In this document: in pieces, positions 1 to 64,000 of the stretch | How the letters are laid out: each line of letters opens with the position of its first letter | Numbering within the stretch: position 1 is the first letter of the stretch | Assembly: GCA_947625775.1 (NCBI GenBank) | Contig: CANQPM010000008.1 | Coordinates: forward strand, 1 to 64,000 | Direction: 5' to 3' | DNA: 64,000 nt | Source of the DNA: an uncultured Lachnospiraceae bacterium | GTDB lineage: Bacteria > Bacillota > Clostridia > Lachnospirales > Lachnospiraceae | Program-made: the position numbers and the translations under genes | Notes under the pieces: model-generated | Databases searched by the model: none | Seen by the model: the letters and a program-made list of their open reading frames with translations, nothing else | Told to the model about the DNA's origin: nothing

Positions 1-5
1 AAAAA

Positions 6-39
6 TGCTAAGCCATAGATTTTAATCTGCGGCTTAGCA
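6..39 (-). terminator. Rho-independent terminator (leftward)
   Basis: An inverted repeat (TGCTAAGCC and GGCTTAGCA arms, with a second AGATT/AATCT block inside) is followed on the minus strand by five T residues. It would end leftward transcription coming from the spore-protein gene at 446-649, although about 400 bases including a large palindromic repeat lie in between. Seen directly in the sequence; termination itself is inferred. Confidence 0.6.
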
Positions 40-175
40 CTATATTTTATAGTTCAACTCCCAAAGTCAGGTATTATAACATAACCAATCAAAAAATAAA
101 AGACTTATTTTATCCTAAAATAATAATATTTTTCTTAAATATCACCCTCCTTTATCCCAATCCAGCGATACCCAA

Positions 176-342
176 GCCCGAGCAGGGACATATATCCCCT
201 AAGGACCTTGGGAAGCGTCGGCACTTAGCGAAATAAGCTGCAAAAGCGCAGCTCCTTTTGCAGCGCCATTGAGCTTAGTGTCCGCTACGCTTCCCACTGA
301 GCGCAAGCGATGTCCGCAGGGGATATATGTCCCTGCTCGGGC
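176..342 (-). repeat. Large nested palindromic element, copy 1
   Basis: A 25-bp perfect outer stem (176-200 with 318-342) encloses a second stem (GGGAAGCG arms) and a third, innermost stem (237-246 with 255-264, loop of 8). Read on the minus strand, the core matches the element at 22378-22543 almost throughout. The two copies differ at several stem positions, and the partner base has changed too. There is no convincing reading frame inside. It lies just downstream of the SASP gene. It could be a non-autonomous mobile palindrome or a structured RNA; the sequence does not decide. Confidence 0.85.
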
Positions 343-445
343 GCCCGCCGCCAAACCCCCAAAAAAAGAAGCCGCAGCTACTAATAACCGCCGCGGCCCC
401 TCTTTTTTATTTTATACTCTTAATTATTCCCCAGAAGCCCTTTAC

Positions 446-649
446 TTATTTAATAGACTCCTCATAGCTCTTAACCATACGTCTCACCATCTCGCCGCCA
501 ATACTACCAGCTTCCCTAGATGTCAAGTCGCCATTGTAGCCTTCCTTTAAGTTCACGCCAAGCTCTGACGCAACCTCAGTCTTAAAGCGATCCATTGCCG
601 CCTTTGCCTCAGGAACCTCTACTCTGTTTGATCTGTTCTGTGATGCCAT
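446..649 (-). CDS. Alpha/beta-type small acid-soluble spore protein
   Basis: A 67-residue protein with the alpha/beta SASP signature: an N-terminal EVPEAKAAMDRFKTEVASEL helix carrying the germination-protease site region (TEVASE), and a C-terminal GSIGGEMVRRMV segment. Such proteins coat spore DNA in the forespore, protect it from UV and heat, and are cut by the Gpr protease at germination. The start is the ATG at 649 behind GGAGGTG; a GTG three codons upstream would overlap the ribosome site and is rejected. Length is typical for the family. This gene is direct evidence that the organism makes endospores. I could not pick out a convincing sigma-G promoter upstream. Confidence 0.93.
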   Translation of the reverse strand: MASQNRSNRVEVPEAKAAMDRFKTEVASELGVNLKEGYNGDLTSREAGSIGGEMVRRMVKSYEESIK

Positions 650-787
650 GTGTCTCACCTCCGTAAATAATATTTTTTAATATCTATCTTCAAAGACAAA
701 CGTTTTACCGCTTATCTTAATCCTATTATTTACGTAAGTGTTTCTTTTATGAGTGGTATATTTTGCTATAAAATAACCAGTTTTTTG

Positions 788-1876
788 TCAATTTTTAATC
801 CCCTGAAAATTGCGGTAGATCTTAAGGAAAACCCTCACTATATCGGGATCAAAAGCCTTCCCCGCATTACTCTCTATGTATTCAATCACCTGGTCAAGCG
901 GAATAGGCTCCTTGTACCTGCGCCTGCTTATCATAGCGTCAAACACGTCAACAAGCTTTACTATCCGCGCCGAAAGCGGTATCTCCTCACCCTTTAAGCC
1001 CCTCGGATAGCCCGTGCCGTCCCACCTCTCATGGTGGCACCAGGCAATGTCAATCGCCATATTGATAAAATCATTTTTTTCTATGCCTTCATATATGTCA
1101 ATCAGCGTCTTTGCCCCTTCCTCCGCATGAGTCTTTATAACCTCGCGTTCCTCCGCCGTAAGCGGTCCGTCCTTAAGCAAAATCGCGTCAGGCATCATTA
1201 TCTTGCCTATATCGTGAAGTCCCGCGCTCGACTCTATCGTATCTATAAAATCATCAGTGATTACATCCTCAAACATAGGCGAAAGCTGCATGCCCTCCGC
1301 CAGCACGCGGCTGTTGTAAAGCACATTTTCATAATGGGCGCTTCCTATATTCTCCTTGCTCTCAATAAGCTTTGCAAGCGCCGTCATGATATTTTTCTGC
1401 TCCATGCGCAGCTTATCCATCTGCCGCGCCACGACGACGCTGAGATGCTTGTTGTTCTCCTCCAAGTCCTTCTGCATCGTGTAAAGCTTTAAATGCGTGG
1501 AAATGCGCATCTCAACCTCTGTCTTGTCAAAGGGCTTCGGCACGTAGTCAACCGCGCCCAGCGCAAAACCCTGGCTCAAATCAAACGCCGAATCCATCGC
1601 CGATATGAAAATCACTGGAATATCACGGGTATATGGATCTTTTTTGAGCATTGAACAGAAGGTAAAACCGTCTATATCGGGCATCGATATGTCCGACAAA
1701 ATTACCCTCGGAAGCACAGGACTGTCCTGTATAAGCTTTAGCGCCTCCTTGACATTCTGCGCAAGCAGCGGCTGGTATCCCATATTTTTTATGATTTCCT
1801 CAAGAATTATGAGGTTTACCTCTACATCGTCAACCACCAGTATCTTGACGTCTTCGTTTGAATTATGTCTGCTCAA
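788..1876 (-). CDS. Response regulator with HD-GYP phosphodiesterase domain
   Basis: An N-terminal receiver domain (about residues 8-125; phospho-acceptor Asp in ILSDISMPDIDG, Lys in VPKPFD) is joined through a coiled linker to an HD-GYP domain (about 160-355; HDIG and the HHERWDGTGYP motif with GEEIP after it). HD-GYP domains hydrolyse cyclic di-GMP, so phosphorylation here probably tunes c-di-GMP and motility. The start is a TTG at 1876 behind AGGTGG, four bases upstream of the end of the histidine kinase gene, so the two are translationally coupled. It is the last gene of the leftward che-like operon. The likely partner kinase is the adjacent gene. Confidence 0.9.
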   Translation of the reverse strand: MSRHNSNEDVKILVVDDVEVNLIILEEIIKNMGYQPLLAQNVKEALKLIQDSPVLPRVILSDISMPDIDGFTFCSMLKKDPYTRDIPVIFISAMDSAFDLSQGFALGAVDYVPKPFDKTEVEMRISTHLKLYTMQKDLEENNKHLSVVVARQMDKLRMEQKNIMTALAKLIESKENIGSAHYENVLYNSRVLAEGMQLSPMFEDVITDDFIDTIESSAGLHDIGKIMMPDAILLKDGPLTAEEREVIKTHAEEGAKTLIDIYEGIEKNDFINMAIDIAWCHHERWDGTGYPRGLKGEEIPLSARIVKLVDVFDAMISRRRYKEPIPLDQVIEYIESNAGKAFDPDIVRVFLKIYRNFQGIKN

Positions 1877-3339
1877 CGCAAATCCACCTGCCCTTCTATC
1901 TCCTGGGCAAGCATCTCCTTCACCTTTTCAGCGCACTCTCTTGCCTTGTCGCAGTCCGATTTCCTTATTGCCATTTCCATGCGGAAGGTTGCCCTTTGCA
2001 GCTCCTTTGAGCCGCCCGCCACAAGCTGCTTTATAATAGTAGTAAAGCTCTCCGCCTTCTGCCAGTTGTCCATGTCCATGCTTATGTTCATTTTTTCAAA
2101 ATATTTTTTGAGCGCCCTGACGTTTACCTCGCTGCCAAACTCATACATCAAATCCTGCTCCGCAGCCATATCGCTCACCTGGCTTGACGGCTTCCAGATG
2201 CGCACAGGCGTAGGCTCCGCCGCCGCGTCCTGGGCAATCTCCTGCTTAAGCCTTACGGTAAATGAAAAGCTTGAGCCTTTGCCCTTCTCGCCGTCTGCCC
2301 AGACCTTTCCATGCATCATGTTTACAAGATCTTTTGTTATGGAAAGCCCAAGTCCCGTGCCGCCGTATTTTCGTGTGACTGACGCGTCGACCTGTGAAAA
2401 ACTCTTGAACAGCTTATCCTTGTCCTCCGTGGAAAGTCCGATGCCTGTGTCCACTATCATAAAGAACAGCTCTACCTCGTCATTTATCCTCGTATTCAGG
2501 TTTACCTCCACGCCGACGTAGCCCTGCTCTGTGAATTTTACCGCGTTTGACACAAGATTATTCAAAATCTGCGTAAGCCTCAGCTCATCGCCAATCAGCC
2601 TGTCGGGAATGCTCTGCTCTACATTCATCATAAAGCGCAGACCCTTGCGCATGGTAAGCATTGTAAACATTTTTTCCATTTTTGACATAAAATCGTAAAA
2701 TGAAAACGGCTTTTCGTCGAGCTGGAATTTGCCCGCCTCCAGCTTTGAAAAGTCAAGGATATTGTTTATTATGCCCTCCATAGTGCTGCAGCAGTCAAGT
2801 ATCATTTTGAGATAATTGCTTTTCTGGAAATCCGTCTCCTGCTCCATAAGAAGCTCTGTGTGCCCCTTTATGCCGTTTACGGGAGTGCGCAGCTCATGCG
2901 TCACGTTTGCGACAAACGTGTCCCTCGCCTTCATTGAGTCCTGCAGCCGCAGGGTAGTCTCCTCAACCTTGCGCAGGCTCTCTTTGTAGCGCGTCATATC
3001 CACCGCGGTGCATATAAAAACCTCACTGCCGTCATACTCCTCCGAAAGTATGCGCATCTCCACGGGAAAGCAGGTTTTATTCTTTCTGTATATATCCGTC
3101 TCTATGATTTCCATATCGGAATACGCCTTGGTAAGCTGTATGTGATTGTCTACAATCTCAAACGTATCCTGAAAAAGCTCCCCTATATAAACACCCAAAA
3201 GCTCGCCCGCCGTATAGCCTGTAAGTCCCAGAAGCCTTTCATTGCAGAAGCTTATGCAGCCGCTTTCGTCATACCTTATCATGCACTCCTGGCTGTTGTT
3301 TAAAGCGTAGTACAAAAGTTCTTCACGATTTTTTAACAT
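1873..3339 (-). CDS. PAS-containing sensor histidine kinase
   Basis: A 488-residue protein with no membrane segment, so probably cytoplasmic. Order: PAS domain (about 5-130), HisKA with the H-box HELRTPVNGIKGH (about 150), HATPase with N-box NNLVSNAVKF, DTGIGLS and GGTGLGLSI boxes (to about 370), then a ~100-residue helical tail. The tail resembles a histidine phosphotransfer helix bundle in pattern, but I see no candidate His in it. It follows cheW by four bases and overlaps the HD-GYP regulator, so it probably phosphorylates that regulator. It is not CheA: no P1 or CheW-like domain is present. Confidence 0.88.
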   Translation of the reverse strand: MLKNREELLYYALNNSQECMIRYDESGCISFCNERLLGLTGYTAGELLGVYIGELFQDTFEIVDNHIQLTKAYSDMEIIETDIYRKNKTCFPVEMRILSEEYDGSEVFICTAVDMTRYKESLRKVEETTLRLQDSMKARDTFVANVTHELRTPVNGIKGHTELLMEQETDFQKSNYLKMILDCCSTMEGIINNILDFSKLEAGKFQLDEKPFSFYDFMSKMEKMFTMLTMRKGLRFMMNVEQSIPDRLIGDELRLTQILNNLVSNAVKFTEQGYVGVEVNLNTRINDEVELFFMIVDTGIGLSTEDKDKLFKSFSQVDASVTRKYGGTGLGLSITKDLVNMMHGKVWADGEKGKGSSFSFTVRLKQEIAQDAAAEPTPVRIWKPSSQVSDMAAEQDLMYEFGSEVNVRALKKYFEKMNISMDMDNWQKAESFTTIIKQLVAGGSKELQRATFRMEMAIRKSDCDKARECAEKVKEMLAQEIEGQVDLR

Positions 3340-3343
3340 TTAT

Positions 3344-3865
3344 TTATTCTTCCTCTTCATTTTCCTGCTCATCAGTAAAGTCAAGCGAGTCGTCGCTCAA
3401 AAGCTTCACGGGATCAAGCAGCAGCTTTACGCTGTTTCCGATTTTGCCGATGCCGCGGATAAACTTGCTCTGCGCCGTGGCATGCGAAATATTTGGCGGC
3501 GGAAGTATATTTTCCTCGTCTATCGAAACGACCTCCGCTATGCTCGGTATGACAAGCCCTACCTCTACGCCTTTAACCTCTATAACGATAATGCAGGTGC
3601 GGTCATTGTACTCAAAGGTTTCCTTGCCAAAACGCTCAGCCACATCAATCACGGGTATAATCTTTCCCCTGAGATTTATAAGTCCCTTGATAAAATCCTC
3701 AACCTCGGGAATAGGGGCAATCGGCTGCATCTGAATTATCTCGTTTACATATTTAAGCTCTACGCCGAATACGTCTGCGCCGACGGGAAATGTCATATAC
3801 TTTCCGCGCCTGACATCCTCCTGCATTTCAAGCTCGAGCTCCAGCTCCTGAACATTTTCTTCCAT
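3344..3865 (-). CDS. cheW: Chemotaxis coupling protein CheW
   Basis: A 173-residue CheW-fold protein. The conserved core includes YVNEIIQ, PIPEVEDFIKGLINLRGKIIPVIDV and the R-F-G segment, which together form the beta-barrel that links chemoreceptors to CheA. Both ends are unusually acidic (Glu-rich N-terminus, EQENEEEE at the C-terminus). The ATG at 3865 is chosen because GGAGG lies five bases before it; an in-frame ATG at 3877 has no SD. It lies between the cheY-like gene and the PAS kinase in the same leftward operon. Confidence 0.93.
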   Translation of the reverse strand: MEENVQELELELEMQEDVRRGKYMTFPVGADVFGVELKYVNEIIQMQPIAPIPEVEDFIKGLINLRGKIIPVIDVAERFGKETFEYNDRTCIIVIEVKGVEVGLVIPSIAEVVSIDEENILPPPNISHATAQSKFIRGIGKIGNSVKLLLDPVKLLSDDSLDFTDEQENEEEE

Positions 3866-3890
3866 AGTTACCTCCATTTAGCGCTTGTGA

Positions 3891-4283
3891 CTATATAAGA
3901 CCTATCGTTTCCAAAGTGCTCTTTAGCTTCTCCATATCAATAGGCTTAGCGCAATATACAGTACAGCCAAGCTCAAACGCCTTCTTGACGTTCTTCTCCT
4001 CATTGAGCGCAGTAGTCATAATAACCTTTGCCATCTTATCCTCGGGGACATTGTGCTCCTTCTCGATATCCCTGATGTTTTTAAGTGCCTGATAACCGTC
4101 CATTATAGGCATCATGACGTCAAGGCATATAAGGTCATATGGATCGCCCTCCTCGAGCGCCATCATAAAGGCGTCAATCGCCTCCATGCCGTCAACAGTC
4201 ACGTCGCAGTCGCCGTACACTGAAAGGAATTTCAGTATCACCTTTCTGCTTGCAAAATCGTCCTCAGCAATCAATATTCTCAT
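3891..4283 (-). CDS. Single-domain CheY-like response regulator
   Basis: A stand-alone receiver of 130 residues: the acidic pair in LIAEDD, the phospho-acceptor Asp in CLDVMMPIMDG, Thr in MTTALN and Lys in CAKPID are all present. It would shuttle a phosphate signal, most likely to the flagellar switch or between the PAS kinase and other partners. The SD AGGGAG precedes the ATG. Its place between cheB and cheW supports a chemotaxis role, but it is not certain that it is the main CheY of this organism. Confidence 0.88.
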   Translation of the reverse strand: MRILIAEDDFASRKVILKFLSVYGDCDVTVDGMEAIDAFMMALEEGDPYDLICLDVMMPIMDGYQALKNIRDIEKEHNVPEDKMAKVIMTTALNEEKNVKKAFELGCTVYCAKPIDMEKLKSTLETIGLI

Positions 4284-4301
4284 AACTTTTCTTCTCCCTT
4301 T

Positions 4302-5327
4302 TTATTTTTTATCTAATATATAATAAAGCTTTTGCGCTATCTGTTCAAGCGGCACCTGCCAAGTTACCGCACCCATGTCATACGCCGCCTTTGGCATGCC
4401 GTAAACCACGCACGTCTTTTCGTCCTGACCGATTGTGAGCGCTCCCGCCCTTTTCATTTCAAGAAGCCCCTGCGCGCCGTCGCGCCCCATTCCAGTGAGG
4501 AGCACTCCTATCGCGTCTCTGCCCGCTGTCTTTGCGACTGAGCTAAAAAGCGTGTCAACCGAAGGACAGTGACCGCTGACCTTTGGTCCCGCGTGACATT
4601 CCACCTGATATACGCCGTTTACCTTTATAAGCCGAAGGTGCTTATCGCCCGGCGCAAGCAGCGCCTGTCCTTTGCGCACTATGTCGCCTGTCTGCGCCTC
4701 CTTGACGGTAATCTCACATTCATTGTTGAGCCTTTGGGCGTACATCTGCGTAAAGCCCTCGGGCATATGCTGCACCATCACAATCCCTGGAATGTCCTTG
4801 TGCAAGCCGCTAAGGACAGTGGCAAGCGCCTCCGTGCCGCCCGTTGACGCTCCCATCGCTATTACTGACCGAACCTTCCCATTTGATTTAAGCGCCGCGC
4901 CCGCACGGCTGTTTACCGCAAGCTTATCCCAGTCGGGATAAACCGCTTTTTTAAGTCTGTCGCATATCGACTGCCCGCTAAGCTCTCCGGCAGCGTTTTT
5001 TATATTATTACGGCTCTCGTCAAAAGGAATAAAATCAACCGCGCCCGCCTCATACGCCTTGCTTTCAAGCGAGGGCGACGCAATCATCACCGTGGGAAGC
5101 GGATACTGCGGCATAAGCTTTGCAAGGAAGGTGATGCCTGACATTCGCGGAAGCTCGTTTGTCATAAGTATCACATCAGGCTTACACTCGATTATTTTGT
5201 CCCTTGCGACATATGCGTTGTTCGCCTCGGCGGCAATCACAAGCTGGTTATCCCTGCCGACAATCTGTTTGAGGACTCGCCCAAGCTCAAGGCTCGCCGT
5301 AACAATCAATAGCCTTAATCCCCTCAT
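4302..5327 (-). CDS. cheB: Chemoreceptor methylesterase CheB with degenerate receiver
   Basis: The C-terminal domain is a clear CheB methylesterase/deamidase, with the triad Ser161 (GASTGG), His187 (QHMPEGF) and Asp283 (GMGRDG). It removes methyl groups from receptor glutamates and so resets adaptation. The N-terminal 110 residues keep the receiver fold pattern (ELPRMSGI in place of the usual MPRMDGL). However, the acidic pair has become TA (residues 10-11), and the phospho-acceptor Asp is replaced by Thr56. Control by phosphorylation therefore seems lost. SD GGAGG precedes the ATG. It lies between cheR and the CheY-like gene. Confidence 0.92.
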   Translation of the reverse strand: MRGLRLLIVTASLELGRVLKQIVGRDNQLVIAAEANNAYVARDKIIECKPDVILMTNELPRMSGITFLAKLMPQYPLPTVMIASPSLESKAYEAGAVDFIPFDESRNNIKNAAGELSGQSICDRLKKAVYPDWDKLAVNSRAGAALKSNGKVRSVIAMGASTGGTEALATVLSGLHKDIPGIVMVQHMPEGFTQMYAQRLNNECEITVKEAQTGDIVRKGQALLAPGDKHLRLIKVNGVYQVECHAGPKVSGHCPSVDTLFSSVAKTAGRDAIGVLLTGMGRDGAQGLLEMKRAGALTIGQDEKTCVVYGMPKAAYDMGAVTWQVPLEQIAQKLYYILDKK

Positions 5328-5362
5328 GGCCTGCCTCCCATATAAATTCCCCCATTTTAAAT

Positions 5363-6166
5363 CTATTTCCTGTATATCGCCGGCTGAATATATTGAAATT
5401 TAGTTTTATTCTGGCTTATTGACTCTGTCGAGCCTATAAAAAGGTAGCCTCCAGGCTCCATTTTTTCATATATGTTGTGGAGCAGCTTTTCCTTTGTGGG
5501 CTCGTCAAAATATATCATAACATTCCTCAAAAACACTACATGAAGCGGTTTCCTGAATGGAAGCTGGTGCATCAGGTTGAACTGCCTGAAAAGCACCTCT
5601 TTTTTTAATTCGTCCGTTACCCTGTACTCTATATCGTTTATCTGCCTGAAAAAGCGCCGCACATACTGATGAGGGAGCTGCTCTACGGAATCCTTTGTAT
5701 ATACGCCCCTAATCGCCTGCTCAAGCACATTTGTGTCAATGTCCGTGGCAAGCACCTTGGTGTCCCATTTGGGGTGCTCCAAGCCTAAAAAATCCATACA
5801 GAGCATCGCAAGCGTGTATGGCTCCTCGCCCGATGAAGACGCCGCGCACCAGATGCGCCAGTCCTTTGTGCTCTCCGTCTTTTTCCTAAGATATGGAAAT
5901 ACCTCCTGCTTCAGATATGTAAACTGCTCATGCTCACGCCAGAAATATGTGTGGTTCGTGGTGAGCATATTCATCAGATCCTTTGCCTCTTTGCCCGTCG
6001 GAAAACGCTCCACCAAATCCATAAATTCGTGATATGAGCTGTAGCCGTTGCGCTGTATGTAATTTTCCAGCCGCCCCTGCACAAGCACGTGCTTTTCAGC
6101 AAGATTTATCCCCGCCTTGCGCTTCACATAGCCCACTATGCGGTCAAATTCCTGTTCCGTAATCAT
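5363..6166 (-). CDS. cheR: Chemoreceptor methyltransferase CheR
   Basis: A 267-residue CheR: a helical N-terminal domain (about 1-75, ending near TTNHTYFWRE) followed by the SAM-binding domain (WCAASSSGEEPYTLAM, then ATDID, and FRNVMIYFD). It methylates glutamates on chemoreceptors with S-adenosylmethionine. Length and motif order are standard. SD GGTGG lies ahead of the ATG. It is the first gene of the che-like operon; the DJ-1 gene upstream ends only 48 bases away and may be co-transcribed. Confidence 0.95.
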   Translation of the reverse strand: MITEQEFDRIVGYVKRKAGINLAEKHVLVQGRLENYIQRNGYSSYHEFMDLVERFPTGKEAKDLMNMLTTNHTYFWREHEQFTYLKQEVFPYLRKKTESTKDWRIWCAASSSGEEPYTLAMLCMDFLGLEHPKWDTKVLATDIDTNVLEQAIRGVYTKDSVEQLPHQYVRRFFRQINDIEYRVTDELKKEVLFRQFNLMHQLPFRKPLHVVFLRNVMIYFDEPTKEKLLHNIYEKMEPGGYLFIGSTESISQNKTKFQYIQPAIYRK

Positions 6167-6214
6167 AATTAAATATCCACCGTCGGTTATTATTCTGTAA
6201 ACGCCCCGCGCCGC

Positions 6215-6766
6215 CTAATCCGCGTAGACGATTTTTTTTGCAAGGTCGTCCGCCGCGCTCTTTCCGATAAGCGTCGCAATTATCTCAAGCCCGAACGGTA
6301 TCGCCGTGCCCATGCCGCGGCTCGTGATGATATTGTCCGCCTTTGCCACTTTGTCATAAACCACATTTGCGCCGATAAGCTCGCTCTCCATATCGGGATA
6401 AATGCATGCCTTCTTATCCTTTAAAAGTCCCAGATGCCCGAAAATCATAGGCGCGGCGCATATAGCCGCTATCAGCTTTCCGCCGGCGTTAAACTCCTTT
6501 ATCTTTTCAGTGAGCTTATCGCACTTTTCAAGGTTTTTCGTGCCAGGCATGCCGCCAGGACATACAATCACGTCAAGGCTGTCAAAATCGAGTTCATCTA
6601 TTGCCGTGTCCATGGCAACCTTAATGCCGTGGCTACCCACAGCCTCAGTCTTATTTGCCACTGAAACACATAACGCCTCTATTCCCGCGCGCCTCAATAG
6701 ATCCACAACGGTAAGCGCCTCTACCTCCTCAAATCCGTCCGCAAAAAAAATACCTGCTTTCTTCAT
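6215..6766 (-). CDS. DJ-1/PfpI (ThiJ) family protein
   Basis: A 183-residue single-domain protein of the DJ-1 superfamily. It shows the IFFADGFEEVEA start, the CPGGMPGTKNL loop and the nucleophile-elbow Cys in AAICAAP. Members act as deglycases, chaperones or stress proteins, and the exact activity cannot be told from sequence. SD GGAGG precedes the ATG. It lies upstream of cheR on the same strand, separated by 48 bases with no visible terminator, so co-transcription is possible but a functional link is not implied. Confidence 0.9.
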   Translation of the reverse strand: MKKAGIFFADGFEEVEALTVVDLLRRAGIEALCVSVANKTEAVGSHGIKVAMDTAIDELDFDSLDVIVCPGGMPGTKNLEKCDKLTEKIKEFNAGGKLIAAICAAPMIFGHLGLLKDKKACIYPDMESELIGANVVYDKVAKADNIITSRGMGTAIPFGLEIIATLIGKSAADDLAKKIVYAD

Positions 6767-6899
6767 ATCAGCAATCCCTCCATATCGCTTTCAAACGCTT
6801 AAACAATCCTAAAAACGCCGCCACAGGCAGCTTCAAAGTCTCTTAATTTGTATTTTAACATTAATATGGCGGGATTGCAATAAGTTAATGCGTTTTGTG

Positions 6900-6928
6900 T
6901 TGACAGCGGCTTTCCTGTATGATAATTT
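6900..6928 (+). promoter_or_regulatory. Probable sigma-A promoter of the CYTH gene
   Basis: TTGACA, a 17-base spacer, then TAATTT (a TGATAAT overlaps it). The -35 box is perfect but the -10 is weak. The region between this and the gene has short TTG-CAT/GTA-rich direct repeats of no clear role. Confidence 0.45.
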
Positions 6929-7007
6929 TGCATTGTGCGTTGCATGTTATACATTGCACGTTGTATATTGATTGTACATTGTATTTTTAATTGGAGGTTT
7001 TACTTTT

Positions 7008-7529
7008 ATGCAGAACGAAAAAAATATGGAAATCGAAAAAAAATATACCCTAAAGCGCCTGCCCGACAAGCTTGACGCATATCAGTGCAAAAAAATCGAA
7101 CAGGCATACCTGTGTACCTCGCCTGTCGTAAGAGTACGCAGATCAGACGATAAATATTATCTCACCTACAAGGGCAGCGGTCTTATGGCGCGTGAGGAAT
7201 ACAACCTGCCGCTCGACAAAAGCTCCTATGAGCATCTGCGCGCAAAGGCTGACGGAAATGTCATCTCCAAAAAGCGTTACGTCATACCGCTTGAAAATCC
7301 TCAGTTTGAAAGCTCCTACGCGCCGTTTAAAACGCCCGACCTTGTGATAGAGCTTGACGTTTTTGAGCCGCCGTTTGCGCCGCTTATTATGGCGGAGGTG
7401 GAATTTCCCGATACTGAAATGGCAGACGCCTTTATTCCGCCCGAATGGTTTGACAAAGACGTCACGCTCGACACAAAATACCACAACTCTGTGATGAGCA
7501 GAATGAGCCTTGATGAAATTTCCTATTAA
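7008..7529 (+). CDS. CYTH-domain protein (putative triphosphatase)
   Basis: A 173-residue protein starting with the CYTH signature MEIEKKYTL (an ExExK motif). Alternating basic and acidic strands follow (VRVRRSDDKYYLTYKG, REEYNLPL, VIELDVF, MAEVEFPD), as expected for the eight-stranded tunnel fold that binds triphosphate. Bacterial members usually hydrolyse inorganic tripolyphosphate; class IV adenylate cyclases share the fold. The ATG at 7008 follows GGAGG; the earlier in-frame TTG codon is rejected. It is transcribed alone, convergent with the thymidine kinase gene. Confidence 0.85.
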   Translation: MQNEKNMEIEKKYTLKRLPDKLDAYQCKKIEQAYLCTSPVVRVRRSDDKYYLTYKGSGLMAREEYNLPLDKSSYEHLRAKADGNVISKKRYVIPLENPQFESSYAPFKTPDLVIELDVFEPPFAPLIMAEVEFPDTEMADAFIPPEWFDKDVTLDTKYHNSVMSRMSLDEISY

Positions 7530-7549
7530 GGCTGCAGCTGTTTATCGCA

Positions 7550-8131
7550 TTAAGATTTTTCTGCGTCGTCAGCGCTCAGCATGCCAAGCTTGAAATGCCT
7601 GCGGCAGAGCGCGACGTAGCTGTCGTTTGCGCCCAGCATTACCTGTTCGCCGTCCCTTACAATGCCGTCAGCGTTGTAGCGGGCGTTGCAGGTTGCCTTT
7701 TTGCCGCACCAGCATACTGTCTTTATCTCATGTATGGTGTCGGCTATCGCTATCAACCGCTCGCTGCCCGAAAAAAGATTGTTCTGGAAATCAGCCCTAA
7801 GCCCATAGCAAACCACAGGCACGTCCATAAAATCAACTATGTCAGAGAGGAAATCTATCTGCTCCCTTGTCGCAAACTGCACCTCGTCAACTATTACGCA
7901 GTCATAGCCCTTTATCTCCTCCTCGCTCATCTCCTGCAGCTCGCTCAGCAGAATACAATCCATTTCAAGCCCTATGCGCGAGCGTATTTTCCTTGCGCCG
8001 TCGCGCGTGTCCGCCTCAGTCTTGCACAAAAGCGCCCGTTGCCCGACCTCCTCATAATTAAAGTGTGTCATAAGCGCGTTTGCCGTCTTCGAGCTGTTCA
8101 TCGCCCCGTAATAATAATATAGCTTTGCCAT
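7550..8131 (-). CDS. tdk: Thymidine kinase (class II)
   Basis: A 193-residue thymidine kinase: P-loop GAMNSSKT near the N-terminus, the DEVQF Walker-B/catalytic region, YGLRADFQN of the lasso loop, and a four-Cys zinc site (CWCGKKATC and the Cys of ALCRRHF). It phosphorylates thymidine with ATP in nucleoside salvage. The start is the ATG at 8131 behind GGGGAG. The frame stays open further upstream, but that part runs through a tRNA gene. It may be co-transcribed with tRNA-Leu from the promoter at 8378-8406. Confidence 0.95.
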   Translation of the reverse strand: MAKLYYYYGAMNSSKTANALMTHFNYEEVGQRALLCKTEADTRDGARKIRSRIGLEMDCILLSELQEMSEEEIKGYDCVIVDEVQFATREQIDFLSDIVDFMDVPVVCYGLRADFQNNLFSGSERLIAIADTIHEIKTVCWCGKKATCNARYNADGIVRDGEQVMLGANDSYVALCRRHFKLGMLSADDAEKS

Positions 8132-8161
8132 AAAAATCTCCCCTGCCAAACAAAATAAGCC

Positions 8162-8179
8162 GCCGCACCAAAGTGCGGC
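8162..8179 (-). terminator. Hairpin between tRNA-Leu and tdk
   Basis: A 7-bp GC-rich stem (GCCGCAC with GTGCGGC, 4-base loop), followed on the minus strand by GGCTTATTTTG. It could end the tRNA-Leu transcript partly, or act as a processing hairpin upstream of tdk. The T-run is weak. Confidence 0.45.
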
Positions 8180-8194
8180 AGCTGCTTTTTGCAA

Positions 8195-8274
8195 TGCGGA
8201 TAACAGGACTTGAACCTGCACGGTCTCCCACCAGAACCTAAATCTGGCGCGTCTGCCACTTCCGCCATATCCGC
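8195..8274 (-). tRNA. tRNA-Leu (TAG)
   Basis: A complete class II tRNA cloverleaf: acceptor GCGGATA/TATCCGC with discriminator A, the anticodon stem CCAGA/TCTGG around loop TTTAGGT (anticodon TAG, reads CUA), a long variable arm (TGGGAGACCGT), and T-loop TTCAAGT. No CCA is encoded. Confidence 0.95.
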
Positions 8275-8296
8275 ATGCGCGTACCAGTGAGCTGTA

Positions 8297-8349
8297 CCGT
8301 TCATATCCAGACAGCCGCCTGCCTGCAAGTCTTCTCTGAATATGAACGG
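8297..8349 (-). other. Leader hairpin upstream of tRNA-Leu
   Basis: A perfect 10-bp inverted repeat (CCGTTCATAT and ATATGAACGG) with a GC-rich interior lies between the promoter at 8378-8406 and the mature tRNA. It will fold in the precursor transcript. Its role is unknown. Confidence 0.5.
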
Positions 8350-8377
8350 CGCAGCGCACGGCGATACGCTAGAAATT

Positions 8378-8406
8378 AATATATCAAATCACAAAATAAA
8401 TGTCAA
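8378..8406 (-). promoter_or_regulatory. Sigma-A promoter of tRNA-Leu (and possibly tdk)
   Basis: On the minus strand: TTGACA, 17 bases, TATATT. The predicted start near 8371 is about 97 bases upstream of the tRNA. Confidence 0.75.
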
Positions 8407-8423
8407 GCGCAAACTGCGCGGAC

Positions 8424-9812
8424 TCACACATTATCAGGCACCTTGCTTATCACCTTTTTCCACGTGAGCACAAGGAAAATGCATGAAACGGTGAGCGACA
8501 TTGTCTCTGCTATGGGGAATGCCCACCACACAAGGTTAAGCCCGCCGATTTTTGCAAGGATATACGCCGCGGGAAGCAGGATTACAAGCTGCCTTGCCAC
8601 AGATACGACAAGGCTGTACACGCCGTTGCCGACCGCCTGAAACACAGAGCCCGCAATAATGCAGAACCACGCTACGAGGAAATGTACTCCGATTACCCTC
8701 AGCGCCTTTACACCGATTTGCAGCATCTCCTCAGATGCGTCAAACAGCCCCAAAAGAGTTGACGGGATAAACTCAAACGCCAAAAAGCCAAGGAACAGCA
8801 GACAGAACGCGTACACCATCGAATACTTGATAGTGCTCACCATGCGACTACGCTTGCCCGCGCCGAAATTGTAGGCGATAATCGGCACCATGCCGTTGTT
8901 CAGTCCGATAACGGGCATGAAGAAAAAGCTCTGGAGCTTGAAGTACACGCCGAATACTGCTGTCGCCGTCGATGTAAACTGTATAAGAATCAAATTCATT
9001 CCGTAGGTCATCACAGAGCCGATTGCCTGCATTATTATAGAAGGCACGCCGACCTTGTAAATTTTGCCGATAATCTGTCCGTCAGGCTTAAAGCCTTTTA
9101 CCGAGAGCTGTATCTCGTGGTTTTTCTTTATGTTGAATATAAACGCAAGCGTCGCGCCCACACACTGTCCCATAACCGTAGCTATCGCCGCGCCCGCAAC
9201 TCCCATAGCGGGAAATCCCAAAAGACCGAAAATCAAAATCGGGTCAAGCACAATATTTGTCACAGCGCCCGAAAGCTGAGAAATCATGCTGTAAAACGTC
9301 ATTCCCGTAGACTGTAAAAGCTTTTCAAAAATAAACTGCGCAAACACTCCAAACGAGCATATGCAGACTATTGAAAGATATGAAATGCCCATCGTGTATA
9401 TATCCGAATCCGTAGTCTTTACCTGGCTTAAATAAAACGGCTTTACCGCCAAAAGCCCTACGAGCACAAACGCTATAAAGCCTAAAACCGCCAGAAAAAT
9501 ACCGTTCATAGCCGTCTTGTTCGCCCTGTTGAAGTCCTTCTCGCCAAGCGACTTTGACAAAAGCGCGTTCACGCCGACATTGGTGCCCGCTCCGACTGCC
9601 ACCAAAAGAGTCTGAACTGGGAACGCAAGCGATACCGCCGTGAGCGCGTCCTCACTTACGCGCGCCACGAAAATACTGTCCACAATATTGTACATCGCCT
9701 GCACAAGCATAGACACCATCATAGGAAACGACATATTTAAAATAAGCTTGTTTACGGGCATAACGCCCATTTTGTTTTCGCCGAATGCCGTGTTCTGTTT
9801 TTCTTTACTCAT
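8424..9812 (-). CDS. MATE-family multidrug/Na+ efflux transporter
   Basis: A 462-residue, twelve-helix membrane protein of the MATE family (two MatE halves, starting near SFPMMVSMLVQAMYNIVDSI and VPSIIMQAIGSVMTYG). It shows the typical GxGTNVGVNALLSKSLGE loop. Such pumps export cationic drugs or metabolites using a Na+ or proton gradient; the substrate cannot be deduced. It lies 58 bases after the aspartokinase gene on the same strand and may be read from the same transcript. Confidence 0.92.
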   Translation of the reverse strand: MSKEKQNTAFGENKMGVMPVNKLILNMSFPMMVSMLVQAMYNIVDSIFVARVSEDALTAVSLAFPVQTLLVAVGAGTNVGVNALLSKSLGEKDFNRANKTAMNGIFLAVLGFIAFVLVGLLAVKPFYLSQVKTTDSDIYTMGISYLSIVCICSFGVFAQFIFEKLLQSTGMTFYSMISQLSGAVTNIVLDPILIFGLLGFPAMGVAGAAIATVMGQCVGATLAFIFNIKKNHEIQLSVKGFKPDGQIIGKIYKVGVPSIIMQAIGSVMTYGMNLILIQFTSTATAVFGVYFKLQSFFFMPVIGLNNGMVPIIAYNFGAGKRSRMVSTIKYSMVYAFCLLFLGFLAFEFIPSTLLGLFDASEEMLQIGVKALRVIGVHFLVAWFCIIAGSVFQAVGNGVYSLVVSVARQLVILLPAAYILAKIGGLNLVWWAFPIAETMSLTVSCIFLVLTWKKVISKVPDNV

Positions 9813-9870
9813 ATGTAATCAACTCCATTCTGTAATAAAATTCGCATTAAAATTTGTATTAAGCCCCGCA

Positions 9871-11190
9871 TTAAAGGCGCGTGATTACAAAGATAGAATA
9901 TATCGCCTTGATTGCCGCCTCAAAATCATCATTTGATACGCCTATTATAATGTTCAGCTCGCTTGAGCCTTGGTCTATCATTCTTACATTGACATTCGCA
10001 TGCGCAAGCGCAGAGAAAATCCTGCCCGCCGTGCCGCGCTGCGCCTTCATTCCGCGCCCTACGACGGCGATAAGCGCCAAGTCCGATTGGATATCAATGC
10101 TGTCGGGATTTACCGCCTTGTTTATGCCCGAAAGAATATTCTGCTCCTTGTCAACAAACTCGGACTGGTGAACCATTACGCTCAGCGTGTCAATTCCAGA
10201 CGGCATATGCTCAAACGAAATATTGTACTCCTCAAATACCTGCAGCACCTTCCTGCCAAAGCCTACCTCCGAGTTCATCATGTCTTTCTCTATATTAATC
10301 GAAGCAAAACCCTTTTTGCCCGCAATGCCCGTGATAACATACTTTGACTTCTGGCACGTATTTCCCACAATCCATGTGCCCTCGTCCTCGGGAGCGTTTG
10401 TATTTTTAATATTGATGGGAATGCCCTCTTTTCTGACAGGGAAAATCGCGTCCTCATGAAGGACTGTCGCTCCCATATAAGAAAGCTCCCTGAGCTCGGC
10501 GTATGTGATTATGTCAATGCCCTGCGGCTTGTCGATAATGCGCGGATCGGCAATCAGAAAGCCTGAAACGTCTGTCCAGTTTTCGTACACGTCCGCCTGA
10601 ACCGCTTTTGCCACGATAGAGCCTGTAATGTCAGAGCCGCCGCGTGAAAAGGTCTTTACAGTGCCATCAGCCATAGCGCCGTAAAAGCCTGGGATTACCG
10701 CGCTTTCCATATCCGCAAGCTGCTTTGAAAGGAGCTTGTTGGTAAGCTCGGCGTCAAAAACACCCGCCTCGTTAAAGCGGATTGAGTCCGCGGGATCGAC
10801 AAATTCAAAGCCAAGATAATTTGCCATGATAATGCCGTTCAGATACTCTCCGCGGCTTGCCGCGTAGTCCTTTCCCTTCTTTTTCTTGAAGTTGTCAATT
10901 ATCCTGTCAAATTCATTTGTAAGGTCAAGGTCAAGCTTTAAGCCCGCAATAATCTCATTGTACCTCTCCTCGATTTTTGACATCTCTGTCATAAAATTGT
11001 GATCCTTTTCCGCAAGCGCATAGCACGCATAAAGCATATCCGTAACCTTCGTATCGCCGTCAAAACGTTTTCCCGGCGCAGACGGGACAACAAATCTTCT
11101 CTCCTCGTCCGAACGGATTATATTGCCCACCTTCATAAACTGCTCGGCGCTCGCAAGTGAGCTGCCGCCGAATTTTACCACTTTTTTCAT
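9871..11190 (-). CDS. Aspartate kinase
   Basis: A 439-residue monofunctional aspartokinase. The kinase domain begins with KKVVKFGGSSLASAEQ and contains the FSRGGSDITGS segment and ENWTDVSGF. Two ACT domains (about residues 290-435) are the regulatory part that senses lysine and/or threonine. It catalyses the first step of lysine, threonine and methionine synthesis. Which amino acid inhibits it cannot be read off. The ATG follows GGGGGA. It is the third gene of the ACT-hom-aspartokinase cluster; tandem hairpins lie in the gap to hom. Confidence 0.93.
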   Translation of the reverse strand: MKKVVKFGGSSLASAEQFMKVGNIIRSDEERRFVVPSAPGKRFDGDTKVTDMLYACYALAEKDHNFMTEMSKIEERYNEIIAGLKLDLDLTNEFDRIIDNFKKKKGKDYAASRGEYLNGIIMANYLGFEFVDPADSIRFNEAGVFDAELTNKLLSKQLADMESAVIPGFYGAMADGTVKTFSRGGSDITGSIVAKAVQADVYENWTDVSGFLIADPRIIDKPQGIDIITYAELRELSYMGATVLHEDAIFPVRKEGIPINIKNTNAPEDEGTWIVGNTCQKSKYVITGIAGKKGFASINIEKDMMNSEVGFGRKVLQVFEEYNISFEHMPSGIDTLSVMVHQSEFVDKEQNILSGINKAVNPDSIDIQSDLALIAVVGRGMKAQRGTAGRIFSALAHANVNVRMIDQGSSELNIIIGVSNDDFEAAIKAIYSIFVITRL

Positions 11191-11200
11191 AATAATCCCC

Positions 11201-11287
11201 CATTCTTAACACACAGTGTAAAAAATTTATTTTCACACTAATTCCCTATTCTTAATATAGTATGAAAAATTTATTTTTCACACTATT
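11201..11287 (-). repeat. Two tandem copies of a hairpin unit between hom and aspartokinase
   Basis: Two imperfect direct repeats of about 40 bases each contain an A/T-rich inverted repeat (11215-11239, AGTGTAAAA...TTTTCACACT; 11259-11284, AGTATGAAAAA...TTTTTCACACT). They lie between the hom stop and the aspartokinase start. They could weaken read-through or stabilise one of the two mRNA parts. Confidence 0.65.
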
Positions 11288-11316
11288 TTTTCCCGCATTA
11301 ATCCAACACAGATAAT

Positions 11317-12522
11317 TTAGTCCACGCGTATCATGCTTATAACATTCCCGTACTGAGCCGCCTTTTCCTTGTACTCCTTCTCGGTCATCTCAGGCGTGAC
11401 AAAGCCGCACTCGCCATCGACAACGCCCGACAGCACATCTGTCTCATCGCCAAATACGCTCTTGATCCTCGCCTCGTCCGTATCGGAAACGCGCACGAAG
11501 AATCTTCTCACAGCGCCGTCAAGCGGAGATATTTCAAGCTTTTCGCTGTCCCATTTGACCTCCAGGTGCTTGCCGATATGCCTTGCGCAGTCAAGCACGT
11601 CAGACACTACCGCGCTTGCCGTCGCAAGCTTACCCGCGCCCTTGCCGTAGTACATTGTCTCTCCGCCCATATTGCCGTTTACAAGAATAGCGTTAAACAC
11701 TCCGTTTACGGCAAACAGCGGGTTTTCAGGGCTTACGATAAACGGCGCCACTATCGCGTAATATTTGTCGTTCTTCTTCATGCTCTTGGCAAAAAGCTTA
11801 ATCGTCGCACCAAGCTTTTTAGCATAGGCAAAATCAACGTCTTTTATATTTGTGATGCCCTCCGTCGTGATATCCGAAAAGCTCACATTCTTACCATATG
11901 CAAGCGACGTAAGAATCGCTATCTTGCGGCATGCGTCAAAGCCAAGCACGTCGGCGTCGGGATTTTTTTCGGCATAGCCCTTCTCCTGCGCCCGTTTTAA
12001 GACGTCATCAAACGCAAGTCCCTCCGTCTCCATTTTTGTCAGAATATAATTCGTCGTGCCGTTCAGTATGCCCGTGATTGAAAGTATCTCCTCCTGCGCA
12101 AGTGAAGTCCGAAGCGGCCTTATAATAGGTATGCCGCCGCCCACGCTCGCCTCAAACAGATAGCTGCATTTGTGCTCCTTTGCCACCTGCAGCAGCTCAG
12201 GCCCGTATTTCTCGACAAGCTCCTTATTTGAGGTGCATACGCTTTTGCCGTTTTCAAGCGCGCGCCTTGTAAAGTCATACGCAGGCTTGACACCGCCCAT
12301 AGTCTCACATACAATCGCCACCTCTGGATCATTCAGAATAATGTCCACGTCATGCACCAGCACAGCGCTCACAGGATCGTCCTCAAAATCCCTTAAATCA
12401 AGCACGTATTTAACCTCAAGCCCTTCAGCGAACTTATTCTTAATCACGTCTTTATTTTTCCTGATTACCTCAAACACTCCGCTGCCGACCGTGCCGTATC
12501 CTAAAATCGCTACCTTAACCAT
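11317..12522 (-). CDS. hom: Homoserine dehydrogenase
   Basis: A 401-residue homoserine dehydrogenase: NAD(P)-binding GYGTVGSGVFEVI at the N-terminus, the substrate region CTSNKELVEKYG and SVGGGIPIIRPL, GILNGTTNYILTKM, and a C-terminal ACT-like domain (about 330-400). It reduces aspartate semialdehyde to homoserine for threonine and methionine. The SD GAGAGG precedes the ATG. It is located 60 bases after the ACT-domain regulator gene and upstream of aspartokinase, a common Firmicutes arrangement. Confidence 0.95.
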   Translation of the reverse strand: MVKVAILGYGTVGSGVFEVIRKNKDVIKNKFAEGLEVKYVLDLRDFEDDPVSAVLVHDVDIILNDPEVAIVCETMGGVKPAYDFTRRALENGKSVCTSNKELVEKYGPELLQVAKEHKCSYLFEASVGGGIPIIRPLRTSLAQEEILSITGILNGTTNYILTKMETEGLAFDDVLKRAQEKGYAEKNPDADVLGFDACRKIAILTSLAYGKNVSFSDITTEGITNIKDVDFAYAKKLGATIKLFAKSMKKNDKYYAIVAPFIVSPENPLFAVNGVFNAILVNGNMGGETMYYGKGAGKLATASAVVSDVLDCARHIGKHLEVKWDSEKLEISPLDGAVRRFFVRVSDTDEARIKSVFGDETDVLSGVVDGECGFVTPEMTEKEYKEKAAQYGNVISMIRVD

Positions 12523-12582
12523 CTCAACCTCTCATTCCGCCGCGCATGCGGCTTTCCTTTTTATTTAATATTCATACCATCA

Positions 12583-13026
12583 CTATTGACGAGCCAGAAT
12601 CTTTACATTGCGCACGCCGCTTATATGCTCCATCCCCGACACCATTTCCGACACATCGCCCGTAGTGTCAAGTATCTGCACGCTGAGCGAAAGCGACGCT
12701 ATACCATTTATTGGAATAGTCTGGTGTATCGTGAGAATATTCGCCCTAAACTCCGCGACCACCCTCAAAACATCAGACAAAAGCCCCGGCTCATCGTCCA
12801 TCTGGCAGGCTAGCGAAAGCGTAGTCCCCTGCGCCGAATCATGAAACGGGAAAATATCCTCCTTATATTTATAATAGGAGCTTCTGCTTATCCCAACCCT
12901 GTCAGCCGCCTCCTGCACCGAAGCCGCCTTTCTCATCTCAAGCAGCCTGTTTACCTCTACCACCTTCAACAGTACCTCGGGCAGCGCCCTTTTTTTTACG
13001 ACAAAATAATCTGTTGTTTCCTTCAT
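12583..13026 (-). CDS. HTH- and ACT-domain protein (UPF0735/PheB-like)
   Basis: A 147-residue protein with an N-terminal helix-turn-helix (VQEAADRVGISRSSYYKYKE, about residues 35-60) and a C-terminal ACT domain (about 70-145). ACT domains bind amino acids. The family is often found beside hom, and a role as an amino-acid-responsive regulator of the pathway is a reasonable inference. The ATG at 13026 is preferred because GGAG sits seven bases upstream; an ATG four codons earlier lies before that site. It is the first gene of the hom operon. Confidence 0.85.
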   Translation of the reverse strand: MKETTDYFVVKKRALPEVLLKVVEVNRLLEMRKAASVQEAADRVGISRSSYYKYKEDIFPFHDSAQGTTLSLACQMDDEPGLLSDVLRVVAEFRANILTIHQTIPINGIASLSLSVQILDTTGDVSEMVSGMEHISGVRNVKILARQ

Positions 13027-13125
13027 TGCTATCTCCATCCCGGAGCGCTCTCCGCGCTAAGTCGGCAGGAAACGCTTCGCCACATCTGTTTTTCCTTCAA
13101 GGACATTTGTGCGTCACTGTGATAC

Positions 13126-13154
13126 ATCTTATCATAACGCACAAAAAAGTGCAA
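13126..13154 (-). promoter_or_regulatory. Promoter of the ACT-hom-aspartokinase operon
   Basis: On the minus strand: TTGCAC, 17 bases, TAAGAT. The -35 box is inside the dyad at 13144-13173. Confidence 0.55.
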
Positions 13155-13173
13155 CACGTTTATTGCACTTTTT
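13144..13173. promoter_or_regulatory. Perfect inverted repeat over the hom-operon -35 box
   Basis: AAAAAGTGCAA, 8 bases, then TTGCACTTTTT. It overlaps the predicted -35 of the leftward promoter, as an operator would. It also has the shape of a short terminator, but no rightward gene ends here. Confidence 0.5.
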
Positions 13174-13310
13174 ACTGTTTATTTTTTGAATTATTTATTT
13201 TATTAATGTTTTTCCCTAAATATTATGTTATAATTTTTAATGGCAGTCAATACATATTTGCCGCTTTATGCTTTAAATGGCAAATACGCATATTTTAGGA
13301 GGATATCCAT

Positions 13311-15275
13311 ATGATCCACAAAAAAACAAGGACAGTAAAGGGAAGCGTTTCTTTCTTTGTAGCTGTCTGCATCATGATCATTATTATTGTCTCACAGATT
13401 TCCGTCAGCGTTGTCGTGAATGGAATTTTGAACGACCGCAGCAAATCCGAGCTGATGTCGGAGGCTGACGAAAACGCCAAAATTATCAACGGCTGGCTGG
13501 AAAAACAGGCCGCCACGCTCACGGCGATAAAAGACGCCCTGGTTTACCAAAATGATACCGACCATGAAAAAATCATGGATTATCTGGAGCTTAACTTAGG
13601 CGAAAACGAAGACGCCTTGATGTATTACACATGTTTTGAATATGATAAAAGCGTACTTCCCGCAGACCATTCCACGCTGGATCTCGATCCCACAACAAGA
13701 ATATGGTGGACGGCGGCAATGGAGGCTGGCGGAATCGCATACACCGCCCCATACATGGATTTTGCAACAGGCCAAATGATTGTAAGCATCGCCACCCCCT
13801 GCAAAATCGCGGGCAAACAGGCTGTGGTACTGGCGGATATTACAATTGACCGTCTGGTTGAAATCGTAGATACAATAAGCGACGAAGAAAGTATACAGGC
13901 ATTTTTGCTTTCTTCTGACGGCAGTGTCATAACGCACGCCAATAAAGCCTTTCTGCCAAAAGAAGAAGGAAATACAAAGCTTGCCGATGTAGTTAATCTG
14001 AACCTGTCAGCGAATGAAGCGACAGAGTTTACCGACTACGACGGCAAGGCAAAATATGCGGCAGTCAGCACTATAGACGCGACACAGTGGAAAATCGGCA
14101 TAACAAAAGAGCAGTCCATAATCCGCAGGCAGGTAATTGATGCATTACAGGGCACTTTCATTGGAAATATCATTCTGATGATTATTTTTACGCTGCTCCT
14201 ATTCGTCAGACTGAACGCCATGCTAAAGCCCGTTTCCGAAATTCAGGAGGCAGTCGTACATATTTCAAGGGGCAGCTTTTCAGCCCCCATAAGGCATAGC
14301 AAAAAGAAAAGGGAGAATGAAATCGGCGTGCTGCAGAACGCAAGCCTGGATCTTGTGGATACGCTGTCAGGCATCATAAGCGATGCAAACAACATTCTCG
14401 GCGGCATTGTGAACGGAGACCTCACGATGAAGGATATGAAGGAATATCCCGGGGAATTTAACAGACTTTCAAAATCCGTCAACTCAATACGCAGTACATT
14501 AAATTATCTTCTGCTCGCGGTGCAGGAGTCAACCTTCAGCGTGTCAAACGGCTCACGCCAGCTTAAGGAGGCGGCGGACAGGCTCTCCGAGGCAGCCCAG
14601 TCGCAGTCTGACTCCATACAAAAGCTTGAATCCGAGGTAGACGGAATCACCCAAAAAATTAACAGCAATTCAGAGCGCTGCATAACTGTAAACGAAAGGC
14701 TTTCAAGCCTAAATGAGCTGATTGGAAGCGGCAACAGCGAAATGGTGGAGCTTTTCCATGTTATTGAGGAGATTGAGTGCATGTCCGCTGACATAAGGAA
14801 GGTTGTCGGCGCAATTGAATCCATCGCGCTGCAGACGAATCTGCTTGCGCTTAACGCCTCCGTTGAAGCTGCGCGCGCGGGTGAAAACGGAAAAGGCTTT
14901 GCCGTAGTCGCTGACGCGGTAAGAAATCTTGCCATACAGTGCGGCGATGAGTCAAAAAAGACCGCTGAACTGATTGACGGCTGTCTAAGCTATGTCAGCA
15001 AGAGCAGGCAGTATGCGGATAAAACCGCCCTCTGCCTCAACAGCATAGTGAATGATTCCGCGGAAATTTCGGAGGCATTCCAGGCAATCACGCAGGACAC
15101 CGCAAAACAGGCGGACACAATGGAAAATATCCGCAGCGAAATTTCCAATATTTCAGACGCTGTCCTTGAAAACACCTCGACAGCCCAACAGACCGCCGCA
15201 TCTACGGAATCACTGTCTATGCAGGCGGCAAAGCTCGAAAAGCTTGTGAAAAAGTTTAAAACATCTGTGAAATAA
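13311..15275 (+). CDS. Methyl-accepting chemotaxis protein with dCache sensor
   Basis: A 654-residue chemoreceptor: membrane helix near residues 15-35, an extracellular double-Cache domain (about 40-280; contains [20 protein letters not shown], typical of amino-acid/organic-ligand Cache), a second membrane helix (about 285-305), HAMP, and a cytoplasmic signalling domain. The hairpin tip reads [20 protein letters not shown]. It would sense small molecules outside and steer swimming through CheW/CheA. The SD AGGAGG precedes the ATG. It is a single gene followed by a bidirectional terminator. Confidence 0.95.
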
Positions 15276-15306
15276 TTTTGTGGATAGCTCTATAACAATG
15301 AACAAT

Positions 15307-15353
15307 AAAAAACGATTGAAGCCTTGATTTTATCAGGATTCAATCGTTTTTTT
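15307..15353. terminator. Bidirectional terminator between chemoreceptor gene and tRNA operon
   Basis: A long stem (AAAAACGATTGAA with TTCAATCGTTTTT, extended by CCT/AGG) has A and T runs on both sides, so it serves the rightward receptor gene and the leftward tRNA operon. Confidence 0.8.
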
Positions 15354-15355
15354 AG

Positions 15356-15428
15356 TGAGACACGCGGGAATCGAACCCGCGACAACTTGATTAAAAGTCA
15401 AGTGCTCTACCGACTGAGCTAGTGTCCC
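15356..15428 (-). tRNA. tRNA-Lys (TTT)
   Basis: Cloverleaf with anticodon stem CTTGA/TCAAG and loop CTTTTAA; T-loop TTCGATT; discriminator A. Last gene of the six-tRNA operon. Confidence 0.95.
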
Positions 15429-15514
15429 ATATTATCAATAATAATGCTGTCTGCGCTGCAGATCTGATTGCAAGAAACCATTCTTTGTTTCTTATAAATA
15501 TTATAAAATAGAAA

Positions 15515-15586
15515 CTGGGCTAGCTGGATTCGAACCAGCGAATGCAGGGATCAAAACCCTGTGCCTTACCGCTTGGCGATAGCCCA
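15515..15586 (-). tRNA. tRNA-Gln (TTG)
   Basis: Cloverleaf with acceptor TGGGCTA/TAGCCCA, anticodon stem CAGGG/CCCTG around TTTTGAT, discriminator G as usual for tRNA-Gln. Confidence 0.95.
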
Positions 15587-15590
15587 AGAA

Positions 15591-15665
15591 GGTGGGTACA
15601 GGGATTCGAACCCTGGGCCTTCAGAGCCACAATCTGACGCGCTAACCAGCTGCGCTATACCCACC
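15591..15665 (-). tRNA. tRNA-His (GTG)
   Basis: Anticodon stem TCAGA/TCTGA around TTGTGGC. The extra G at position -1 pairs with discriminator C, the tRNA-His identity element. Confidence 0.95.
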
Positions 15666-15697
15666 ATGTATGAGATAAGGCAAGCTCAATCTCAAAA

Positions 15698-15771
<74 letters not shown>

Positions 15772-15783
15772 ATTCGCGGTATC

Positions 15784-15857
15784 TATCCCGCTAAAGCGAG
15801 TACAATCCCCCGCTAAAGCAGTTAATCCCCCGCTAAAGCGGCTACAATCCCCCGCAG
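15784..15857 (-). repeat. Tandem repeats next to tRNA-Gly
   Basis: Three to four units of about 20 bases (minus strand CGCTTTAGCGGGGGATT followed by a short variable part) fill the gap between tRNA-Gly and tRNA-Arg. The first unit runs on from the acceptor end of tRNA-Gly (CACCCGCTCTGCGGGGGATT). This suggests local duplication of the region just after that tRNA. Each unit can form a small CCGCT/AGCGG hairpin. Confidence 0.75.
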
Positions 15858-15928
15858 AGCGGGTGATGGGAATCGAACCCACGTATCTAGCTTGGAAGGC
15901 TAGTGTTCTACCATTGAACTACACCCGC
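15858..15928 (-). tRNA. tRNA-Gly (TCC)
   Basis: Acceptor GCGGGTG/CACCCGC, anticodon stem CTAGC/GCTAG around CTTCCAA, discriminator T. Confidence 0.95.
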
Positions 15929-15983
15929 ATATATCATATAAATAAATATTTTTTACAAATATTTTTAACTAAATAATTGTAAG

Positions 15984-16058
15984 TCGGGGTGACAGGATTC
16001 GAACCTGCGACCTCCTGGTCCCAAACCAGGCGCTCTAGCCAAGCTGAGCCACACCCCG
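15984..16058 (-). tRNA. tRNA-Pro (TGG)
   Basis: Acceptor CGGGGTG/CACCCCG, anticodon stem CCTGG/CCAGG around TTTGGGA, discriminator A. First tRNA of the operon. Confidence 0.95.
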
Positions 16059-16122
16059 ATATCCGAAAAACAAAGCCATAAGCACATAAAGCCTACGCAT
16101 TATTCTCACAGCGACGAATATT

Positions 16123-16151
16123 ATTATACATAATTAAATTATTTGTGTCAA
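16123..16151 (-). promoter_or_regulatory. Consensus sigma-A promoter of the tRNA operon
   Basis: A perfect TTGACA, 17 bases, TATAAT on the minus strand, about 60 bases ahead of tRNA-Pro. It drives Pro-Gly-Arg-His-Gln-Lys tRNAs up to the terminator at 15307-15353. Confidence 0.9.
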
Positions 16152-16191
16152 CACATTTTTTTACAATTCCGAAAATTTCTGTAGATTTTTG

Positions 16192-16674
16192 CTATTCAAT
16201 AAAATTAAGCGCAAAATGCGCGTCCCCGTTTTTGTCAAGCTCCATGATTATGTACGAGGGCTTTTTGTTTTCCTGTCTCGGATATGACAGGCTGCCTGGA
16301 TTTATGGCTATTACATCTTTTGAAATATCAATAACTGGCCTGTGGGTATGACCGTACATCACTATATCCATTCCCTGCGCCACGGCCTCGCGTTTTATCA
16401 TCTCATTGCCCATTCCGATATAATAACGATGTCCGTGAGTAATCCAGACGTGATATTTGCCGATATAAAAATTTTTTTCAGTAGGAAGATCGCTGAAAAA
16501 GTCATTGTTGCCCGCTACCATTTCCACGCGGCAGCCCGATTCTTTCTCTATGAGCTCCTCGCTGCCCTCCACATCGCCCAGATGTATCACCATATCAAGC
16601 CTGCCGAGCTTTTTTATAAGCTTTAAAAAATTTTCATCTTTTCTGTGCGTATCGCTTATTATAAGTATTCTCAT
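16192..16674 (-). CDS. YfcE/MJ0936-family metallophosphoesterase
   Basis: A 160-residue calcineurin-like phosphoesterase: SDTHRKDENF, HLGDVEGSEE, AGNNDF, THGHRYYIG and YGHTHRPV supply the metal ligands. Proteins of this type hydrolyse phosphodiester model substrates; the natural substrate is unknown. It is the last of four leftward genes (RNA methyltransferase, amidase-like, RdgB, this one), with a 16-base gap after the RdgB gene. A longer relative is encoded at 37463-38161. Confidence 0.9.
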   Translation of the reverse strand: MRILIISDTHRKDENFLKLIKKLGRLDMVIHLGDVEGSEELIEKESGCRVEMVAGNNDFFSDLPTEKNFYIGKYHVWITHGHRYYIGMGNEMIKREAVAQGMDIVMYGHTHRPVIDISKDVIAINPGSLSYPRQENKKPSYIIMELDKNGDAHFALNFIE

Positions 16675-16690
16675 ATCCGTTGCACTTTCC

Positions 16691-17314
16691 TTATTTATCC
16701 GTAAATGCCTGTATTTTCGTTTTAAGGTATTTTTTCATCGCGTCAAGTGCCTTTCCTCTGTGGCTTATGCGGTTCTTTTCATCGGGAGAAAGCTCAGCTG
16801 AATATTTGCCGTACTCAGGAAGGTAAAAAATAGGATCGTAGCCAAAGCCGTTTTCGCCCTTTTCCTCATAGCCTATTATGCCTTCTATCGTGGCTCTTGT
16901 CTGGTACTCTGTCTTGTCGGGAAATACCGCCGCGATAACGCACACAAACCTTGCCGTGCGCTTATCGTCGGGCACGCCCTCAAGGCGCTTAATCAGGCTT
17001 GCGTTTTTTATTGAATACGGCGTGTCCTCACCCATATAGCGTGCTGAATATACGCCTGGCTCTTTATTCAGATAGTCTATCTCAAGCCCCGAATCGTCAG
17101 CGAGCACTACCGCCTTATCGCCGCGCGCCGCAAGCTCGTCCGCAACCGCCCTTGCCTTTATTCTGGCATTCTCCTCAAAGGTTTTGCCGTTTTCGTCTAT
17201 CGGAATGTCTATGCCAAGCTCCTTCATTGATTTAATCTCTGCGCCCAAGTCAGACATTATCATTCGTATTTCCCTCATTTTGCCCTCATTGCCTGTGGCA
17301 AACACTATTTTCAT
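16691..17314 (-). CDS. rdgB: Non-canonical purine NTP pyrophosphatase (RdgB/HAM1)
   Basis: A 207-residue house-cleaning pyrophosphatase: FATGNEGKMREI for triphosphate binding, LADDSGLEIDYLNKEPGVYSARY, and the C-terminal GFGYDPIFYLPEY...LSPDEKNRISHRGKA. It removes dITP, dXTP and ITP so that they are not built into nucleic acids. Length is normal, and it overlaps the amidase-like gene by four bases. Confidence 0.96.
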   Translation of the reverse strand: MKIVFATGNEGKMREIRMIMSDLGAEIKSMKELGIDIPIDENGKTFEENARIKARAVADELAARGDKAVVLADDSGLEIDYLNKEPGVYSARYMGEDTPYSIKNASLIKRLEGVPDDKRTARFVCVIAAVFPDKTEYQTRATIEGIIGYEEKGENGFGYDPIFYLPEYGKYSAELSPDEKNRISHRGKALDAMKKYLKTKIQAFTDK

Positions 17315-18462
17315 GGCTTTTGTCCTCCAATGTATTCAAGCGAAGCCGCAAACGTGCCTTTTAGCGCTTCGATTATATTTTCATTAAGCTTATATGATGC
17401 CTCTACATTTACCATATCCTCGGCGGGCTGCGATATTTCAATAAAAGCTGCGGGAATCGTCGCCGCCTTTACAATGACATCACTGTCCCCACATTCGCGA
17501 AAGCCTGCCACTTCAAACCGCGTTTCCTTTAGAATTGCTTCCGCCGCGGCTATCGCAAGCTGCGTACTGCCGAAATTCGGTATAAAATATTTGCTGTTGC
17601 ACACTATCCGCGCGCTTTCGCCATCGATGCCGTCATCTGCGTTTACACTAACGCCGAGCAGCATATCCGCGTCTATGCGGTTTGCAAAGTCCACAATGTC
17701 CTCCGCCGTATAATTCTCCTGCATATTATAGGAAAGAAAAAGCTTTAGATTGTTGTCTGCGGCAAAGCGCGATAATGACTGCTGCCACTCGGACAGCACC
17801 AGACGGTTCTTGTCCTCGAAGGGCATATACACTACGGCTATGCTGCCATATGCATTTTTAATGTCGCCAAATTTCAGAGAAAGCTCATTTGGCTTATTTT
17901 CAAGTGTCCAGCCATAGGTGTCCTTGCAATAAACCTCCACCACGACATCTGTGTCCTGACGGTACACGCCTACAGCGTCCATTATCGCAGAGTCGCTGAC
18001 AATATCAACGCCGTCGCTTATATCCGCTGAAGCCCCTGAAAGCGTAATCACAACCTTATTGCGCGTAAATTCCTCCCTGACGCTTATATTCTGCGTGGAA
18101 ATGGGCGCATTAAGGCGTATTGCAAGCCTTGACGATGGCTCGTCAATAAAATCCGCCCTTACGTTCAGCTTGGGGTAGGATAACTTTTGCTGCTCCTCTT
18201 TCAGACGCTCCATAAGAAGGCTTATGCGGCTGTTGGCGTCAAAAAAATCCTCATTGAGCTTAAAGCCTGTCATCAGCGCCACCGCGGCTATGCAGAATAC
18301 TATCGCCGCGCGCTTTGCCATATCATAGAAATGGTTTCTCTTTTCTTTTTTAAGGCTTTCCTTCTCCGCTATAGTAATCGCGGGCGGTTCTTCTATAATG
18401 CTGTCCTCCGGGCTGTCCTGTTCGAGCGTGTTTATGCTTTCCTCAACATCAATTATTTCCAT
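17311..18462 (-). CDS. Membrane-anchored amidase_3-like protein lacking zinc ligands
   Basis: A 383-residue protein. A charged cytoplasmic stretch (1-50) is followed by one membrane helix (about 50-67), a short helical stalk, a beta-rich part (about 95-190, AMIN-like) and a C-terminal domain with the pattern of N-acetylmuramoyl-L-alanine amidases. The hallmark zinc residues are missing. There is no DPGHGG motif, and the IHAN-type His position reads GVSVNAD; only a late Glu (AFIEISQ) remains. It probably binds peptidoglycan or regulates another enzyme. It overlaps the RdgB gene by 4 bases and the methyltransferase gene by 14. Confidence 0.65.
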   Translation of the reverse strand: MEIIDVEESINTLEQDSPEDSIIEEPPAITIAEKESLKKEKRNHFYDMAKRAAIVFCIAAVALMTGFKLNEDFFDANSRISLLMERLKEEQQKLSYPKLNVRADFIDEPSSRLAIRLNAPISTQNISVREEFTRNKVVITLSGASADISDGVDIVSDSAIMDAVGVYRQDTDVVVEVYCKDTYGWTLENKPNELSLKFGDIKNAYGSIAVVYMPFEDKNRLVLSEWQQSLSRFAADNNLKLFLSYNMQENYTAEDIVDFANRIDADMLLGVSVNADDGIDGESARIVCNSKYFIPNFGSTQLAIAAAEAILKETRFEVAGFRECGDSDVIVKAATIPAAFIEISQPAEDMVNVEASYKLNENIIEALKGTFAASLEYIGGQKP

Positions 18463-19606
18463 AACTGTGCCCCTTCGGCTTCGGTCCCATAAACTGATAA
18501 TAGTAGGTCTTTATCATTCCATTGTAAATCTTGCGGTTTTTATCCGCGCGGCGGCCTATGTCCTTCTCCGCGCCCTCGTATGAGGTTATGATGTACATTG
18601 ACCATGTATCGAGCGTTTTAAAGCGCTCGCCTATTTTTCTGTACAGCGGCGGCATATTTTTCTTTTCGTCAAGGCGCTCGCCGTAGGGCGGGTTTGTAAT
18701 GATGAAGCCGTATTCACCCTTATGGGAAAGCTGCGAAATGTCCCTCTGCTCAAATTTAATCATATCCGCCACGCCTGCAAGACGCGCGTTCTGGCGCGCA
18801 ACATTTATTAAATCGCTGTCAATGTCAAAGCCTTCTATGCTCACTTTAGCAGACATATCAACCATATCGCGCGCTTCCTCATAACAGTCGTCCCAGACCT
18901 TTTTGGGTATGAGGTTTTTCCAAGTCTGCGCCGTATAGCCGCGCTTCATGCCTGGCGCTATATTCGCCGCCATCAGCGCCGCCTCTATCGGTATCGTGCC
19001 GCTGCCGCAGAACGGATCGACAAGTATTCTGTCGGCTTTCCACGGAGTAAGCATTATAAGCGCCGCAGCAAGGTTTTCAGCTATTGGCGCCTTGGCTGTG
19101 AGTTTCCTGTAGCCGCGCTTGTGGAGCGATTCGCCTGTGGTATCAAGCCCTACTGTGACTATGTCTTTCATTATTGATACTCTGACAGGGTATGATGCCC
19201 CCTCCTCGCTGAACCAGCTTACCCCATATACCTGCTTTAGCCGCTCGACCATCGCTTTTTTCATAATGGACTGGATATCCGAGGGCGAAAAAAGCTTGCT
19301 CTTTATGCCTGCCGCCTTTGCCACCCAGAATTTGGCGTCGGCGGGAATATAATCCTCCCATGCAAGCGCCTTTGTCCCCTCAAAAAGCTCGTCAAAGGTT
19401 TCCGCCTTGAAGCTTCCGACCTTGATAAGTATGCGCTCAGCCGTCCTGAGCCCTATATTGGCGCGGCATACTGCCTCGTCATCACCTATAAAGGCCACTC
19501 TGCCGTCCTCGACCTGCGATATGTCATAGCCTAAGTCTATTATTTCCTTTTTTAATACTGCCTCCAGACCAAAATGGCATGGGGCTATCAATTCATATTT
19601 TCTCAT
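18449..19606 (-). CDS. THUMP-domain class I rRNA methyltransferase (RlmL/YpsC-like)
   Basis: A 385-residue protein: N-terminal ferredoxin-like and THUMP domains (to about 160), then a Rossmann methyltransferase domain with VDPFCGSGTIPIEAALMA as SAM site and the N6-adenine/N2-guanine catalytic motif TNPPYGERL. Homologues (RlmL N-terminal half, YpsC) make m2G in 23S rRNA. It is the first gene of the leftward run down to 16192. Confidence in the family is high; the exact base modified is inferred. Confidence 0.9.
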   Translation of the reverse strand: MRKYELIAPCHFGLEAVLKKEIIDLGYDISQVEDGRVAFIGDDEAVCRANIGLRTAERILIKVGSFKAETFDELFEGTKALAWEDYIPADAKFWVAKAAGIKSKLFSPSDIQSIMKKAMVERLKQVYGVSWFSEEGASYPVRVSIMKDIVTVGLDTTGESLHKRGYRKLTAKAPIAENLAAALIMLTPWKADRILVDPFCGSGTIPIEAALMAANIAPGMKRGYTAQTWKNLIPKKVWDDCYEEARDMVDMSAKVSIEGFDIDSDLINVARQNARLAGVADMIKFEQRDISQLSHKGEYGFIITNPPYGERLDEKKNMPPLYRKIGERFKTLDTWSMYIITSYEGAEKDIGRRADKNRKIYNGMIKTYYYQFMGPKPKGHSYGNN

Positions 19607-19679
19607 AGGTATATATTAATTTACCTGCAAATAACTGTCAATTATTTTTTTCGGAAATTATATCTATCTGAAATTATAT

Positions 19680-20606
19680 CTATCTGTATTCCGCAAGACA
19701 GTTTCCGCACGGCTGATAGCCTTTCTCTTTCAGCTCCTGAATAGTTCCTGTATATTCCTCTTTATTATGCTCTGCCATGCTGCCTACGCTTGAACAGTCT
19801 GGCAGGTGGATTCTCTTTGAGTTTGTATTAAGTATGTATTCCCTGACCTCGGTTTCTCCCGAATTTTCTTCCCTGTCACCAATTTTAAAAGTTTCCTGCT
19901 GCTTATTTTCGTCAGGCATCTGCGCTATGCGGCTTGCTCCGTCGGCATAATCTATCTCGATTCCAGGCTGCACGTTGTAACAGTACACGTGAAAGCAGAT
20001 GCCTGAGCCCTTATCCTCTACCGACCAGCCCTCCATTTCCACGCCCGAAGCGACGAGGTTATCGCCTTCAAAAATCGGGGTTACACGGTACAGCACGTGG
20101 TTTTGTGTTTCCGTCACGTAATTGCATACCATATTTTCAAATGGGAGCATTCCTTCCACATTCAGGTAACGCGTTCCCGTGATCAGATTTTTTTCATTGG
20201 CATTTTCCCCCGCAAGCTGGTAGCCAATCAGATGACAGCGGTTGTAAAGGTAATTGCCTTCGATAATGCCATTGTACTTTTCCGTGCGCCACCCGCTCGG
20301 CTTTATCTGGCCTATGGCTCCCCTTTCCTCTGAAGGCATGATTTCAGGGCATACATTGGCGTATGCTGTCCCGCACCGCCCTAAGCTGTCCAGTTCGCTG
20401 TAGTATTCAAAAGGCTGCGTTATTTCCTTATCCTGTCTTGAAAAATCGGGCTCGCCGCCCTCAAGCTCTATGTATGCCTGCCCTGAATATTCTGGTATAT
20501 TATTTAGGTTTTCCGCGCCCCTGTAATCTATAACTTCCACGCCCGCATTGCAGCCACACAAGGAAAGCAGCGTAAACAGCAGGATAAAAAGGATTTTTCT
20601 CCGCAT
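19680..20606 (-). CDS. Secreted DNA/RNA non-specific endonuclease lipoprotein
   Basis: A 308-residue protein with a lipoprotein signal (MRRKILFILLFTLLSLCGC, lipobox Cys at about 19). The nuclease core has the family motif NRCHLIGYQLAGENANEKNL, in which the catalytic His follows Arg-Cys, and TGTRYLNVEGM. The C-terminal ~45 residues (KRIHLPDCSSVGSM ... CGNC) look like a small Cys/His metal-binding tail seen in related Firmicutes proteins. It may degrade extracellular DNA or take part in DNA entry. The ATG at 20606 is favoured since it puts the signal peptide first and has AGGTG nine bases before. Confidence 0.88.
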   Translation of the reverse strand: MRRKILFILLFTLLSLCGCNAGVEVIDYRGAENLNNIPEYSGQAYIELEGGEPDFSRQDKEITQPFEYYSELDSLGRCGTAYANVCPEIMPSEERGAIGQIKPSGWRTEKYNGIIEGNYLYNRCHLIGYQLAGENANEKNLITGTRYLNVEGMLPFENMVCNYVTETQNHVLYRVTPIFEGDNLVASGVEMEGWSVEDKGSGICFHVYCYNVQPGIEIDYADGASRIAQMPDENKQQETFKIGDREENSGETEVREYILNTNSKRIHLPDCSSVGSMAEHNKEEYTGTIQELKEKGYQPCGNCLAEYR

Positions 20607-20731
20607 TTGAAACATCACCTGCCTGATTTTGCATCTATATTTTTCCGTTTTAGGCAGCTTAAACCGCTTCCATATATGTATTATATCACTTTCGGGGCAA
20701 TTATGAACAGCGGCTTCAGGATATTTTATGC

Positions 20732-20763
20732 AAAAAGGCGGCCTGTTCTTTAAGCCGCCTTTT
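20732..20763 (-). terminator. Terminator hairpin
   Basis: AAAAAGGCGGC, 11-base loop, GCCGCCTTTT. Placed right after the small Asn/Ser/Gln-rich gene; A/T runs on both sides make it usable in both directions. Confidence 0.75.
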
Positions 20764-20776
20764 AGGGAGAATTCAA

Positions 20777-20938
20777 CTACTTGCTGCAGTTCTGGTTGTT
20801 TGAGTTCTGGCTGTTTGAATTCTGCTGAGAATTCTTTGAATTCTGTGAATTCTGAGAATTCTGCGTGCTGTTGTCATAGCTGTTTTTGCTGTTTGACTTG
20901 TTCTGATTCTGTTCGTAATTGTTGTTTGTTCCAGACAT
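20777..20938 (-). CDS. Small Asn/Ser/Gln-rich protein
   Basis: A 53-residue, highly polar protein with no hydrophobic core, made mostly of Asn, Ser, Gln and Lys (repeats of the type QNSQNSKNSQ) and one Cys near the end. It is real rather than random: GGAGG sits ahead of the ATG and a terminator follows. The composition recalls gamma-type small acid-soluble spore proteins, but I see no protease site that would prove this, so the function is unknown. At the DNA level it contains repeated GAATTCTG blocks, a sign of slippage-driven growth. Confidence 0.6.
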   Translation of the reverse strand: MSGTNNNYEQNQNKSNSKNSYDNSTQNSQNSQNSKNSQQNSNSQNSNNQNCSK

Positions 20939-21136
20939 CTTAAATACCTCCGATAATACTGGGATGATTCTCCCTGTTTTCTTTTCCTGTAACACGTTTA
21001 TTTATGTTACGAAAATAGGATTTGCACAATTACGCATTTTTATACCTAAAATTTAATTTGCATAAAAATAAATGAATTGGAAACTATGCCCAATTCCTGC
21101 GTTTTTACTTTGTTAATTTTTATACCCGAAAAAATA

Positions 21137-21165
21137 TTGACCTTTTAGGACAGAATTGATATACT
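21137..21165 (+). promoter_or_regulatory. Sigma-A promoter of an intergenic small transcript
   Basis: TTGACC, 17 bases, TATACT. Predicted start near 21172. No coding sequence of note lies downstream before the terminator at 21240-21271. Confidence 0.7.
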
Positions 21166-21171
21166 ATAGTT

Positions 21172-21271
21172 AGTAAAGAGATACTCCTTCAATCCTCTTT
21201 ACAACCCTTATATATTAATTATTTATACTCCCCTTAATGAAAAGCAGCCGTTTGACGGCTGCTTTTCTTTT
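21172..21271 (+). ncRNA. Candidate small regulatory RNA (about 100 nt)
   Basis: A compact unit: promoter at 21137-21165, then a perfect 8-bp hairpin (21173-21180 with 21195-21202) whose 14-base loop holds ACTCCTTC. A single-stranded A/U-rich stretch follows with ACTCCCCTTAA (about 21227-21237), and then a strong terminator (21240-21250 with 21256-21266, followed by TTCTTTTCTATTT-type tail). Two exposed C-rich segments complementary to Shine-Dalgarno sequences are the hallmark of translation-blocking sRNAs in Firmicutes, such as RsaE/RoxS and FsrA. I infer that role; homology to any known sRNA is not claimed. Confidence 0.6.
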
Positions 21272-21275
21272 CTAT

Positions 21276-21794
21276 TTAAAACCTGAACCATTTCTGCAGA
21301 AGCCTGATTGCGGCGCTTATAAGGGCTACCGCGATTATGACTGGAAGAAAGAATACGAATGCCCTAAACACTATCATCACTATGAACATTACTACCAGTA
21401 TGACTATGCAGGCTATGAGCCAGCCTGGAATTTTGAAGCGTTTTTCATCGAAATCATCATTTGAATATGCGCCGTCGGCATAGCCGCCTGACGAATAACC
21501 TCCTGACGAATAGCTCCCAGATGAATAGCCTCCTGCGGAGTATGCGCTTGAGCCGCCCATATTTGAAAATGCGCCTTGTCCCTGTCCGCCTGCAAACTGG
21601 CTGCTGCCTTCGATTGTTTTGGCGAGAAGCCTTGGATCGCCGAGCATATTGAGCACGTCTGCCTCATCCTTGCCAGCTCTTACCTGCTCGTCAATATATC
21701 TCCTGTAATAGTTCACATTTTCACTGATTACCGCCTCTGGCACTCTGTCAGCAAGCGCCTCCTGCAGTCCGCCTATAAATTCGTCGCGACTCAT
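21276..21794 (-). CDS. DUF1700/HAAS-type membrane protein
   Basis: A 172-residue protein. Its N-terminal helical domain (about 1-65: RDEFIGGLQEAL, NYYRRYIDEQ, GDPRLLAKTI) is of the HAAS/DUF1700 type often found with PadR regulators. A low-complexity linker of Gly-Tyr-Ser-Ser-Gly repeats follows (about 70-110), and then two membrane helices (about 125-165). The ATG at 21794 follows GGAGG; a TTG four codons upstream overlaps that site. Function unknown; no padR gene is adjacent. Confidence 0.75.
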   Translation of the reverse strand: MSRDEFIGGLQEALADRVPEAVISENVNYYRRYIDEQVRAGKDEADVLNMLGDPRLLAKTIEGSSQFAGGQGQGAFSNMGGSSAYSAGGYSSGSYSSGGYSSGGYADGAYSNDDFDEKRFKIPGWLIACIVILVVMFIVMIVFRAFVFFLPVIIAVALISAAIRLLQKWFRF

Positions 21795-21830
21795 ATCTTC
21801 CTCCAACTATCCCATTAATTTTACAAAATT

Positions 21831-22214
21831 TTATCTGTCCATGCCTCTGCCCGATGTAAGCCGTTTTATGTACTCGTCAGGATTTTTCCTCATCTGCGCC
21901 ATATCCATAAATGCGCCCAGGACCATTCTGTCTTTGTTGCAGGCTGATGTGTTTTTGCCCCAGTCGCCGATGAGATTGTAGCGGTCCATCTGCCACACGT
22001 ACAGGTCTGTGAGACTGTAGCCCTCGCACTTGACTTTGTCAGTCAGGTAATGGTGGTCGAGGTAGAATATAAGCTCCTCGAGCAAATCCTGTGAAAATAC
22101 TATTTCCTCCCAGAGCTTTTCGCACCACTCATCTGTCTCACCCGCGGATCTGCCAAGCGCCCTTAGTCCCTCGAACGCCTTGACAAGTCTGGCGTCATAT
22201 AATATGCCTGCCAA
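21831..22214 (-). CDS. Conserved hypothetical protein
   Basis: A 127-residue soluble, mainly helical protein (EEIVFSQDLLEELIFYLDHH, YVWQMDRYNLIGDWGKN). I do not recognise its family. The start is a TTG at 22214 behind GAAGG with about eight bases of spacing. It is 36 bases upstream of the DUF1700 gene on the same strand, so the two are probably one transcript. Codon use and length make it a credible gene. Confidence 0.6.
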   Translation of the reverse strand: MAGILYDARLVKAFEGLRALGRSAGETDEWCEKLWEEIVFSQDLLEELIFYLDHHYLTDKVKCEGYSLTDLYVWQMDRYNLIGDWGKNTSACNKDRMVLGAFMDMAQMRKNPDEYIKRLTSGRGMDR

Positions 22215-22377
22215 TTTTTTCGCCTTCTTTTTGGATATAATAAATATGCTTAAAGGATAATATCTTTCCAGACTATAGTATCACACTATGCTTATGACGT
22301 AAATTAATCAAATATAAAATTTACGAAAATAAAGGATTAAAAATTGTGGAAAGTGGCGTGAAACACGATAAGAGTCC

Positions 22378-22543
22378 GCCAGAGTATTGGAATATATCCC
22401 ATTCAGACCCGCTTGCGCTTAGTGGGAAGCGTAGCGGTACTAAGTTCAACTGCGCTGTAAAAGGAACTGCGCTTTTACAGCTTGTTTCACTAAGTACCGA
22501 CGCTCCCCAAAGGTCTTCACGGGATATATTCCAATACTCTGGC
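22378..22543 (+). repeat. Large nested palindromic element, copy 2
   Basis: A 23-bp perfect outer stem (22378-22400 with 22521-22543) encloses a GGGAAGCG-type middle stem and an innermost 10-bp hairpin (22454-22463 with 22472-22481). It aligns, in the opposite orientation, with 176-342. In the outer arm six positions differ from copy 1, and all stay paired in both copies. It sits between the hypothetical gene at 21831-22214 and the terminator of the sugar-transport operon. Confidence 0.85.
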
Positions 22544-22579
22544 TACATTTTGATATAAGTTTCGTTTTATAGCATATAA

Positions 22580-22611
22580 AAACAGCGTAACATTCATTTG
22601 CTACGCTGTTT
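22580..22611 (-). terminator. Terminator of the sugar ABC transporter operon
   Basis: AAACAGCGTA, 12-base loop, TACGCTGTTT. On the minus strand it is followed by TTTATATG, right after the permease stop at 22642. Confidence 0.8.
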
Positions 22612-22641
22612 CTTTACCGTTTTTTAGTTAAAGAATAAACA

Positions 22642-23487
22642 TTATCCCTTAACACCACCAAGCGCCACGCCTGCGATGATGTATTTTGAAAGGAAAAGAT
22701 ATACTACGATAATCGGCAGAATCGCGGTTGCAATCATCATGTACATTTTACCCATATCGCGGTTCATATAATCCGCTCCTCTAAGAAGCGCTATGATAAC
22801 GGGCACTGTCATCTTGCTCTTTGTTTCCAGGACAAGGGCTGGAACGAAGTAGTTATTCCAAGAGCCTACAAAGGTGAATATCGCCTGTACTGCCATAGCG
22901 GGCTTCATTATAGGAAGCACTATCTGATTGAAGGTCCTAAACTCCCTTGAGCCGTCTATTCTTGCCGCCTCGACAAGTGAAAGCGGAAGCGAGGACTGCA
23001 GATAACTGTACATAAAGTAAAATACAGCAGGCGACGCAATCGACGGAATAATAAGCGGGAACAACGTATCGTCCATGTTCATCTTGGTAATCAAACGCAG
23101 AAAGCCCATTGCCGTAACCTGAGTCGGCATTACGAGTATCGCCATAATGAAGGTAAATGCCACCTTCTTGAGCTTAAAGTCATAAGCGTAAAGACCGTAT
23201 GCGGTAAGCGCTGAGAAATATGTACACAGAGCCGCGCTGCAGCCTGCTACGATTATGCTGTTTATAACGCCGCTTACTATCGGGTAAGTGCCGTCGCTTA
23301 TCATATTTTTAAAGTTTGTCACAAGATACCCTCCGGGCAGGATTGAAAAGCCCTTCTGTATCTCCGCATGCGGACGTGTCGCATTGACAATCAGTATGTA
23401 GAAGAAGAACAAACACAAGAATGACAAAATGATAAGCAGCACATGGGCAAAAATTACACGAAAACGATTATATCCTTTTGATTCCAT
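22642..23487 (-). CDS. Sugar ABC transporter permease (MalG type)
   Basis: A 281-residue CUT1-type inner-membrane permease with six predicted helices. Its cytoplasmic EAA loop reads EAARIDGSREFRTFNQIVLP, the site that touches the ATPase. With the neighbouring permease and binding protein it imports an oligosaccharide. The presence of a cellobiose phosphorylase and shared LacI control point to cellobiose or cellodextrins (inference). No ATPase gene is here, so a shared MsmK-like ATPase encoded elsewhere is likely. It overlaps the previous gene by one base. Confidence 0.93.
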   Translation of the reverse strand: MESKGYNRFRVIFAHVLLIILSFLCLFFFYILIVNATRPHAEIQKGFSILPGGYLVTNFKNMISDGTYPIVSGVINSIIVAGCSAALCTYFSALTAYGLYAYDFKLKKVAFTFIMAILVMPTQVTAMGFLRLITKMNMDDTLFPLIIPSIASPAVFYFMYSYLQSSLPLSLVEAARIDGSREFRTFNQIVLPIMKPAMAVQAIFTFVGSWNNYFVPALVLETKSKMTVPVIIALLRGADYMNRDMGKMYMMIATAILPIIVVYLFLSKYIIAGVALGGVKG

Positions 23488-24449
23488 TATTTCATTCTCC
23501 TTTCCATTTTCTTTCTCTTTCTTGCGGCTGCCTTTGAGCCGTCAGGATCGTCGTCATTTGTTATCTTATACGTAATGTAGCACAAAATACCGCTCACAAC
23601 AAACAGGTATACAGAAAGCGCGCCCGCCATACCATAGTTCTTGCTCTTTAAGTGGTCGTTCAGGAACATGATAAGCGTGTATGATGTACGGTTAGGACTT
23701 CCAGCGCCGTTTGTCAAAATCTGCGGCACATCGAACATCTGCAGGCCGCCGATAATAGACGTAATCAGCGTATATGCAAGAATCGGACGAATTAACGGCA
23801 GAGTTATGCGGAAGAAACGCTGAAAGCTGTTGCAGCCGTCGATCTCTGACGCTTCAAATATATCAGGGCTGATGCCCATAATTGCCGCCATCAGCATAAT
23901 TGTCGTATTGCCAAACCACATCAGAAAGTTCATCACGCCTACAAGGCTGCGCGTTCCTAATGCCGTACCCATAAAGTCAATCGGGGTAGTCTCTGTTATC
24001 ACGCCCCACGAAATAAGGATTGAGTTGATCGGTCCTTTCAGTGAGAACAGTGCGAAGAACAGCATGGCAAATGCAGATGCCATGATAAGGTTTGGCATAT
24101 AAATAACTACCTTGAAAAACTGCTGGCCCTTGATTTTGAGTCTGGCATCAACAAACCATGAGGCGAGCAGCAGCGAAATCACTATCTGCGGCACGAAACC
24201 GATAATCCAAAGGATAAACGTATTTCCCGCGTACCTTAGCATATCGGACTGCAGCAGGCTCTTATAATTTTCCAAGCCGACAAAATTAGGTCCTATCCAT
24301 TTGAGGCCTGAACGGAAATACTGGAAAAAGCTGTATCTGATTGTATCTACCAACGGAATAAATGAAAATATGAAAAAAGTCAAAAAAAACGGAAGAATGA
24401 AAATATACCCCCATTTTGAATAGTTCACCTTTTTGTTTTTTTGTTTCAT
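23487..24449 (-). CDS. Sugar ABC transporter permease (MalF type)
   Basis: A 320-residue CUT1 permease with six helices and the EAA loop EASEIDGCNSFQRFFRITLP. It pairs with the following MalG-type permease. The start is at the ATG behind GGGAG. A strong hairpin (24475-24500) separates it from the binding-protein gene upstream. Confidence 0.93.
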   Translation of the reverse strand: MKQKNKKVNYSKWGYIFILPFFLTFFIFSFIPLVDTIRYSFFQYFRSGLKWIGPNFVGLENYKSLLQSDMLRYAGNTFILWIIGFVPQIVISLLLASWFVDARLKIKGQQFFKVVIYMPNLIMASAFAMLFFALFSLKGPINSILISWGVITETTPIDFMGTALGTRSLVGVMNFLMWFGNTTIMLMAAIMGISPDIFEASEIDGCNSFQRFFRITLPLIRPILAYTLITSIIGGLQMFDVPQILTNGAGSPNRTSYTLIMFLNDHLKSKNYGMAGALSVYLFVVSGILCYITYKITNDDDPDGSKAAARKRKKMERRMK

Positions 24450-24474
24450 AGGCTACCCACTCCCTCTCTTTAAT

Positions 24475-24500
24475 GCTGCGGCGCACAAATGCGCCGCAGC
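24475..24500 (-). terminator. Intra-operon hairpin after the binding-protein gene
   Basis: A perfect 11-bp GC-rich stem (GCTGCGGCGCA, CAAA loop, TGCGCCGCAGC) without a T-run. Such hairpins usually protect the upstream mRNA or cause partial termination, so the binding protein is made in excess over the permeases. Confidence 0.7.
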
Positions 24501-24535
24501 CAATGGTTTATGAAGTCAATCTCTCGGGATACTTA

Positions 24536-26020
24536 TTATTCCGGCCACTGAACCTCTGTAATCTCAGGATAACGCTCCTTGATAGCTGTCTCAAAGTTTG
24601 CCTTTGCTGTGTCTAAGTCAACCTGTCCCTTGAGATAGTCATGGAATGAGTTCTGGATAAGCTCTACGCAGCCCTGGTCATATGATGACAAAGGAGCCAT
24701 CTTGATGTTGTCTGCGCCCGGTGTAAAGTACTCGTAAGGATTCTGTCCGCCGAGGAAGTCAGAAGCAAATGCTGCGTCTGTAGCCGCGTTCTGCATTACG
24801 CTCTTAGCATTTGTGAAGTCTGCATACTCCTGTGAAATCTTTGTAAGGCTGTCTGCGTTAGCTGTCAGGCAGAGAAGGATATCTCTTGCGTATGCAGGGT
24901 TATCTGTACCTGTAGCTGCTAACACGAATGTACCGCCCCAGTTGTATGCCGCAGGCGCGTTTGTAACTGCCCATGAGCCTTCTGCGCCGTCGCCCCAGTT
25001 GGGAACAAGCTGTGTATCAATGCCCCATGCAGGGAACAGGAAAGAGAATACCTTTGAATCAGGGCTCATTGCCGTGTACCAGTCAGAGTTCCACTGTCCT
25101 GAAACTGCGGGATCGAAGTAGCCTGCCTGATACCACTCCATAGAGTCATTTACCCAGTCCATAATCTGCTGGTCTACCTTTACAACTGTGTCTGTTGCCG
25201 CAACCCAAGGCTGAGCCATGCTGTTGCTGTAAAGACGGAATGTATCATCATAGCATGCAAGCGTGTAATATCCTGCAGCCTTGAGCTCCTCAGCCGTCTT
25301 CTTCAGCTCATCCCAGCTTGATGTCTTCTTGCCAATCTCAGCGGGATCGTCTGTGCCGAATACTTCCTTTGCAATGTCGCGTCTATATACGAGTACGCCT
25401 GGGCAAGCCTGCCAAGATGTAGCTCTCATATCGCCGTTCTGATCGCTTGCAACTGTCTTTGTGAAATCAAACTGATCTGCAAGGTCTGTATTGGGATCAA
25501 TGCCTAAATCCGTAAGCTTCATCGCTGCGTCGATGTCCGCGTCTGTGTACTTTGTTATGTAGTCAAGCTCTGCCGCAAAGATGTCAACCTTCTCATCATC
25601 AGCCGCTGACATCTGGCCTGCAAGCGCCTCATCAAGCTTATCCTGATATACGCCGTCCTGGTTAGGATTGATTACCCAGTTGATTACTCTGCCGTCCTTT
25701 AATTTAGACTGCGACTCGCCTGCCTCCGTAATCTCAGGATATACAGCATTGATACGGTCACGTACCTCTGTATTGAAGCTGTAGATGTTGATTACCTGAC
25801 CTGCGTCAGATGATAAATCTGTTGCTGCCGCAGCGCTGTCGCCTGTCGCAGCATTGTCGCCTGTTGATGCATTGCTGTCCGCTGCAGGTGCGTTTGATTC
25901 TGTGCTTGTGTTGTCAGCGGGTGTGCTGCTGCTGTTGTTATTTGAGCCGCCGCCGCAGCCGCCGAGAATTGTTGCTATCATTGTTGTTGATAACAATACA
26001 CTAATGAGTTTTTTCTTCAT
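24536..26020 (-). CDS. Sugar ABC transporter substrate-binding lipoprotein
   Basis: A 494-residue CUT1 binding protein with lipoprotein signal (MKKKLISVLLSTTMIATILGG, then Cys), a Ser/Thr/Ala/Asn-rich linker (to about 75), and the extracellular solute-binding fold. It has Trp-rich ligand-site stretches (e.g. QWNSDWYTAM, APAAYNWGG). The ATG at 26020 follows GGAGG; an in-frame upstream start is rejected. It would deliver cello-oligosaccharides or a similar sugar to the two permeases (inference from context). A partial dyad upstream (around 26071-26094) may be a promoter element or attenuator. Confidence 0.93.
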   Translation of the reverse strand: MKKKLISVLLSTTMIATILGGCGGGSNNNSSSTPADNTSTESNAPAADSNASTGDNAATGDSAAAATDLSSDAGQVINIYSFNTEVRDRINAVYPEITEAGESQSKLKDGRVINWVINPNQDGVYQDKLDEALAGQMSAADDEKVDIFAAELDYITKYTDADIDAAMKLTDLGIDPNTDLADQFDFTKTVASDQNGDMRATSWQACPGVLVYRRDIAKEVFGTDDPAEIGKKTSSWDELKKTAEELKAAGYYTLACYDDTFRLYSNSMAQPWVAATDTVVKVDQQIMDWVNDSMEWYQAGYFDPAVSGQWNSDWYTAMSPDSKVFSFLFPAWGIDTQLVPNWGDGAEGSWAVTNAPAAYNWGGTFVLAATGTDNPAYARDILLCLTANADSLTKISQEYADFTNAKSVMQNAATDAAFASDFLGGQNPYEYFTPGADNIKMAPLSSYDQGCVELIQNSFHDYLKGQVDLDTAKANFETAIKERYPEITEVQWPE

Positions 26021-26095
26021 TTTTAATCCTCCCATACTTGATAATATAGAATTAATTGTTACTGTATATTAATCTGCAAAAATGCAGGATTAATA

Positions 26096-27106
26096 TTAAA
26101 TTTTCCCCACGGAGCTGCCCTCTACCAGCTTTCCGCTGATAACGCACTGCACTATGGCTGTCTCCTTTGGCGTTTCGATAAGACTGATAAGCTTTTTTGC
26201 CGCCTCTATGCCCATCTGCTCCGTATTCTGCCAGTATGTCGTAAGCTTCGGTTCGAGCTGTCCCGCCATCGTGATGCCGTCAAAACCCGCTACCGAAATG
26301 TCCTTTGGTATCTTTAGCCCTCTGTCCTTTATGGCGTTCATGCCGCCGATTGCCGCGAAATCGTCCGCGTACACAATGCAGGTGGGCGGCTGCTTTAAGT
26401 CGAGAAGCCTGTTTGTGATTACTCCTGCTATATGCGAATCCCTGTATTTGCCCTCGCATACGTATTCATCCGATACGTCGATGCCCTTTTCCCGCATAAA
26501 GCGGTAATATGTGGAAAGGCGGTTGGTCGTAACCATCGACTCCTCACCATACATGTAGGCAATGCGCCTGTGCCCCTGGCTGTAAATATAGCCCAAAAGC
26601 TCCTCCATACCCTTTACATTGCTCGACAGTACGGAAATGCGCCCATTGTACACATAGTCAATAGCCACTACGGGCAGGCTGCTCTGCAAAAGCTCAATCA
26701 CTTCGCTGTCCTTGTAATCCGCCACGGCAATCATAACGCCGTCCATTCCTCTGTAAATGGAATGTTCCAGATAAGACATCCTGTCCTTTCTATTCTTTGA
26801 GTTGCTAAGGAATGTTATGTCGTATCCGTTGCGCTCCGCCTCGTTCCTAAAGCTTTCAAGCACCTTTGAGAAATAATCGTGCGTAAGCCCGCTCCCTGAC
26901 GCTTCCTTATAAAGCACTCCGAGATTGTAGCTCCTGTTTGTCTTCAGCGCTCTCGCCGAGGAATTTGGGTGGTAGCCGAGTTCTTTAACCATGCGCTTGA
27001 TTTCATTTTTGGTTTCTTCGCTGATGTCGTCATGATTATTTAAGGCTTTGCTGACAGTAGCAACCGATACCCCGCATACTGCCGCTATATCTTTCATGGA
27101 AACCAT
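26096..27106 (-). CDS. LacI-family transcriptional repressor
   Basis: A 336-residue LacI/GalR protein: helix-turn-helix KDIAAVCGVSVATVSKALNN at the N-terminus, the hinge ELGYHPNSSARALK, and a periplasmic-binding-like sugar-sensing domain (to about 335). It stands between the divergent phosphorylase gene and the transporter operon, so it is the likely local repressor. Its own promoter (27225-27253) is followed at once by a dyad (27203-27222) that is closely similar to one downstream of the phosphorylase promoter, suggesting autoregulation. The effector is unknown; a cello-oligosaccharide is expected. Confidence 0.93.
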   Translation of the reverse strand: MVSMKDIAAVCGVSVATVSKALNNHDDISEETKNEIKRMVKELGYHPNSSARALKTNRSYNLGVLYKEASGSGLTHDYFSKVLESFRNEAERNGYDITFLSNSKNRKDRMSYLEHSIYRGMDGVMIAVADYKDSEVIELLQSSLPVVAIDYVYNGRISVLSSNVKGMEELLGYIYSQGHRRIAYMYGEESMVTTNRLSTYYRFMREKGIDVSDEYVCEGKYRDSHIAGVITNRLLDLKQPPTCIVYADDFAAIGGMNAIKDRGLKIPKDISVAGFDGITMAGQLEPKLTTYWQNTEQMGIEAAKKLISLIETPKETAIVQCVISGKLVEGSSVGKI

Positions 27107-27202
27107 TGCTGTAATACTCCCCTGCCGCTATTATTAATGTCCCTCATAAGCTATGATGCCGTCTCGCACGTTTTGTCATTTGTCTGTTTTGTTTACAGGT
27201 TT

Positions 27203-27222
27203 ACTTAATCGTTTGCGTAAGT
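27203..27222. promoter_or_regulatory. Putative LacI-type operator, lacI side
   Basis: ACTTAATCGTTTGCGTAAGT, a dyad with ACTTA/TAAGT ends, directly after the -10 box of the leftward promoter and over its start site. It shares ACTTAATCGTTT with the site at 27543-27563. A weaker relative (CTTAAACGTTTTCTATA) lies at 27378-27394. Confidence 0.6.
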
Positions 27223-27224
27223 TT

Positions 27225-27253
27225 ATATTACTACACTTTCTGGATATATGCAA
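27225..27253 (-). promoter_or_regulatory. Promoter of the lacI-transporter unit
   Basis: On the minus strand: TTGCAT, 17 bases, TAATAT. Confidence 0.65.
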
Positions 27254-27486
27254 TACTTTTTTTACATTTTTATCGTTATTTTTTGTTTTTAGTACATTAT
27301 TTTGATATATTTGTCCGCGTTCTATCATAATTGTATGAAAAAATAATAGTTTTTCCGCGCTTTTTCTGATTTTTCTGCTTAAACGTTTTCTATATTTTTC
27401 CATTCCCTGTCCTTTATTATGTTCAGCATTTAATAAGGTAAATAAAATTTTTATCCCACATATTGAAAAATTATTGAAAATTTGCC

Positions 27487-27515
27487 TTGCTTTTATGCTC
27501 TTTATTATGTATAAT
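27487..27515 (+). promoter_or_regulatory. Promoter of the cellobiose phosphorylase gene
   Basis: TTGCTT, 17 bases, perfect TATAAT. The predicted start near 27522 gives a 5' leader of about 170 bases. Confidence 0.7.
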
Positions 27516-27542
27516 TCATAAGTACAGGTACATATCTTATTA

Positions 27543-27563
27543 ACTTAATCGTTTTCTTAAAGT
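27543..27563. promoter_or_regulatory. Putative LacI-type operator, phosphorylase side
   Basis: ACTTAATCGTTTTCTTAAAGT with TTAA at both ends, about 20-40 bases downstream of the predicted start. A bound repressor here would block the polymerase. Confidence 0.6.
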
Positions 27564-27692
27564 TTACGGCTTTTTGTTATGCTATTTTTTAAATGATAAC
27601 TGTTTTGTAAAGCTTGTGCATAGGTTCTGGGCGGGCTGTAGTCTGTTTCAGGGCTGTCTGCATACTGTTTAAGAATGGAGGATTAAGAATCT

Positions 27693-30128
27693 ATGAAATT
27701 CGGCTATTTTGATGATGAAAACCGCGAGTACGTCATTACCACCCCAAAAACCCCGCTCCCTTGGATAAATTATCTCGGCTGCAATGAGTTTTTTACGCTC
27801 ATTTCAAATACGTGCGGCGGTTACACCTTTTATAAGGACGCGAAGCTTTTGAGGCTTACGCGCTACCGCTACAATGACGTGCCTTATGACACAAACGGTA
27901 AATACTTCTATATAAAAGACGGCGATACTGTATGGAATCCTGGCTGGCAGCCCACAAAGACTGAGCTTGACTCATATGAATGCCGTCACGGCATCGGCTA
28001 CAGCCGCTTTACCTCGTCAAAGAACGGCATACAGGCGTCTGTGCTTACCTTTGTGCCGATGAATGACAACTGCGAGCTTTCCCAGATTAAAATTAAAAAT
28101 AACGGAAACGCCCCTAAGACGATTTCCCTTTTCTCATATGTGGAGTGGTGTCTGTGGAATGCTGACGACGATTCAAGAAATTTCCAGAGGAATTTAAGCA
28201 CGGGCGAAGTCGAGGTCATCGGCTCTACGATTTACCACAAGACCGAGTACCGTGAGAGGCGAAACCACTACGCAATTTATACTGTTAATACCGCCGTTGA
28301 CGGCTTTGACACGAGCCGCGACAGCTTTATAGGCACGTATAACGGCGCTGACAGACCCGACGCCGTGCTTGCGGGCAAATGCACGAACTCTATCGCAAGC
28401 GGCTGGTTTCCTATCGCCGCGCACCAGATTGACGTGACTCTCGCGCCCAACGAGGAAAAATCCTTCGTATTTTTGCTTGGGTATGTTGAAAATCCTGTCG
28501 ATGAGAAATTTGAGGCTCCGAACGTCGTAAACAAAAAGCCCGCAAACGCTATGATTGCAAAATACAGCTCTGACGCTGACGTGGAAAAGGCGTTTAAGGA
28601 GCTTAACGATTACTGGGCGGATCTGCTTACGCGCTATACTGTTGAATCCTCAAACGACAAGGTGAACAGAATGGTAAATATATGGAACCAGTACCAGTGT
28701 ATGGTTACGTTCAATATGAGCCGCTCTGCTTCTTATTATGAATCAGGCATCGGGCGCGGTATGGGCTTTAGGGATTCGTGCCAGGACTTGCTCGGATTTG
28801 TGCATCTTATTCCCGACAGGGCGAGGGAGCGCATTATTGATATCGCGTCTACACAGTTCCAGGACGGCAGCGCTTACCACCAGTACCAGCCGTTGACGAA
28901 AAAGGGCAATTCCGACATAGGCAGCGGCTTTAATGACGATCCGCTTTGGCTTATTGCGGGCACAAGCGCGTATGTGCGCGAGACGGGCGACATTTCCATA
29001 CTGAATGAAAAGGTGCCTTATGACAATGATATGAGCGTTGCCACATCGCTTATGGAGCATTTGAAGCGCTCATTTGATTATATCGTGAACCACAAGGGAC
29101 CTCACAAGCTGCCGCTTATCGGGCGCGCGGACTGGAATGACTGCCTCAACCTCAACTGCTTTTCGGAAAATCCTGGCGAATCCTTCCAGACCTTTGGCCC
29201 CAGCGAGGGACCTGTAGCGGAGTCGGTGTTTATCGCAGGAATGTTTGTAAAGTACGGCGAGGAATACGCACAGCTGGCGGAGCTGCTCGGAGATGACGCG
29301 GAGGCTAAGCGCGCAAGAGACGAGGTTGCCGTTATGTATGACGCGATTTTGAAGGACGGCTGGGACGGCGAATGGTTTGTGAGGGCATACGATGCATACA
29401 GCCACAAGGTCGGCTCTAACGAGTGCGAGGAGGGCAAAATTTATATTGAGCCGCAGGGGTTCTGTGTGCTTGCGGGCGTCGGCGTAAAGGAAGGGCTTGC
29501 TGTCAAGGCGCTTGACTCTGTAAAGGAAAAGCTTGATACAAAATATGGCATTATGATTTTGCAGCCTGCTTATACAAAGTACCATGTCGAGCTTGGAGAG
29601 ATTTCGTCTTATCCGCCTGGGTACAAGGAGAATGCAGGAATCTTCTGCCACAACAATCCTTGGGTTTCGATAGCGGAAACCGTGGTAGGGCGCGGCGACA
29701 GGGCATTTGAGATTTACAAGAAGACCTGCCCTGCATATGTTGAGGAGATTAGCGAAATTCACAGGACTGAGCCGTATGTGTACTCGCAGATGGTTGCGGG
29801 GCGCGATGCCAAGTACCACGGCGAGGCTAAAAACAGCTGGCTTACTGGTACGGCTGCATGGACCTTTGCGAATATTTCACAGTATATCCTGGGCGTTTAT
29901 CCTACGCATAAGGGACTGCAGGTTAATCCCTGCGTGCCAAGTGATTTTGGCGATTTTAAGCTGACAAGGCGCTTTAGGGGCGTGGTATATCATATCGATG
30001 TTAAGAATCCTGATAAGGTGCAGAAGGGCGTGGCATCTATGACTGTTGACGGAGTTAAGGTTGACGGGTGCGTTATTCCTTTTGATGCTGGGAAGAAAGA
30101 AGTTAATGTTGAGGTTGTAATGGGTTAA
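27693..30128 (+). CDS. cbp: Cellobiose phosphorylase (GH94)
   Basis: An 811-residue GH94 enzyme, the same length as the well-studied Clostridium thermocellum cellobiose phosphorylase. It has the N-terminal beta-sandwich start [18 protein letters not shown], the RNHYA and [14 protein letters not shown]-like stretches (here [14 protein letters not shown]), and the catalytic Asp in [16 protein letters not shown]. It splits cellobiose with phosphate into glucose 1-phosphate and glucose in the cytoplasm, saving one ATP. The SD GGAGG precedes the ATG. It is divergent from the LacI repressor and importer genes and probably regulated by them. Confidence 0.95.
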
Positions 30129-30220
30129 AACATTAAGAAACACTAAGGCGGCAAAAGACGCCGCCTAAGTGTTTCTAAATGTTTAGAAAAATGCAAGGGC
30201 GGCGTTTTTCCGTATATATG
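30126..30220 (+). terminator. Two-hairpin 3' element at the phosphorylase stop codon
   Basis: It starts within the TAA stop codon. A 25-bp stem (30128-30152 with 30160-30184, two mismatches, loop AAAAGAC) is followed by a second stem (AAAAATGC ... GCGTTTTTC). A copy with the same layout is at the end of the chemoreceptor gene near 44565-44661. Likely a terminator and/or mRNA-stabilising element. Confidence 0.7.
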
Positions 30221-30237
30221 GCTTAATATAATGATAT

Positions 30238-30293
30238 GGCGGCAAAATGCCGCCTTATTGTTTTAAAAATATGCAGAGCGGCAAAAATGCCGC
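30238..30293. terminator. Two further small GC-rich hairpins
   Basis: GGCGGCA...TGCCGCC at 30238-30254 and GCGGCA...TGCCGC at 30278-30293, each followed by T-rich sequence. They lie between the convergent phosphorylase gene and the small gene at 30301-30519, and can stop transcription from both sides. Confidence 0.65.
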
Positions 30294-30300
30294 CTTGTGT

Positions 30301-30519
30301 TTAATTGCCGCGGTCGGGTTTTCCTGCGCTGAGGTCTGTGTACATGTCGAGCAGTCCGACGGTTTCGGTGGCTGGTCTGCCGTAGCTTATGCAGCATTTG
30401 TGGGATACTGATTTTTCCTCGTCTGCGCTTTCGTCAAAATTGACGCTCATGCGCGCCGCGCCTAGCTCTGTCTCGCTGTCTAAATGCTTTAAGATATCGT
30501 CGATCATTTTTTCATTCAT
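30301..30519 (-). CDS. Small conserved protein, paralogue of the one at 37050-37301
   Basis: A 72-residue acidic protein. Residues 1-50 align with the protein at 37050-37301: shared EK-IDDI-K-LDS and, later, VS before a Cys/His-containing stretch (here CCISYGRP). The tails differ. I do not recognise a family. The ATG at 30519 is chosen by comparison with the paralogue; a TTG at 30534 is the alternative. It has a conserved helical front and variable Cys-containing end. It is flanked by terminator hairpins and is not part of an obvious operon. Confidence 0.55.
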   Translation of the reverse strand: MNEKMIDDILKHLDSETELGAARMSVNFDESADEEKSVSHKCCISYGRPATETVGLLDMYTDLSAGKPDRGN

Positions 30520-30728
30520 AATTAACACATCCAATCCTGTTGGGGTATTATTTTAAATGACAGTTAAGCGGATATTATCCAAGGCTGCACTATGGGTTCG
30601 CTTTTTTAGGCTGCTGACTGTCTTTTTATATATTTTACACTAAGATATTGACATTTGAAATAGTAAATTATAAAAAAACTTATTTTTAGCATAGGATTTC
30701 ATCAGGTTTCCCATTGTCATGAATTATA

Positions 30729-30761
30729 AAAGGGGCGGCGCAAATTCTGCGCTGCCCCTTT
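30729..30761 (-). terminator. Flagellin terminator
   Basis: AAAGGGGC-GGCGCA, 5-base loop, TGCGC-TGCCCCTTT, followed by TTATAATTC on the minus strand. It lies 40 bases after the flagellin stop codon. It is T-rich on the plus side as well. Confidence 0.85.
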
Positions 30762-30800
30762 GTTTTGATTATACTATTTATCACTCTGTCAAAATGCCAA

Positions 30801-32306
30801 CTAGCCGAGTAATGAAAGTACACCCTGGTTAGACTGGTTAGCCTGTGCAAGCATTGACTGACCTGCCTGTGAAAGGATATTGTTGTTAGAGTATTTAACC
30901 ATCTCGTCAGCCATATCTGTATCACGGATTGCTGATTCTGCTGATGTCGTATTCTCAACAATGTTATCCAAGTTTTTAATCGTATGCTCTAAGCGGTTCT
31001 GTACTGCACCGAGCGCTGAACGCTGTGTAGATACAATCTTGATTGCCTCGCTGATTACGGAGATAGCATTTGTAGCCCTGATATCGTCATCACCGTCAAC
31101 CCTTAAACCGTTGATGCCAAGCCCCTTAGCCGTCAGCGCCTGGATGTTGATAGAAATCTTGTTGTTGTCCGTACCGTCAGCGCCTACATGGAATCTCATT
31201 GCCAATGCGCCAGTCTGATCCTTTGCAGCCTTAACCTTTGTCTGGTCAAGTGCGATCTCGTTGCCAAGAGCGTCATATACCTTCTTAGAATCAGCCCTGC
31301 CTGATGTTGAAATAGTTGCTGAAGCGCCTTGACCTACATCCATTGAAGTAAAATAATCTTTCAGACCATTAGCCGCTATCTTGTTGCCATCCTTATCATA
31401 GAATGAAAATGCCTCAAGGCTGCTGCCTGCAGCGGTTACAGTAGTAGCTGTAATGTTGCTGGTAAGTCCGGACTTAATATCATCTAACTTTATATTGATA
31501 TTGCCGACAACCTTGCCATATGAGTTAATTACAGTGAATGATACTACACCACTAGCGCTTACTGTACCAGAGCCAACTATTGAGAAGTTAGACTTTGCAT
31601 CGCTGCCGTTGAACTGTACAGATGCCTTTACTACATCCTTTGTGACAGTAGTAGTACCAGTAGTTTCAATAACCTTGATGGTTGATGTCGTGATCGTAAG
31701 ACCTTGGTTCTTGAGTGCTTTTGCCAAGGCATTCTGATCCGCTACTGAAGGAGATGTCGCTGTACCCATCGCAGAGAAGCTTACTGATACAGTAACACCG
31801 TTTGCGTCTGCTGTCTTTGAAAAGCTGGCTGTCGCGCTAAGGTTTGAACCCATCTTATAAGCATAGCTGTATGTCTTCTCAACTGAATTGTCGCCCTTCA
31901 AAAGATATGTCTCATTGAACTTGGTTGTCTCTGCTACACGGTCGATTTCCTGTGTAAGCTGGTCAATCTCAGCCTGAATATATGAACGGTCATCTTCTGA
32001 GTTGGGGCTGTTTGCAGCCTGTACTGCCAAATCATTCATTCTCTGTAACATATCATGTACTTCCGTAAGAGCGCCCTCTGCTGTCTGTACAGATGAGATG
32101 CCGTCCTCTGCGTTTGCAGATGCCTGTGTAAGTCCTCTGATCTGCTTTCTCATTTTCTCAGATATAGCAAGACCTGCTGCGTTATCTGCCGCACGGTTAA
32201 TCTTGTAGCCTGAAGAAAGCTTCTCTGTTGATTTTGACAAAGATCCTTGTGTAATGCCTAACATACGGTTAGAGTTCATTGCCTGTAAATTGTGCTGTAC
32301 TACCAT
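30801..32306 (-). CDS. Flagellin
   Basis: A 501-residue flagellin: conserved N-terminal D0/D1 helices (VQHNLQAMNSNRMLG, SGYKINRAADNAAGLAISE, MNDLAVQAANS), a Thr/Ser/Gly/Val-rich central region (about 150-390) that is surface-exposed on the filament, and C-terminal D1/D0 helices (QRSALGAVQNRLEHTIKNL ... ILSQAGQSMLAQANQ). SD AAGGAGG is strong. The 222-base leader from csrA contains a hairpin with GGA in its loop (32409-32429), a probable CsrA site. No promoter of its own is evident near the gene, so it may depend on transcription through csrA, and hence on the invertible segment upstream. Confidence 0.97.
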   Translation of the reverse strand: MVVQHNLQAMNSNRMLGITQGSLSKSTEKLSSGYKINRAADNAAGLAISEKMRKQIRGLTQASANAEDGISSVQTAEGALTEVHDMLQRMNDLAVQAANSPNSEDDRSYIQAEIDQLTQEIDRVAETTKFNETYLLKGDNSVEKTYSYAYKMGSNLSATASFSKTADANGVTVSVSFSAMGTATSPSVADQNALAKALKNQGLTITTSTIKVIETTGTTTVTKDVVKASVQFNGSDAKSNFSIVGSGTVSASGVVSFTVINSYGKVVGNINIKLDDIKSGLTSNITATTVTAAGSSLEAFSFYDKDGNKIAANGLKDYFTSMDVGQGASATISTSGRADSKKVYDALGNEIALDQTKVKAAKDQTGALAMRFHVGADGTDNNKISINIQALTAKGLGINGLRVDGDDDIRATNAISVISEAIKIVSTQRSALGAVQNRLEHTIKNLDNIVENTTSAESAIRDTDMADEMVKYSNNNILSQAGQSMLAQANQSNQGVLSLLG

Positions 32307-32408
32307 AATCTTACCTCCTTGTTTTGCCTGCCGCGCTTATTTGGCTTTGCGTCCATAAATTTCACTTTTGTAAATCTTACATCCACAAATCCGCGCTTTG
32401 GCTTTGCC

Positions 32409-32429
32409 GTGGGAAATTCCGTTTCCCAC
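32409..32429 (-). promoter_or_regulatory. Probable CsrA-binding hairpin in the flagellin leader
   Basis: On the minus strand GTGGGAAA, loop CGGAA, TTTCCCAC: a perfect 8-bp stem presenting GGA in the loop. Further GGA triplets (TGTGGATG, TATGGACG) and the SD AAGGAGG itself lie downstream, as in the two-site CsrA control of Bacillus hag. Confidence 0.6.
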
Positions 32430-32528
32430 CGTCTGTTTTTGTTCCTTATTTAGTTTTGATTTATAATATCCGAAACTGTCCACGTATCGGCGCGCCTGCT
32501 TTGGGCGGACAGCCTCGGTTATTAACCT

Positions 32529-32750
32529 TTATATTTCCTGTATTTCCGTCTTTTCTGCTGCTGCCTCTGCTGCTTTTTTAGCCGCTCTTTTTATTGCACG
32601 CTTTTTGATGGCTCTGCCTCTTGCGACATTTACATCCTTTGGAGCGTCTATCATCACCCTAAGCTGCCTGTCATTACCACCAAGAAAGGTGATTTTGATA
32701 TTATCGCCTATCATCAAGTATTCTTCCTTGGGTACTGTAAGCATCAGCAT
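32529..32750 (-). CDS. csrA: Carbon storage regulator CsrA, divergent
   Basis: A 73-residue CsrA homologue: MLMLTVPKEEYLMIGDNIKI, then LGGNDRQLRVMIDAPKDVNVARGRAIKKR matching the beta-strands and the RNA-binding VxVxR end of the family. The usual MLILTRKxGE start is altered to VPKEE, and the C-terminus is an Ala/Lys-rich tail. CsrA dimers bind GGA hairpins in leaders and block ribosomes; in Firmicutes the main target is flagellin mRNA. It is directly upstream of flagellin. SD GGAGG. No fliW is seen in this window. The invertible segment begins 83 bases upstream. Confidence 0.88.
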   Translation of the reverse strand: MLMLTVPKEEYLMIGDNIKITFLGGNDRQLRVMIDAPKDVNVARGRAIKKRAIKRAAKKAAEAAAEKTEIQEI

Positions 32751-32832
32751 ATAAAAACCTCCTTGTTTTTGTCTGCAGCTTTAATGCATATTGATAAGGC
32801 TCTGCCATTTCTGGCTTGTGTTCCGCGCTATA

Positions 32833-32859
32833 CAACATTTTGGGTAAAATGTTGCATTT
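32833..32859. repeat. Left 27-bp inverted repeat of the invertible segment
   Basis: It is identical, in reverse complement, to 33801-33827. The repeat is itself a dyad (CAACATTTT, GGGT, AAAATGTTG); the asymmetric GGGT centre gives it direction. Identity stops at both ends. Confidence 0.92.
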
Positions 32860-32886
32860 GCTATTTTTCATAAAACAAATTATTAT
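32858..32886 (+). promoter_or_regulatory. Possible promoter of the recombinase gene
   Basis: TTGCTA, 17 bases, TATTAT. It overlaps the -10 region of the divergent promoter at 32882-32910, so the two would compete. Confidence 0.4.
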
Positions 32887-32910
32887 ATTAAAGGAAAGGA
32901 AATCTGACGA
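32882..32910 (-). promoter_or_regulatory. Possible leftward sigma-A promoter toward csrA
   Basis: On the minus strand: TCGTCA, 17 bases, perfect TATAAT. Inside the invertible segment; transcription would cross the left repeat into csrA in the present orientation. Confidence 0.45.
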
Positions 32911-32938
32911 AAGGAAACGTTTAGAGAAGGGTATAACT

Positions 32939-33529
32939 ATGAGCACAATGTCGCCTATAAAGGACAAAAAAGAGCTGGAGGCTATGAAAAAATATTTTTT
33001 GGGAAAAAACGAGATAAGAAACTATGCGCTGTTCTGCGTAGGGATTAATACCGCCCTGCGCATAGGCGATATTTTAAGGCTGCGCTGGAAAGACGTGTAT
33101 GATTTTGGCAGCCGTTCATTTAAAAAACATCTGCAATTAAAAGAGCAGAAGACAAAGAAAAGGGCTGAGATACTTTTAAATAAAGGGGTAATAAATGCGT
33201 TAAAAAAGCTGCTTGCATATTTTAACAAAAACCATGTGACGATAGACGAAAACACATATATATTCACAGGCAGGAAAAACATGGAAAAACCGCTGAGCCG
33301 CTCGCAGGCGTACCGCATTATAAACAGTGCCGCCAAAGCGCTTAAAATAACTGGAAATATCGGCTGCCACTCACTTCGTAAAACCTTCGGATATTTTGCG
33401 GCACGCAGCGGCATTTCTTCCGTATTGCTTATGCATATCTACAATCATTCTTCATTCCCGATAACAATGCGTTATCTGGGAATAGAACAGGACGAGCGCG
33501 ATGAGGTGTTTATGCGGATAGCGCTTTAG
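32939..33529 (+). CDS. FimB/FimE-size tyrosine recombinase
   Basis: A 196-residue tyrosine recombinase that consists almost only of the catalytic domain: Arg41 (TALRIGDILRLRW), His144 and Arg147 (CHSLRKTFG), His170 (IYNHSS) and the nucleophile Tyr179 (MRYLG). The size and lack of an arm-binding domain match DNA invertases such as FimB (200) and FimE (198) rather than phage integrases. The ATG at 32939 follows GAGAAGGG. It is enclosed by perfect 27-bp inverted repeats and beside csrA-flagellin, so inversion of this segment is the most likely task. Confidence 0.88.
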   Translation: MSTMSPIKDKKELEAMKKYFLGKNEIRNYALFCVGINTALRIGDILRLRWKDVYDFGSRSFKKHLQLKEQKTKKRAEILLNKGVINALKKLLAYFNKNHVTIDENTYIFTGRKNMEKPLSRSQAYRIINSAAKALKITGNIGCHSLRKTFGYFAARSGISSVLLMHIYNHSSFPITMRYLGIEQDERDEVFMRIAL

Positions 33530-33744
33530 CTACTGTTTTTGCCTATATAACATCATTTTGACAGTTTGCTGCAGCTTTTCATATGTTGTATGAGTAAATC
33601 TGGCTGCCTTTTTTTGAAATTTTTAACTGTCTTATTTTAACTGCCTTACGGCACAACTATGCCTTTTTGAAGCAGCCGCAGCACATTCTTTATGTTCTTA
33701 AAAATTATTTTCCATAAAATTAAAAATTTTTTTCAGATAAGGGG

Positions 33745-33771
33745 TAAAGTATTTTAAACAATAACCGATAT
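33745..33771 (+). promoter_or_regulatory. Sigma-28 (SigD)-type promoter at the right end of the invertible segment
   Basis: TAAA, 15 bases, ACCGATAT, against the consensus TAAA-N15-GCCGATAT: one mismatch. Predicted start about 20 bases before the right repeat. In the present orientation it fires rightward into the 3' end of the NUDIX gene; inversion would aim it at csrA and flagellin. Confidence 0.7.
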
Positions 33772-33800
33772 ATAAAGTGTAAGAACAAAACAGCGTTAAA

Positions 33801-33827
33801 AAATGCAACATTTTACCCAAAATGTTG
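33801..33827. repeat. Right 27-bp inverted repeat of the invertible segment
   Basis: Reverse complement of 32833-32859 without mismatch. Here the palindrome extends to 33832 (AAATGCAACATTTT, ACCC, AAAATGTTGCATTT) and is followed by a T-run, so the RNA of this copy could also terminate. Confidence 0.92.
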
Positions 33828-33899
33828 CATTTTTAATTATAGACATCAATTATACAATTTATACAAATTTATTTATCAAATTAAGTTTTAATGAAAACC

Positions 33900-34460
33900 T
33901 TATGTTTTACTCCACAAATAACAGTACGCCTGCGTTCTTGCCGCGAATCGGCTGGTCTTTAAAAGCTCGCGGATCTGCTCCTTTGTATGCCAGTGCGGCT
34001 CTATTTCCTCCACTGTGGACGTGCTTTCATGAAACTCGCCGCGCGCTTTGCCTACGACGCACACATTTATTTCATTGCTGAAGCCCACCGCGCTGTAGCT
34101 TGGCCCGATAAAGTCGTCAACCTCATAAAGCTCAAGCCCTGTTTCCTCCCTGAGCTCGCGCTTTGCGCTCTCTATCAGCTCCTCGCCCTCGTCGATAAGC
34201 CCTGCGGGAAAGTTGTAAACCCAGTCGCCCACCGCGAGGCGGAACTCCCTGCAGACAAGTATTTTCTCCCCGCTCTCGTCAGTCGCGATAATGACTACCG
34301 AATCCGCCTTTTTGCCGTGAAGCGCCTCAAAGTCCTCCATATCCTTCTGGCGGCTTATGATTTCGTACACCTTTTCCCTGCTGTCGCTTGTTTCATAAGT
34401 GATATCGTATCTTGTAATAAATTTTCCTTCTTCCTTTTTGGTAAGTCCTTTAAATTTCAT
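33900..34460 (-). CDS. NUDIX hydrolase (ADP-ribose pyrophosphatase type)
   Basis: A 186-residue NUDIX protein with a complete Nudix box (GLIDEGEELIESAKRELREE followed by TG), preceded by the NFPAG segment usual in ADP-ribose/nucleoside-diphosphate-sugar pyrophosphatases. It likely clears ADP-ribose or related compounds. Its 3' end is 68 bases beyond the right inverted repeat, so the sigma-28 promoter in the segment would transcribe it in antisense. Confidence 0.9.
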   Translation of the reverse strand: MKFKGLTKKEEGKFITRYDITYETSDSREKVYEIISRQKDMEDFEALHGKKADSVVIIATDESGEKILVCREFRLAVGDWVYNFPAGLIDEGEELIESAKRELREETGLELYEVDDFIGPSYSAVGFSNEINVCVVGKARGEFHESTSTVEEIEPHWHTKEQIRELLKTSRFAARTQAYCYLWSKT

Positions 34461-34533
34461 TGTGTCTGCCCTGCCCCTTCCTTAATCAAACATTTATGAC
34501 AACAGAAAATTCGCAATTCGCAAAGCGCGTTTT

Positions 34534-37017
34534 CTATTGTTTATTCCAAAAGTCCCTTGCCTTTTGAGCCGCATTGTCCGCATTTATCACCTCAAAGCTG
34601 CTCCATTCGCGCGGAAACAGCCTTCTGTACTGGTACTCAAGAAAACGCTCGTCCAAAAGCGCGACTATTCCGACATCTTCATTTGTGCGTATCACGCGGC
34701 CTGCGGCCTGCAGCACCTTGTTCATTCCTGGAAAGCGGTACGCATAATCAAAACCGTTTTCGCCGTGGGCGTCAAAATACTTTTTCAAAAGATCGCGCTC
34801 ACAGCATACCTGCGGTATCCCCGTGCCAACTATGACCGCGCCAATCAGGCTGTCTCGCTTTAAATCTATGCCCTCCGAAAAAATGCCGCCCATCACGCAG
34901 AAGCCAACCAGCGTTTTTTCGCCTTCCTCCTCTATCTCAAAATCAATGCTTTCATTTAAGTCACATTCCGCGTTTCCCTGAAATTTAAACAGGAATTCCT
35001 CACGGCTCTCCTCACTCATGCGCTCTTTTTGGATTATGCAGTCCATGCTTTCAGCAGCATAATATTTGTCCATAAAACATTCGTAAATTTCTTCAAGCAG
35101 GCTGTGCGAGGGCGCAAAAACCATATAATTGCCGCAGCGCGCGCTCACTATGCTGTGTATATATCCCGCAATGCGCATAAACTCGTCCCTGCCGCGCCGC
35201 GTGTACCTGCTGGTCACATTGTCCGCTATAAAAAGCGCCCGTTTTTCCTCGTCAAACGTCGATTTGGCATATACCTCATAATCGTCCTTCTCCCCTCCGA
35301 GCAGCTTTTTGTAATACTGTATCGGCAGAAGCGTTGCGGAAAAAAGTATCGCGCTGCGCCCGCGCTGCATACATTGGCGCAGGTTCGCCGCAGGATTTAC
35401 ATTGAAAAGCCTGAGCATAAAATCGCCGTTGTCCATTAGCTGGCTGTACGCGGCATAATTGTCGTCCATCAGCTCATACATATTTAAAAAATGCGCGGTT
35501 TCAAAATAAAACTCCAAAACCTCATTTCTGTCTGAAAAGCTGTCGTGGTCGTCAAGGAAGTCGTCAAGAGCCGAGTACATACGTACAAGCGCGTTTACAA
35601 AGCCGTCTATGCCCTCCTCTATGCACCAATCCTCGCAGCCGCGCTTCATCACCAGAAGCTCTTTGTTGCACTTGTCAATAAGCTTCACCACACGCGGGGC
35701 AATATCCTTTAAAAGCTTTCTCGTCTTTAAAAAATCCGCCTTGAAAAGCGATGCGCTGTACATTTCCCGCCCGCGCTCCAAAAGGTTATGCGCCTCGTCG
35801 ATGAGGAATATATAATCGCGCTGCGCCCCGTCGGCAAAAAAGCGTTTGAGATACACGCGCGGATCAAACACATAGTTGTAATCGCAGATTACCGCGTCGG
35901 CAAAAAGACTCATATCAAGGCTCATTTCAAAAGGACATACGTTATGCTTTTTGGCATAGGCGGATATTGTCTCCCGCGAAAAATGCTCCTCGTTTGTCAG
36001 CATATCATACATAGCGTTATTTATTCTGTCAAAGTGCCCGTCAGCATACGGACAGGCATCGGGATTGCACTCTGCGGGCGCGTCGGCATCGTTTTCTTTC
36101 AGAAAGCATATCTTGTCGCGTGCTGTAATAACAACTGTTTTTAATCGCAGACCGTTCTGTGAAAGAAGTCCAAAGCACTCCTGCGCCACTGTGCGCGTGA
36201 TAGTCTTTGCCGTCAGATAAAAAATTTTTTCGGCAAGCCCCTCTCCCATAGCCTTCACAGCAGGAAAAACAGTTGATATTGTTTTGCCTACGCCTGTAGG
36301 CGCCTCCAAAAATAACATACGTTTGTGATAGATGGTGCGGTAAACGTTTGACGCAAGCTCCTTCTGCCCTTCACGGTATGGGAACGGAAAGGCAAGCTGT
36401 TTTATTGATAACGTGCGTTTTTCATTCCATTCAAACTGGAAATCAGCCCATTTCCTGTATTCCCGCATAAGCTCCAAAAACCAGCCTTCAAGCTCATCAT
36501 ATGTATAGTCCTCATGAAAATACTTTATCTCCTCTGTCTCAATATTGCAGTAGGTCATGCGGACTCCGATATTTTCAAGCCTGCACTCGTCGGCATAGAT
36601 AAACGCATAGCATTTTGCCTGCGCCAGATGCACGCCGACAGGCTCAGCAATGCGGCGAAGCTCCTTGTACGTGCATTTTATCTCATCTATAACCGCTTGC
36701 TTGTCGGATTGCGCGGCGGGCAGGGAGTTTTTTTCAGCATCAGGTGTTATATAACTATTGTTATGATGTTCTTCCCAGTCACAGTCGATAATGCCGTCTG
36801 CTCTGCCTTCTATTATAATATTGTATTTTGGAGTTTTATATACATACTTAAGACCGACCTCGGCGTGGTATTCGCTTGATGCCCTTTTTTGTATCATTCT
36901 GTGGAGGCGCCCTCCCTCCTGCATTGCAGTGTCAGCGCCGCCTGATTTTCTGTTGTCTATGCTGCCCTCACGCAGAATGAACTCCACGAGCTGGCGCACT
37001 GAAACCCTTATTTCCAT
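34534..37017 (-). CDS. PD-(D/E)XK nuclease fused to XPD/DinG-like helicase
   Basis: An 827-residue protein. Residues about 1-185 form a Cas4/RecB-like PD-(D/E)XK nuclease (EGRADGIID, then VIDEIKCT, then the HLAQAKCYAF helix). From about 210 there is a superfamily 2 helicase: APTGVGKT Walker A, IDEAHNLLERGR, and C-terminal helicase motifs ending in QAAGRVIRTNEDVG. Four Cys (about residues 320-360: C-NPDA-C and, further on, NVCPFE) are placed as in the iron-sulphur cluster of XPD/DinG. It likely unwinds and trims DNA in repair. It stands alone between NUDIX and a small gene. Confidence 0.88.
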   Translation of the reverse strand: MEIRVSVRQLVEFILREGSIDNRKSGGADTAMQEGGRLHRMIQKRASSEYHAEVGLKYVYKTPKYNIIIEGRADGIIDCDWEEHHNNSYITPDAEKNSLPAAQSDKQAVIDEIKCTYKELRRIAEPVGVHLAQAKCYAFIYADECRLENIGVRMTYCNIETEEIKYFHEDYTYDELEGWFLELMREYRKWADFQFEWNEKRTLSIKQLAFPFPYREGQKELASNVYRTIYHKRMLFLEAPTGVGKTISTVFPAVKAMGEGLAEKIFYLTAKTITRTVAQECFGLLSQNGLRLKTVVITARDKICFLKENDADAPAECNPDACPYADGHFDRINNAMYDMLTNEEHFSRETISAYAKKHNVCPFEMSLDMSLFADAVICDYNYVFDPRVYLKRFFADGAQRDYIFLIDEAHNLLERGREMYSASLFKADFLKTRKLLKDIAPRVVKLIDKCNKELLVMKRGCEDWCIEEGIDGFVNALVRMYSALDDFLDDHDSFSDRNEVLEFYFETAHFLNMYELMDDNYAAYSQLMDNGDFMLRLFNVNPAANLRQCMQRGRSAILFSATLLPIQYYKKLLGGEKDDYEVYAKSTFDEEKRALFIADNVTSRYTRRGRDEFMRIAGYIHSIVSARCGNYMVFAPSHSLLEEIYECFMDKYYAAESMDCIIQKERMSEESREEFLFKFQGNAECDLNESIDFEIEEEGEKTLVGFCVMGGIFSEGIDLKRDSLIGAVIVGTGIPQVCCERDLLKKYFDAHGENGFDYAYRFPGMNKVLQAAGRVIRTNEDVGIVALLDERFLEYQYRRLFPREWSSFEVINADNAAQKARDFWNKQ

Positions 37018-37049
37018 TTTTGCTTATCTCAATATTCAAGACATATTTG

Positions 37050-37301
37050 TCAGTCGCATCCTCCAAAATTACGCACCTCACCCGTAGCCCATGGACTTCC
37101 TACATCGCATCGCCCGTGGTGGTACTTGGCGCTGACTGTGCCCTCCTTCTGCTTTTCGGAAACCTCTACCTTTATGCGGCTTACGCCGCCTGTAGTCTTG
37201 CTGTCAAGCATTTTTACAATATCGTCTATTTCCTTTTCCTGCATTTTCTGTCTTTTTTCCTCGAGCTCGTCCATATCCTGTAATCCACCGTAAAGTGACA
37301 T
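37050..37301 (-). CDS. Small conserved protein, paralogue of the one at 30301-30519
   Basis: An 83-residue protein with a charged helical first half (DMDELEEKRQKMQEKEIDDI, VKMLDS) and a second half with Gly, His and two Cys (KYHHGRCDVGSPW ... FGGCD). It shares EK-IDDI-K-LDS and the VS motif with the protein at 30301-30519. The ATG at 37301 follows GGAGGG. It sits 32 bases upstream of the helicase gene on the same strand and may be co-transcribed. Function unknown. Confidence 0.65.
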   Translation of the reverse strand: MSLYGGLQDMDELEEKRQKMQEKEIDDIVKMLDSKTTGGVSRIKVEVSEKQKEGTVSAKYHHGRCDVGSPWATGEVRNFGGCD

Positions 37302-37462
37302 AAAATCCCTCCTATGATACTGTGTGTTTATGACATATTCCATGTTACCACATTACAGCTCATTTTCCCATTATTTTTTTGAATTTTTCAGGCTTTTCAC
37401 GTCTCTATCCCATAAACGCGGCAACTGCATATAATCAGCCCACAACCATCAGCCGCTGCCCT

Positions 37463-38161
37463 CTACTTCCCCGCAATCTCCATTCTGTCAAGCACTCCCT
37501 GCACGTCAATTCCCTGATGGGTAAAATAAATCTGGCATATCTGCTCTGCCAGCGCACGGTCAAGCCTGCGTGTTTTTACGATATTTTCAACAGACTTTCC
37601 TCTCTTTAAATCGCCGACTACCGCCGCGACAGTCTCCTGTAAATCCCCGTCACCGAACTTTGGGCTGGCATTATCTGACTGCTTGCCACACTGCCCTTTT
37701 GGTGATAAATCTATCCTCTTTACCACAAATTCCCCGTTTTCCGTATCAAACTCAAGCACTGCCATTGTCAGCGGCATCCCGAAACGCCTTGCACCGCAGC
37801 TGCCTGGGTTGAGCCAAAGCGTTCCGCCCACTGTTTTTTCCTCATATTTGTGTGAATGTCCGTAAATTATGATATCCGCATTCTCCGCTTTATCCGACGC
37901 TTTCTTTTTATTGTGGACCATATAAATCTTTCTGCCGCACAGTTCAAAAAACGCTTCATCTGGAATGTCCTGCGCCCATTCGCCGTCACAGTTTCCTCTC
38001 ACCGCAATTATTTTAGTCATTTCATTAAGCCTGTCATACGTCTTTTGGTCGGCAATGTCCCCTCCGTGCAGCACCAAATCCGCTGTTTTGATGATTTCAA
38101 GGACTTCAGGTCTTAAAATGCCATGTGTGTCCGATATCACAGCCGCCTTATATGCACTCAT
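37463..38161 (-). CDS. YfcE/MJ0936-type phosphoesterase with C-terminal extension
   Basis: A 232-residue calcineurin-like phosphoesterase: ISDTHGILR, HGGDIADQ, VRGNCDGE, HNKKKAS (in place of the usual THG(H) region) and YGHSHKYE supply metal ligands. About 75 extra residues after the catalytic domain form a charged helical region (GDLKRGKSVENIVKTRRLDR). Compared with the protein at 16192-16674, this one is longer and one His-containing loop is altered, so the substrate may differ. The ATG at 38161 is taken as start. Confidence 0.87.
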   Translation of the reverse strand: MSAYKAAVISDTHGILRPEVLEIIKTADLVLHGGDIADQKTYDRLNEMTKIIAVRGNCDGEWAQDIPDEAFFELCGRKIYMVHNKKKASDKAENADIIIYGHSHKYEEKTVGGTLWLNPGSCGARRFGMPLTMAVLEFDTENGEFVVKRIDLSPKGQCGKQSDNASPKFGDGDLQETVAAVVGDLKRGKSVENIVKTRRLDRALAEQICQIYFTHQGIDVQGVLDRMEIAGK

Positions 38162-38208
38162 AATTTAATCCCCCATTTTCAGATGTCAACGAACCTATAT
38201 TAATTTTG

Positions 38209-39516
38209 TCACACCATAATCATATCCGAATAATGCCCTGACAAAAATTCCCGTATTCCCACATAGCAAATTCCGTTTTCATCAGTCCAAGGCACAATCG
38301 CATCCTTTACAACAACGATTTTTTTAAACGAGTTGCCGATTTTTATAAGAGAAGCCGTTTCCTGCGCCCTTTTTTCAGATGAATCTATGTTCAATGCTGA
38401 CTGCACATATATCCTGCCATCACCCGACTTTGCGATAAAATCGACCTCAAGCCATTTACGGATGTCTTTCCCTTCGCTGTTTCGGAAGCGGTGTTCCACC
38501 ACGCCGACATCAACACTATATCCTCTTAAAACAAGCTCATTATACAGGATATTCTCCATAATAAGATTTTCCTCCTGCTGCCTGAATTCAAGAAGGGCAT
38601 TCCTAAGCCCTACATCCGTAAAATAATATTTGAGCGGTGTTCCGATATACTTGCGTCCTTTTACATCATATCGGAATGCCTTGCTTATTATAAATGATTC
38701 AATAAAATAATCAAGATAAGTGTCTACCGTTGTCTGGCTGATTTTAATATTCAATTTGGATTCAAATGTATCCGCAATCTTTTTTGGATTAGTCAATGCC
38801 CCGATAGACGACGCCGTAATTCGGATAATATTATCAAGCACGCTTTTATCATTTTTGATATCATGCCTCTCAAGCACGTCCGACATATAAGTTTTATCGA
38901 AAAGATTTTCAAGATACTCTATTTTAGCTTTTCTGTCTGGCAAAGACAATATACGCGGCAGCCCTCCGTATGTCAGATATTCCTGCCAGACTTTTTCAGA
39001 CTCCTCCCCATATGCCCTCACAAGCTCTGAATAACAAAACGGATATAGATTTATCACATCGCCTTTATCGCGGAACTGCGTCACAATATCAGAGGACAAC
39101 ATTTTAGAATTGCTTCCCGTAATATAGATATCCGCATTTTTTATCTTCATAAGTCCGAGGACGACATCAACAAAACCTATCGTATCGCCTGTCCCCTGCA
39201 GCCAGGGATTTTCGATTTCTTTTACAAACTGGATTTCGTCAATAAAAACATAATATCTTTGGCTTGTATTTTTGACAAATCCGCGGACACAGGCATCAAG
39301 CTCTATCGGATTTCTATATCTTGCATTTGCCGCATCGTCCAAAGGCAAAAGCAATATATTTTCCTCTTTTATTCCGTTTTCAGTCAAATAATTTTTATAT
39401 AACTCAAACAACAGATAAGACTTCCCGCATCTGCGGAGTCCTGTGACAATTTTTATAAGTCCATTGTCTTTTCGTGAGATTAACTGGTTCAGATAATAAT
39501 TTCTTTTTACTTCCAT
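38209..39516 (-). CDS. AAA ATPase with DUF4143 domain
   Basis: A 435-residue protein: N-terminal P-loop ATPase (GLRRCGKSYLLFELYKN, with FIDEIQFVKE as Walker B and TGSNSKML as sensor), then the DUF4143 region (about 210-400), which has a restriction-endonuclease-like fold (LEVDFIA near 360). Such stand-alone ATPases are common in many copies in gut Clostridia, and their role is unknown; links to defence or toxin control have been suggested for the wider group. SD GGAGA. It is monocistronic and divergent from the padR operon. Confidence 0.85.
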   Translation of the reverse strand: MEVKRNYYLNQLISRKDNGLIKIVTGLRRCGKSYLLFELYKNYLTENGIKEENILLLPLDDAANARYRNPIELDACVRGFVKNTSQRYYVFIDEIQFVKEIENPWLQGTGDTIGFVDVVLGLMKIKNADIYITGSNSKMLSSDIVTQFRDKGDVINLYPFCYSELVRAYGEESEKVWQEYLTYGGLPRILSLPDRKAKIEYLENLFDKTYMSDVLERHDIKNDKSVLDNIIRITASSIGALTNPKKIADTFESKLNIKISQTTVDTYLDYFIESFIISKAFRYDVKGRKYIGTPLKYYFTDVGLRNALLEFRQQEENLIMENILYNELVLRGYSVDVGVVEHRFRNSEGKDIRKWLEVDFIAKSGDGRIYVQSALNIDSSEKRAQETASLIKIGNSFKKIVVVKDAIVPWTDENGICYVGIREFLSGHYSDMIMV

Positions 39517-39635
39517 AATGTTCTCCGAAAGTTTTTTGCCGCATTTGTCAAAAAACTTTTCTATACTGTTTTTAATTTATGTCTATTATACTAAATTATA
39601 CAGAAAACCGCCATATTTAAAACAATATTTTTCAC

Positions 39636-39664
39636 TTGACTTTTACATATTGTTGCATTACAAT
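39636..39664 (+). promoter_or_regulatory. Promoter of the padR operon
   Basis: TTGACT, 17 bases, TACAAT. Confidence 0.65.
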
Positions 39665-39673
39665 GTACTTAGT

Positions 39674-39686
39674 TATACAAAGTATA
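39674..39686. promoter_or_regulatory. Putative PadR operator
   Basis: TATACAAAGTATA, a perfect 5-3-5 dyad at the predicted transcription start, as expected for autoregulation by PadR. Confidence 0.5.
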
Positions 39687-39723
39687 TGAAAAACAAACGC
39701 TTATCGCAAACGGGGGAATAATT

Positions 39724-40074
39724 ATTAAGGGAAAATATGAACGCGAGCTTAAAAAGGGAGTCCTTGACATGCTTGTCTTAAAGCTGCTTGAAGGCGAACC
39801 AAAATACGGATACCTCATCATTCAGGAGCTTAAAGAAAAAAGCGGAGGCACATTTTTACTAAAGGACGGCACGCTGTACCCTATTTTGTACCGACTGGAG
39901 GACGAAAAACTTGTCGCATGCCGCTGGAGCGAAGCGGAGGGAAAACAGGTGCCGAGAAAATATTATGAGATCACTGAGGCGGGCAGGCAGGCACTTGCGG
40001 AAATGGAAAGCGTCTGGCAAAGCATGGCTGAGGGCGTTTTTAAAATTATGAAGGAGGCAGGGCATGACAGCTGA
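39724..40074 (+). CDS. PadR-family transcriptional regulator (non-ATG start)
   Basis: About 116 residues: winged helix with LVLKLLEGEPKYGYLIIQEL, GTLYPILYRLEDEKLV and YYEITEAGRQAL, all typical of PadR. The first in-frame ATG (39769) would cut off the conserved first helix encoded just upstream (KGKYERELKKGVLD). Upstream of that helix there is no ATG, GTG or TTG, only ATA-ATT-ATT behind a strong GGGGGA. I place the start at the ATT at 39724, a rare start codon. It represses its own operon, probably via the dyad at 39674. Confidence 0.82.
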   Translation: MKGKYERELKKGVLDMLVLKLLEGEPKYGYLIIQELKEKSGGTFLLKDGTLYPILYRLEDEKLVACRWSEAEGKQVPRKYYEITEAGRQALAEMESVWQSMAEGVFKIMKEAGHDS

Positions 40075-40711
40075 AAAGTATGTAAACGCAATCGTTAAAA
40101 AAATCAAGTGCGGCAAAAAACGCAGGGAGGAAATCAGACAGCAGCTTTTATCGGATATCAGCGCGCAGGTGTCACAGGGGCGCAGGCTTGACGACATTAT
40201 GCGACAGATGGGCGTCGCGTCTGAAATTGCCGAGGGCTTTAATGAAAATCTTTCCAGCGACGAGCGGAAAAAATACAGGCGCGCAAGACGCATCAGAATA
40301 TTTGTCTCGATTTTTGCCGTTATCATAATACTGATTGTGGGCATTTATGCATATCTGCCGAAATCATTCCCTATCGAGGACAGCGCCTATTTTCAAAAGG
40401 ACATCGTAGAGGAATGTATTAAAAACACCGCAATTCAAGTCGGGGAAAACAATTACGCCGCACTGCAGGCAAACGCTACGGAACAAATGAAGCCAATCTT
40501 TGCCGAGGATTACCTGCCAAATGCAAAAAATCAGCTTTCAAGCGACTGGGGTGAGCTAAAATCCTTTGGCAGCATTTACCTGACAGAAGTGTCACAATCG
40601 GGGAAACATTTTGCCGTGGGTGAAATCACGGTCGTTTATGAAAATATCACTGTCACATACCGCCTGTCGTTTGATAAGGATATGAGATTGGCGGGAATGT
40701 ATATGCGATAA
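40064..40711 (+). CDS. HAAS/DUF3887-like membrane protein
   Basis: A 215-residue protein: N-terminal helical HAAS-type domain (about 1-70), one membrane helix (about 82-103, IFVSIFAVIIILIVGIYAYL), then an extracytoplasmic domain (about 110-215) of the DUF3887 type (alpha-beta, EECIKNTAIQVGENNYAAL, FAVGEITVVYENITVTYRL). It overlaps padR by 11 bases, so the pair is translationally coupled, the usual padR-HAAS arrangement. Function unknown; perhaps it senses envelope state. Confidence 0.8.
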   Translation: MTAEKYVNAIVKKIKCGKKRREEIRQQLLSDISAQVSQGRRLDDIMRQMGVASEIAEGFNENLSSDERKKYRRARRIRIFVSIFAVIIILIVGIYAYLPKSFPIEDSAYFQKDIVEECIKNTAIQVGENNYAALQANATEQMKPIFAEDYLPNAKNQLSSDWGELKSFGSIYLTEVSQSGKHFAVGEITVVYENITVTYRLSFDKDMRLAGMYMR

Positions 40712-40731
40712 ATGAAAGGTATAAACTTTTT

Positions 40732-41067
40732 ATGGCTGAAACAATCATAACAATCGTAATACTTCTTATCTGCTCCCTGCCTTTGGTAATAATCGGCATC
40801 TCCCAGTACAAAAGCAAAAAGCCTGTCGGATTCTGGTCGGGGCAGAAACCGCCCAAATCCGACAGAATACGCGATATTGCGGCATATAATAAAAAGCATG
40901 GCATAATGTGGATTTTATTTGGGCTTGGCATACCCGTCTCATTTTTTGTCGGAATGCCCTTGGGAGAAGAATGGTCGTGTATTTTTATGATAACAGAGTG
41001 CGTCGGCGGCATTATCGGCATAATGGTTTATCATACACACTTGGATAAAGTATATCTTATTAAATAA
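40732..41067 (+). CDS. Small membrane protein, three helices
   Basis: A 111-residue membrane protein: helices at about 4-22, 58-76 and 80-98, with a polar loop KSKKPVGFWSGQKPPKSDRIRD between the first two, reminiscent of SdpI/DUF3784-like proteins. It follows the HAAS gene by 20 bases and probably belongs to the padR operon. Function not known. Confidence 0.6.
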   Translation: MAETIITIVILLICSLPLVIIGISQYKSKKPVGFWSGQKPPKSDRIRDIAAYNKKHGIMWILFGLGIPVSFFVGMPLGEEWSCIFMITECVGGIIGIMVYHTHLDKVYLIK

Positions 41068-41152
41068 AGCCAACGTATTTTTTACGTATATCAATAATCC
41101 TACAATTCCGATAAATTGTGCGCGCCCGTAATTAATTTATTTGTGTTTTGGG

Positions 41153-41181
41153 TTGAAATTGAGGGGCTAAAGTGTTATTAT
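41153..41181 (+). promoter_or_regulatory. Promoter of ptb-buk
   Basis: TTGAAA, 17 bases, TATTAT, about 40 bases upstream of the ptb ATG. Confidence 0.6.
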
Positions 41182-41189
41182 TTTAACAA
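41172..41189. promoter_or_regulatory. Possible Rex operator at the ptb -10 box
   Basis: GTGTTATTATTTTAACAA against the Rex consensus TTGTTAANNNNTTAACAA: the right half is perfect, the left half has two mismatches. Rex senses NADH/NAD+ and controls butyrate genes in clostridia, so the location makes sense. Confidence 0.4.
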
Positions 41190-41226
41190 ATAAATTATTA
41201 ATGCAAAACGCATACGGAGGTTTTTT

Positions 41227-42138
41227 ATGAGCAAAGGATTTGATGATTTACTTAAAAGAGTTTCCGAGTGCAGCCGCAAAAAGGTAGCTGTAGCGGTTGC
41301 CGAGGACGAGCCTGTCCTTGAGGCTGTAAAAGCGGCAAAGGAACAGGGAATCGCAGATGCCATTTTAGTCGGTGACGAGGCAAAAATTAAGGAAGTTGCC
41401 GACAAACTGAATATGGATTTATCAGGCTATGAGGTTATCAATGAGCCTGACCACATTCAGGCATCGCTCAAAGCGGTAAGCCTTGTACATAACGGACAGG
41501 CTGATATGTATATGAAGGGACTTATCGACACAAAGAGTTTCTTAAAGAGCGTACTTGACAAGGAGGTCGGACTCCGCACGGGCAAGCCGCTCTCCCACGT
41601 CGCTGTTTTTGAGGTAAAAGGCGTTGACCATCTGCTGTTTTTGACAGACGTTGCCTTTATGACTTACCCAACACTTGAGGACAAGAAAGCGATTATTGAG
41701 AACACAGTCGCTGTCTGCCATGCGTGCGGCATTCCCAATCCCAAGGTCGCACCTATCGCGGCTGTCGAGGTCGTCAATCCTAAGATGCCGTGTACTGTTG
41801 ATGCCGAGGCTCTCACCAAGATGAACGAAAACGGCGAAATTACTGGCTGCATCGTTGACGGTCCGCTTTCTATGGATATGGCTATTGACAAAGAGGCTGC
41901 TGCGCACAAGGGCGGCACAGGAAGAAAAATCGCGGGCGACGCCGATGTGCTTCTTTTCCCTGATATTCATGCGGGAAATCTTGTTTACAAGACGCTCACG
42001 CACCTTTGTGAGGTAAAGAACGGCTGCATACTGACTGGTACTGCCGCGCCTGTAATTCTGACTTCGCGCTCAGATACGTTTGAAACAAAGATGAACTCGA
42101 TTGCGCTTGCTGCGGTTGTGGCGGAATCAAAAAACTAA
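41227..42138 (+). CDS. ptb: Phosphate butyryltransferase
   Basis: A 303-residue phosphate acyltransferase (PTA_PTB family): AVAEDEPVLEAVKAAKEQG, MKGLIDTKSFLKSVLDKEVGLR, and VDGPLSMDMAIDKEAAAHKG near the active site. It converts butyryl-CoA and phosphate into butyryl phosphate and CoA. Being directly followed by butyrate kinase separates it from phosphate acetyltransferases. SD GGAGG. Together these two genes are the ATP-yielding end of butyrate fermentation. Confidence 0.95.
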   Translation: MSKGFDDLLKRVSECSRKKVAVAVAEDEPVLEAVKAAKEQGIADAILVGDEAKIKEVADKLNMDLSGYEVINEPDHIQASLKAVSLVHNGQADMYMKGLIDTKSFLKSVLDKEVGLRTGKPLSHVAVFEVKGVDHLLFLTDVAFMTYPTLEDKKAIIENTVAVCHACGIPNPKVAPIAAVEVVNPKMPCTVDAEALTKMNENGEITGCIVDGPLSMDMAIDKEAAAHKGGTGRKIAGDADVLLFPDIHAGNLVYKTLTHLCEVKNGCILTGTAAPVILTSRSDTFETKMNSIALAAVVAESKN

Positions 42139-42250
42139 GCTGCTTTAAGTCTAAAGAACAGAACCAAGCTGCTCTAAGATTAAAAAACTAACCTGCTCTA
42201 GGACTGCTCTAAGACCAAAAAACTAATCAGCTCTAAAAACACAAAAGACG
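42139..42250 (+). repeat. Degenerate tandem repeat between ptb and buk
   Basis: Three to four imperfect units of about 35-40 bases built around AAGCTGCTCTAAGATTAAAA and CTAACCTGCTCTAGG. They directly follow the ptb stop. No function is evident; the repeat type suggests slippage. Confidence 0.6.
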
Positions 42251-42274
42251 TGTTTTAAGACCTGCTAAGTTTTT

Positions 42275-42304
42275 GAAAGAACGCCAAAGGGGCGGCGTTC
42301 TTTC
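42275..42304 (+). terminator. Hairpin between ptb and buk
   Basis: A perfect 11-bp stem (GAAAGAACGCC with GGCGTTCTTTC). The following bases are only weakly T-rich, so it probably lets part of the transcription through or protects the ptb message. Confidence 0.65.
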
Positions 42305-42352
42305 TTGCAATAATTTACTGAAATAAAATTAAAAAATATATGGAGGATATTT

Positions 42353-43420
42353 ATGTCTGTTAAAAGTTTGATTATTAATCCTGGTTCTACTTCTACCAAA
42401 ATCGGTGTATTTGAAGACGAGAACCTTTTGTTTGAGGAGACGCTCAGACATTCTACCGAGGAAATCTCACAGTTTGCCAATATTGTTGACCAGAAGGATT
42501 TCCGCAAAAAAATTATCACGGATTTGCTTGCGGAGAAAAATTTTGACATTAAATCGCTCAATGTTGTCGTAGGGCGCGGCGGAATGCTGAAGCCTATTTC
42601 GGGCGGCACATATCCTGTTACTGACGCGCTGCTTGAGGATTTGAAGGTTGGTGTTCAGGGACAGCACGCATCCAATTTAGGCGGAATCCTCGCAAGGGAG
42701 ATTGCAGACTCAATCGGCGTGCCTTCATACATCGTTGATCCTGTCGTTGTTGATGAGCTTATGCCTATCGCAAGATATTCAGGCGTGCCCGAGCTTCCTC
42801 GCATCAGCGTTTTCCACGCGCTCAACCAGAAGGCTGTGGCAAAAAGATACGCCAAAGAGATTGGCAAACGGTATGATGAGCTTAGACTGATAGTAGTTCA
42901 TATGGGCGGAGGCGTTTCTGTCGGCGCGCATTTAAACGGCAAGGTTATAGATGTATTCAACGCGCTTGACGGCGACGGCGCTTTCTCGCCCGAGCGCGCG
43001 GGCGCTGTACCGAGCGGGGCGCTTATCAGGATGTGCTTTTCGGGCAAATACACTGAAAAAGAGATATACAGCAAGGTCGTAGGCAAGGGCGGTTTTAACG
43101 CCTATCTTGGCACAAACGATATGCGCGAAGTCACCAAACGCGCAAACGAGGGAGACGAAAAAGCAGCCGAGGTCAAGAAAGCGTTTCTTCTTCAAGTAGC
43201 AAAGGATATCGGCTCTATGGCATGCGTGCTTAACGGCAAAGTTGACCAGATTATCGTGACAGGCGGCATAGCCTACGGCGAAGACGTCGTTGCCGCTCTG
43301 CGCGAATACGCGGAGTGGATTGCTCCGTTTACCGTTTATCCTGGCGAAGATGAACTGCTTGCACTCGCACAAAGCGCGCTCAGAGTGATTAACGGCGAAG
43401 AAAAGGCAATGGAATACTAA
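42353..43420 (+). CDS. buk: Butyrate kinase
   Basis: A 355-residue acetate/butyrate-kinase family enzyme: [17 protein letters not shown] at the N-terminus (ASKHA phosphate loop), [36 protein letters not shown] and [11 protein letters not shown]. The [12 protein letters not shown] stretch is typical of butyrate rather than acetate kinases. It makes butyrate and ATP from butyryl phosphate and ADP. SD GGAGG. The gene pair is followed by a terminator at 43436-43478. Confidence 0.96.
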
Positions 43421-43435
43421 TAAGTAAAAACCACT

Positions 43436-43478
43436 AAAGACCTTACGAGACTTTTACATCCCGCAAGGTCTTTATTTT
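43436..43478 (+). terminator. Terminator of ptb-buk
   Basis: AAAGACCTT, loop region, AAGGTCTTT followed by ATTTTTG. Confidence 0.85.
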
Positions 43479-43601
43479 TGCACAAACCAAATCCGCCCTA
43501 AACAGCCAAAATGTCCCGCATTAGAAAATACAGCTTCCATAACCTCGCGCAGACAGTATATTAGCTGCCTTCGTCCACTTTAGAGCACCTTCCCATTCAA
43601 A

Positions 43602-44384
43602 CTACCCAAGCGCCACATCCAAACTCATCATCACCGTAAACCCAATCGCAAAAAACACAGTCCCCACATCAGAATGTTCCCCTTCCGACATCTCAGGAAT
43701 AAGCTCCTCCACCACCACATACATCATCGCCCCCGCCGCAAATGCCAAAAGATACGGCAGCGCCCTCTCAATCAACCCAGCCGCCAAAATCGTAATCACA
43801 GCCGCAATCGGCTCCACCACTCCCGAAAGCACCCCATACACAAACGCCCTCGACTTCTTCATCCCCTCCGCCCTAAGCGGCATGGAAATAATCGCTCCCT
43901 CAGGGAAATTCTGAATCGCAATCCCAATAGCAAGCGTAAACGCCCCCATCACCGTAATCTGCTCATTCCCCGCCAAAAGCCCCGCATACACCACGCCGAC
44001 AGCCATCCCCTCGGGAATATTGTGCAATGCCACTGCAAGAACCAACATAGTAGTCTTTTTAAGCCTGCTCCTAGGTCCCTCCGCATTCTGGCTGTGCATA
44101 TGCAGATGCGGAATAATGTGGTCAAGCATAAGCAGAAAAAAAATTCCAATCCAAAACCCCACAGCCGCAGGAACAAACGCCATCTTTCCCATGCCCTCTG
44201 ACTGCTCCATCGCAGGAATGAGCAAGCTCCAAATAGATGCCGCCACCATCACCCCCGCGGCAAATCCCGTAAGCGCCCTCTGCAGCGCAATATTCATCTT
44301 ATGCCTCATCACAAAAACACAAGCCGCCCCCAGCGAAGTCCCCAGAAACGGAATCAAAAGCCCCTTAAAAACCTCAATCTCCAT
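43602..44384 (-). CDS. ZIP-family divalent metal transporter
   Basis: A 260-residue ZIP protein with eight membrane helices: the His-rich loop HIIPHLHMHSQNAEG between helices 3 and 4, HNIPEGMAVGVVYAG in helix 4 and IQNFPEGAIISMPL in helix 5 carry the metal-site residues. It imports zinc, iron or related ions. The ATG at 44384 is chosen since GGAGGA lies six bases before it. It lies downstream of three hairpins that separate it from the chemoreceptor gene, so it likely has its own promoter. Confidence 0.93.
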   Translation of the reverse strand: MEIEVFKGLLIPFLGTSLGAACVFVMRHKMNIALQRALTGFAAGVMVAASIWSLLIPAMEQSEGMGKMAFVPAAVGFWIGIFFLLMLDHIIPHLHMHSQNAEGPRSRLKKTTMLVLAVALHNIPEGMAVGVVYAGLLAGNEQITVMGAFTLAIGIAIQNFPEGAIISMPLRAEGMKKSRAFVYGVLSGVVEPIAAVITILAAGLIERALPYLLAFAAGAMMYVVVEELIPEMSEGEHSDVGTVFFAIGFTVMMSLDVALG

Positions 44385-44432
44385 CCATACTCCTCCAACC
44401 CATGCACACATCTTTTCAACCTATTATATGCA

Positions 44433-44466
44433 AAAAAAGATTTGATGATAACACCAAATCTTTTTT
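44433..44466. terminator. Bidirectional A/T hairpin upstream of the ZIP gene
   Basis: AAAAAAGATTTG, 10-base loop, CAAATCTTTTTT, a perfect stem. Stops leftward read-through from the chemoreceptor gene. Confidence 0.7.
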
Positions 44467-44587
44467 AATATTTCTCATACATTACGCCACTACCCGAAAA
44501 ATACCCGCCCAAAAATTTGACACCAACACAAAATCCTCTTTTAAGCACTTCCCATACATTACGCAATCACACGAAAAATGCCCGCCC
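44451..44587 (-). repeat. Two ~60-base imperfect direct repeats
   Basis: 44451-44510 and 44526-44587 share CATACATTACGC, CGAAAAAT and CCCGCCC in the same order. They follow the two-hairpin element and look like a decayed duplication of its outer part. Confidence 0.65.
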
Positions 44588-44661
44588 TTAGGCATTTTTC
44601 ATAAACATTAAGGAAGTCTAAGGCAGCGTCTTTTGCTGCCTTAGACTTCCTTAATGTTTTA
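44565..44661 (-). terminator. Two-hairpin 3' element at the chemoreceptor stop codon
   Basis: On the minus strand it begins with the TAA stop codon. A perfect 25-bp stem (44603-44627 with 44635-44659, loop AAAAGAC on that strand) is followed by a second stem (44573-44582 with 44591-44600). It matches the element after the cellobiose phosphorylase gene in the first bases after the stop, the loop and the second stem, while stem bases differ in a paired fashion. Confidence 0.75.
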
Positions 44662-46365
44662 TACTCTGAACCCACTCATCAATTCCACCAACGCCTCAAC
44701 CTGCTGCTTCTGCTCCTCGCTTATCGCCGCCGTCTCCTCAGACGTCGCCGAATTGTTGTCCACAATTCCCGCCATATTTCCAATGCCCTCGTTAATCTGC
44801 GAAATGCTCTCCAGCTCGCTCTTTAGCTTGTCAACAATCCCGTTTATGCGCCCTGTCGTCTCCTCAGCGCCCATAAGCATTTCTTCCATATTTACAGCCG
44901 CCTCCGCCGCAATGCGCTCTCCGACGTCCACGGCGTCAACAGTCCTGCGTATCAGGTCAGACGTCTCGCCGACCGCGCTCTGCGACGCCTCTGCAAGCTT
45001 TTTAACCTGCTCCGCCACTACCGCAAAGCCCCTGCCCGCTTCGCCCGCCCTCGCCGACTCTATCGAAGCGTTGAGCGAAAGCATGTCAATCTCGTCTCCG
45101 ATATCCGCGATAGCCGAAATAACGCCGATAATCTGCTTTGAACAGTCATTTATCTCGTCCATCGCCACTTTAAGCTCATCCATCTTCTGACTGCTTGCGA
45201 CAAGCGTTGAGCTTGAAAGATTTGAAATCTTGACAGCCTCCTCCGCCTCCTTCTCATCATACTCTATCGCCTCGCTAAGCTCTCCCAAAAGAAGCATCAA
45301 ATCCGAAACCTCGCCCGCTTGACTTGTACAAGCGTTTGCCAAATCCTCAGCCGCTGATGCAAGCTGCCCCGAGCCCGCGTCAATATCGTTTGAAACGCTC
45401 GTAATCGTCGCTACAGTATTTTTCATCTCCTCGATAATCTTGTTGAGCGACTCCTTTATCTGCACATACTCGCCGACATAATTATGCCCGACATCAACCC
45501 TGTAATTGCCCTGTCCCATCTGTTCAAGCACAAAGCTTATCTCCTCGATAATGCCCGCAAGGTTATCCTTCATAAATTCTATCGCCTTGACCATGCTGCC
45601 TACCTCGCTGTCGTCCGCCTCCAAATCAAGTCGCGCGTGCAGGTTGCCGTCAGCAAGCTCCTTCATCTGCTCCGAAACCTTGATAATCGGCGTCAAAAGC
45701 TCCTTGCGTGAAAAGGCTATCGCCTTAAAGCTCGACATCGCAAGCCATACAAATCCCGCCACAAAAGCTGCGGCGCATATTATCATAAATGCAAGAAAGC
45801 CCGACTTCTTAGCCTCAAGCCGTGCAAGTATTTTATTGATGGTCGTGTCAGTAAGCTCATTTATGCGCTGTATCGCCGTGCCGTACTCGCTGCCAAAGAC
45901 AAAATCCATAGCCGACTGCGTATCGCCCGACGCCACTGCCGCCATCGCCTCCTCCTCAAGCGGCACAAGCCCATTGGAAAGGTCCGCTATCTCGTTGAGG
46001 TTAGCCCACTCCTCATCTTTAAGGCTGTTTTTCTCCAAGCCCTCCCATGCGATATCCCTGTTTTTATCCTCGTTAAGCTCCTTCATATATGCGTCATAAT
46101 ACTGGATGTCGCCCGTCACGGCATACGACTGGACTGCCGCCGTAAGCGTCTTAGAGCCTATCCTGTACTGGTTGAGGTACATAGTGATTTCAAGCTGCTC
46201 ATATGTATTTGCCACATAGCTTGCGCCCGATATAAACACTAAAAACAATAGAACCGCCCCTATGATAAGCGAAAGCTTTGTCCTTTTCGTGATTTTGCCA
46301 AGGCGCGCCACCTGGCTGTTTTCCCCCAGCGTATTCTGCGTTACAGACTCATTTGCTCCTTCCAT
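44659..46365 (-). CDS. Methyl-accepting chemotaxis protein (four-helix-bundle sensor)
   Basis: A 568-residue chemoreceptor: membrane helix at about 32-52, a short all-helical extracytoplasmic domain (about 53-190, four-helix-bundle type), a second membrane helix (about 192-215), one or two HAMP units (about 225-325), and the signalling domain with EIDMLSLNASIESARAGEAG at the tip. It is shorter than the dCache receptor at 13311. The ligand is unknown. Promoter at 46436-46464. Confidence 0.94.
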   Translation of the reverse strand: MEGANESVTQNTLGENSQVARLGKITKRTKLSLIIGAVLLFLVFISGASYVANTYEQLEITMYLNQYRIGSKTLTAAVQSYAVTGDIQYYDAYMKELNEDKNRDIAWEGLEKNSLKDEEWANLNEIADLSNGLVPLEEEAMAAVASGDTQSAMDFVFGSEYGTAIQRINELTDTTINKILARLEAKKSGFLAFMIICAAAFVAGFVWLAMSSFKAIAFSRKELLTPIIKVSEQMKELADGNLHARLDLEADDSEVGSMVKAIEFMKDNLAGIIEEISFVLEQMGQGNYRVDVGHNYVGEYVQIKESLNKIIEEMKNTVATITSVSNDIDAGSGQLASAAEDLANACTSQAGEVSDLMLLLGELSEAIEYDEKEAEEAVKISNLSSSTLVASSQKMDELKVAMDEINDCSKQIIGVISAIADIGDEIDMLSLNASIESARAGEAGRGFAVVAEQVKKLAEASQSAVGETSDLIRRTVDAVDVGERIAAEAAVNMEEMLMGAEETTGRINGIVDKLKSELESISQINEGIGNMAGIVDNNSATSEETAAISEEQKQQVEALVELMSGFRV

Positions 46366-46435
46366 CGCACAACATATCCTTTCAAATTAGATGTTCTTAT
46401 AGATATTTATACATTTTTTGGTAAATATCACTATA

Positions 46436-46464
46436 ATTATACTTTATAAACTGCCAGCGGTCAA
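46436..46464 (-). promoter_or_regulatory. Sigma-A promoter of the chemoreceptor gene
   Basis: On the minus strand: TTGACC, 17 bases, TATAAT, about 65 bases upstream of the start. Confidence 0.75.
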
Positions 46465-46499
46465 CATATTGCACTAATGTTTTCGCACATTATTACATA

Positions 46500-47720
46500 T
46501 TACATACCACGCTTTTTAGGGCTCTCCAAAAATGATGCGCGTTTCACGGCATCCGCCCCAAACCGCTCGCGTATGCTGTCCATAGCCTTGTCAAGTCTTT
46601 CAAGCTTTTCGTAGTCGCGACCATCGAGCAGCGAAAGCTGTCTGCCCGCATCTGTCTTTACCACATGGCTTGTGGAAATGCCAAGCAGCCTTATCGGCAT
46701 GCCGTCCCAAAGTTCGTCAAAAAGCCGCGCCGCCACGGCATAAATCTCATCCGTTATATTCGTGCTGTGCCCAATCTCGCGCTGGTGCGATGTCCGCGTA
46801 AGGTCGCTGTACCTGATGCTTACCGTCACTGCCTCAATCCGCACGTTGTCCCTGCGCAGACGCCTGCCGACTGTCTCTGCAAGTGACATCAGTGTCATTT
46901 TTGCCGTGCCCTCGTCCGTCACGTCAAAGGCGATTGTAGTCGCATTTCCATAGCTCTTGCTGTCCGCAGGCTCTGGCTCCACCACTGAAACGTCCTCGCC
47001 GTTTGCAAATTTCCATATCGCCTCGCCCTGCTTTTTCATCGCCGCCCTCAATACTGAAACGTCTGTTTTTGCAAGCTCCCCTATCGTGGTTATGCCGAGT
47101 GTGTGGAGCGTGCGCTCCGACGATTTTCCCACCAGAAACAAATCACGCACGGGAAGCCCCCACATTTTTTCCTGTATTTCATCAGGAAAAAGCGTGTGTA
47201 CAAGATTCGGCTTTTTGAAATCGCTTGCCATCTTAGCAAGCAGCTTATTCGTGGAAATGCCGACATTTACCGTAAATCCAAGCTTGTCATATATTTCGTT
47301 TTTTATTTTCTCCGCCGCCTCTATGGGCTCGCCAAAAAGCTTCTGCGTGCCTGTCATATCCATAAAACACTCGTCTATGCTGCACTGCTCTATCGTGTCG
47401 GAATACTTTTCCAGTATTGAGATAAACGCCTTGGAATATTTTCTGTAGAGCTCATGCCTTGAGGGGACAATCAAAAGGTTTGGGCATTTTTTGAGCGCGT
47501 CAGTGATTGGCTCGCCTGTCTGCACCTTGTACTTTTTTGCGGGAATTGATTTTGCAAGTATCACGCCGCGCCGTTTCGACCTGTCGCCGCCCACGGCTGA
47601 CGGTATAGTGCGCAAATCCACCGTGATATCGGGATATTGTTCGGGGTGCTTTAGGCGCTCTACAGCCTCCCACGAGAGAAATGCGCTGTTTACGTCAACG
47701 TGAAAAATAAGCCTTTCCAA
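46500..47720 (-). CDS. dinB: DNA polymerase IV (Y family)
   Basis: A 406-residue Y-family polymerase: FHVDVNSAFLSWEAV with catalytic Asp, YKVQTGEPI, CSIDECFMDMT with the second pair of acidic residues, NVGISTNKLLAKMASDFKKP, and the little-finger domain (about 240-350). It performs error-prone synthesis past lesions. Its family resembles the Lachnospiraceae/Clostridial DinB with a longer N-terminal loop (VDLRTIPSAVGGDRSKRRG). No LexA site was identified with confidence. Confidence 0.95.
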   Translation of the reverse strand: MERLIFHVDVNSAFLSWEAVERLKHPEQYPDITVDLRTIPSAVGGDRSKRRGVILAKSIPAKKYKVQTGEPITDALKKCPNLLIVPSRHELYRKYSKAFISILEKYSDTIEQCSIDECFMDMTGTQKLFGEPIEAAEKIKNEIYDKLGFTVNVGISTNKLLAKMASDFKKPNLVHTLFPDEIQEKMWGLPVRDLFLVGKSSERTLHTLGITTIGELAKTDVSVLRAAMKKQGEAIWKFANGEDVSVVEPEPADSKSYGNATTIAFDVTDEGTAKMTLMSLAETVGRRLRRDNVRIEAVTVSIRYSDLTRTSHQREIGHSTNITDEIYAVAARLFDELWDGMPIRLLGISTSHVVKTDAGRQLSLLDGRDYEKLERLDKAMDSIRERFGADAVKRASFLESPKKRGM

Positions 47721-47812
47721 TATGCCTCTCCTCCAAAAATTGCTTATAAGCCATCATTTACTGATTTTGCATAAATTCGGACGACTGATAAAAACTCTCA
47801 CAATCACCTAAT

Positions 47813-48205
47813 TTACTGCGCTACGGCGTCTACTCCTGTATCTGCGGCTCTCTTTCCATACGATTTAATTTCCACCACCAGCTTATGTGGCAGACAAATA
47901 ATAGCCTCGCCTATTTTTGAAACCGCACTATGCTTCACGCAATACCTGTCAGGACAGTCAGCTTCCGATATACATACCTGTCCTCCGGAAATAACAATCG
48001 TATTGTGCCCCAAAAGCTCATCTACACTGACAACTGTATCCTCAGACAACGGAAACTCCCCATACACCCCGCCGTCCACAGTAACCAGCACATACTTGTC
48101 TTCTCCTTCACCATGCGCTCCCCCAATCAAGAACATTACCACGAAAATAATTATGGCGGACAGCAAAATACCCGCTAACAAAAGCACATCGTTTTTCTTC
48201 ACCAT
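47813..48205 (-). CDS. NusG domain II-containing membrane-anchored protein
   Basis: A 130-residue protein: one N-terminal membrane helix (about 7-27), then the NusG_II beta domain (about 38-120) with the Cys-rich segment QVCISEADCPDRYCVKHSAV and IICLPHKLVVEI. Such proteins usually accompany FMN-binding or electron-transfer genes; here it follows the sugar-binding protein gene by eight bases. Function unknown. The conserved Cys pattern suggests a redox or metal-linked role outside the membrane. Confidence 0.82.
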   Translation of the reverse strand: MVKKNDVLLLAGILLSAIIIFVVMFLIGGAHGEGEDKYVLVTVDGGVYGEFPLSEDTVVSVDELLGHNTIVISGGQVCISEADCPDRYCVKHSAVSKIGEAIICLPHKLVVEIKSYGKRAADTGVDAVAQ

Positions 48206-48213
48206 GATATTTT

Positions 48214-49521
48214 TTAATTTTCCGCCGACGCTCCTGTGCCTTTATTTGCCTCGGCATCAAAGCCCGAAAGCGCCTCCGCGACATCACTTCCGCTGCCTAC
48301 GCTCTGCAGCATATTCCACCACGCCGTGCGCGCGTTTGCCCAGTTTGGCGTGACCTGATAATAATCGCCCATATAGCGCATAAACATACTGTATTCATTC
48401 ATAAATTCATCATTCGCGTATATCGCGCTGCCGCTTCTTGCGGGGAACTGCGCCGCCGCGATTACCGCCTTGCTGTACTCCGTCTCATCCTCGGTCATAA
48501 ATTTTATAAAGGTTTTCGCCGCCTCTATTTTTGCCTCGTCGCCATTGTCAAATATGCCAAAGCCCCATATGCCGCCCTGCAGCTTTGGCTCGCCGCTGTC
48601 AGTGGGAAATGTCATCGGCATTATCTCAAAATTCAGGTTCGGATTGTTCAAGGTCTGCGTAAGCTCCAGAGACGCATTCCAGCAAAACGCCATCGCAAGC
48701 TCGCCGTTTGTAAAGCGCTTCACCTCATCGCCTCCGACAATGTCAGGCGCAAAGCTTATGCCGTCTAAATCGCGGAGAAATTCCAGCGCTTTTACATTTT
48801 CAGGATTGTTTACAGTGTATTCCGTATGCTCGGGATTTGTAAACGCGCCGCCATAGAGATTTGTTATCAGCGCCCTTGTGCCCTGGTCGCCGCCCTGTCC
48901 TCCACAATATACAACACCGACATTCTCCTGCCCGTATGCGACAAGCGCCTCCACAGCCTTTTTGAAATTCTCGGTGGTCCATGTGCGGTTCTTTTCATCT
49001 ATGTACTGCAGAGCGTCTGCCGCCTTAAACATATCATAATTTATAGCCATGCAATGCGCCGTCATGCACACGGGAAATTCATAGTATTCGCCGTTGCTGT
49101 GCCTGCATGCGGCGCGCACATTGTCATATATTTCCCCCGCCGTGCCTTCGGTTTCCCATACATCAGTCAAATCGACCATGACTCCTCTGCTGCCCCAGTC
49201 AGCCACAAGGCGCTCAGGACCTTCAAAGACTAAATCAGGAGCCGCTTTCCTGTCAATTGCCTCGTTTATCTTGGCATCCCCGTCTTCATACGTCAGATAA
49301 TCCACGGACACATGAATATTCGGATATTTCTGGTTGAAGTCAGTGAGCATTCCCGCCACAGTGCTCGGATTGCTCCAATTGCCCACAGGGTAAGTCCAAA
49401 GTGAAATCTCCACGTCTTCCTTTTCCACTACCTCATCAACCACATCAGCCTCATCGCCCCCGCACGCCGTAAGCCCCAGCGATAATCCCAATATCATTGC
49501 CGCCATTACATTTTTTTTCAT
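48214..49521 (-). CDS. Extracellular solute-binding lipoprotein
   Basis: A 435-residue family 1 solute-binding protein: signal peptide with lipobox (LGLSLGLTAC), then TYPVGNWSNPSTVAGMLTDF and other features of the sugar-binding family. No permease or ATPase gene is near. Instead the gene follows a hybrid histidine kinase with an extracytoplasmic sensor, so it may present a ligand to the kinase rather than to a transporter (inference). The ATG at 49521 follows GGAGG; an in-frame upstream start is rejected. Confidence 0.88.
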   Translation of the reverse strand: MKKNVMAAMILGLSLGLTACGGDEADVVDEVVEKEDVEISLWTYPVGNWSNPSTVAGMLTDFNQKYPNIHVSVDYLTYEDGDAKINEAIDRKAAPDLVFEGPERLVADWGSRGVMVDLTDVWETEGTAGEIYDNVRAACRHSNGEYYEFPVCMTAHCMAINYDMFKAADALQYIDEKNRTWTTENFKKAVEALVAYGQENVGVVYCGGQGGDQGTRALITNLYGGAFTNPEHTEYTVNNPENVKALEFLRDLDGISFAPDIVGGDEVKRFTNGELAMAFCWNASLELTQTLNNPNLNFEIMPMTFPTDSGEPKLQGGIWGFGIFDNGDEAKIEAAKTFIKFMTEDETEYSKAVIAAAQFPARSGSAIYANDEFMNEYSMFMRYMGDYYQVTPNWANARTAWWNMLQSVGSGSDVAEALSGFDAEANKGTGASAEN

Positions 49522-49602
49522 CACTATATATCCTCCATTCTCCGCCCTCAAAGTTCCTCAATCACCCCGAAAACGCTGTCCTTTACAGCTTTTCATTACC
49601 TC

Positions 49603-52155
49603 TTAAAAACGCTGCCCTTGCGTTTTTATTAATGTTTTGGTGAGTTCATCCATATCTATGGGCTTTGCCACATGCGCATTCATTCCGCACTCCAGCGAAC
49701 GCTCCACGTCATCTGAAAAGGCGTCGGCGCTCATAGCTATTATAGGAATTTCGCCCGCGTCGGAGCGCTCCAAAGCCCTTATCGCACGCGTTGCTTCATA
49801 CCCCGTCATCACAGGCATTCTGATGTCCATTATGATAGCATCATAATAGCCCTTTTCCGACTGTTCAAACTTTTCAACGCACACCTTTCCGTTTTCCGCC
49901 CTTTCCACTTCTGCCCCAAGCTCTGATATAAGCTCATGCGCAATTTCCCAGTTCAAATCATTGTCCTCGGCGACGAGAAATCTTTTTCCTCCAAAATCCA
50001 TTGTCTTTTCCCCGCACTGCGGTTCAACCGCGCCTGCATTTTTATCATACTGTTTCAGACAATAATACAGATTTGAGCGGAACAGCGGCTTTTCTATAAA
50101 GCCGTTTATGCCAGCCGCCTTAGCCTCCTCCTCATACTCACTCCATTCGTAGGAAGACGTGAGTATTATCGGCGTATCCTCGCCACATTGCTTTCTGATT
50201 TCCCTTGCCGTCTCGATGCCGTTCATATTAGGTAATTTCCAGTCCAGTATTATTATGTCAAAATCCTTACCCTGCGCCTTGCGCTCTTTAACCATTTCAA
50301 CCGCGCTCTCTCCGCTAAGCACCCATGCTGCCTTTACGCCGAGCGCCTTCAGCCCTGCAACCGTACTCTCGCACAAAAGCTCGTCATCATCAGCCACAAG
50401 CGCCTCCCACTCAGGCAGATGCATCTCAGCCTCGCTTGCAAACGCTTTCTCCAAGTCAAGCGTCACATGAAACTCGCTGCCCTTGCCAAGCTCGCTTTCC
50501 ACCTCGATAGTGCCCTTCATAGCGTCAACGATATACTTCGTGATAGCCATGCCAAGCCCAGAGCCCTCGGTCTTCTGCACGCGCGCGTTGTCCTCGCGCA
50601 TAAAGGACTCAAATATTTTCTCCTTAAATTCAGGCGACATGCCGATACCGTTGTCCTTGACGCGCAGATGCACCCTCACGTATGATGAGCCACGCGGCGA
50701 GTTCTCCTCATACAGCACAATCTGTATCGCGCCCCCATCTGGCGTGAATTTTATCGCGTTTCCGACAAGGTTAAGTATTACCTGATTCAAGCGTATGCTG
50801 TCACAATACACGTTTTCCACTATGCTGTCGCGCACATACACGTCAAACGACTGCTTTTTCGTCTTTACCTGCGGCTGCACCATATCCACAATATTCTGTA
50901 TCGTGTCCTGCAAAGACACCTGTTCAAAATTGAGCGTAAGCTTGCCGCTCTCAATCTTTGACATATCAAGTATGTCGTTTACAAGACCAAGAAGATGTTT
51001 GCTTGAAAGCTCAATCTTTTTAAGGCAGTTCTTGACCTGCGGGATATTTTCAATGTTTGCGCTCGCAATCGCCGTCATTCCCACGATGCCGTTCATCGGT
51101 GTCCTGATGTCGTGGCTCATATTTGACAAAAATTCGCTCTTTGCCTTGCTTGTCTGCTCCGCAAGCCTTTTTGCCGCCTCAAGCTCGTGCATCTGCCTCC
51201 TCGTCAGGTAAAAATACCTCATAAACACAAGCAGCAGCACAAACAGGATAATCACGCACCCGCCCACGGCTGTCCGTGTCCACTGCGCGCCAAGCGTAGC
51301 GACAGTCCTGTCAAGCCTGCCATACGGCAGAAACATAATCATAAACCAGTCAGAATAAGGAAGGCTTGTACAGTACAGAAAACGCCTTTCGCCGTCTATC
51401 CTAAACTCACTGCTGTAGTTCCTGTTTTCCAGCATAGCCGCCGTAAGCTCTGATATAAACTGCTCCGCACTCTTGCCGCCCACGCTGTCGTAGCGGCTGC
51501 GCACGCGCTCAAAATAGTCAGCCTCCTCAATGCTTTCGTCGCGCAGAATAAAGCTGCCGTCATTTCGTATGATTACATAATAAATAAGCGAATCGCCGAT
51601 ATCAAGCGAAAGCGTATCAGTGATATAGCCCGTCGGAAGTCCCGCGACAAGCGCAATGCTTTCCCCTCCGTCAGCCATAGGGTACACGGCGGGGATTCCC
51701 ATCAAAATAGCTTCCCTGCCGTCCGCGTCACGCCCCACCGACATTTTCTGCTCTCCGCGCGTAAGCGATGCCAGAAAGCTGTCGGGATTGTCAATCGCAA
51801 GCTGGCTGCCGTACAGCATTTCAAGCGTGCCGTCACCCGAATACAGCGCCAGATACTCAAACCCCCGCGCCCTCGCATTATATGTAAGGGTAAGGCGCAT
51901 AGATGATTCGACGTTTCCGTTTGCTGGCACTGAATCCACTATCGCCGACACCTGCGACATTCTCAGCTCGATAGTCGTGCCGAAATGTCTTGCCGCCTGC
52001 TCGCTCATTCCCGATATGTAAATGTCGCCAAGCTCGCTGATTGCCTCCGCGCTCCGCCTGCTCATATGAACCGCCTGCGCGGCGAATATCAGTACGCAGA
52101 AAACCACGGTGAATATACCGCTCATTATCAAAAAACGTGTCGTTTTGTTTTTCAT
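49603..52155 (-). CDS. Hybrid sensor histidine kinase with Cache domain and two receivers
   Basis: An 850-residue membrane kinase: helix at about 9-29, extracytoplasmic Cache-like sensor (about 30-290), helix at about 296-315, HisKA with His near 348 ([12 protein letters not shown]), HATPase ([24 protein letters not shown]), receiver 1 (about 575-695, [12 protein letters not shown]) and receiver 2 (about 720-840, [12 protein letters not shown]). It has no output domain, so the signal must pass on through a phosphotransfer protein. It lies 81 bases upstream of the binding-protein gene on the same strand, likely one transcript. Confidence 0.94.
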
Positions 52156-52279
52156 TTGGCTGCTTTTTTCCCCTTTTTGCTTAGATTAGAATATACTATT
52201 TTTATTTTATCAGTAAAATGGGAAACATTCAACACACGCAGGCGTAAAATCTGAAAATGATTCCAAAACAAAATACAAA

Positions 52280-52307
52280 CAGAAGGTCCGATAGTCCAGA
52301 CCTCCTG
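52280..52307 (-). terminator. Terminator of the spore-protein gene
   Basis: CAG-A-AGGTC, 10-base loop, GACCT-C-CTG, followed on the minus strand by TTTGTATTTTG. Confidence 0.65.
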
Positions 52308-52332
52308 CTTTTATTTTCCGCAATCCTGCTTA

Positions 52333-54150
52333 TTAATTTGGTATCAACAGCACCTGTCCGATATAAAGCTCATTCCCGCTAAGACCATTCAGCCGTTTTA
52401 TCGCATCCACGGTCGTCCCGTACCTCTGCGACAAAAGCCACAGCGTATCGCCGAATTTCACGGTATATTCAAAATACTGCGGCAGCTCAGAGCTTGGGAT
52501 TTTAAGCACCTGCCCTATGGAAAGCTCATTCCCGCTAAGACCGTTCAGCTGCTTTATCGCCTCCACGGTTGTACCGTACCTCTGCGACAAAAGCCACAGC
52601 GTATCGCCAGACCTTACAGTGTACTCAAAATACCCTGCGCTTGGGCCTGACGGAATATTTGTATTCCCACGCAGATTTAAGTAGACATCATAAAGCGCCC
52701 TCCACGTAGCCGCGCCTACTATGCCGTCGGGATTAAGCTGCAGCATCTGCTGGAACGCCTCCACCGCCTGCCGCGTCGCCCCGCCAAAAATGCCGTCCTG
52801 TGAGACGCTCGGTATATTTGGATAATATTCCGAAATAAAATCAAGAAGGTACTGCAGCGTGAGCACGTCATTTCCGCGCGAGCCCTGACGCAGCACGGAG
52901 CTTGGCGGCACTGTCCCTATCCCTGACGCCGCGCCCTCGCTGTCAAGCTCCGCAAGCCGCGCCACAGCCGCGTACACCTGGGAAAGCTTATACCACGTCG
53001 ATTTTCCGACCACGCCGTCAGAGCCCAGATTAAAAATACTCTGAAATTTGCGCACGGCATTGTAGGTACTGTTCCCGAACACCCCCGCCTCGTCGGTAAT
53101 CTCAGGAATAGCGGGATAATTCCTGCGTATTCTGTTTAAATAATTCTGCACTGTCTGCACATCAAGCCCTGTGCTGCCAAGCCGCAGCGCTGTCCCAGGG
53201 TAAGACGACGTGATATCAGTAATCGCGTTTGTTTCCACGATTTCAATATCCTTAGGATAATATGAGCGCAAAATCTGCAGCGGTGAAAGCCCCCTCTGAG
53301 CCAGCGTCACGGTTCCCCACTGCGAAAGCCCGTCGCACACAGACGTAGTGCCATTGCAGAATGATGTAAAATACGGCATATTCTGTCCCTGCCTGCTCAC
53401 ATATTCGTTGAAAATCTCATCCACTATCACGCTTATCGACTCATAAATCTGCCTGCCGTACACAAACGCCATATCATACGCCGTGCTGTTGGTAATGTCA
53501 AAGCTGTAGCCCTGGCTCCTGTACCACTCCGTAAAAATGCGGTTCAGCGCAAACGTGATAATCGCGTAAATATTCGCCCGCAGAGCCGCATCAGGCCACG
53601 TAGGATAAATCTCGCTGCTCGCCACGTTTTTTATGTAATCCGTAAACGGCACCTGCACATTCGCCGCCCACGACGCAGGCGTGCCAAGATGCACTATAAT
53701 CACTCGCGGGATAACAGCCTGCCTCAGTATGCGCGCGTTATCAGGCGGCGCCTGCTGGAAACGCACCTCGCTCCTTGCGGCGGCAGGCTTTTCAAGCTCG
53801 ATTTTCATTATGTCGCCGCCACGGGCAAACTCCTGCATCGGCATAAGCGTAACAGGCAGCACCGCCGTCTCCCCCTCATATATCGCGACGCCCTCCACAT
53901 AGCGCGTCTGAAAGCCTTCCCTGCGCGCAAGCACATTGTAGCTGACATACGGGTTGCCCGCATAGTTTGGATCAAGCGAAAGCGCCATATCCAATGTTTC
54001 CAGTGAAACCACAGGCGCCTCGCCGTTTTCATCGGTAGTTACCTCATATATCTTACGCCCGTCGTCGTCCATTATGCTGACCTGCACGCCCGAAAGCGGC
54101 ACAACCTCATCAGCAAGCCTCGCCTGAATTTTCAGATAACCTATTGCCAT
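52333..54150 (-). CDS. SpoIID-like protein with two PG-binding and two LysM domains
   Basis: A 605-residue protein: N-terminal beta-sandwich of the carboxypeptidase-regulatory type (about 1-110), a SpoIID-like domain (about 150-310; VPFTDYIKNVASSEIYPTWP, NRIFTEWYRSQGY, FDITNSTAYDMAFV), two peptidoglycan-binding_1 domains (about 325-400 and 425-490), and two C-terminal LysM motifs (about 505-550 and 560-605). It has no signal peptide, so it may act in the mother cell, on spore cortex or coat (inference). The ATG at 54150 follows AGGAGA. The two LysM units are nearly identical in DNA, a recent duplication. Confidence 0.87.
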   Translation of the reverse strand: MAIGYLKIQARLADEVVPLSGVQVSIMDDDGRKIYEVTTDENGEAPVVSLETLDMALSLDPNYAGNPYVSYNVLARREGFQTRYVEGVAIYEGETAVLPVTLMPMQEFARGGDIMKIELEKPAAARSEVRFQQAPPDNARILRQAVIPRVIIVHLGTPASWAANVQVPFTDYIKNVASSEIYPTWPDAALRANIYAIITFALNRIFTEWYRSQGYSFDITNSTAYDMAFVYGRQIYESISVIVDEIFNEYVSRQGQNMPYFTSFCNGTTSVCDGLSQWGTVTLAQRGLSPLQILRSYYPKDIEIVETNAITDITSSYPGTALRLGSTGLDVQTVQNYLNRIRRNYPAIPEITDEAGVFGNSTYNAVRKFQSIFNLGSDGVVGKSTWYKLSQVYAAVARLAELDSEGAASGIGTVPPSSVLRQGSRGNDVLTLQYLLDFISEYYPNIPSVSQDGIFGGATRQAVEAFQQMLQLNPDGIVGAATWRALYDVYLNLRGNTNIPSGPSAGYFEYTVRSGDTLWLLSQRYGTTVEAIKQLNGLSGNELSIGQVLKIPSSELPQYFEYTVKFGDTLWLLSQRYGTTVDAIKRLNGLSGNELYIGQVLLIPN

Positions 54151-54287
54151 AAAAAAATTCTCCTTTTTTGCTATGCTCTGCAAGCGGTTTCACGCCTGCC
54201 TCCCGCCGATTATGAATCCTTTTACAGACGCGGCAGACATTGCGTGAACATTAATATTATATGAGCCTAAGCAAAAAAAGTGAATGG

Positions 54288-55985
54288 TTATCCGGAAATT
54301 ACCCTGCAGCGCCTTTTGTAACATGCAATTCCATATTTACGGATTGTTGTCATGCCATCATCAACAAGTCTTTCTTCATAGCCGCGGTCATTAATCTGCT
54401 TTAATGCTTCCTGACATGCGGTATCAAACGCCGCTTTCTCCGCGTATTTTAACTCTATGATAATGCCTGTTTCCTGCTCCTCAATTTCTATGCTTATATC
54501 GCTGTAACCGTCGCCCGATTCAGCATTTGACCGAACTTCCCAGCCATCCATGCTTCCAAAGAGGCCAAGCAGGATACCATGGTAAAAATTCTCTTTCATT
54601 TCTTTTCTGACACTTGTGTCACGTATGCTGATGGTCTTTTTCAGATAGGCGTTAAAACCTTCTTCAATTGCAGTTGTGTCATTTTCTTGAAATGCCCTGC
54701 AGAAGCTCTCCAGCTTTTCCATATTTTTTTGGGTCTCCCATTTGAACCACTCGCGGATTTGGCGGACAAAAATCCACTGTATCTCCTTGTTGGGGATTAC
54801 AAGCTCCGTCAACTCCCCTTCCTGTGCGCCGCGCTGTGTCAGATATCCAGTCGTAAAAAGAATACTCCACAAATTTTCGGGGTCTGAATCAAGATCTCTA
54901 TAGGTCAGTTCCTGACGGATTATCTTTTTTATGCTGCCTCCGTTTATGAGCTGCTCTATATCGTTTCTGTCTGATGTTTTTGCCTTGCTTAGAAATTTTC
55001 TTATAATGTCGTTGCTGCTCGTGTTTACCCAGTAATTCTGAGGCTCTGTTATGCTTCCATCGCGCAGGTCGCCGCAATAATTAATCACATCCCACGGACA
55101 ATATATTTCCAGATTGCCAAACATATAGCCGTCATACCACTCCCTGACCGCACTGTACCAGTCAGCAAATCCGTAATATTCCAGCATCTGACGTACCTCT
55201 GTGTCCGTAAAGCCGAAATATTCCCTATAACGCACGTCTTTTATGGTATATACTTTGAAATTATTCAGTCCTGTAAAAATGCTTTCTTTTGATATTCTAA
55301 GACAGCCTGTCAGCACTGCAAACTGAAGACTGTCGTTCGTTTTAAGGACTCTCCCGAACAAAGTCCTAATCAGGCTTACCATGCCATCATAATAGCCTGA
55401 CTGATACGCCTTATCAAGCGGTACATCATATTCATCAATCAATACGATTGTATTCCTGCCGAAATGCTTCTGCAGAAAACGCGACAACGTCAGCAGGCTC
55501 TTAGATAAGACCTCATCTGACATTGCGTATTCGCCCCGGTTATCCAGCTCAATAAGCTTTTTATACTGTTGGCGCTCTGACTCAGTGAGCCTGTCGCTCT
55601 CCTCCAAAAATGAAAACCTGACCGCCTCATCTCCAAGGACGGAACGCAGGATTCTTTTTGCCGCATCAAGATTTTCCCCTGCCACGTCCTTTAAACTGAT
55701 TGAGATTACTGGGAATTTCCCCATGTATTCTTCACACAGCTTCTTTTCCTTTGAGATTTCAAGCCCATCAAAAAGCGTGCTGTCGCTGCCTGTTTCAAAA
55801 AAATACTTAAGCATACTCATAGTCAGGGTCTTGCCAAAACGTCGCGGACGTGTAAATAGGCTTACATATGCCGAATTTTCCAAAAAGTCCTTGATAAGTC
55901 CCGTTTTATCTACATAATACCTCCCCTCTCTGCGTATCCTTTCAAAATTCTCAATTCCCATAGGGAGCTTTGCTTTTCCTGCCAT
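54288..55985 (-). CDS. AAA ATPase with PD-(D/E)XK nuclease-like domain (DUF1703 type)
   Basis: A protein of about 565 residues: N-terminal AAA-ATPase-like domain (VDKTGLIKDFLE, FTRPRRFGKTLTMSML as P-loop, VLIDEYDVPLDKA as Walker B) and a C-terminal PD-(D/E)XK-like domain (GDGYSDISIEIEEQETGIIIELKYA). Such proteins are present in many copies in gut Bacteroidetes and Clostridia; the role is unknown, possibly related to mobile DNA or defence. A second, partial copy ends this window (63039). The start at 55985 is moderate in quality; an upstream in-frame ATG exists at 56021. Confidence 0.85.
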   Translation of the reverse strand: MAGKAKLPMGIENFERIRREGRYYVDKTGLIKDFLENSAYVSLFTRPRRFGKTLTMSMLKYFFETGSDSTLFDGLEISKEKKLCEEYMGKFPVISISLKDVAGENLDAAKRILRSVLGDEAVRFSFLEESDRLTESERQQYKKLIELDNRGEYAMSDEVLSKSLLTLSRFLQKHFGRNTIVLIDEYDVPLDKAYQSGYYDGMVSLIRTLFGRVLKTNDSLQFAVLTGCLRISKESIFTGLNNFKVYTIKDVRYREYFGFTDTEVRQMLEYYGFADWYSAVREWYDGYMFGNLEIYCPWDVINYCGDLRDGSITEPQNYWVNTSSNDIIRKFLSKAKTSDRNDIEQLINGGSIKKIIRQELTYRDLDSDPENLWSILFTTGYLTQRGAQEGELTELVIPNKEIQWIFVRQIREWFKWETQKNMEKLESFCRAFQENDTTAIEEGFNAYLKKTISIRDTSVRKEMKENFYHGILLGLFGSMDGWEVRSNAESGDGYSDISIEIEEQETGIIIELKYAEKAAFDTACQEALKQINDRGYEERLVDDGMTTIRKYGIACYKRRCRVISG

Positions 55986-56208
55986 AACAAACCATACCTC
56001 ACTTCTTAAAAACCTTTTCATCCAACAAATATGAGTGTCGCCTTAGTACTTTTCCAAAAAATGAACATAAATTATTTACAAATATGATTTTTCTATAACT
56101 CCAATATATCATCTATGAACTGAGATTTCAAGGTTAAGGCACCAAGCCTTCACTGCATAAAAAGATGTTTGGCAGAAAAACATTAAAATCGCATTTTTAG
56201 TGCTATAA

Positions 56209-58023
56209 TCAAATCGCATTTCCCGCAAACTGCGTCATGTAAAGCTCATAATATTTCCCCTGCTTTTCAAGCAGCTCCTCATGATTGCCGCTCTCGATAA
56301 TCCTGCCCTGCTCCATCACGACGATAAAATCCGCGTCCTGTATCGTGGAAAGCCTGTGCGCGATAATAAGGCTCGTCCTGTTTTCCATAAGCTTTACCAT
56401 CGCGTCCTGTATGCGCTTCTCTGTGCGCGTGTCCACGCTCGACGTAGCCTCGTCAAGTATCAAGATCTTTGGCTGCGCCAGAAACGCCCGCGCAATCGCC
56501 AAAAGCTGCCTCTGCCCCTGCGACAGATTATAACCCTCGCCTGAAAGCTGAGTGTCATACCCTTCCTTCAAGCGCAGTATCATATCATGGCAGTTGCTCA
56601 TCTTAGCCGCCTGCTCCATTTCCCCGTCTGACGCGCCCTGATTTGAATATTTCAAATTGTTCCTCACGGTGTCCGCAAAAAGCACAGTGTCCTGCAGCAC
56701 TATCGCCGTGTTGTCGCGCAGGTTTTGACAGTCTATATCCTTGATGTTTACGCCGTCAATCAGTATCTCGCCACTGTCCACGTCGTAAAACCGCATCAGC
56801 AAATTTACCACAGTAGTCTTGCCGCTGCCCGTAGCGCCGACAAGCGCAATCTTATGTCCCGCGCGCACCTCAAGATTAAAATCATGCAGCACCTGCTGCC
56901 CTTCGACATACGAAAAATTGACGTTTTTAAAATTGATTACGCCCTTTGCGCTGTCCATATTCTGGCTGCCCGACTTGTCCTCCCGCGGCTGGTCGATAAT
57001 CGCAAACACCCTCTCCGCGCCTGCGATTGCCGTCTGAATCTGCCCGTAAATCTGCGCAAGCTCGTCAATTGGTCGCCCGAACTGTTTCGCGTAGACAATA
57101 AACGCCGAAATAATTCCTATCGAAATCACGCCGTTTACCGCAAAATACCCTCCAAACGCGGCAATAATCACAAATCCTACATTGTTTATAACATTCATCA
57201 CGGGTCCCATTGAACCGCCCAAAATCTCGGCAAAAATTCCCGCCGACGTAAGCTCGTCAGAAACGCTGTCAAACTTCTCTATCACCTCGCCCTGATGCTC
57301 ATACGCCACGACAGTGCGATACCCCGTCACCATCTCCTCCACAGTGCCGTTGAGCTCGCCCAAAAGCGCCTGCCGTTTTCTGTAAAAAGTCCTCATCGCC
57401 TTTGAAAGCAGCTTAGTCGCCGCAAGCGTCAGCAACACTGTAGTGCAGGACAGCAGCGCAAGCGGCGGACACAGGTACAGCATCATGGCAACAGTGCCGA
57501 TAATCGTCAAAATCCCTGAAAACATTGAGCTGAGCGACTGTGACACCGTATTGGAAATATTTTCCACATCGTTCGTCATGCGGCTCATAATGTCGCCATG
57601 CGAATGGCTGTCAATGTATTTCACGGGCAGATTAACCACGCAGTCAAACAAATCCTCGCGCATTCTGCTCACTACACGCTGGCTCAAAACCGCGCTGTTC
57701 CTGCTCTGCAGAAAAGTACCAAGGCTCTGGATTGCATAAACTATAAGCATAGTCACCAGAATTTTCGGCAGCCGCCCAAAGTCAAGCGCCGTAATCGAGT
57801 CTATCGCATCGCTCTGCAGCCTTGGCGCATACACAGACGCAATCACCACCACAAAAACCACGGCAAGCAGAAAAACCACCACTCTCATCTCGCTTGCAAA
57901 ATACCCCACAAGACGCCGCATAGTCTTTCTGCCTTCCTTCGGCTTCTCCACCTGTCGGTTGCGCGGCGTTCGCGAACCTGGCACCCTGTAATTGCTCATC
58001 GACTGTTCCCTGTTTTCAGCCAT
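56209..58023 (-). CDS. ABC exporter subunit 2 (MdlB/LmrA-like)
   Basis: A 604-residue half-transporter: six helices (about 40-320) followed by an ATPase domain with Walker A GATGSGKTT, signature LSQGQRQLLAIARAFL, Walker B ILILDEATSSVD and IIAHRLSTIQDAD. It pairs with the next protein upstream to form a heterodimeric exporter; in such pairs one nucleotide site is often degenerate, but here signature and Walker B look intact. The ATG at 58023 follows GGAGG. The N-terminal 35 residues are basic and cytoplasmic. Confidence 0.95.
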   Translation of the reverse strand: MAENREQSMSNYRVPGSRTPRNRQVEKPKEGRKTMRRLVGYFASEMRVVVFLLAVVFVVVIASVYAPRLQSDAIDSITALDFGRLPKILVTMLIVYAIQSLGTFLQSRNSAVLSQRVVSRMREDLFDCVVNLPVKYIDSHSHGDIMSRMTNDVENISNTVSQSLSSMFSGILTIIGTVAMMLYLCPPLALLSCTTVLLTLAATKLLSKAMRTFYRKRQALLGELNGTVEEMVTGYRTVVAYEHQGEVIEKFDSVSDELTSAGIFAEILGGSMGPVMNVINNVGFVIIAAFGGYFAVNGVISIGIISAFIVYAKQFGRPIDELAQIYGQIQTAIAGAERVFAIIDQPREDKSGSQNMDSAKGVINFKNVNFSYVEGQQVLHDFNLEVRAGHKIALVGATGSGKTTVVNLLMRFYDVDSGEILIDGVNIKDIDCQNLRDNTAIVLQDTVLFADTVRNNLKYSNQGASDGEMEQAAKMSNCHDMILRLKEGYDTQLSGEGYNLSQGQRQLLAIARAFLAQPKILILDEATSSVDTRTEKRIQDAMVKLMENRTSLIIAHRLSTIQDADFIVVMEQGRIIESGNHEELLEKQGKYYELYMTQFAGNAI

Positions 58024-58075
58024 TTCAAGCCTCCATTCTATTCTGTAAACCTTAGTACCATTCAACAATATAAAT

Positions 58076-59800
58076 TTACCGTTTCAGCTGCGAATCATAA
58101 ATATCCCTGTAAATCGCGCTGTTCTCCATCAGCTCATCATGGCTTCCACACGCCGCAAGCCGCCCATTCTCGATAACCGCGATCCTGTCCGCGTCCTTCA
58201 CCGACGCAATCCTCTGGGCTATGATAATCTTCGTCGTGCCGCCATACTCTCTTTTAAGCTCCTCATAAAGCCTTGCCTCCGTCTTTAAGTCAAGCGCGCT
58301 CGTCGTATCATCAAAAATCAGTATTTCCGCGTCTTTCAAAACCGCACGGCTTATCGCCACCCTCTGCTTCTGTCCGCCCGAAAGGCTGTGGCCGCCCTGC
58401 GTCACCTGCGTGTCAAGCCCGTCCTCCTTGCTGTCTATAAATTCAGACGCCTGCGCCACGTCAGCCGCGCGCCTTATCTCTGCCTCTGCAGCGTCAGGCT
58501 TTCCCCACGCGATATTCTCACGTATCGACGTGCTGAAAATCTCGCTTTTCTGCAAAGCCACGGCTATTTTGCCGCGCAGCGCGCCCAATGTATAATCCTT
58601 TACATTCACGTCATCAACAAGCACCTCGCCCTGCGTCGCATCATAAAACCTCGGTATCAGATTGACAAGGCTTGACTTGCCGCACCCTGTCGCGCCTAAA
58701 ATGCCAAATGTCTCGCCTGGATTAATTGTCAGGCTGAAATCGGAGATAACTTTCTTTTCACCCATATTCGGGTATGAAAAGGACACATTCCTAAACTCCA
58801 CCTTGCCCTTGACGGCAGTATCACCCGCAAAGCTCCCACCCTTAATCGACGGCTCACAGTCAAGCACCTCTTTTATGCGCTTTCCCGATGCCACGCCCCT
58901 TGACACGGTCTGGAAAATCATTGTCATTCGCATCACGGCGTTTAAAATCTGCGATATGTATGTAATCGCCGCCATCACATCGCCTGGCGTGACTCCCCCG
59001 TTTCCGACCTCTATGGCACCGACCTTTATCACCGCTACCACGGAAACATTGAGTATTATATTCATAATCGGCGTCATATATGAAAACAGCAAAAGCACGT
59101 CAAGCTGTGTGCCGACGAGCTCGCCGTTTGCCGCGCCAAAACGCCCTTTTTCATACTCCTCCTTTACATATGCCTTGACGACGCGCGCGCCCGCGACATT
59201 TTCCTGCATAACGTTATTTACCTTGTCAAGCTTTTCCTGCAGGACAGTAAACATAGGATTGGCCTTGGCGATGAAAAATATAACGCACGCTACAATCAGC
59301 GGCAGCGCGCACGCAACCACCACGCCAAAGCTTAAATCAAGCGTAAGCATGCACACGATACCGCCCGCAAACAGCAGAAATGTCCGCACAAAGCCCCTGA
59401 TGCACTGTGTCACAAGGTTCTGCACCTGCGTAATGTCGTTCGTCACGCGCGTAATCAGTGAGCCTGTGGAAAATCTGTCGGTCTGCTCAAACGAAAACGA
59501 CATCACTCTGCGGAACGCGTCCTTTCTGATGTCGTTGCCATAATTCTGGCTGCACAGGTTTGCGAACACTCCCGACATTATCCCGCAAAAGCAGCCAAAA
59601 AGCACAAGCCCAATCATCTTGAGCCCCGTATTGATTACAAGCCCCAAGTCGCCCACTCCGCCGTGCGACAAGCCCAACACGCCCTCGTCCACAATCTGTC
59701 CCATAAGGCGCGGCTGCAGCAAATCCATGCTCACCTCGCCTACCATAAAAATTGGCGCCAGTATAAAAAACAGCCAGTATTTTTTCAGATATTTAAGCAT
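58076..59800 (-). CDS. ABC exporter subunit 1 (MdlA/LmrA-like)
   Basis: A 574-residue half-transporter: six membrane helices, then ATPase with Walker A GATGCGKSS, signature LSGGQKQRVAIARAVL-type (LSGGQKQRVAIS here), and a Walker B that reads ILIFDDTTSALD. The usual catalytic Glu is replaced by Asp (DDTTS rather than DEATS). So this is the subunit with the degenerate site, as is usual in heterodimeric exporters. It is the first gene of the pair, with SD GAGGA and a promoter at 59849-59877. Confidence 0.95.
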   Translation of the reverse strand: MLKYLKKYWLFFILAPIFMVGEVSMDLLQPRLMGQIVDEGVLGLSHGGVGDLGLVINTGLKMIGLVLFGCFCGIMSGVFANLCSQNYGNDIRKDAFRRVMSFSFEQTDRFSTGSLITRVTNDITQVQNLVTQCIRGFVRTFLLFAGGIVCMLTLDLSFGVVVACALPLIVACVIFFIAKANPMFTVLQEKLDKVNNVMQENVAGARVVKAYVKEEYEKGRFGAANGELVGTQLDVLLLFSYMTPIMNIILNVSVVAVIKVGAIEVGNGGVTPGDVMAAITYISQILNAVMRMTMIFQTVSRGVASGKRIKEVLDCEPSIKGGSFAGDTAVKGKVEFRNVSFSYPNMGEKKVISDFSLTINPGETFGILGATGCGKSSLVNLIPRFYDATQGEVLVDDVNVKDYTLGALRGKIAVALQKSEIFSTSIRENIAWGKPDAAEAEIRRAADVAQASEFIDSKEDGLDTQVTQGGHSLSGGQKQRVAISRAVLKDAEILIFDDTTSALDLKTEARLYEELKREYGGTTKIIIAQRIASVKDADRIAVIENGRLAACGSHDELMENSAIYRDIYDSQLKR

Positions 59801-59848
59801 AGCTTCCTCACATTCTTTTATACAGTTTCCATAATTTTGCCATTTATA

Positions 59849-59877
59849 ATTTTACATTAAGAAAAAATTTTTTTCAA
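59849..59877 (-). promoter_or_regulatory. Promoter of the ABC exporter operon
   Basis: On the minus strand: TTGAAA, 17 bases, TAAAAT. Confidence 0.55.
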
Positions 59878-60028
59878 GTTTATGTACGGCGAAAATTTTT
59901 ATCTATCAATCATACCACATCACATCAAATCTTAAACAAATATTAAACAAGTTTTAATGGAGGTGTGTGTGTATTTATGGTAGGATAATAACACTAAACA
60001 ATTCAACAATCAGGATTGTAGCCATCTT

Positions 60029-60056
60029 TTGACAAGTCGCTCATATACAATATATT
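60029..60056 (+). promoter_or_regulatory. Promoter of the vanZ-like gene
   Basis: TTGACA, 16 bases, TATATT. A small hairpin (TCTCA...TGAGA) follows in the leader. Confidence 0.55.
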
Positions 60057-60090
60057 CTCAGGAAATTTTGAGAGAAGCTGGGAGGAAAAT

Positions 60091-60714
60091 ATGTTACCAA
60101 TTTCAGATATTCTTATCCGCTCAATAAGCGGGTATGTGTTTATAGTGCCAGTTCTTATATTTTATTTCTTATACCTTAAAAAATCGAAAGGAAAACAAAG
60201 CCCTTTTCATATTTGTGCCGTATTTTTGTTTTATTATTATCTTTTTGGGATTTTGACCGTAACAGGAATTGGTTATACAAGTACAATGTCATTCCGCCCC
60301 AAAATCTCTCTGATTCCGTTTTTCGGTATGATAAGCGGACCTACAGATACTATACTGAATATTGTTTTATTTGTTCCGTTAGGTTTTTTCCTGCCATTGC
60401 TGTATAAGAAATACTGTCATATAAAGACCGTCGTATTAACTGGATTTCTGTTTTCTTTATCCGTTGAAATATTTCAGATGTTTGGATGGGGTTCAACAGA
60501 TATAAATGATCTCATTACAAATACGGCGGGGGTATGCGTAGGATATTGGGTTTATTATATGCTGTCCAAAATTTTACCTGATAATTTGAGAAAAAAGTTT
60601 CGGTCTAATAATGCCAATTATATGGTCGAAGTGTTCTTGTTTGCCATTTACACATTTATAATCATGGTTACAATTCAACCTTGGGTAATCCATAATCTGC
60701 TTAATGTCGGATAA
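60091..60714 (+). CDS. VanZ-family membrane protein
   Basis: A 207-residue membrane protein with five predicted helices and VanZ-like motifs: ISLIPFFGM, DTILNIVLFVPLGFFLPLL, LSVEIFQMFGWGSTDINDLITNTAG. VanZ confers low-level teicoplanin resistance in enterococci; most chromosomal relatives have an unknown envelope function. The SD GGGAGGA precedes the ATG. It lies 69 bases upstream of the XRE regulator gene on the same strand. Confidence 0.88.
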   Translation: MLPISDILIRSISGYVFIVPVLIFYFLYLKKSKGKQSPFHICAVFLFYYYLFGILTVTGIGYTSTMSFRPKISLIPFFGMISGPTDTILNIVLFVPLGFFLPLLYKKYCHIKTVVLTGFLFSLSVEIFQMFGWGSTDINDLITNTAGVCVGYWVYYMLSKILPDNLRKKFRSNNANYMVEVFLFAIYTFIIMVTIQPWVIHNLLNVG

Positions 60715-60783
60715 ATGTTAATTTGCGTTGCTTGCCGCAATGGGCTTTTTTCTGCATAATGGTGTTGAAAGGAGGTATCACTT

Positions 60784-61293
60784 ATGCTAAGTGAAAACAT
60801 CAAAGCAATCAGAAAATCTAAAGGACTTTCGCAAGAAGAACTTGCAATCAAGCTGAATGTGGTAAGGCAAACAATATCAAAATGGGAGCAAGGCTTATCT
60901 GTTCCAGATGCCGTTATGTTGATTTCCATATCAGAGGTATTTGAAACATCTGTAAGCACATTGCTTGGAGAAACTGTTGTAGAGCCAAAGGCTGATGAAT
61001 TAAAGGCAATTTCCGAAAAACTTGAGGTCATAAATCTTCAAATTGCACATCGGGAAGCAACGAGGCGAAAAGTAATTCGTTGGCTTTTTATTTCATTTTG
61101 TGTGAGTATAACGGTTGTATCTGCAGCTTTAATAATGCTAAACAGTCCTTACCTGAACTGGGATTATAATGAACCCGAAACGGCAGTTGCGGGAGTATTA
61201 TTTCACGCATTTGAGTGGCTATTCGTTAGAGTAACACCGTTTGCTTTGATTGCGGCAATCCTTGGAATTTGTTTGACGCGGAAGAAAAGCTGA
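60784..61293 (+). CDS. XRE-family regulator with C-terminal membrane helices
   Basis: A 169-residue protein: N-terminal helix-turn-helix (IKAIRKSKGLSQEELAIKL, RQTISKWEQGLSVPD), a linker helix, then two membrane helices (about 94-115 and 138-160) separated by a short outside loop. Such membrane-tethered XRE proteins are common in Clostridia, often next to small membrane proteins. It probably regulates its own neighbourhood, perhaps the VanZ gene. SD GGAGG. Terminated by the hairpin at 61445-61486. Confidence 0.85.
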   Translation: MLSENIKAIRKSKGLSQEELAIKLNVVRQTISKWEQGLSVPDAVMLISISEVFETSVSTLLGETVVEPKADELKAISEKLEVINLQIAHREATRRKVIRWLFISFCVSITVVSAALIMLNSPYLNWDYNEPETAVAGVLFHAFEWLFVRVTPFALIAAILGICLTRKKS

Positions 61294-61444
61294 ATACGAC
61301 GCATACACGGCGTTTCTTACTTCCCAGCAGGGATTTCATAATTGATTTTCAAATAAGGGTCTTGAACCTTTGCAAAAAAATCATCAGATACAAAATACAG
61401 GCTTCCCGTTAAAATCTCCATAAGCGGCTTTTCTCCTTGTAAAA

Positions 61445-61486
61445 TTTAAGCCCCTTGCTATGGGGCAAGAGGCTTAAAAACTTTTT
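61445..61486 (+). terminator. Terminator after the XRE gene
   Basis: TTTAAGCC ... GGCTTAAA with an inner CTTGC/GCAAG stem, followed by AACTTTTTC. It lies about 150 bases past the stop. Confidence 0.75.
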
Positions 61487-61571
61487 CACGGTCTATTTGT
61501 TATTCGCGTGACCGGGAGCGAACCACGTTTTCACGGCCTGTTTGTTTTCCGCATGACCGGGAACGGACTAC
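61483..61571 (+). repeat. Pair of 44-45-base direct repeats
   Basis: 61483-61527 and 61528-61571 both read TTTTCACGG, T-rich part, CGC/CGCATGACCGGGA and end in a similar stretch. They are adjacent and about 80 percent alike by eye. Confidence 0.7.
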
Positions 61572-61835
61572 TTTTTCAAGACAGTTGCCTGCCTGTTACT
61601 ATTATTATACGCAAGCTCAGATAATATGTCAATCCCATATAATTTTGTTTTTTATTATCTGCTTATCCGCGCTCGGTTTCCCGTTTCAGTTGCTTTTCTG
61701 CATGTAAAATGCTGTATATGCCTTGATTGATAACATCATACTCCTATACCTGAGTGATATGAAAAATAAAGAAACTAACCATGTATTTTGTGAACTGACT
61801 TTATAATTGGCTGCAAAAAATCATTCAAATACAAT

Positions 61836-61880
61836 AAGAAATACGCCAAAACCAGCAATGCTGGAAATGGCGTTTTCTTA
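61836..61880 (-). terminator. Terminator of cysK
   Basis: A nested hairpin (AAGAAA-ACGCCA outer arms and CCAGC/GCTGG inner arms), 27 bases after the cysK stop, with TATTTCTTATTG on the minus side. Confidence 0.7.
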
Positions 61881-61906
61881 ACACAAACTTATTTTACTAT
61901 TAACTA

Positions 61907-62845
61907 TTAATTTCCTGAAAAAAGCGGCGTAGAAAGGTATCTGTCGCCAGAGTCTGGCAGCAATACCACTATCGTCTTTCCAGCGTTTTCAGGTCTTTGG
62001 GCGAGGATTGAAGCGGCTTTGAGCGCTGCCCCTGATGAAATGCCTACCAGTATTCCTTCGCTTACCGCAAACGCCCTGCCCTCCGTAAATGCATCATCAT
62101 TTTCAATTGGAATGATTTCGTCATAAATCTTTGTGTTGAGCACATCAGGCACAAAGCCTGCGCCGATTCCCTGTATTTTGTGGGCTCCTGCCGTTCCCTT
62201 TGACAATACGGGGCTTGAGGCGGGCTCGACTGCTACTACCTTAATGTCAGGTTTTTTCTCTTTCAAATACTCGCCAACACCTGTGAGCGTACCACCCGTG
62301 CCTACGCCCGCGACAAAAATATCGACCTTTCCGTCCGTCTGCTCCCAAATCTCAGGTCCTGTCGTTTCCTTATGTATTTTGGGATTGGCAGGGTTTACAA
62401 ACTGCCCCAGAATAACAGAGCCCTCTATCTCCTTATTAAGCTCCTCCGCCTTTGCAATCGCGCCCTTCATGCCTTTTGCGCCCTCGGTAAGCACAAGCTC
62501 GGCGCCATACGCCTTAAGGAGATTTCTGCGCTCTACGCTCATGGTGTCGGGAAGCGTGAGAATCGCCTTATAGCCCTTTGCGGCAGCCACTGACGCAAGC
62601 CCGATTCCCGTATTTCCCGAAGTCGGCTCTATAATCGTAGCCCCCGGCTTAAGCAAGCCCTTCTGCTCCGCGTCTTCAATCATCGCCAGCGCGATTCTGT
62701 CCTTTACAGAACCCGCGGGATTAAGATATTCAAGCTTTGCAAGTATTGTAGCATTTGTAATTCCAGCCTTCTTTGAGTATCCGTTAAGCTTTAATATCGG
62801 CGTGCCGCCGATTAATTCAAGCGCGCTCTCCTTAATTTTTCCCAT
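61907..62845 (-). CDS. cysK: Cysteine synthase A
   Basis: A 312-residue O-acetylserine sulfhydrylase: PLP lysine in [29 protein letters not shown], the [15 protein letters not shown] loop, [13 protein letters not shown] and the late GISSGAA and [10 protein letters not shown] motifs. It forms cysteine from O-acetylserine and sulfide. SD GGAGG. The upstream region has a perfect consensus promoter with overlapping TCCT/AGGA dyads that resemble Rrf2-type (CymR/IscR) operators. Confidence 0.97.
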
Positions 62846-62904
62846 TTTTAATTCCTCCTTGCCGTTTTGGCAGCTAAATATTTTTATACTTTCCTTGTTT
62901 CATT

Positions 62905-62923
62905 TCCTATTATTTAAGTAGGA
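62905..62923. promoter_or_regulatory. Putative Rrf2-type operator downstream of the cysK promoter
   Basis: TCCTATTATTTAAGTAGGA, a TCCTA/TAGGA dyad. A related TCCT...AGGA dyad (62944-62956) lies in the promoter spacer. Confidence 0.45.
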
Positions 62924-62936
62924 TTTATATGTTTTG

Positions 62937-62965
62937 ATTATATTCCTACAGCAGGATATTGTCAA
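62937..62965 (-). promoter_or_regulatory. Consensus sigma-A promoter of cysK
   Basis: On the minus strand: TTGACA, 17 bases, TATAAT, both boxes perfect. Confidence 0.88.
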
Positions 62966-63038
62966 CTATTATTTGTTAAAACTTATCATAAAATTTTTAC
63001 CCGCCGATTAAGACTTTTCACCTTTAACAAAAAACATA

Positions 63039-64000
63039 TTAATCCACCTTATTTGCGTTTCCACCGATTAATACCTTTTTTCCCTCAAATGCAAAACCGT
63101 ACTTTTTGATTTTCCCCATGCTTATGCCATTATCAATCAACGTCTGCGAATACTGCCTCTCATCTATCTGCTTTAATGCCTCATTTACCGTATCGGCAAG
63201 CGTCTGCTCGTCGTCAGCGTCACGCACCTTAAACTCCAGAATAATCGCGTTGCCGTCTTTGTTAAGAGGTTCAAGCATTACGTCATATCTGCCGAAGCCG
63301 CTCTCCTTGTTTGAAGTAAGGCGGTATCTCCCCCTCAGCTCTACCAGCAAGCCCAAAACAAAGCCGTGGTAAAAACGCTCGGGCTCAGCCTTGCCGGACT
63401 TTCTCCTGCCTGTGTCAAAATAACTGAAAACCTCGCTCGATACGCGGTTCATGTACTCGTTCATTGCTTTTATATCGCCTGACAGCAGCGCCTTGACAAA
63501 ATCGTTGTAATCCGACTCGACTACGCCAAACCAGTCCAAAATCATCGTTTCAAACATAAGGCGCACTTCAAAGTTCGTCAGCACAAGCTCATACTCTGGC
63601 TTTGCCCCGCCCAGCCAGTCTATGTCGTCATATGTCTTTAGCCTCTGCACCTTTAAATATCCGCTCGCAAGCAGCAGGCTCCATATCGCGTTCGGTCTTA
63701 CGTCAAGCTGATTGTACACAATCTGCTCATCAATATTGCTCACGACAGGCTCTCCATTTAGAAGACCTTCAAATTTTTTCTTGACGTCAGAACCGCCCTC
63801 GCGGATAAGCTTGTTGATAAGGCTGTTTGAGCTTGTGTTTGCCCAATATACAGACACCTTGCCCGTATCAAGAAAATTTATTATTGACCACGGATTATAA
63901 ATGTCGCTGATTTTGCCGAAATTAAATCCGTCATACCATGCCTTCACCTTATCCTTACTGCCATAGCCAAACTCGTCCATAGCTGAAAACACCTCGGACT
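63039..64000 (-). CDS. AAA/PD-(D/E)XK protein (DUF1703 type), 5' part outside window
   Basis: The C-terminal ~320 residues of a protein of the same family as 54288-55985. The visible part has the conserved VKAWYDGFNFG ... IYNPWSIINFL, YWANTSSNSLINKL stretches and the nuclease-like end (GRYDVMLEP ... AIILEFKV, with the D-ExK pattern). The frame is open to the window edge (Ser-Glu before the internal GTG at 63992), so the ATPase half with the P-loop must lie beyond position 64000. Role unknown. Confidence 0.85.
   Translation of the reverse strand, partial: SEVFSAMDEFGYGSKDKVKAWYDGFNFGKISDIYNPWSIINFLDTGKVSVYWANTSSNSLINKLIREGGSDVKKKFEGLLNGEPVVSNIDEQIVYNQLDVRPNAIWSLLLASGYLKVQRLKTYDDIDWLGGAKPEYELVLTNFEVRLMFETMILDWFGVVESDYNDFVKALLSGDIKAMNEYMNRVSSEVFSYFDTGRRKSGKAEPERFYHGFVLGLLVELRGRYRLTSNKESGFGRYDVMLEPLNKDGNAIILEFKVRDADDEQTLADTVNEALKQIDERQYSQTLIDNGISMGKIKKYGFAFEGKKVLIGGNANKVD

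Follow-up and report, generated by a model that had tools for sequence, protein, structure and literature searches.

Among the switches described so far that resemble the locus considered here, the fim switch of E. coli is operated by FimB and FimE, which are tyrosine recombinases of ~200 amino acids that consist of a catalytic domain only and that act upon an invertible promoter for a surface filament; the genes for both recombinases lie outside the inverted segment. According to an excerpt of PMC5903667, that segment is 296 bp long and contains the promoter only, while a fimbrial segment of Providencia stuartii (844 bp, putatively invertible and bounded by 14-bp imperfect repeats) encloses its recombinase gene. 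The flg switch of C. difficile consists of 154 bp between 21-bp repeats, is located upstream of the early flgB operon and regulates that operon after transcription start; its recombinase, RecV, is also responsible for inversion of the cwpV switch (PMC5386303, in excerpt). Finally, the Hin gene of Salmonella lies within a ~1-kb segment that is itself inverted by Hin (excerpts of PMC9368917 and PMC3798978); Hin is a serine recombinase that acts at 26-bp hix sites with the help of an enhancer to which Fis binds (PMC3798978, again in excerpt).

The present analysis concerns a window of 64,000 nucleotides (the whole stretch of DNA that was analyzed) from an uncultured Lachnospiraceae bacterium, whose genome (termed G000 below) comprises 3.75 Mb in 42 contigs. 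Within this window, a short segment very probably acts as a self-contained DNA-inversion switch for the sigma-28 promoter of a csrA-flagellin operon, with the gene for the recombinase located inside the DNA that is inverted. A preliminary description of the window had proposed such an arrangement, which is now strongly supported by the behavior of a second locus (on contig C14) and by the central bases of the recombination sites. The features that are referred to throughout are the following:

30801-32306, minus strand: flagellin, 501 aa, with domains PF00669 and PF00700
32529-32750, minus strand: cassette csrA, 73 aa, PF02599 at E 4.1e-17, starting 83 bases from the repeat
32830-32857, no strand: left recombination site, 28 bp (11-bp arm, TGGGTA center, 11-bp arm)
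32858-32886, plus strand: TTGCTA-N17-TATTAT, probably a sigma-A promoter for the recombinase, adjoining the inner edge of the left site
32882-32910, minus strand: sigma-A-like site directed toward csrA, TCGTCA-N17-TATAAT, of a kind that only some copies have
32939-33529, plus strand: reading frame of the tyrosine recombinase (196 aa, a catalytic domain alone), between the two sites
33650-33668, plus strand: weak terminator-like hairpin and T-run, recognized by eye, between recombinase and sigma-28 promoter
33745-33771, plus strand: sigma-28 promoter TAAAGTATTTTAAACAATAACCGATAT, at the right end of the segment, pointing outward and away from csrA
33803-33830, no strand: right recombination site, 28 bp, palindromic, its center the reverse complement of TGGGTA
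33831-33834, plus strand: T-run just beyond the right site, away from flagellin

The perfect 27-bp inverted repeats that first drew attention to the locus (32833-32859 and 33801-33827, enclosing the 995 bp from 32833 to 33827) were confirmed. The functional unit, however, is better drawn as a pair of 28-bp sites, of which the left (32830-32857) is an inverted copy of the right (33803-33830) at 27 of 28 positions, with one base different. In the common form that these sites share with other loci, two 11-bp arms flank a 6-bp center (ATGCAACATTT-TNNNNA-AAATGTTGCAT); each site is a near-palindrome, and its direction is set only by the asymmetric center. The two centers of the window are oriented toward each other, an arrangement for which a tyrosine recombinase is well established to invert the intervening DNA. 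The arm motif of the window’s sites is common to 31 loci, and the recurrence of a site pair in 31 of the 45 recombinase loci examined excludes chance as its source; the 14 loci in which a finder that searches for this one arm motif returned no 28-bp pair are truncated, have lost a site, are distant or carry other types of site. If transcribed, the right site of the window is predicted by folding to form an RNA hairpin.

The protein encoded between the two sites is, as had been proposed, a tyrosine recombinase reduced to its catalytic domain: PF00589 is its sole Pfam family at E 0.001 (E 1.6e-24; 87.1 bits, against a cut-off of 27.1), and residues R41, K71/K74, H144-x-x-R147, H170 and Y179, which are invariant in an alignment of 25 homologues, are presumably the R-K-H-R-H-Y catalytic residues expected for this class. 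An AlphaFold2 model (mean pLDDT 80, pTM 0.80, with weaker values of 47-73 over the last 60 residues) has a predicted fold that resembles the catalytic domains of XerA and Cre, less certainly so at the C-terminus; it matches 30 solved structures at E <=0.001, with XerA first and both Tn1549 Int and Cre included. The ratio dN/dS is 0.05 for the recombinases of the window and of C14 and ranges from 0.06 to 0.13 in four further pairs of copies (one of them with saturated dS), a signature of purifying selection which indicates that the copies have been kept working. The local recombinase is the putative catalyst of inversion, a role supported by its co-conservation and by this selection.

The preliminary description had portrayed one invertible sigma-28 segment; the switch is supported, but it is not single and belongs instead to a bank of cassettes. 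The recombinase is present in this genome in seven close copies (69-100% identity, all at E 9.3e-78 or better): that of the window (on contig C8), one on C14, which is 99% identical to the window’s, four on C9 and one that is truncated where contig C22 begins. All six complete copies of the segment stand before csrA and flagellin, and in each of these cassettes csrA is the gene in the middle, with the segment on one side and flagellin on the other; the flagellin partner of the seventh cassette may be one located right where contig C16 begins. Six further recombinase matches are weak (at most 41% identity), one of them being an integrase gene beside C14’s segment. Read in the direction of the recombinase, the order of elements in the segment is a site, the probable sigma-A promoter, the recombinase, a hairpin and T-run (in several copies), the sigma-28 promoter (TAAAGTATT...CCGATAT) and the second site.

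Inversion can be seen both between two paralogous cassettes of this genome and between genomes at one locus. When the window is aligned to C14 with BLAST, flagellin and csrA align in reverse and the segment aligns forward; the segment of C14 is thus reversed relative to the state of the window, and its sigma-28 promoter reads into csrA and flagellin. The 14 bases outside the right site of the window are those found outside the left site of C14 (14/14), and the bases outside the left site of the window are those outside the right site of C14 (13/14). The opposite orientation had been suggested as something to look for in related genomes, and it was found at the C14 locus. Positions 8844-26408 of G034:C10 and 29160-45624 of G033:C20 are colinear, apart from gaps, with 36900-16344 of G000:C14 (79-94% identity per piece), across ~20 kb on the flagellin side and up to the csrA-side site. 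In both relatives the segment itself, at 85% identity, aligns with the opposite orientation: its sigma-28 promoter points toward csrA and flagellin in the window’s genome, and away from them in G034 and G033. Both sites of G034 contain the same center as C14 (TGGATA). G033:C20 has that center at its left site and has lost its right site, so that an intact switch of opposite orientation is seen in G034 alone; that of G033:C20 is probably locked in the ‘OFF’ orientation. One locus that occupies two orientations across three genomes constitutes direct sequence evidence of inversion.

Two further observations concern the surroundings of this locus. In G033:C20 (L095, ~6598 to end), the right site breaks off after AAAAAATG, and what follows is unrelated and contains a hairpin, which by eye may represent one end of an insertion element. 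Between G034:C10 and C14 no match was found in the flank at the far end of the segment, and colinearity therefore applies to the flagellin side only; C14 has an integrase gene in that flank, and this 381-aa integrase-like gene (L030 8123-9268, on G000:C14), which ends ~120 bp from the segment, suggests an integrated element there.

The centers of the sites tell a similar story across many loci. In all 31 loci with paired 28-bp sites the two centers are identical, an outcome that partner shuffling reproduced in at most 7 of 31 loci over 20,000 trials. Mismatches between left and right sites amount to 40/341 positions in the outer arms and 4/341 in the inner arms, and to 0/186 in the centers. 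The choice of pair cannot explain this identity, because 29 of the 31 loci offer only a single candidate pair. At the same time, 22 different centers occur among the 31 loci, and the six complete cassettes of this genome have six different ones. Identity within loci, combined with difference between most of them, is what exchange of strands within each locus would predict, and locus-specific centers would tend to confine exchange to their own locus. A private center for every locus was rejected as a strict rule: the C22 copy, which is truncated, has the same center as C9_95k, and two loci of G034 also share one.

The sigma-28 promoter reported at the right end of the window’s segment, pointing away from csrA, was confirmed, and the 19 other close-group loci that have a site pair carry one in the corresponding position. 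Its -35 element starts 55-60 bp before the right site in these 20 loci, and 45-47 bp before it in ten of the 11 distant loci; the remaining one has no strict match. An exact search of the whole genome for TAAAG-N15-CCGATAT gives 11 matches (seven in the segments, one before a fixed flagellin on C19, and three elsewhere); when one mismatch is allowed there are 51, compared to 40 for a reversed-pattern control, and only exact matches are therefore informative. A gene for a FliA-type sigma factor is present on C3 (264.5 bits, cut-off 189.6). At the opposite end of the segment, a TTGATA or TTGCTA element with a 17-base spacer abuts the site in 12 of 20 close-group loci and is absent in the distant group.

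Possible terminators were sought around the outward-pointing promoter. An automatic scan of the window’s segment called none, and the terminator readings given here come from inspection and folding. The hairpin at 33650-33668 has a stem of ~4 pairs in the window and of 6 in some C9 copies (by eye). Just beyond the site, in the six bases leading away from flagellin, 4-6 are T in 19/19 close-group loci with the orientation of the window, as opposed to 0-3 on the csrA side; the contrast is weaker in the 11 distant loci (2-5 vs 0-2). The folded stem of the right-site hairpin includes part of the T-run.

Catalysis by the window’s recombinase, the states of transcription, the rate of switching and any role for CsrA are what we infer from sequence, and the mechanism would proceed as follows. 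The sigma-A promoter just inside the left site would drive expression of the small tyrosine recombinase, which would bind the four 11-bp arms of both sites and exchange strands across their identical 6-bp centers. The DNA between the sites would thereby be turned over, recombinase gene included. In the ‘ON’ state (as at C14), the sigma-28 promoter at the end of the segment would read through the site into csrA and flagellin, and the site’s hairpin would presumably allow the transcript to pass. In the ‘OFF’ state (as in the window), the same promoter would be directed outward, and the site’s hairpin together with the T-run would probably stop its transcript. That the window is at present in the sigma-28 OFF state, as had been suggested, agrees with the direction of the promoter and is deduced from it; a sigma-A-like site directed toward csrA exists in the window and in some other copies, so OFF may be leaky.

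This last site is the basis of an alternative, in which inversion exchanges one promoter for another, such that sigma-A drives csrA and flagellin in the present orientation and sigma-28 does so in the other. The weak sigma-A-like promoter that had been noticed does exist (32910-32882, TCGTCA-N17-TATAAT, 10/12 consensus matches), and five further close-group copies (C14, C9_121k, C9_126k, G034_C19a and G034_C19b) have TCGTCA or TCGTTA followed, after a spacer of 17-18 bases, by TATAAT. It is kept in some copies only, however: no such site was found in C9_95k, C9_131k, G033_C4, G035_C62 and others. Across 31 loci the mean best sigma-A score is 8.5 toward csrA and 8.7 toward the recombinase, compared to 7.6 for shuffled sequence, a loose comparison because the scan toward csrA covered a longer stretch; furthermore, a scan for promoters returned 7 promoter-like sites in 1.5 kb where shuffling leads one to expect 4.5. 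On this balance an exchange of promoters appears unlikely.

Considerably less probable still is the idea that the segment or the cassette is mobile DNA, with the recombinase moving DNA and the inverted repeats serving as transposon ends. The preliminary description had regarded presence or absence of the segment in relatives, together with a target duplication, as the mark of a transposon. The sequences that flank the window’s cassette (to ~30520 and from ~33900) do lie only 66, 49 and 9 bp apart in G033, G034 and G035, respectively, with no cassette between them, and distant relatives of the recombinase are carried by mobile DNA: the best listed identities are 46% in a scan of viral contigs (best 80 of 381 loci), 48% among 182 matching phage records and 44% among 2017 matching plasmid records, with every phage and plasmid match below 60%. 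What is missing in these three relatives, however, is the whole cassette rather than the repeat-bounded segment, which means that either the cassette was acquired whole, together with its flagellin and csrA, or these relatives lost it; the sites do not bound such a unit. The intergenic sequence at the cassette-free locus is too diverged to reveal any target duplication, and the flanks of the sites at C8 and C14 display exchange, with no duplication found. The site centers are inverted rather than direct repeats and so do not represent a target duplication, and the C14 locus differs between genomes by inversion and not by presence or absence of the segment. The segment was accordingly rejected as a transposon, while a mobile origin is retained as a minor alternative for the cassette in its entirety. 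Homology between C8 and C14 extends from the stop codon of flagellin to ~32 bp past the far site, and since these ends differ from the sites, the move of the cassette is not ascribed to the recombinase. An interspersed repeat of ~85 bp at 30127-30210 accounts for most of the 51 (G034) and 27 (G033) matches of the left flank.

The arrangement is found well beyond this genome, in a comparison that relied upon assemblies, many of them incomplete. Within the genus, a match to the recombinase at E 1e-30 or better is present in 23 of 38 genomes, and in 17 of the 38 the recombinase adjoins csrA and/or flagellin. Across the family, 33 of 397 sampled genomes match it at 1e-45, and these represent 31 genera, its own included. 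Of 28 loci fetched from other genera, 17 adjoin csrA and/or flagellin; the remaining 11 have no match to either within <=1.5 kb on each side, and relatives of the recombinase may therefore also serve at other places. In L155, L152 and L140/L027, such relatives are located between inverted repeats that are not beside flagellin; by eye, their neighbors are sugar and glycan genes and a gene that resembles a ribosome-hibernation factor, and these are possibly invertible segments with other targets. Signs of decay are also seen: the recombinase at L041 (G032) adjoins a C-terminal remnant of flagellin and lacks a csrA match, and that at L145 (G345) contains one in-frame stop.

Orientation was compared in 50 loci, defined by a recombinase with a csrA or flagellin match nearby; this definition leaves out the 11 other-genus loci mentioned above, the C22 copy, which is truncated, and those loci of the genus that have no target, while eight family matches (other than G000’s) and four genus matches in G001 and G028 lie outside the loci examined. 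A sigma-28 score of at least 10 occurs on the 3' side of the recombinase in 43 of the 50 and on the 5' side in 3, whereas shuffled regions from 9 loci reach a score of 10 in 28 of 900 cases and 11 in 4. When orientation was counted by hand at a score of 10, the promoter pointed away from csrA in 44 loci, toward it in 1 (C14) and was unclear in 5. One of the 44 (G053) has an additional match of that score directed toward csrA, outside its segment, and in two loci (G385 and G337) the recombinase is turned around relative to the promoter, which still points away from csrA. Frequent and unbiased switching would lead one to expect more ON loci, so that switching may be rare, biased or regulated: ON cells may form a minority in the gut, inversion may be regulated, or the assemblies may display the majority state. 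This bias is a result that every model must accommodate. It might also be read as the mark of a relic, in which the recombinases are inactive and all loci frozen, and to which the in-frame stop, the decayed cassette and the lost right site of G033:C20 could be added, but that is the least probable reading of those considered here, given the inversion of C14 with respect to two relatives, the dN/dS values of 0.05-0.13 in five pairs, and centers that are identical in every pair and different between most loci.

With about seven csrA-flagellin cassettes and one flagellin behind a fixed promoter, the genome appears to contain a bank of phase-variable flagellins. It has 11 Flagellin_N and 7 CsrA matches in total; it is the C19 flagellin whose sigma-28 promoter is fixed, and the canonical csrA lies upstream of it. 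The flagellins of the cassettes are 85-98% identical over their first 140 residues and 28-80% identical in the middle. Judged by sequence, the cassette csrA is a divergent paralogue of the canonical one: the N-terminus of its product reads MLMLTVPKEEY in five of six cassettes and MLMLTLPKEEY in the sixth, as compared with MLALSRRKGEA in the canonical C19 copy, whose Arg-Arg it lacks. Among 15 loci, pairwise identities of flagellin correlate with those of recombinase (r 0.25, with 15 of 2000 permutations as high) and of csrA (r 0.33, 2 of 2000); no correlation was found between recombinase and csrA (r 0.07, 592 of 2000), and inheritance of the cassette as a single block is therefore not claimed.

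The leaders of these genes share several short elements. A hairpin, GTGGGAAACGGAATTTCCCAC (window 32409-32429, minus strand), has ANGGA in its loop, with a T-A to C-G pair change in C9_121k, and ACAAGGAGG precedes both csrA and flagellin in the cassettes whose leaders were compared (those of the window, C14 and C9); we take both, by their motifs, to be candidate CsrA-binding sites. GCAGGCGCGCC is common to the leaders of the cassettes and of the fixed flagellin. A search of Rfam across 30500-34500 gave two sub-threshold matches, both taken as chance; a weak match to RsaE/RoxS at 30658-30761 (plus strand; 31.7 bits, where the gathering score is 79) is probably of that nature.

These observations invite a broader and distinctly tentative model, a ‘switchboard’ of about seven independent cassettes, each equipped with a recombinase and most having their own 6-bp address to keep inversion local, in which the CsrA of a cassette that is switched ON would silence other flagellins in the manner of FljA, and which would be convergent with Hin and extend throughout the Lachnospiraceae. 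If so, one commensal could display many possible flagellar coats, with one flagellin dominant at a time. Flagellins of the Lachnospiraceae are dominant gut antigens; if their genes switch singly by inversion, then harmless residents present a moving target to host immunity, and flagellin expression in these bacteria would have to be read per cell and per locus. The segments would also furnish many small, natural, self-contained invertible promoters, and a test set for the confinement of tyrosine recombination by spacer identity. A search of the open-licence literature turned up no description of this system among the papers listed, which is weak evidence of absence.

How, then, does the locus compare with the systems described at the outset? 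The assertion that known recombinases lie outside the DNA that they invert is correct for fim and for the flg switch of C. difficile, but not for Hin or, as far as the excerpted sources go, for Providencia stuartii, where the recombinase lies inside. With fim the window’s recombinase has in common a length of ~200 aa, a catalytic domain that stands alone and a promoter for a surface filament; it differs in that its gene is located between the sites, and its scores (49.6 bits for PRK09870, cut-off 221, and 39.3 bits for PRK09871, cut-off 222) fall below those cut-offs, although the alignments are co-linear over most of its length. The flg switch of C. difficile likewise involves a tyrosine recombinase, phase-variable flagella and a member of the Clostridia, and differs in its size, its repeats, its early flgB target and the step that is regulated. 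The Providencia segment resembles that of the window in enclosing a recombinase, but is fimbrial, whereas the target here is flagellin. The closest likeness in layout is to the H segment and fljBA of Salmonella: an inverted segment of ~1 kb, short inverted sites, the recombinase inside, a promoter at one end that reads into a flagellin operon with a regulator (FljA there, csrA here), and another flagellin outside the switch. Hin, however, is of the serine class, whereas the only Pfam family matched by the window’s recombinase, PF00589, places it in the tyrosine class; Hin operates at one locus, as opposed to about seven here, in many copies per genome; and the regulator here precedes flagellin, belongs to another protein family and acts only by conjecture on other flagellins. 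The window’s switch thus shares the layout of the H segment with a different class of recombinase, a different family of regulator and more loci, and would work like Hin while standing outside the Hin family: a second, independent solution to Hin’s problem that employs the same layout and a different recombinase chemistry.
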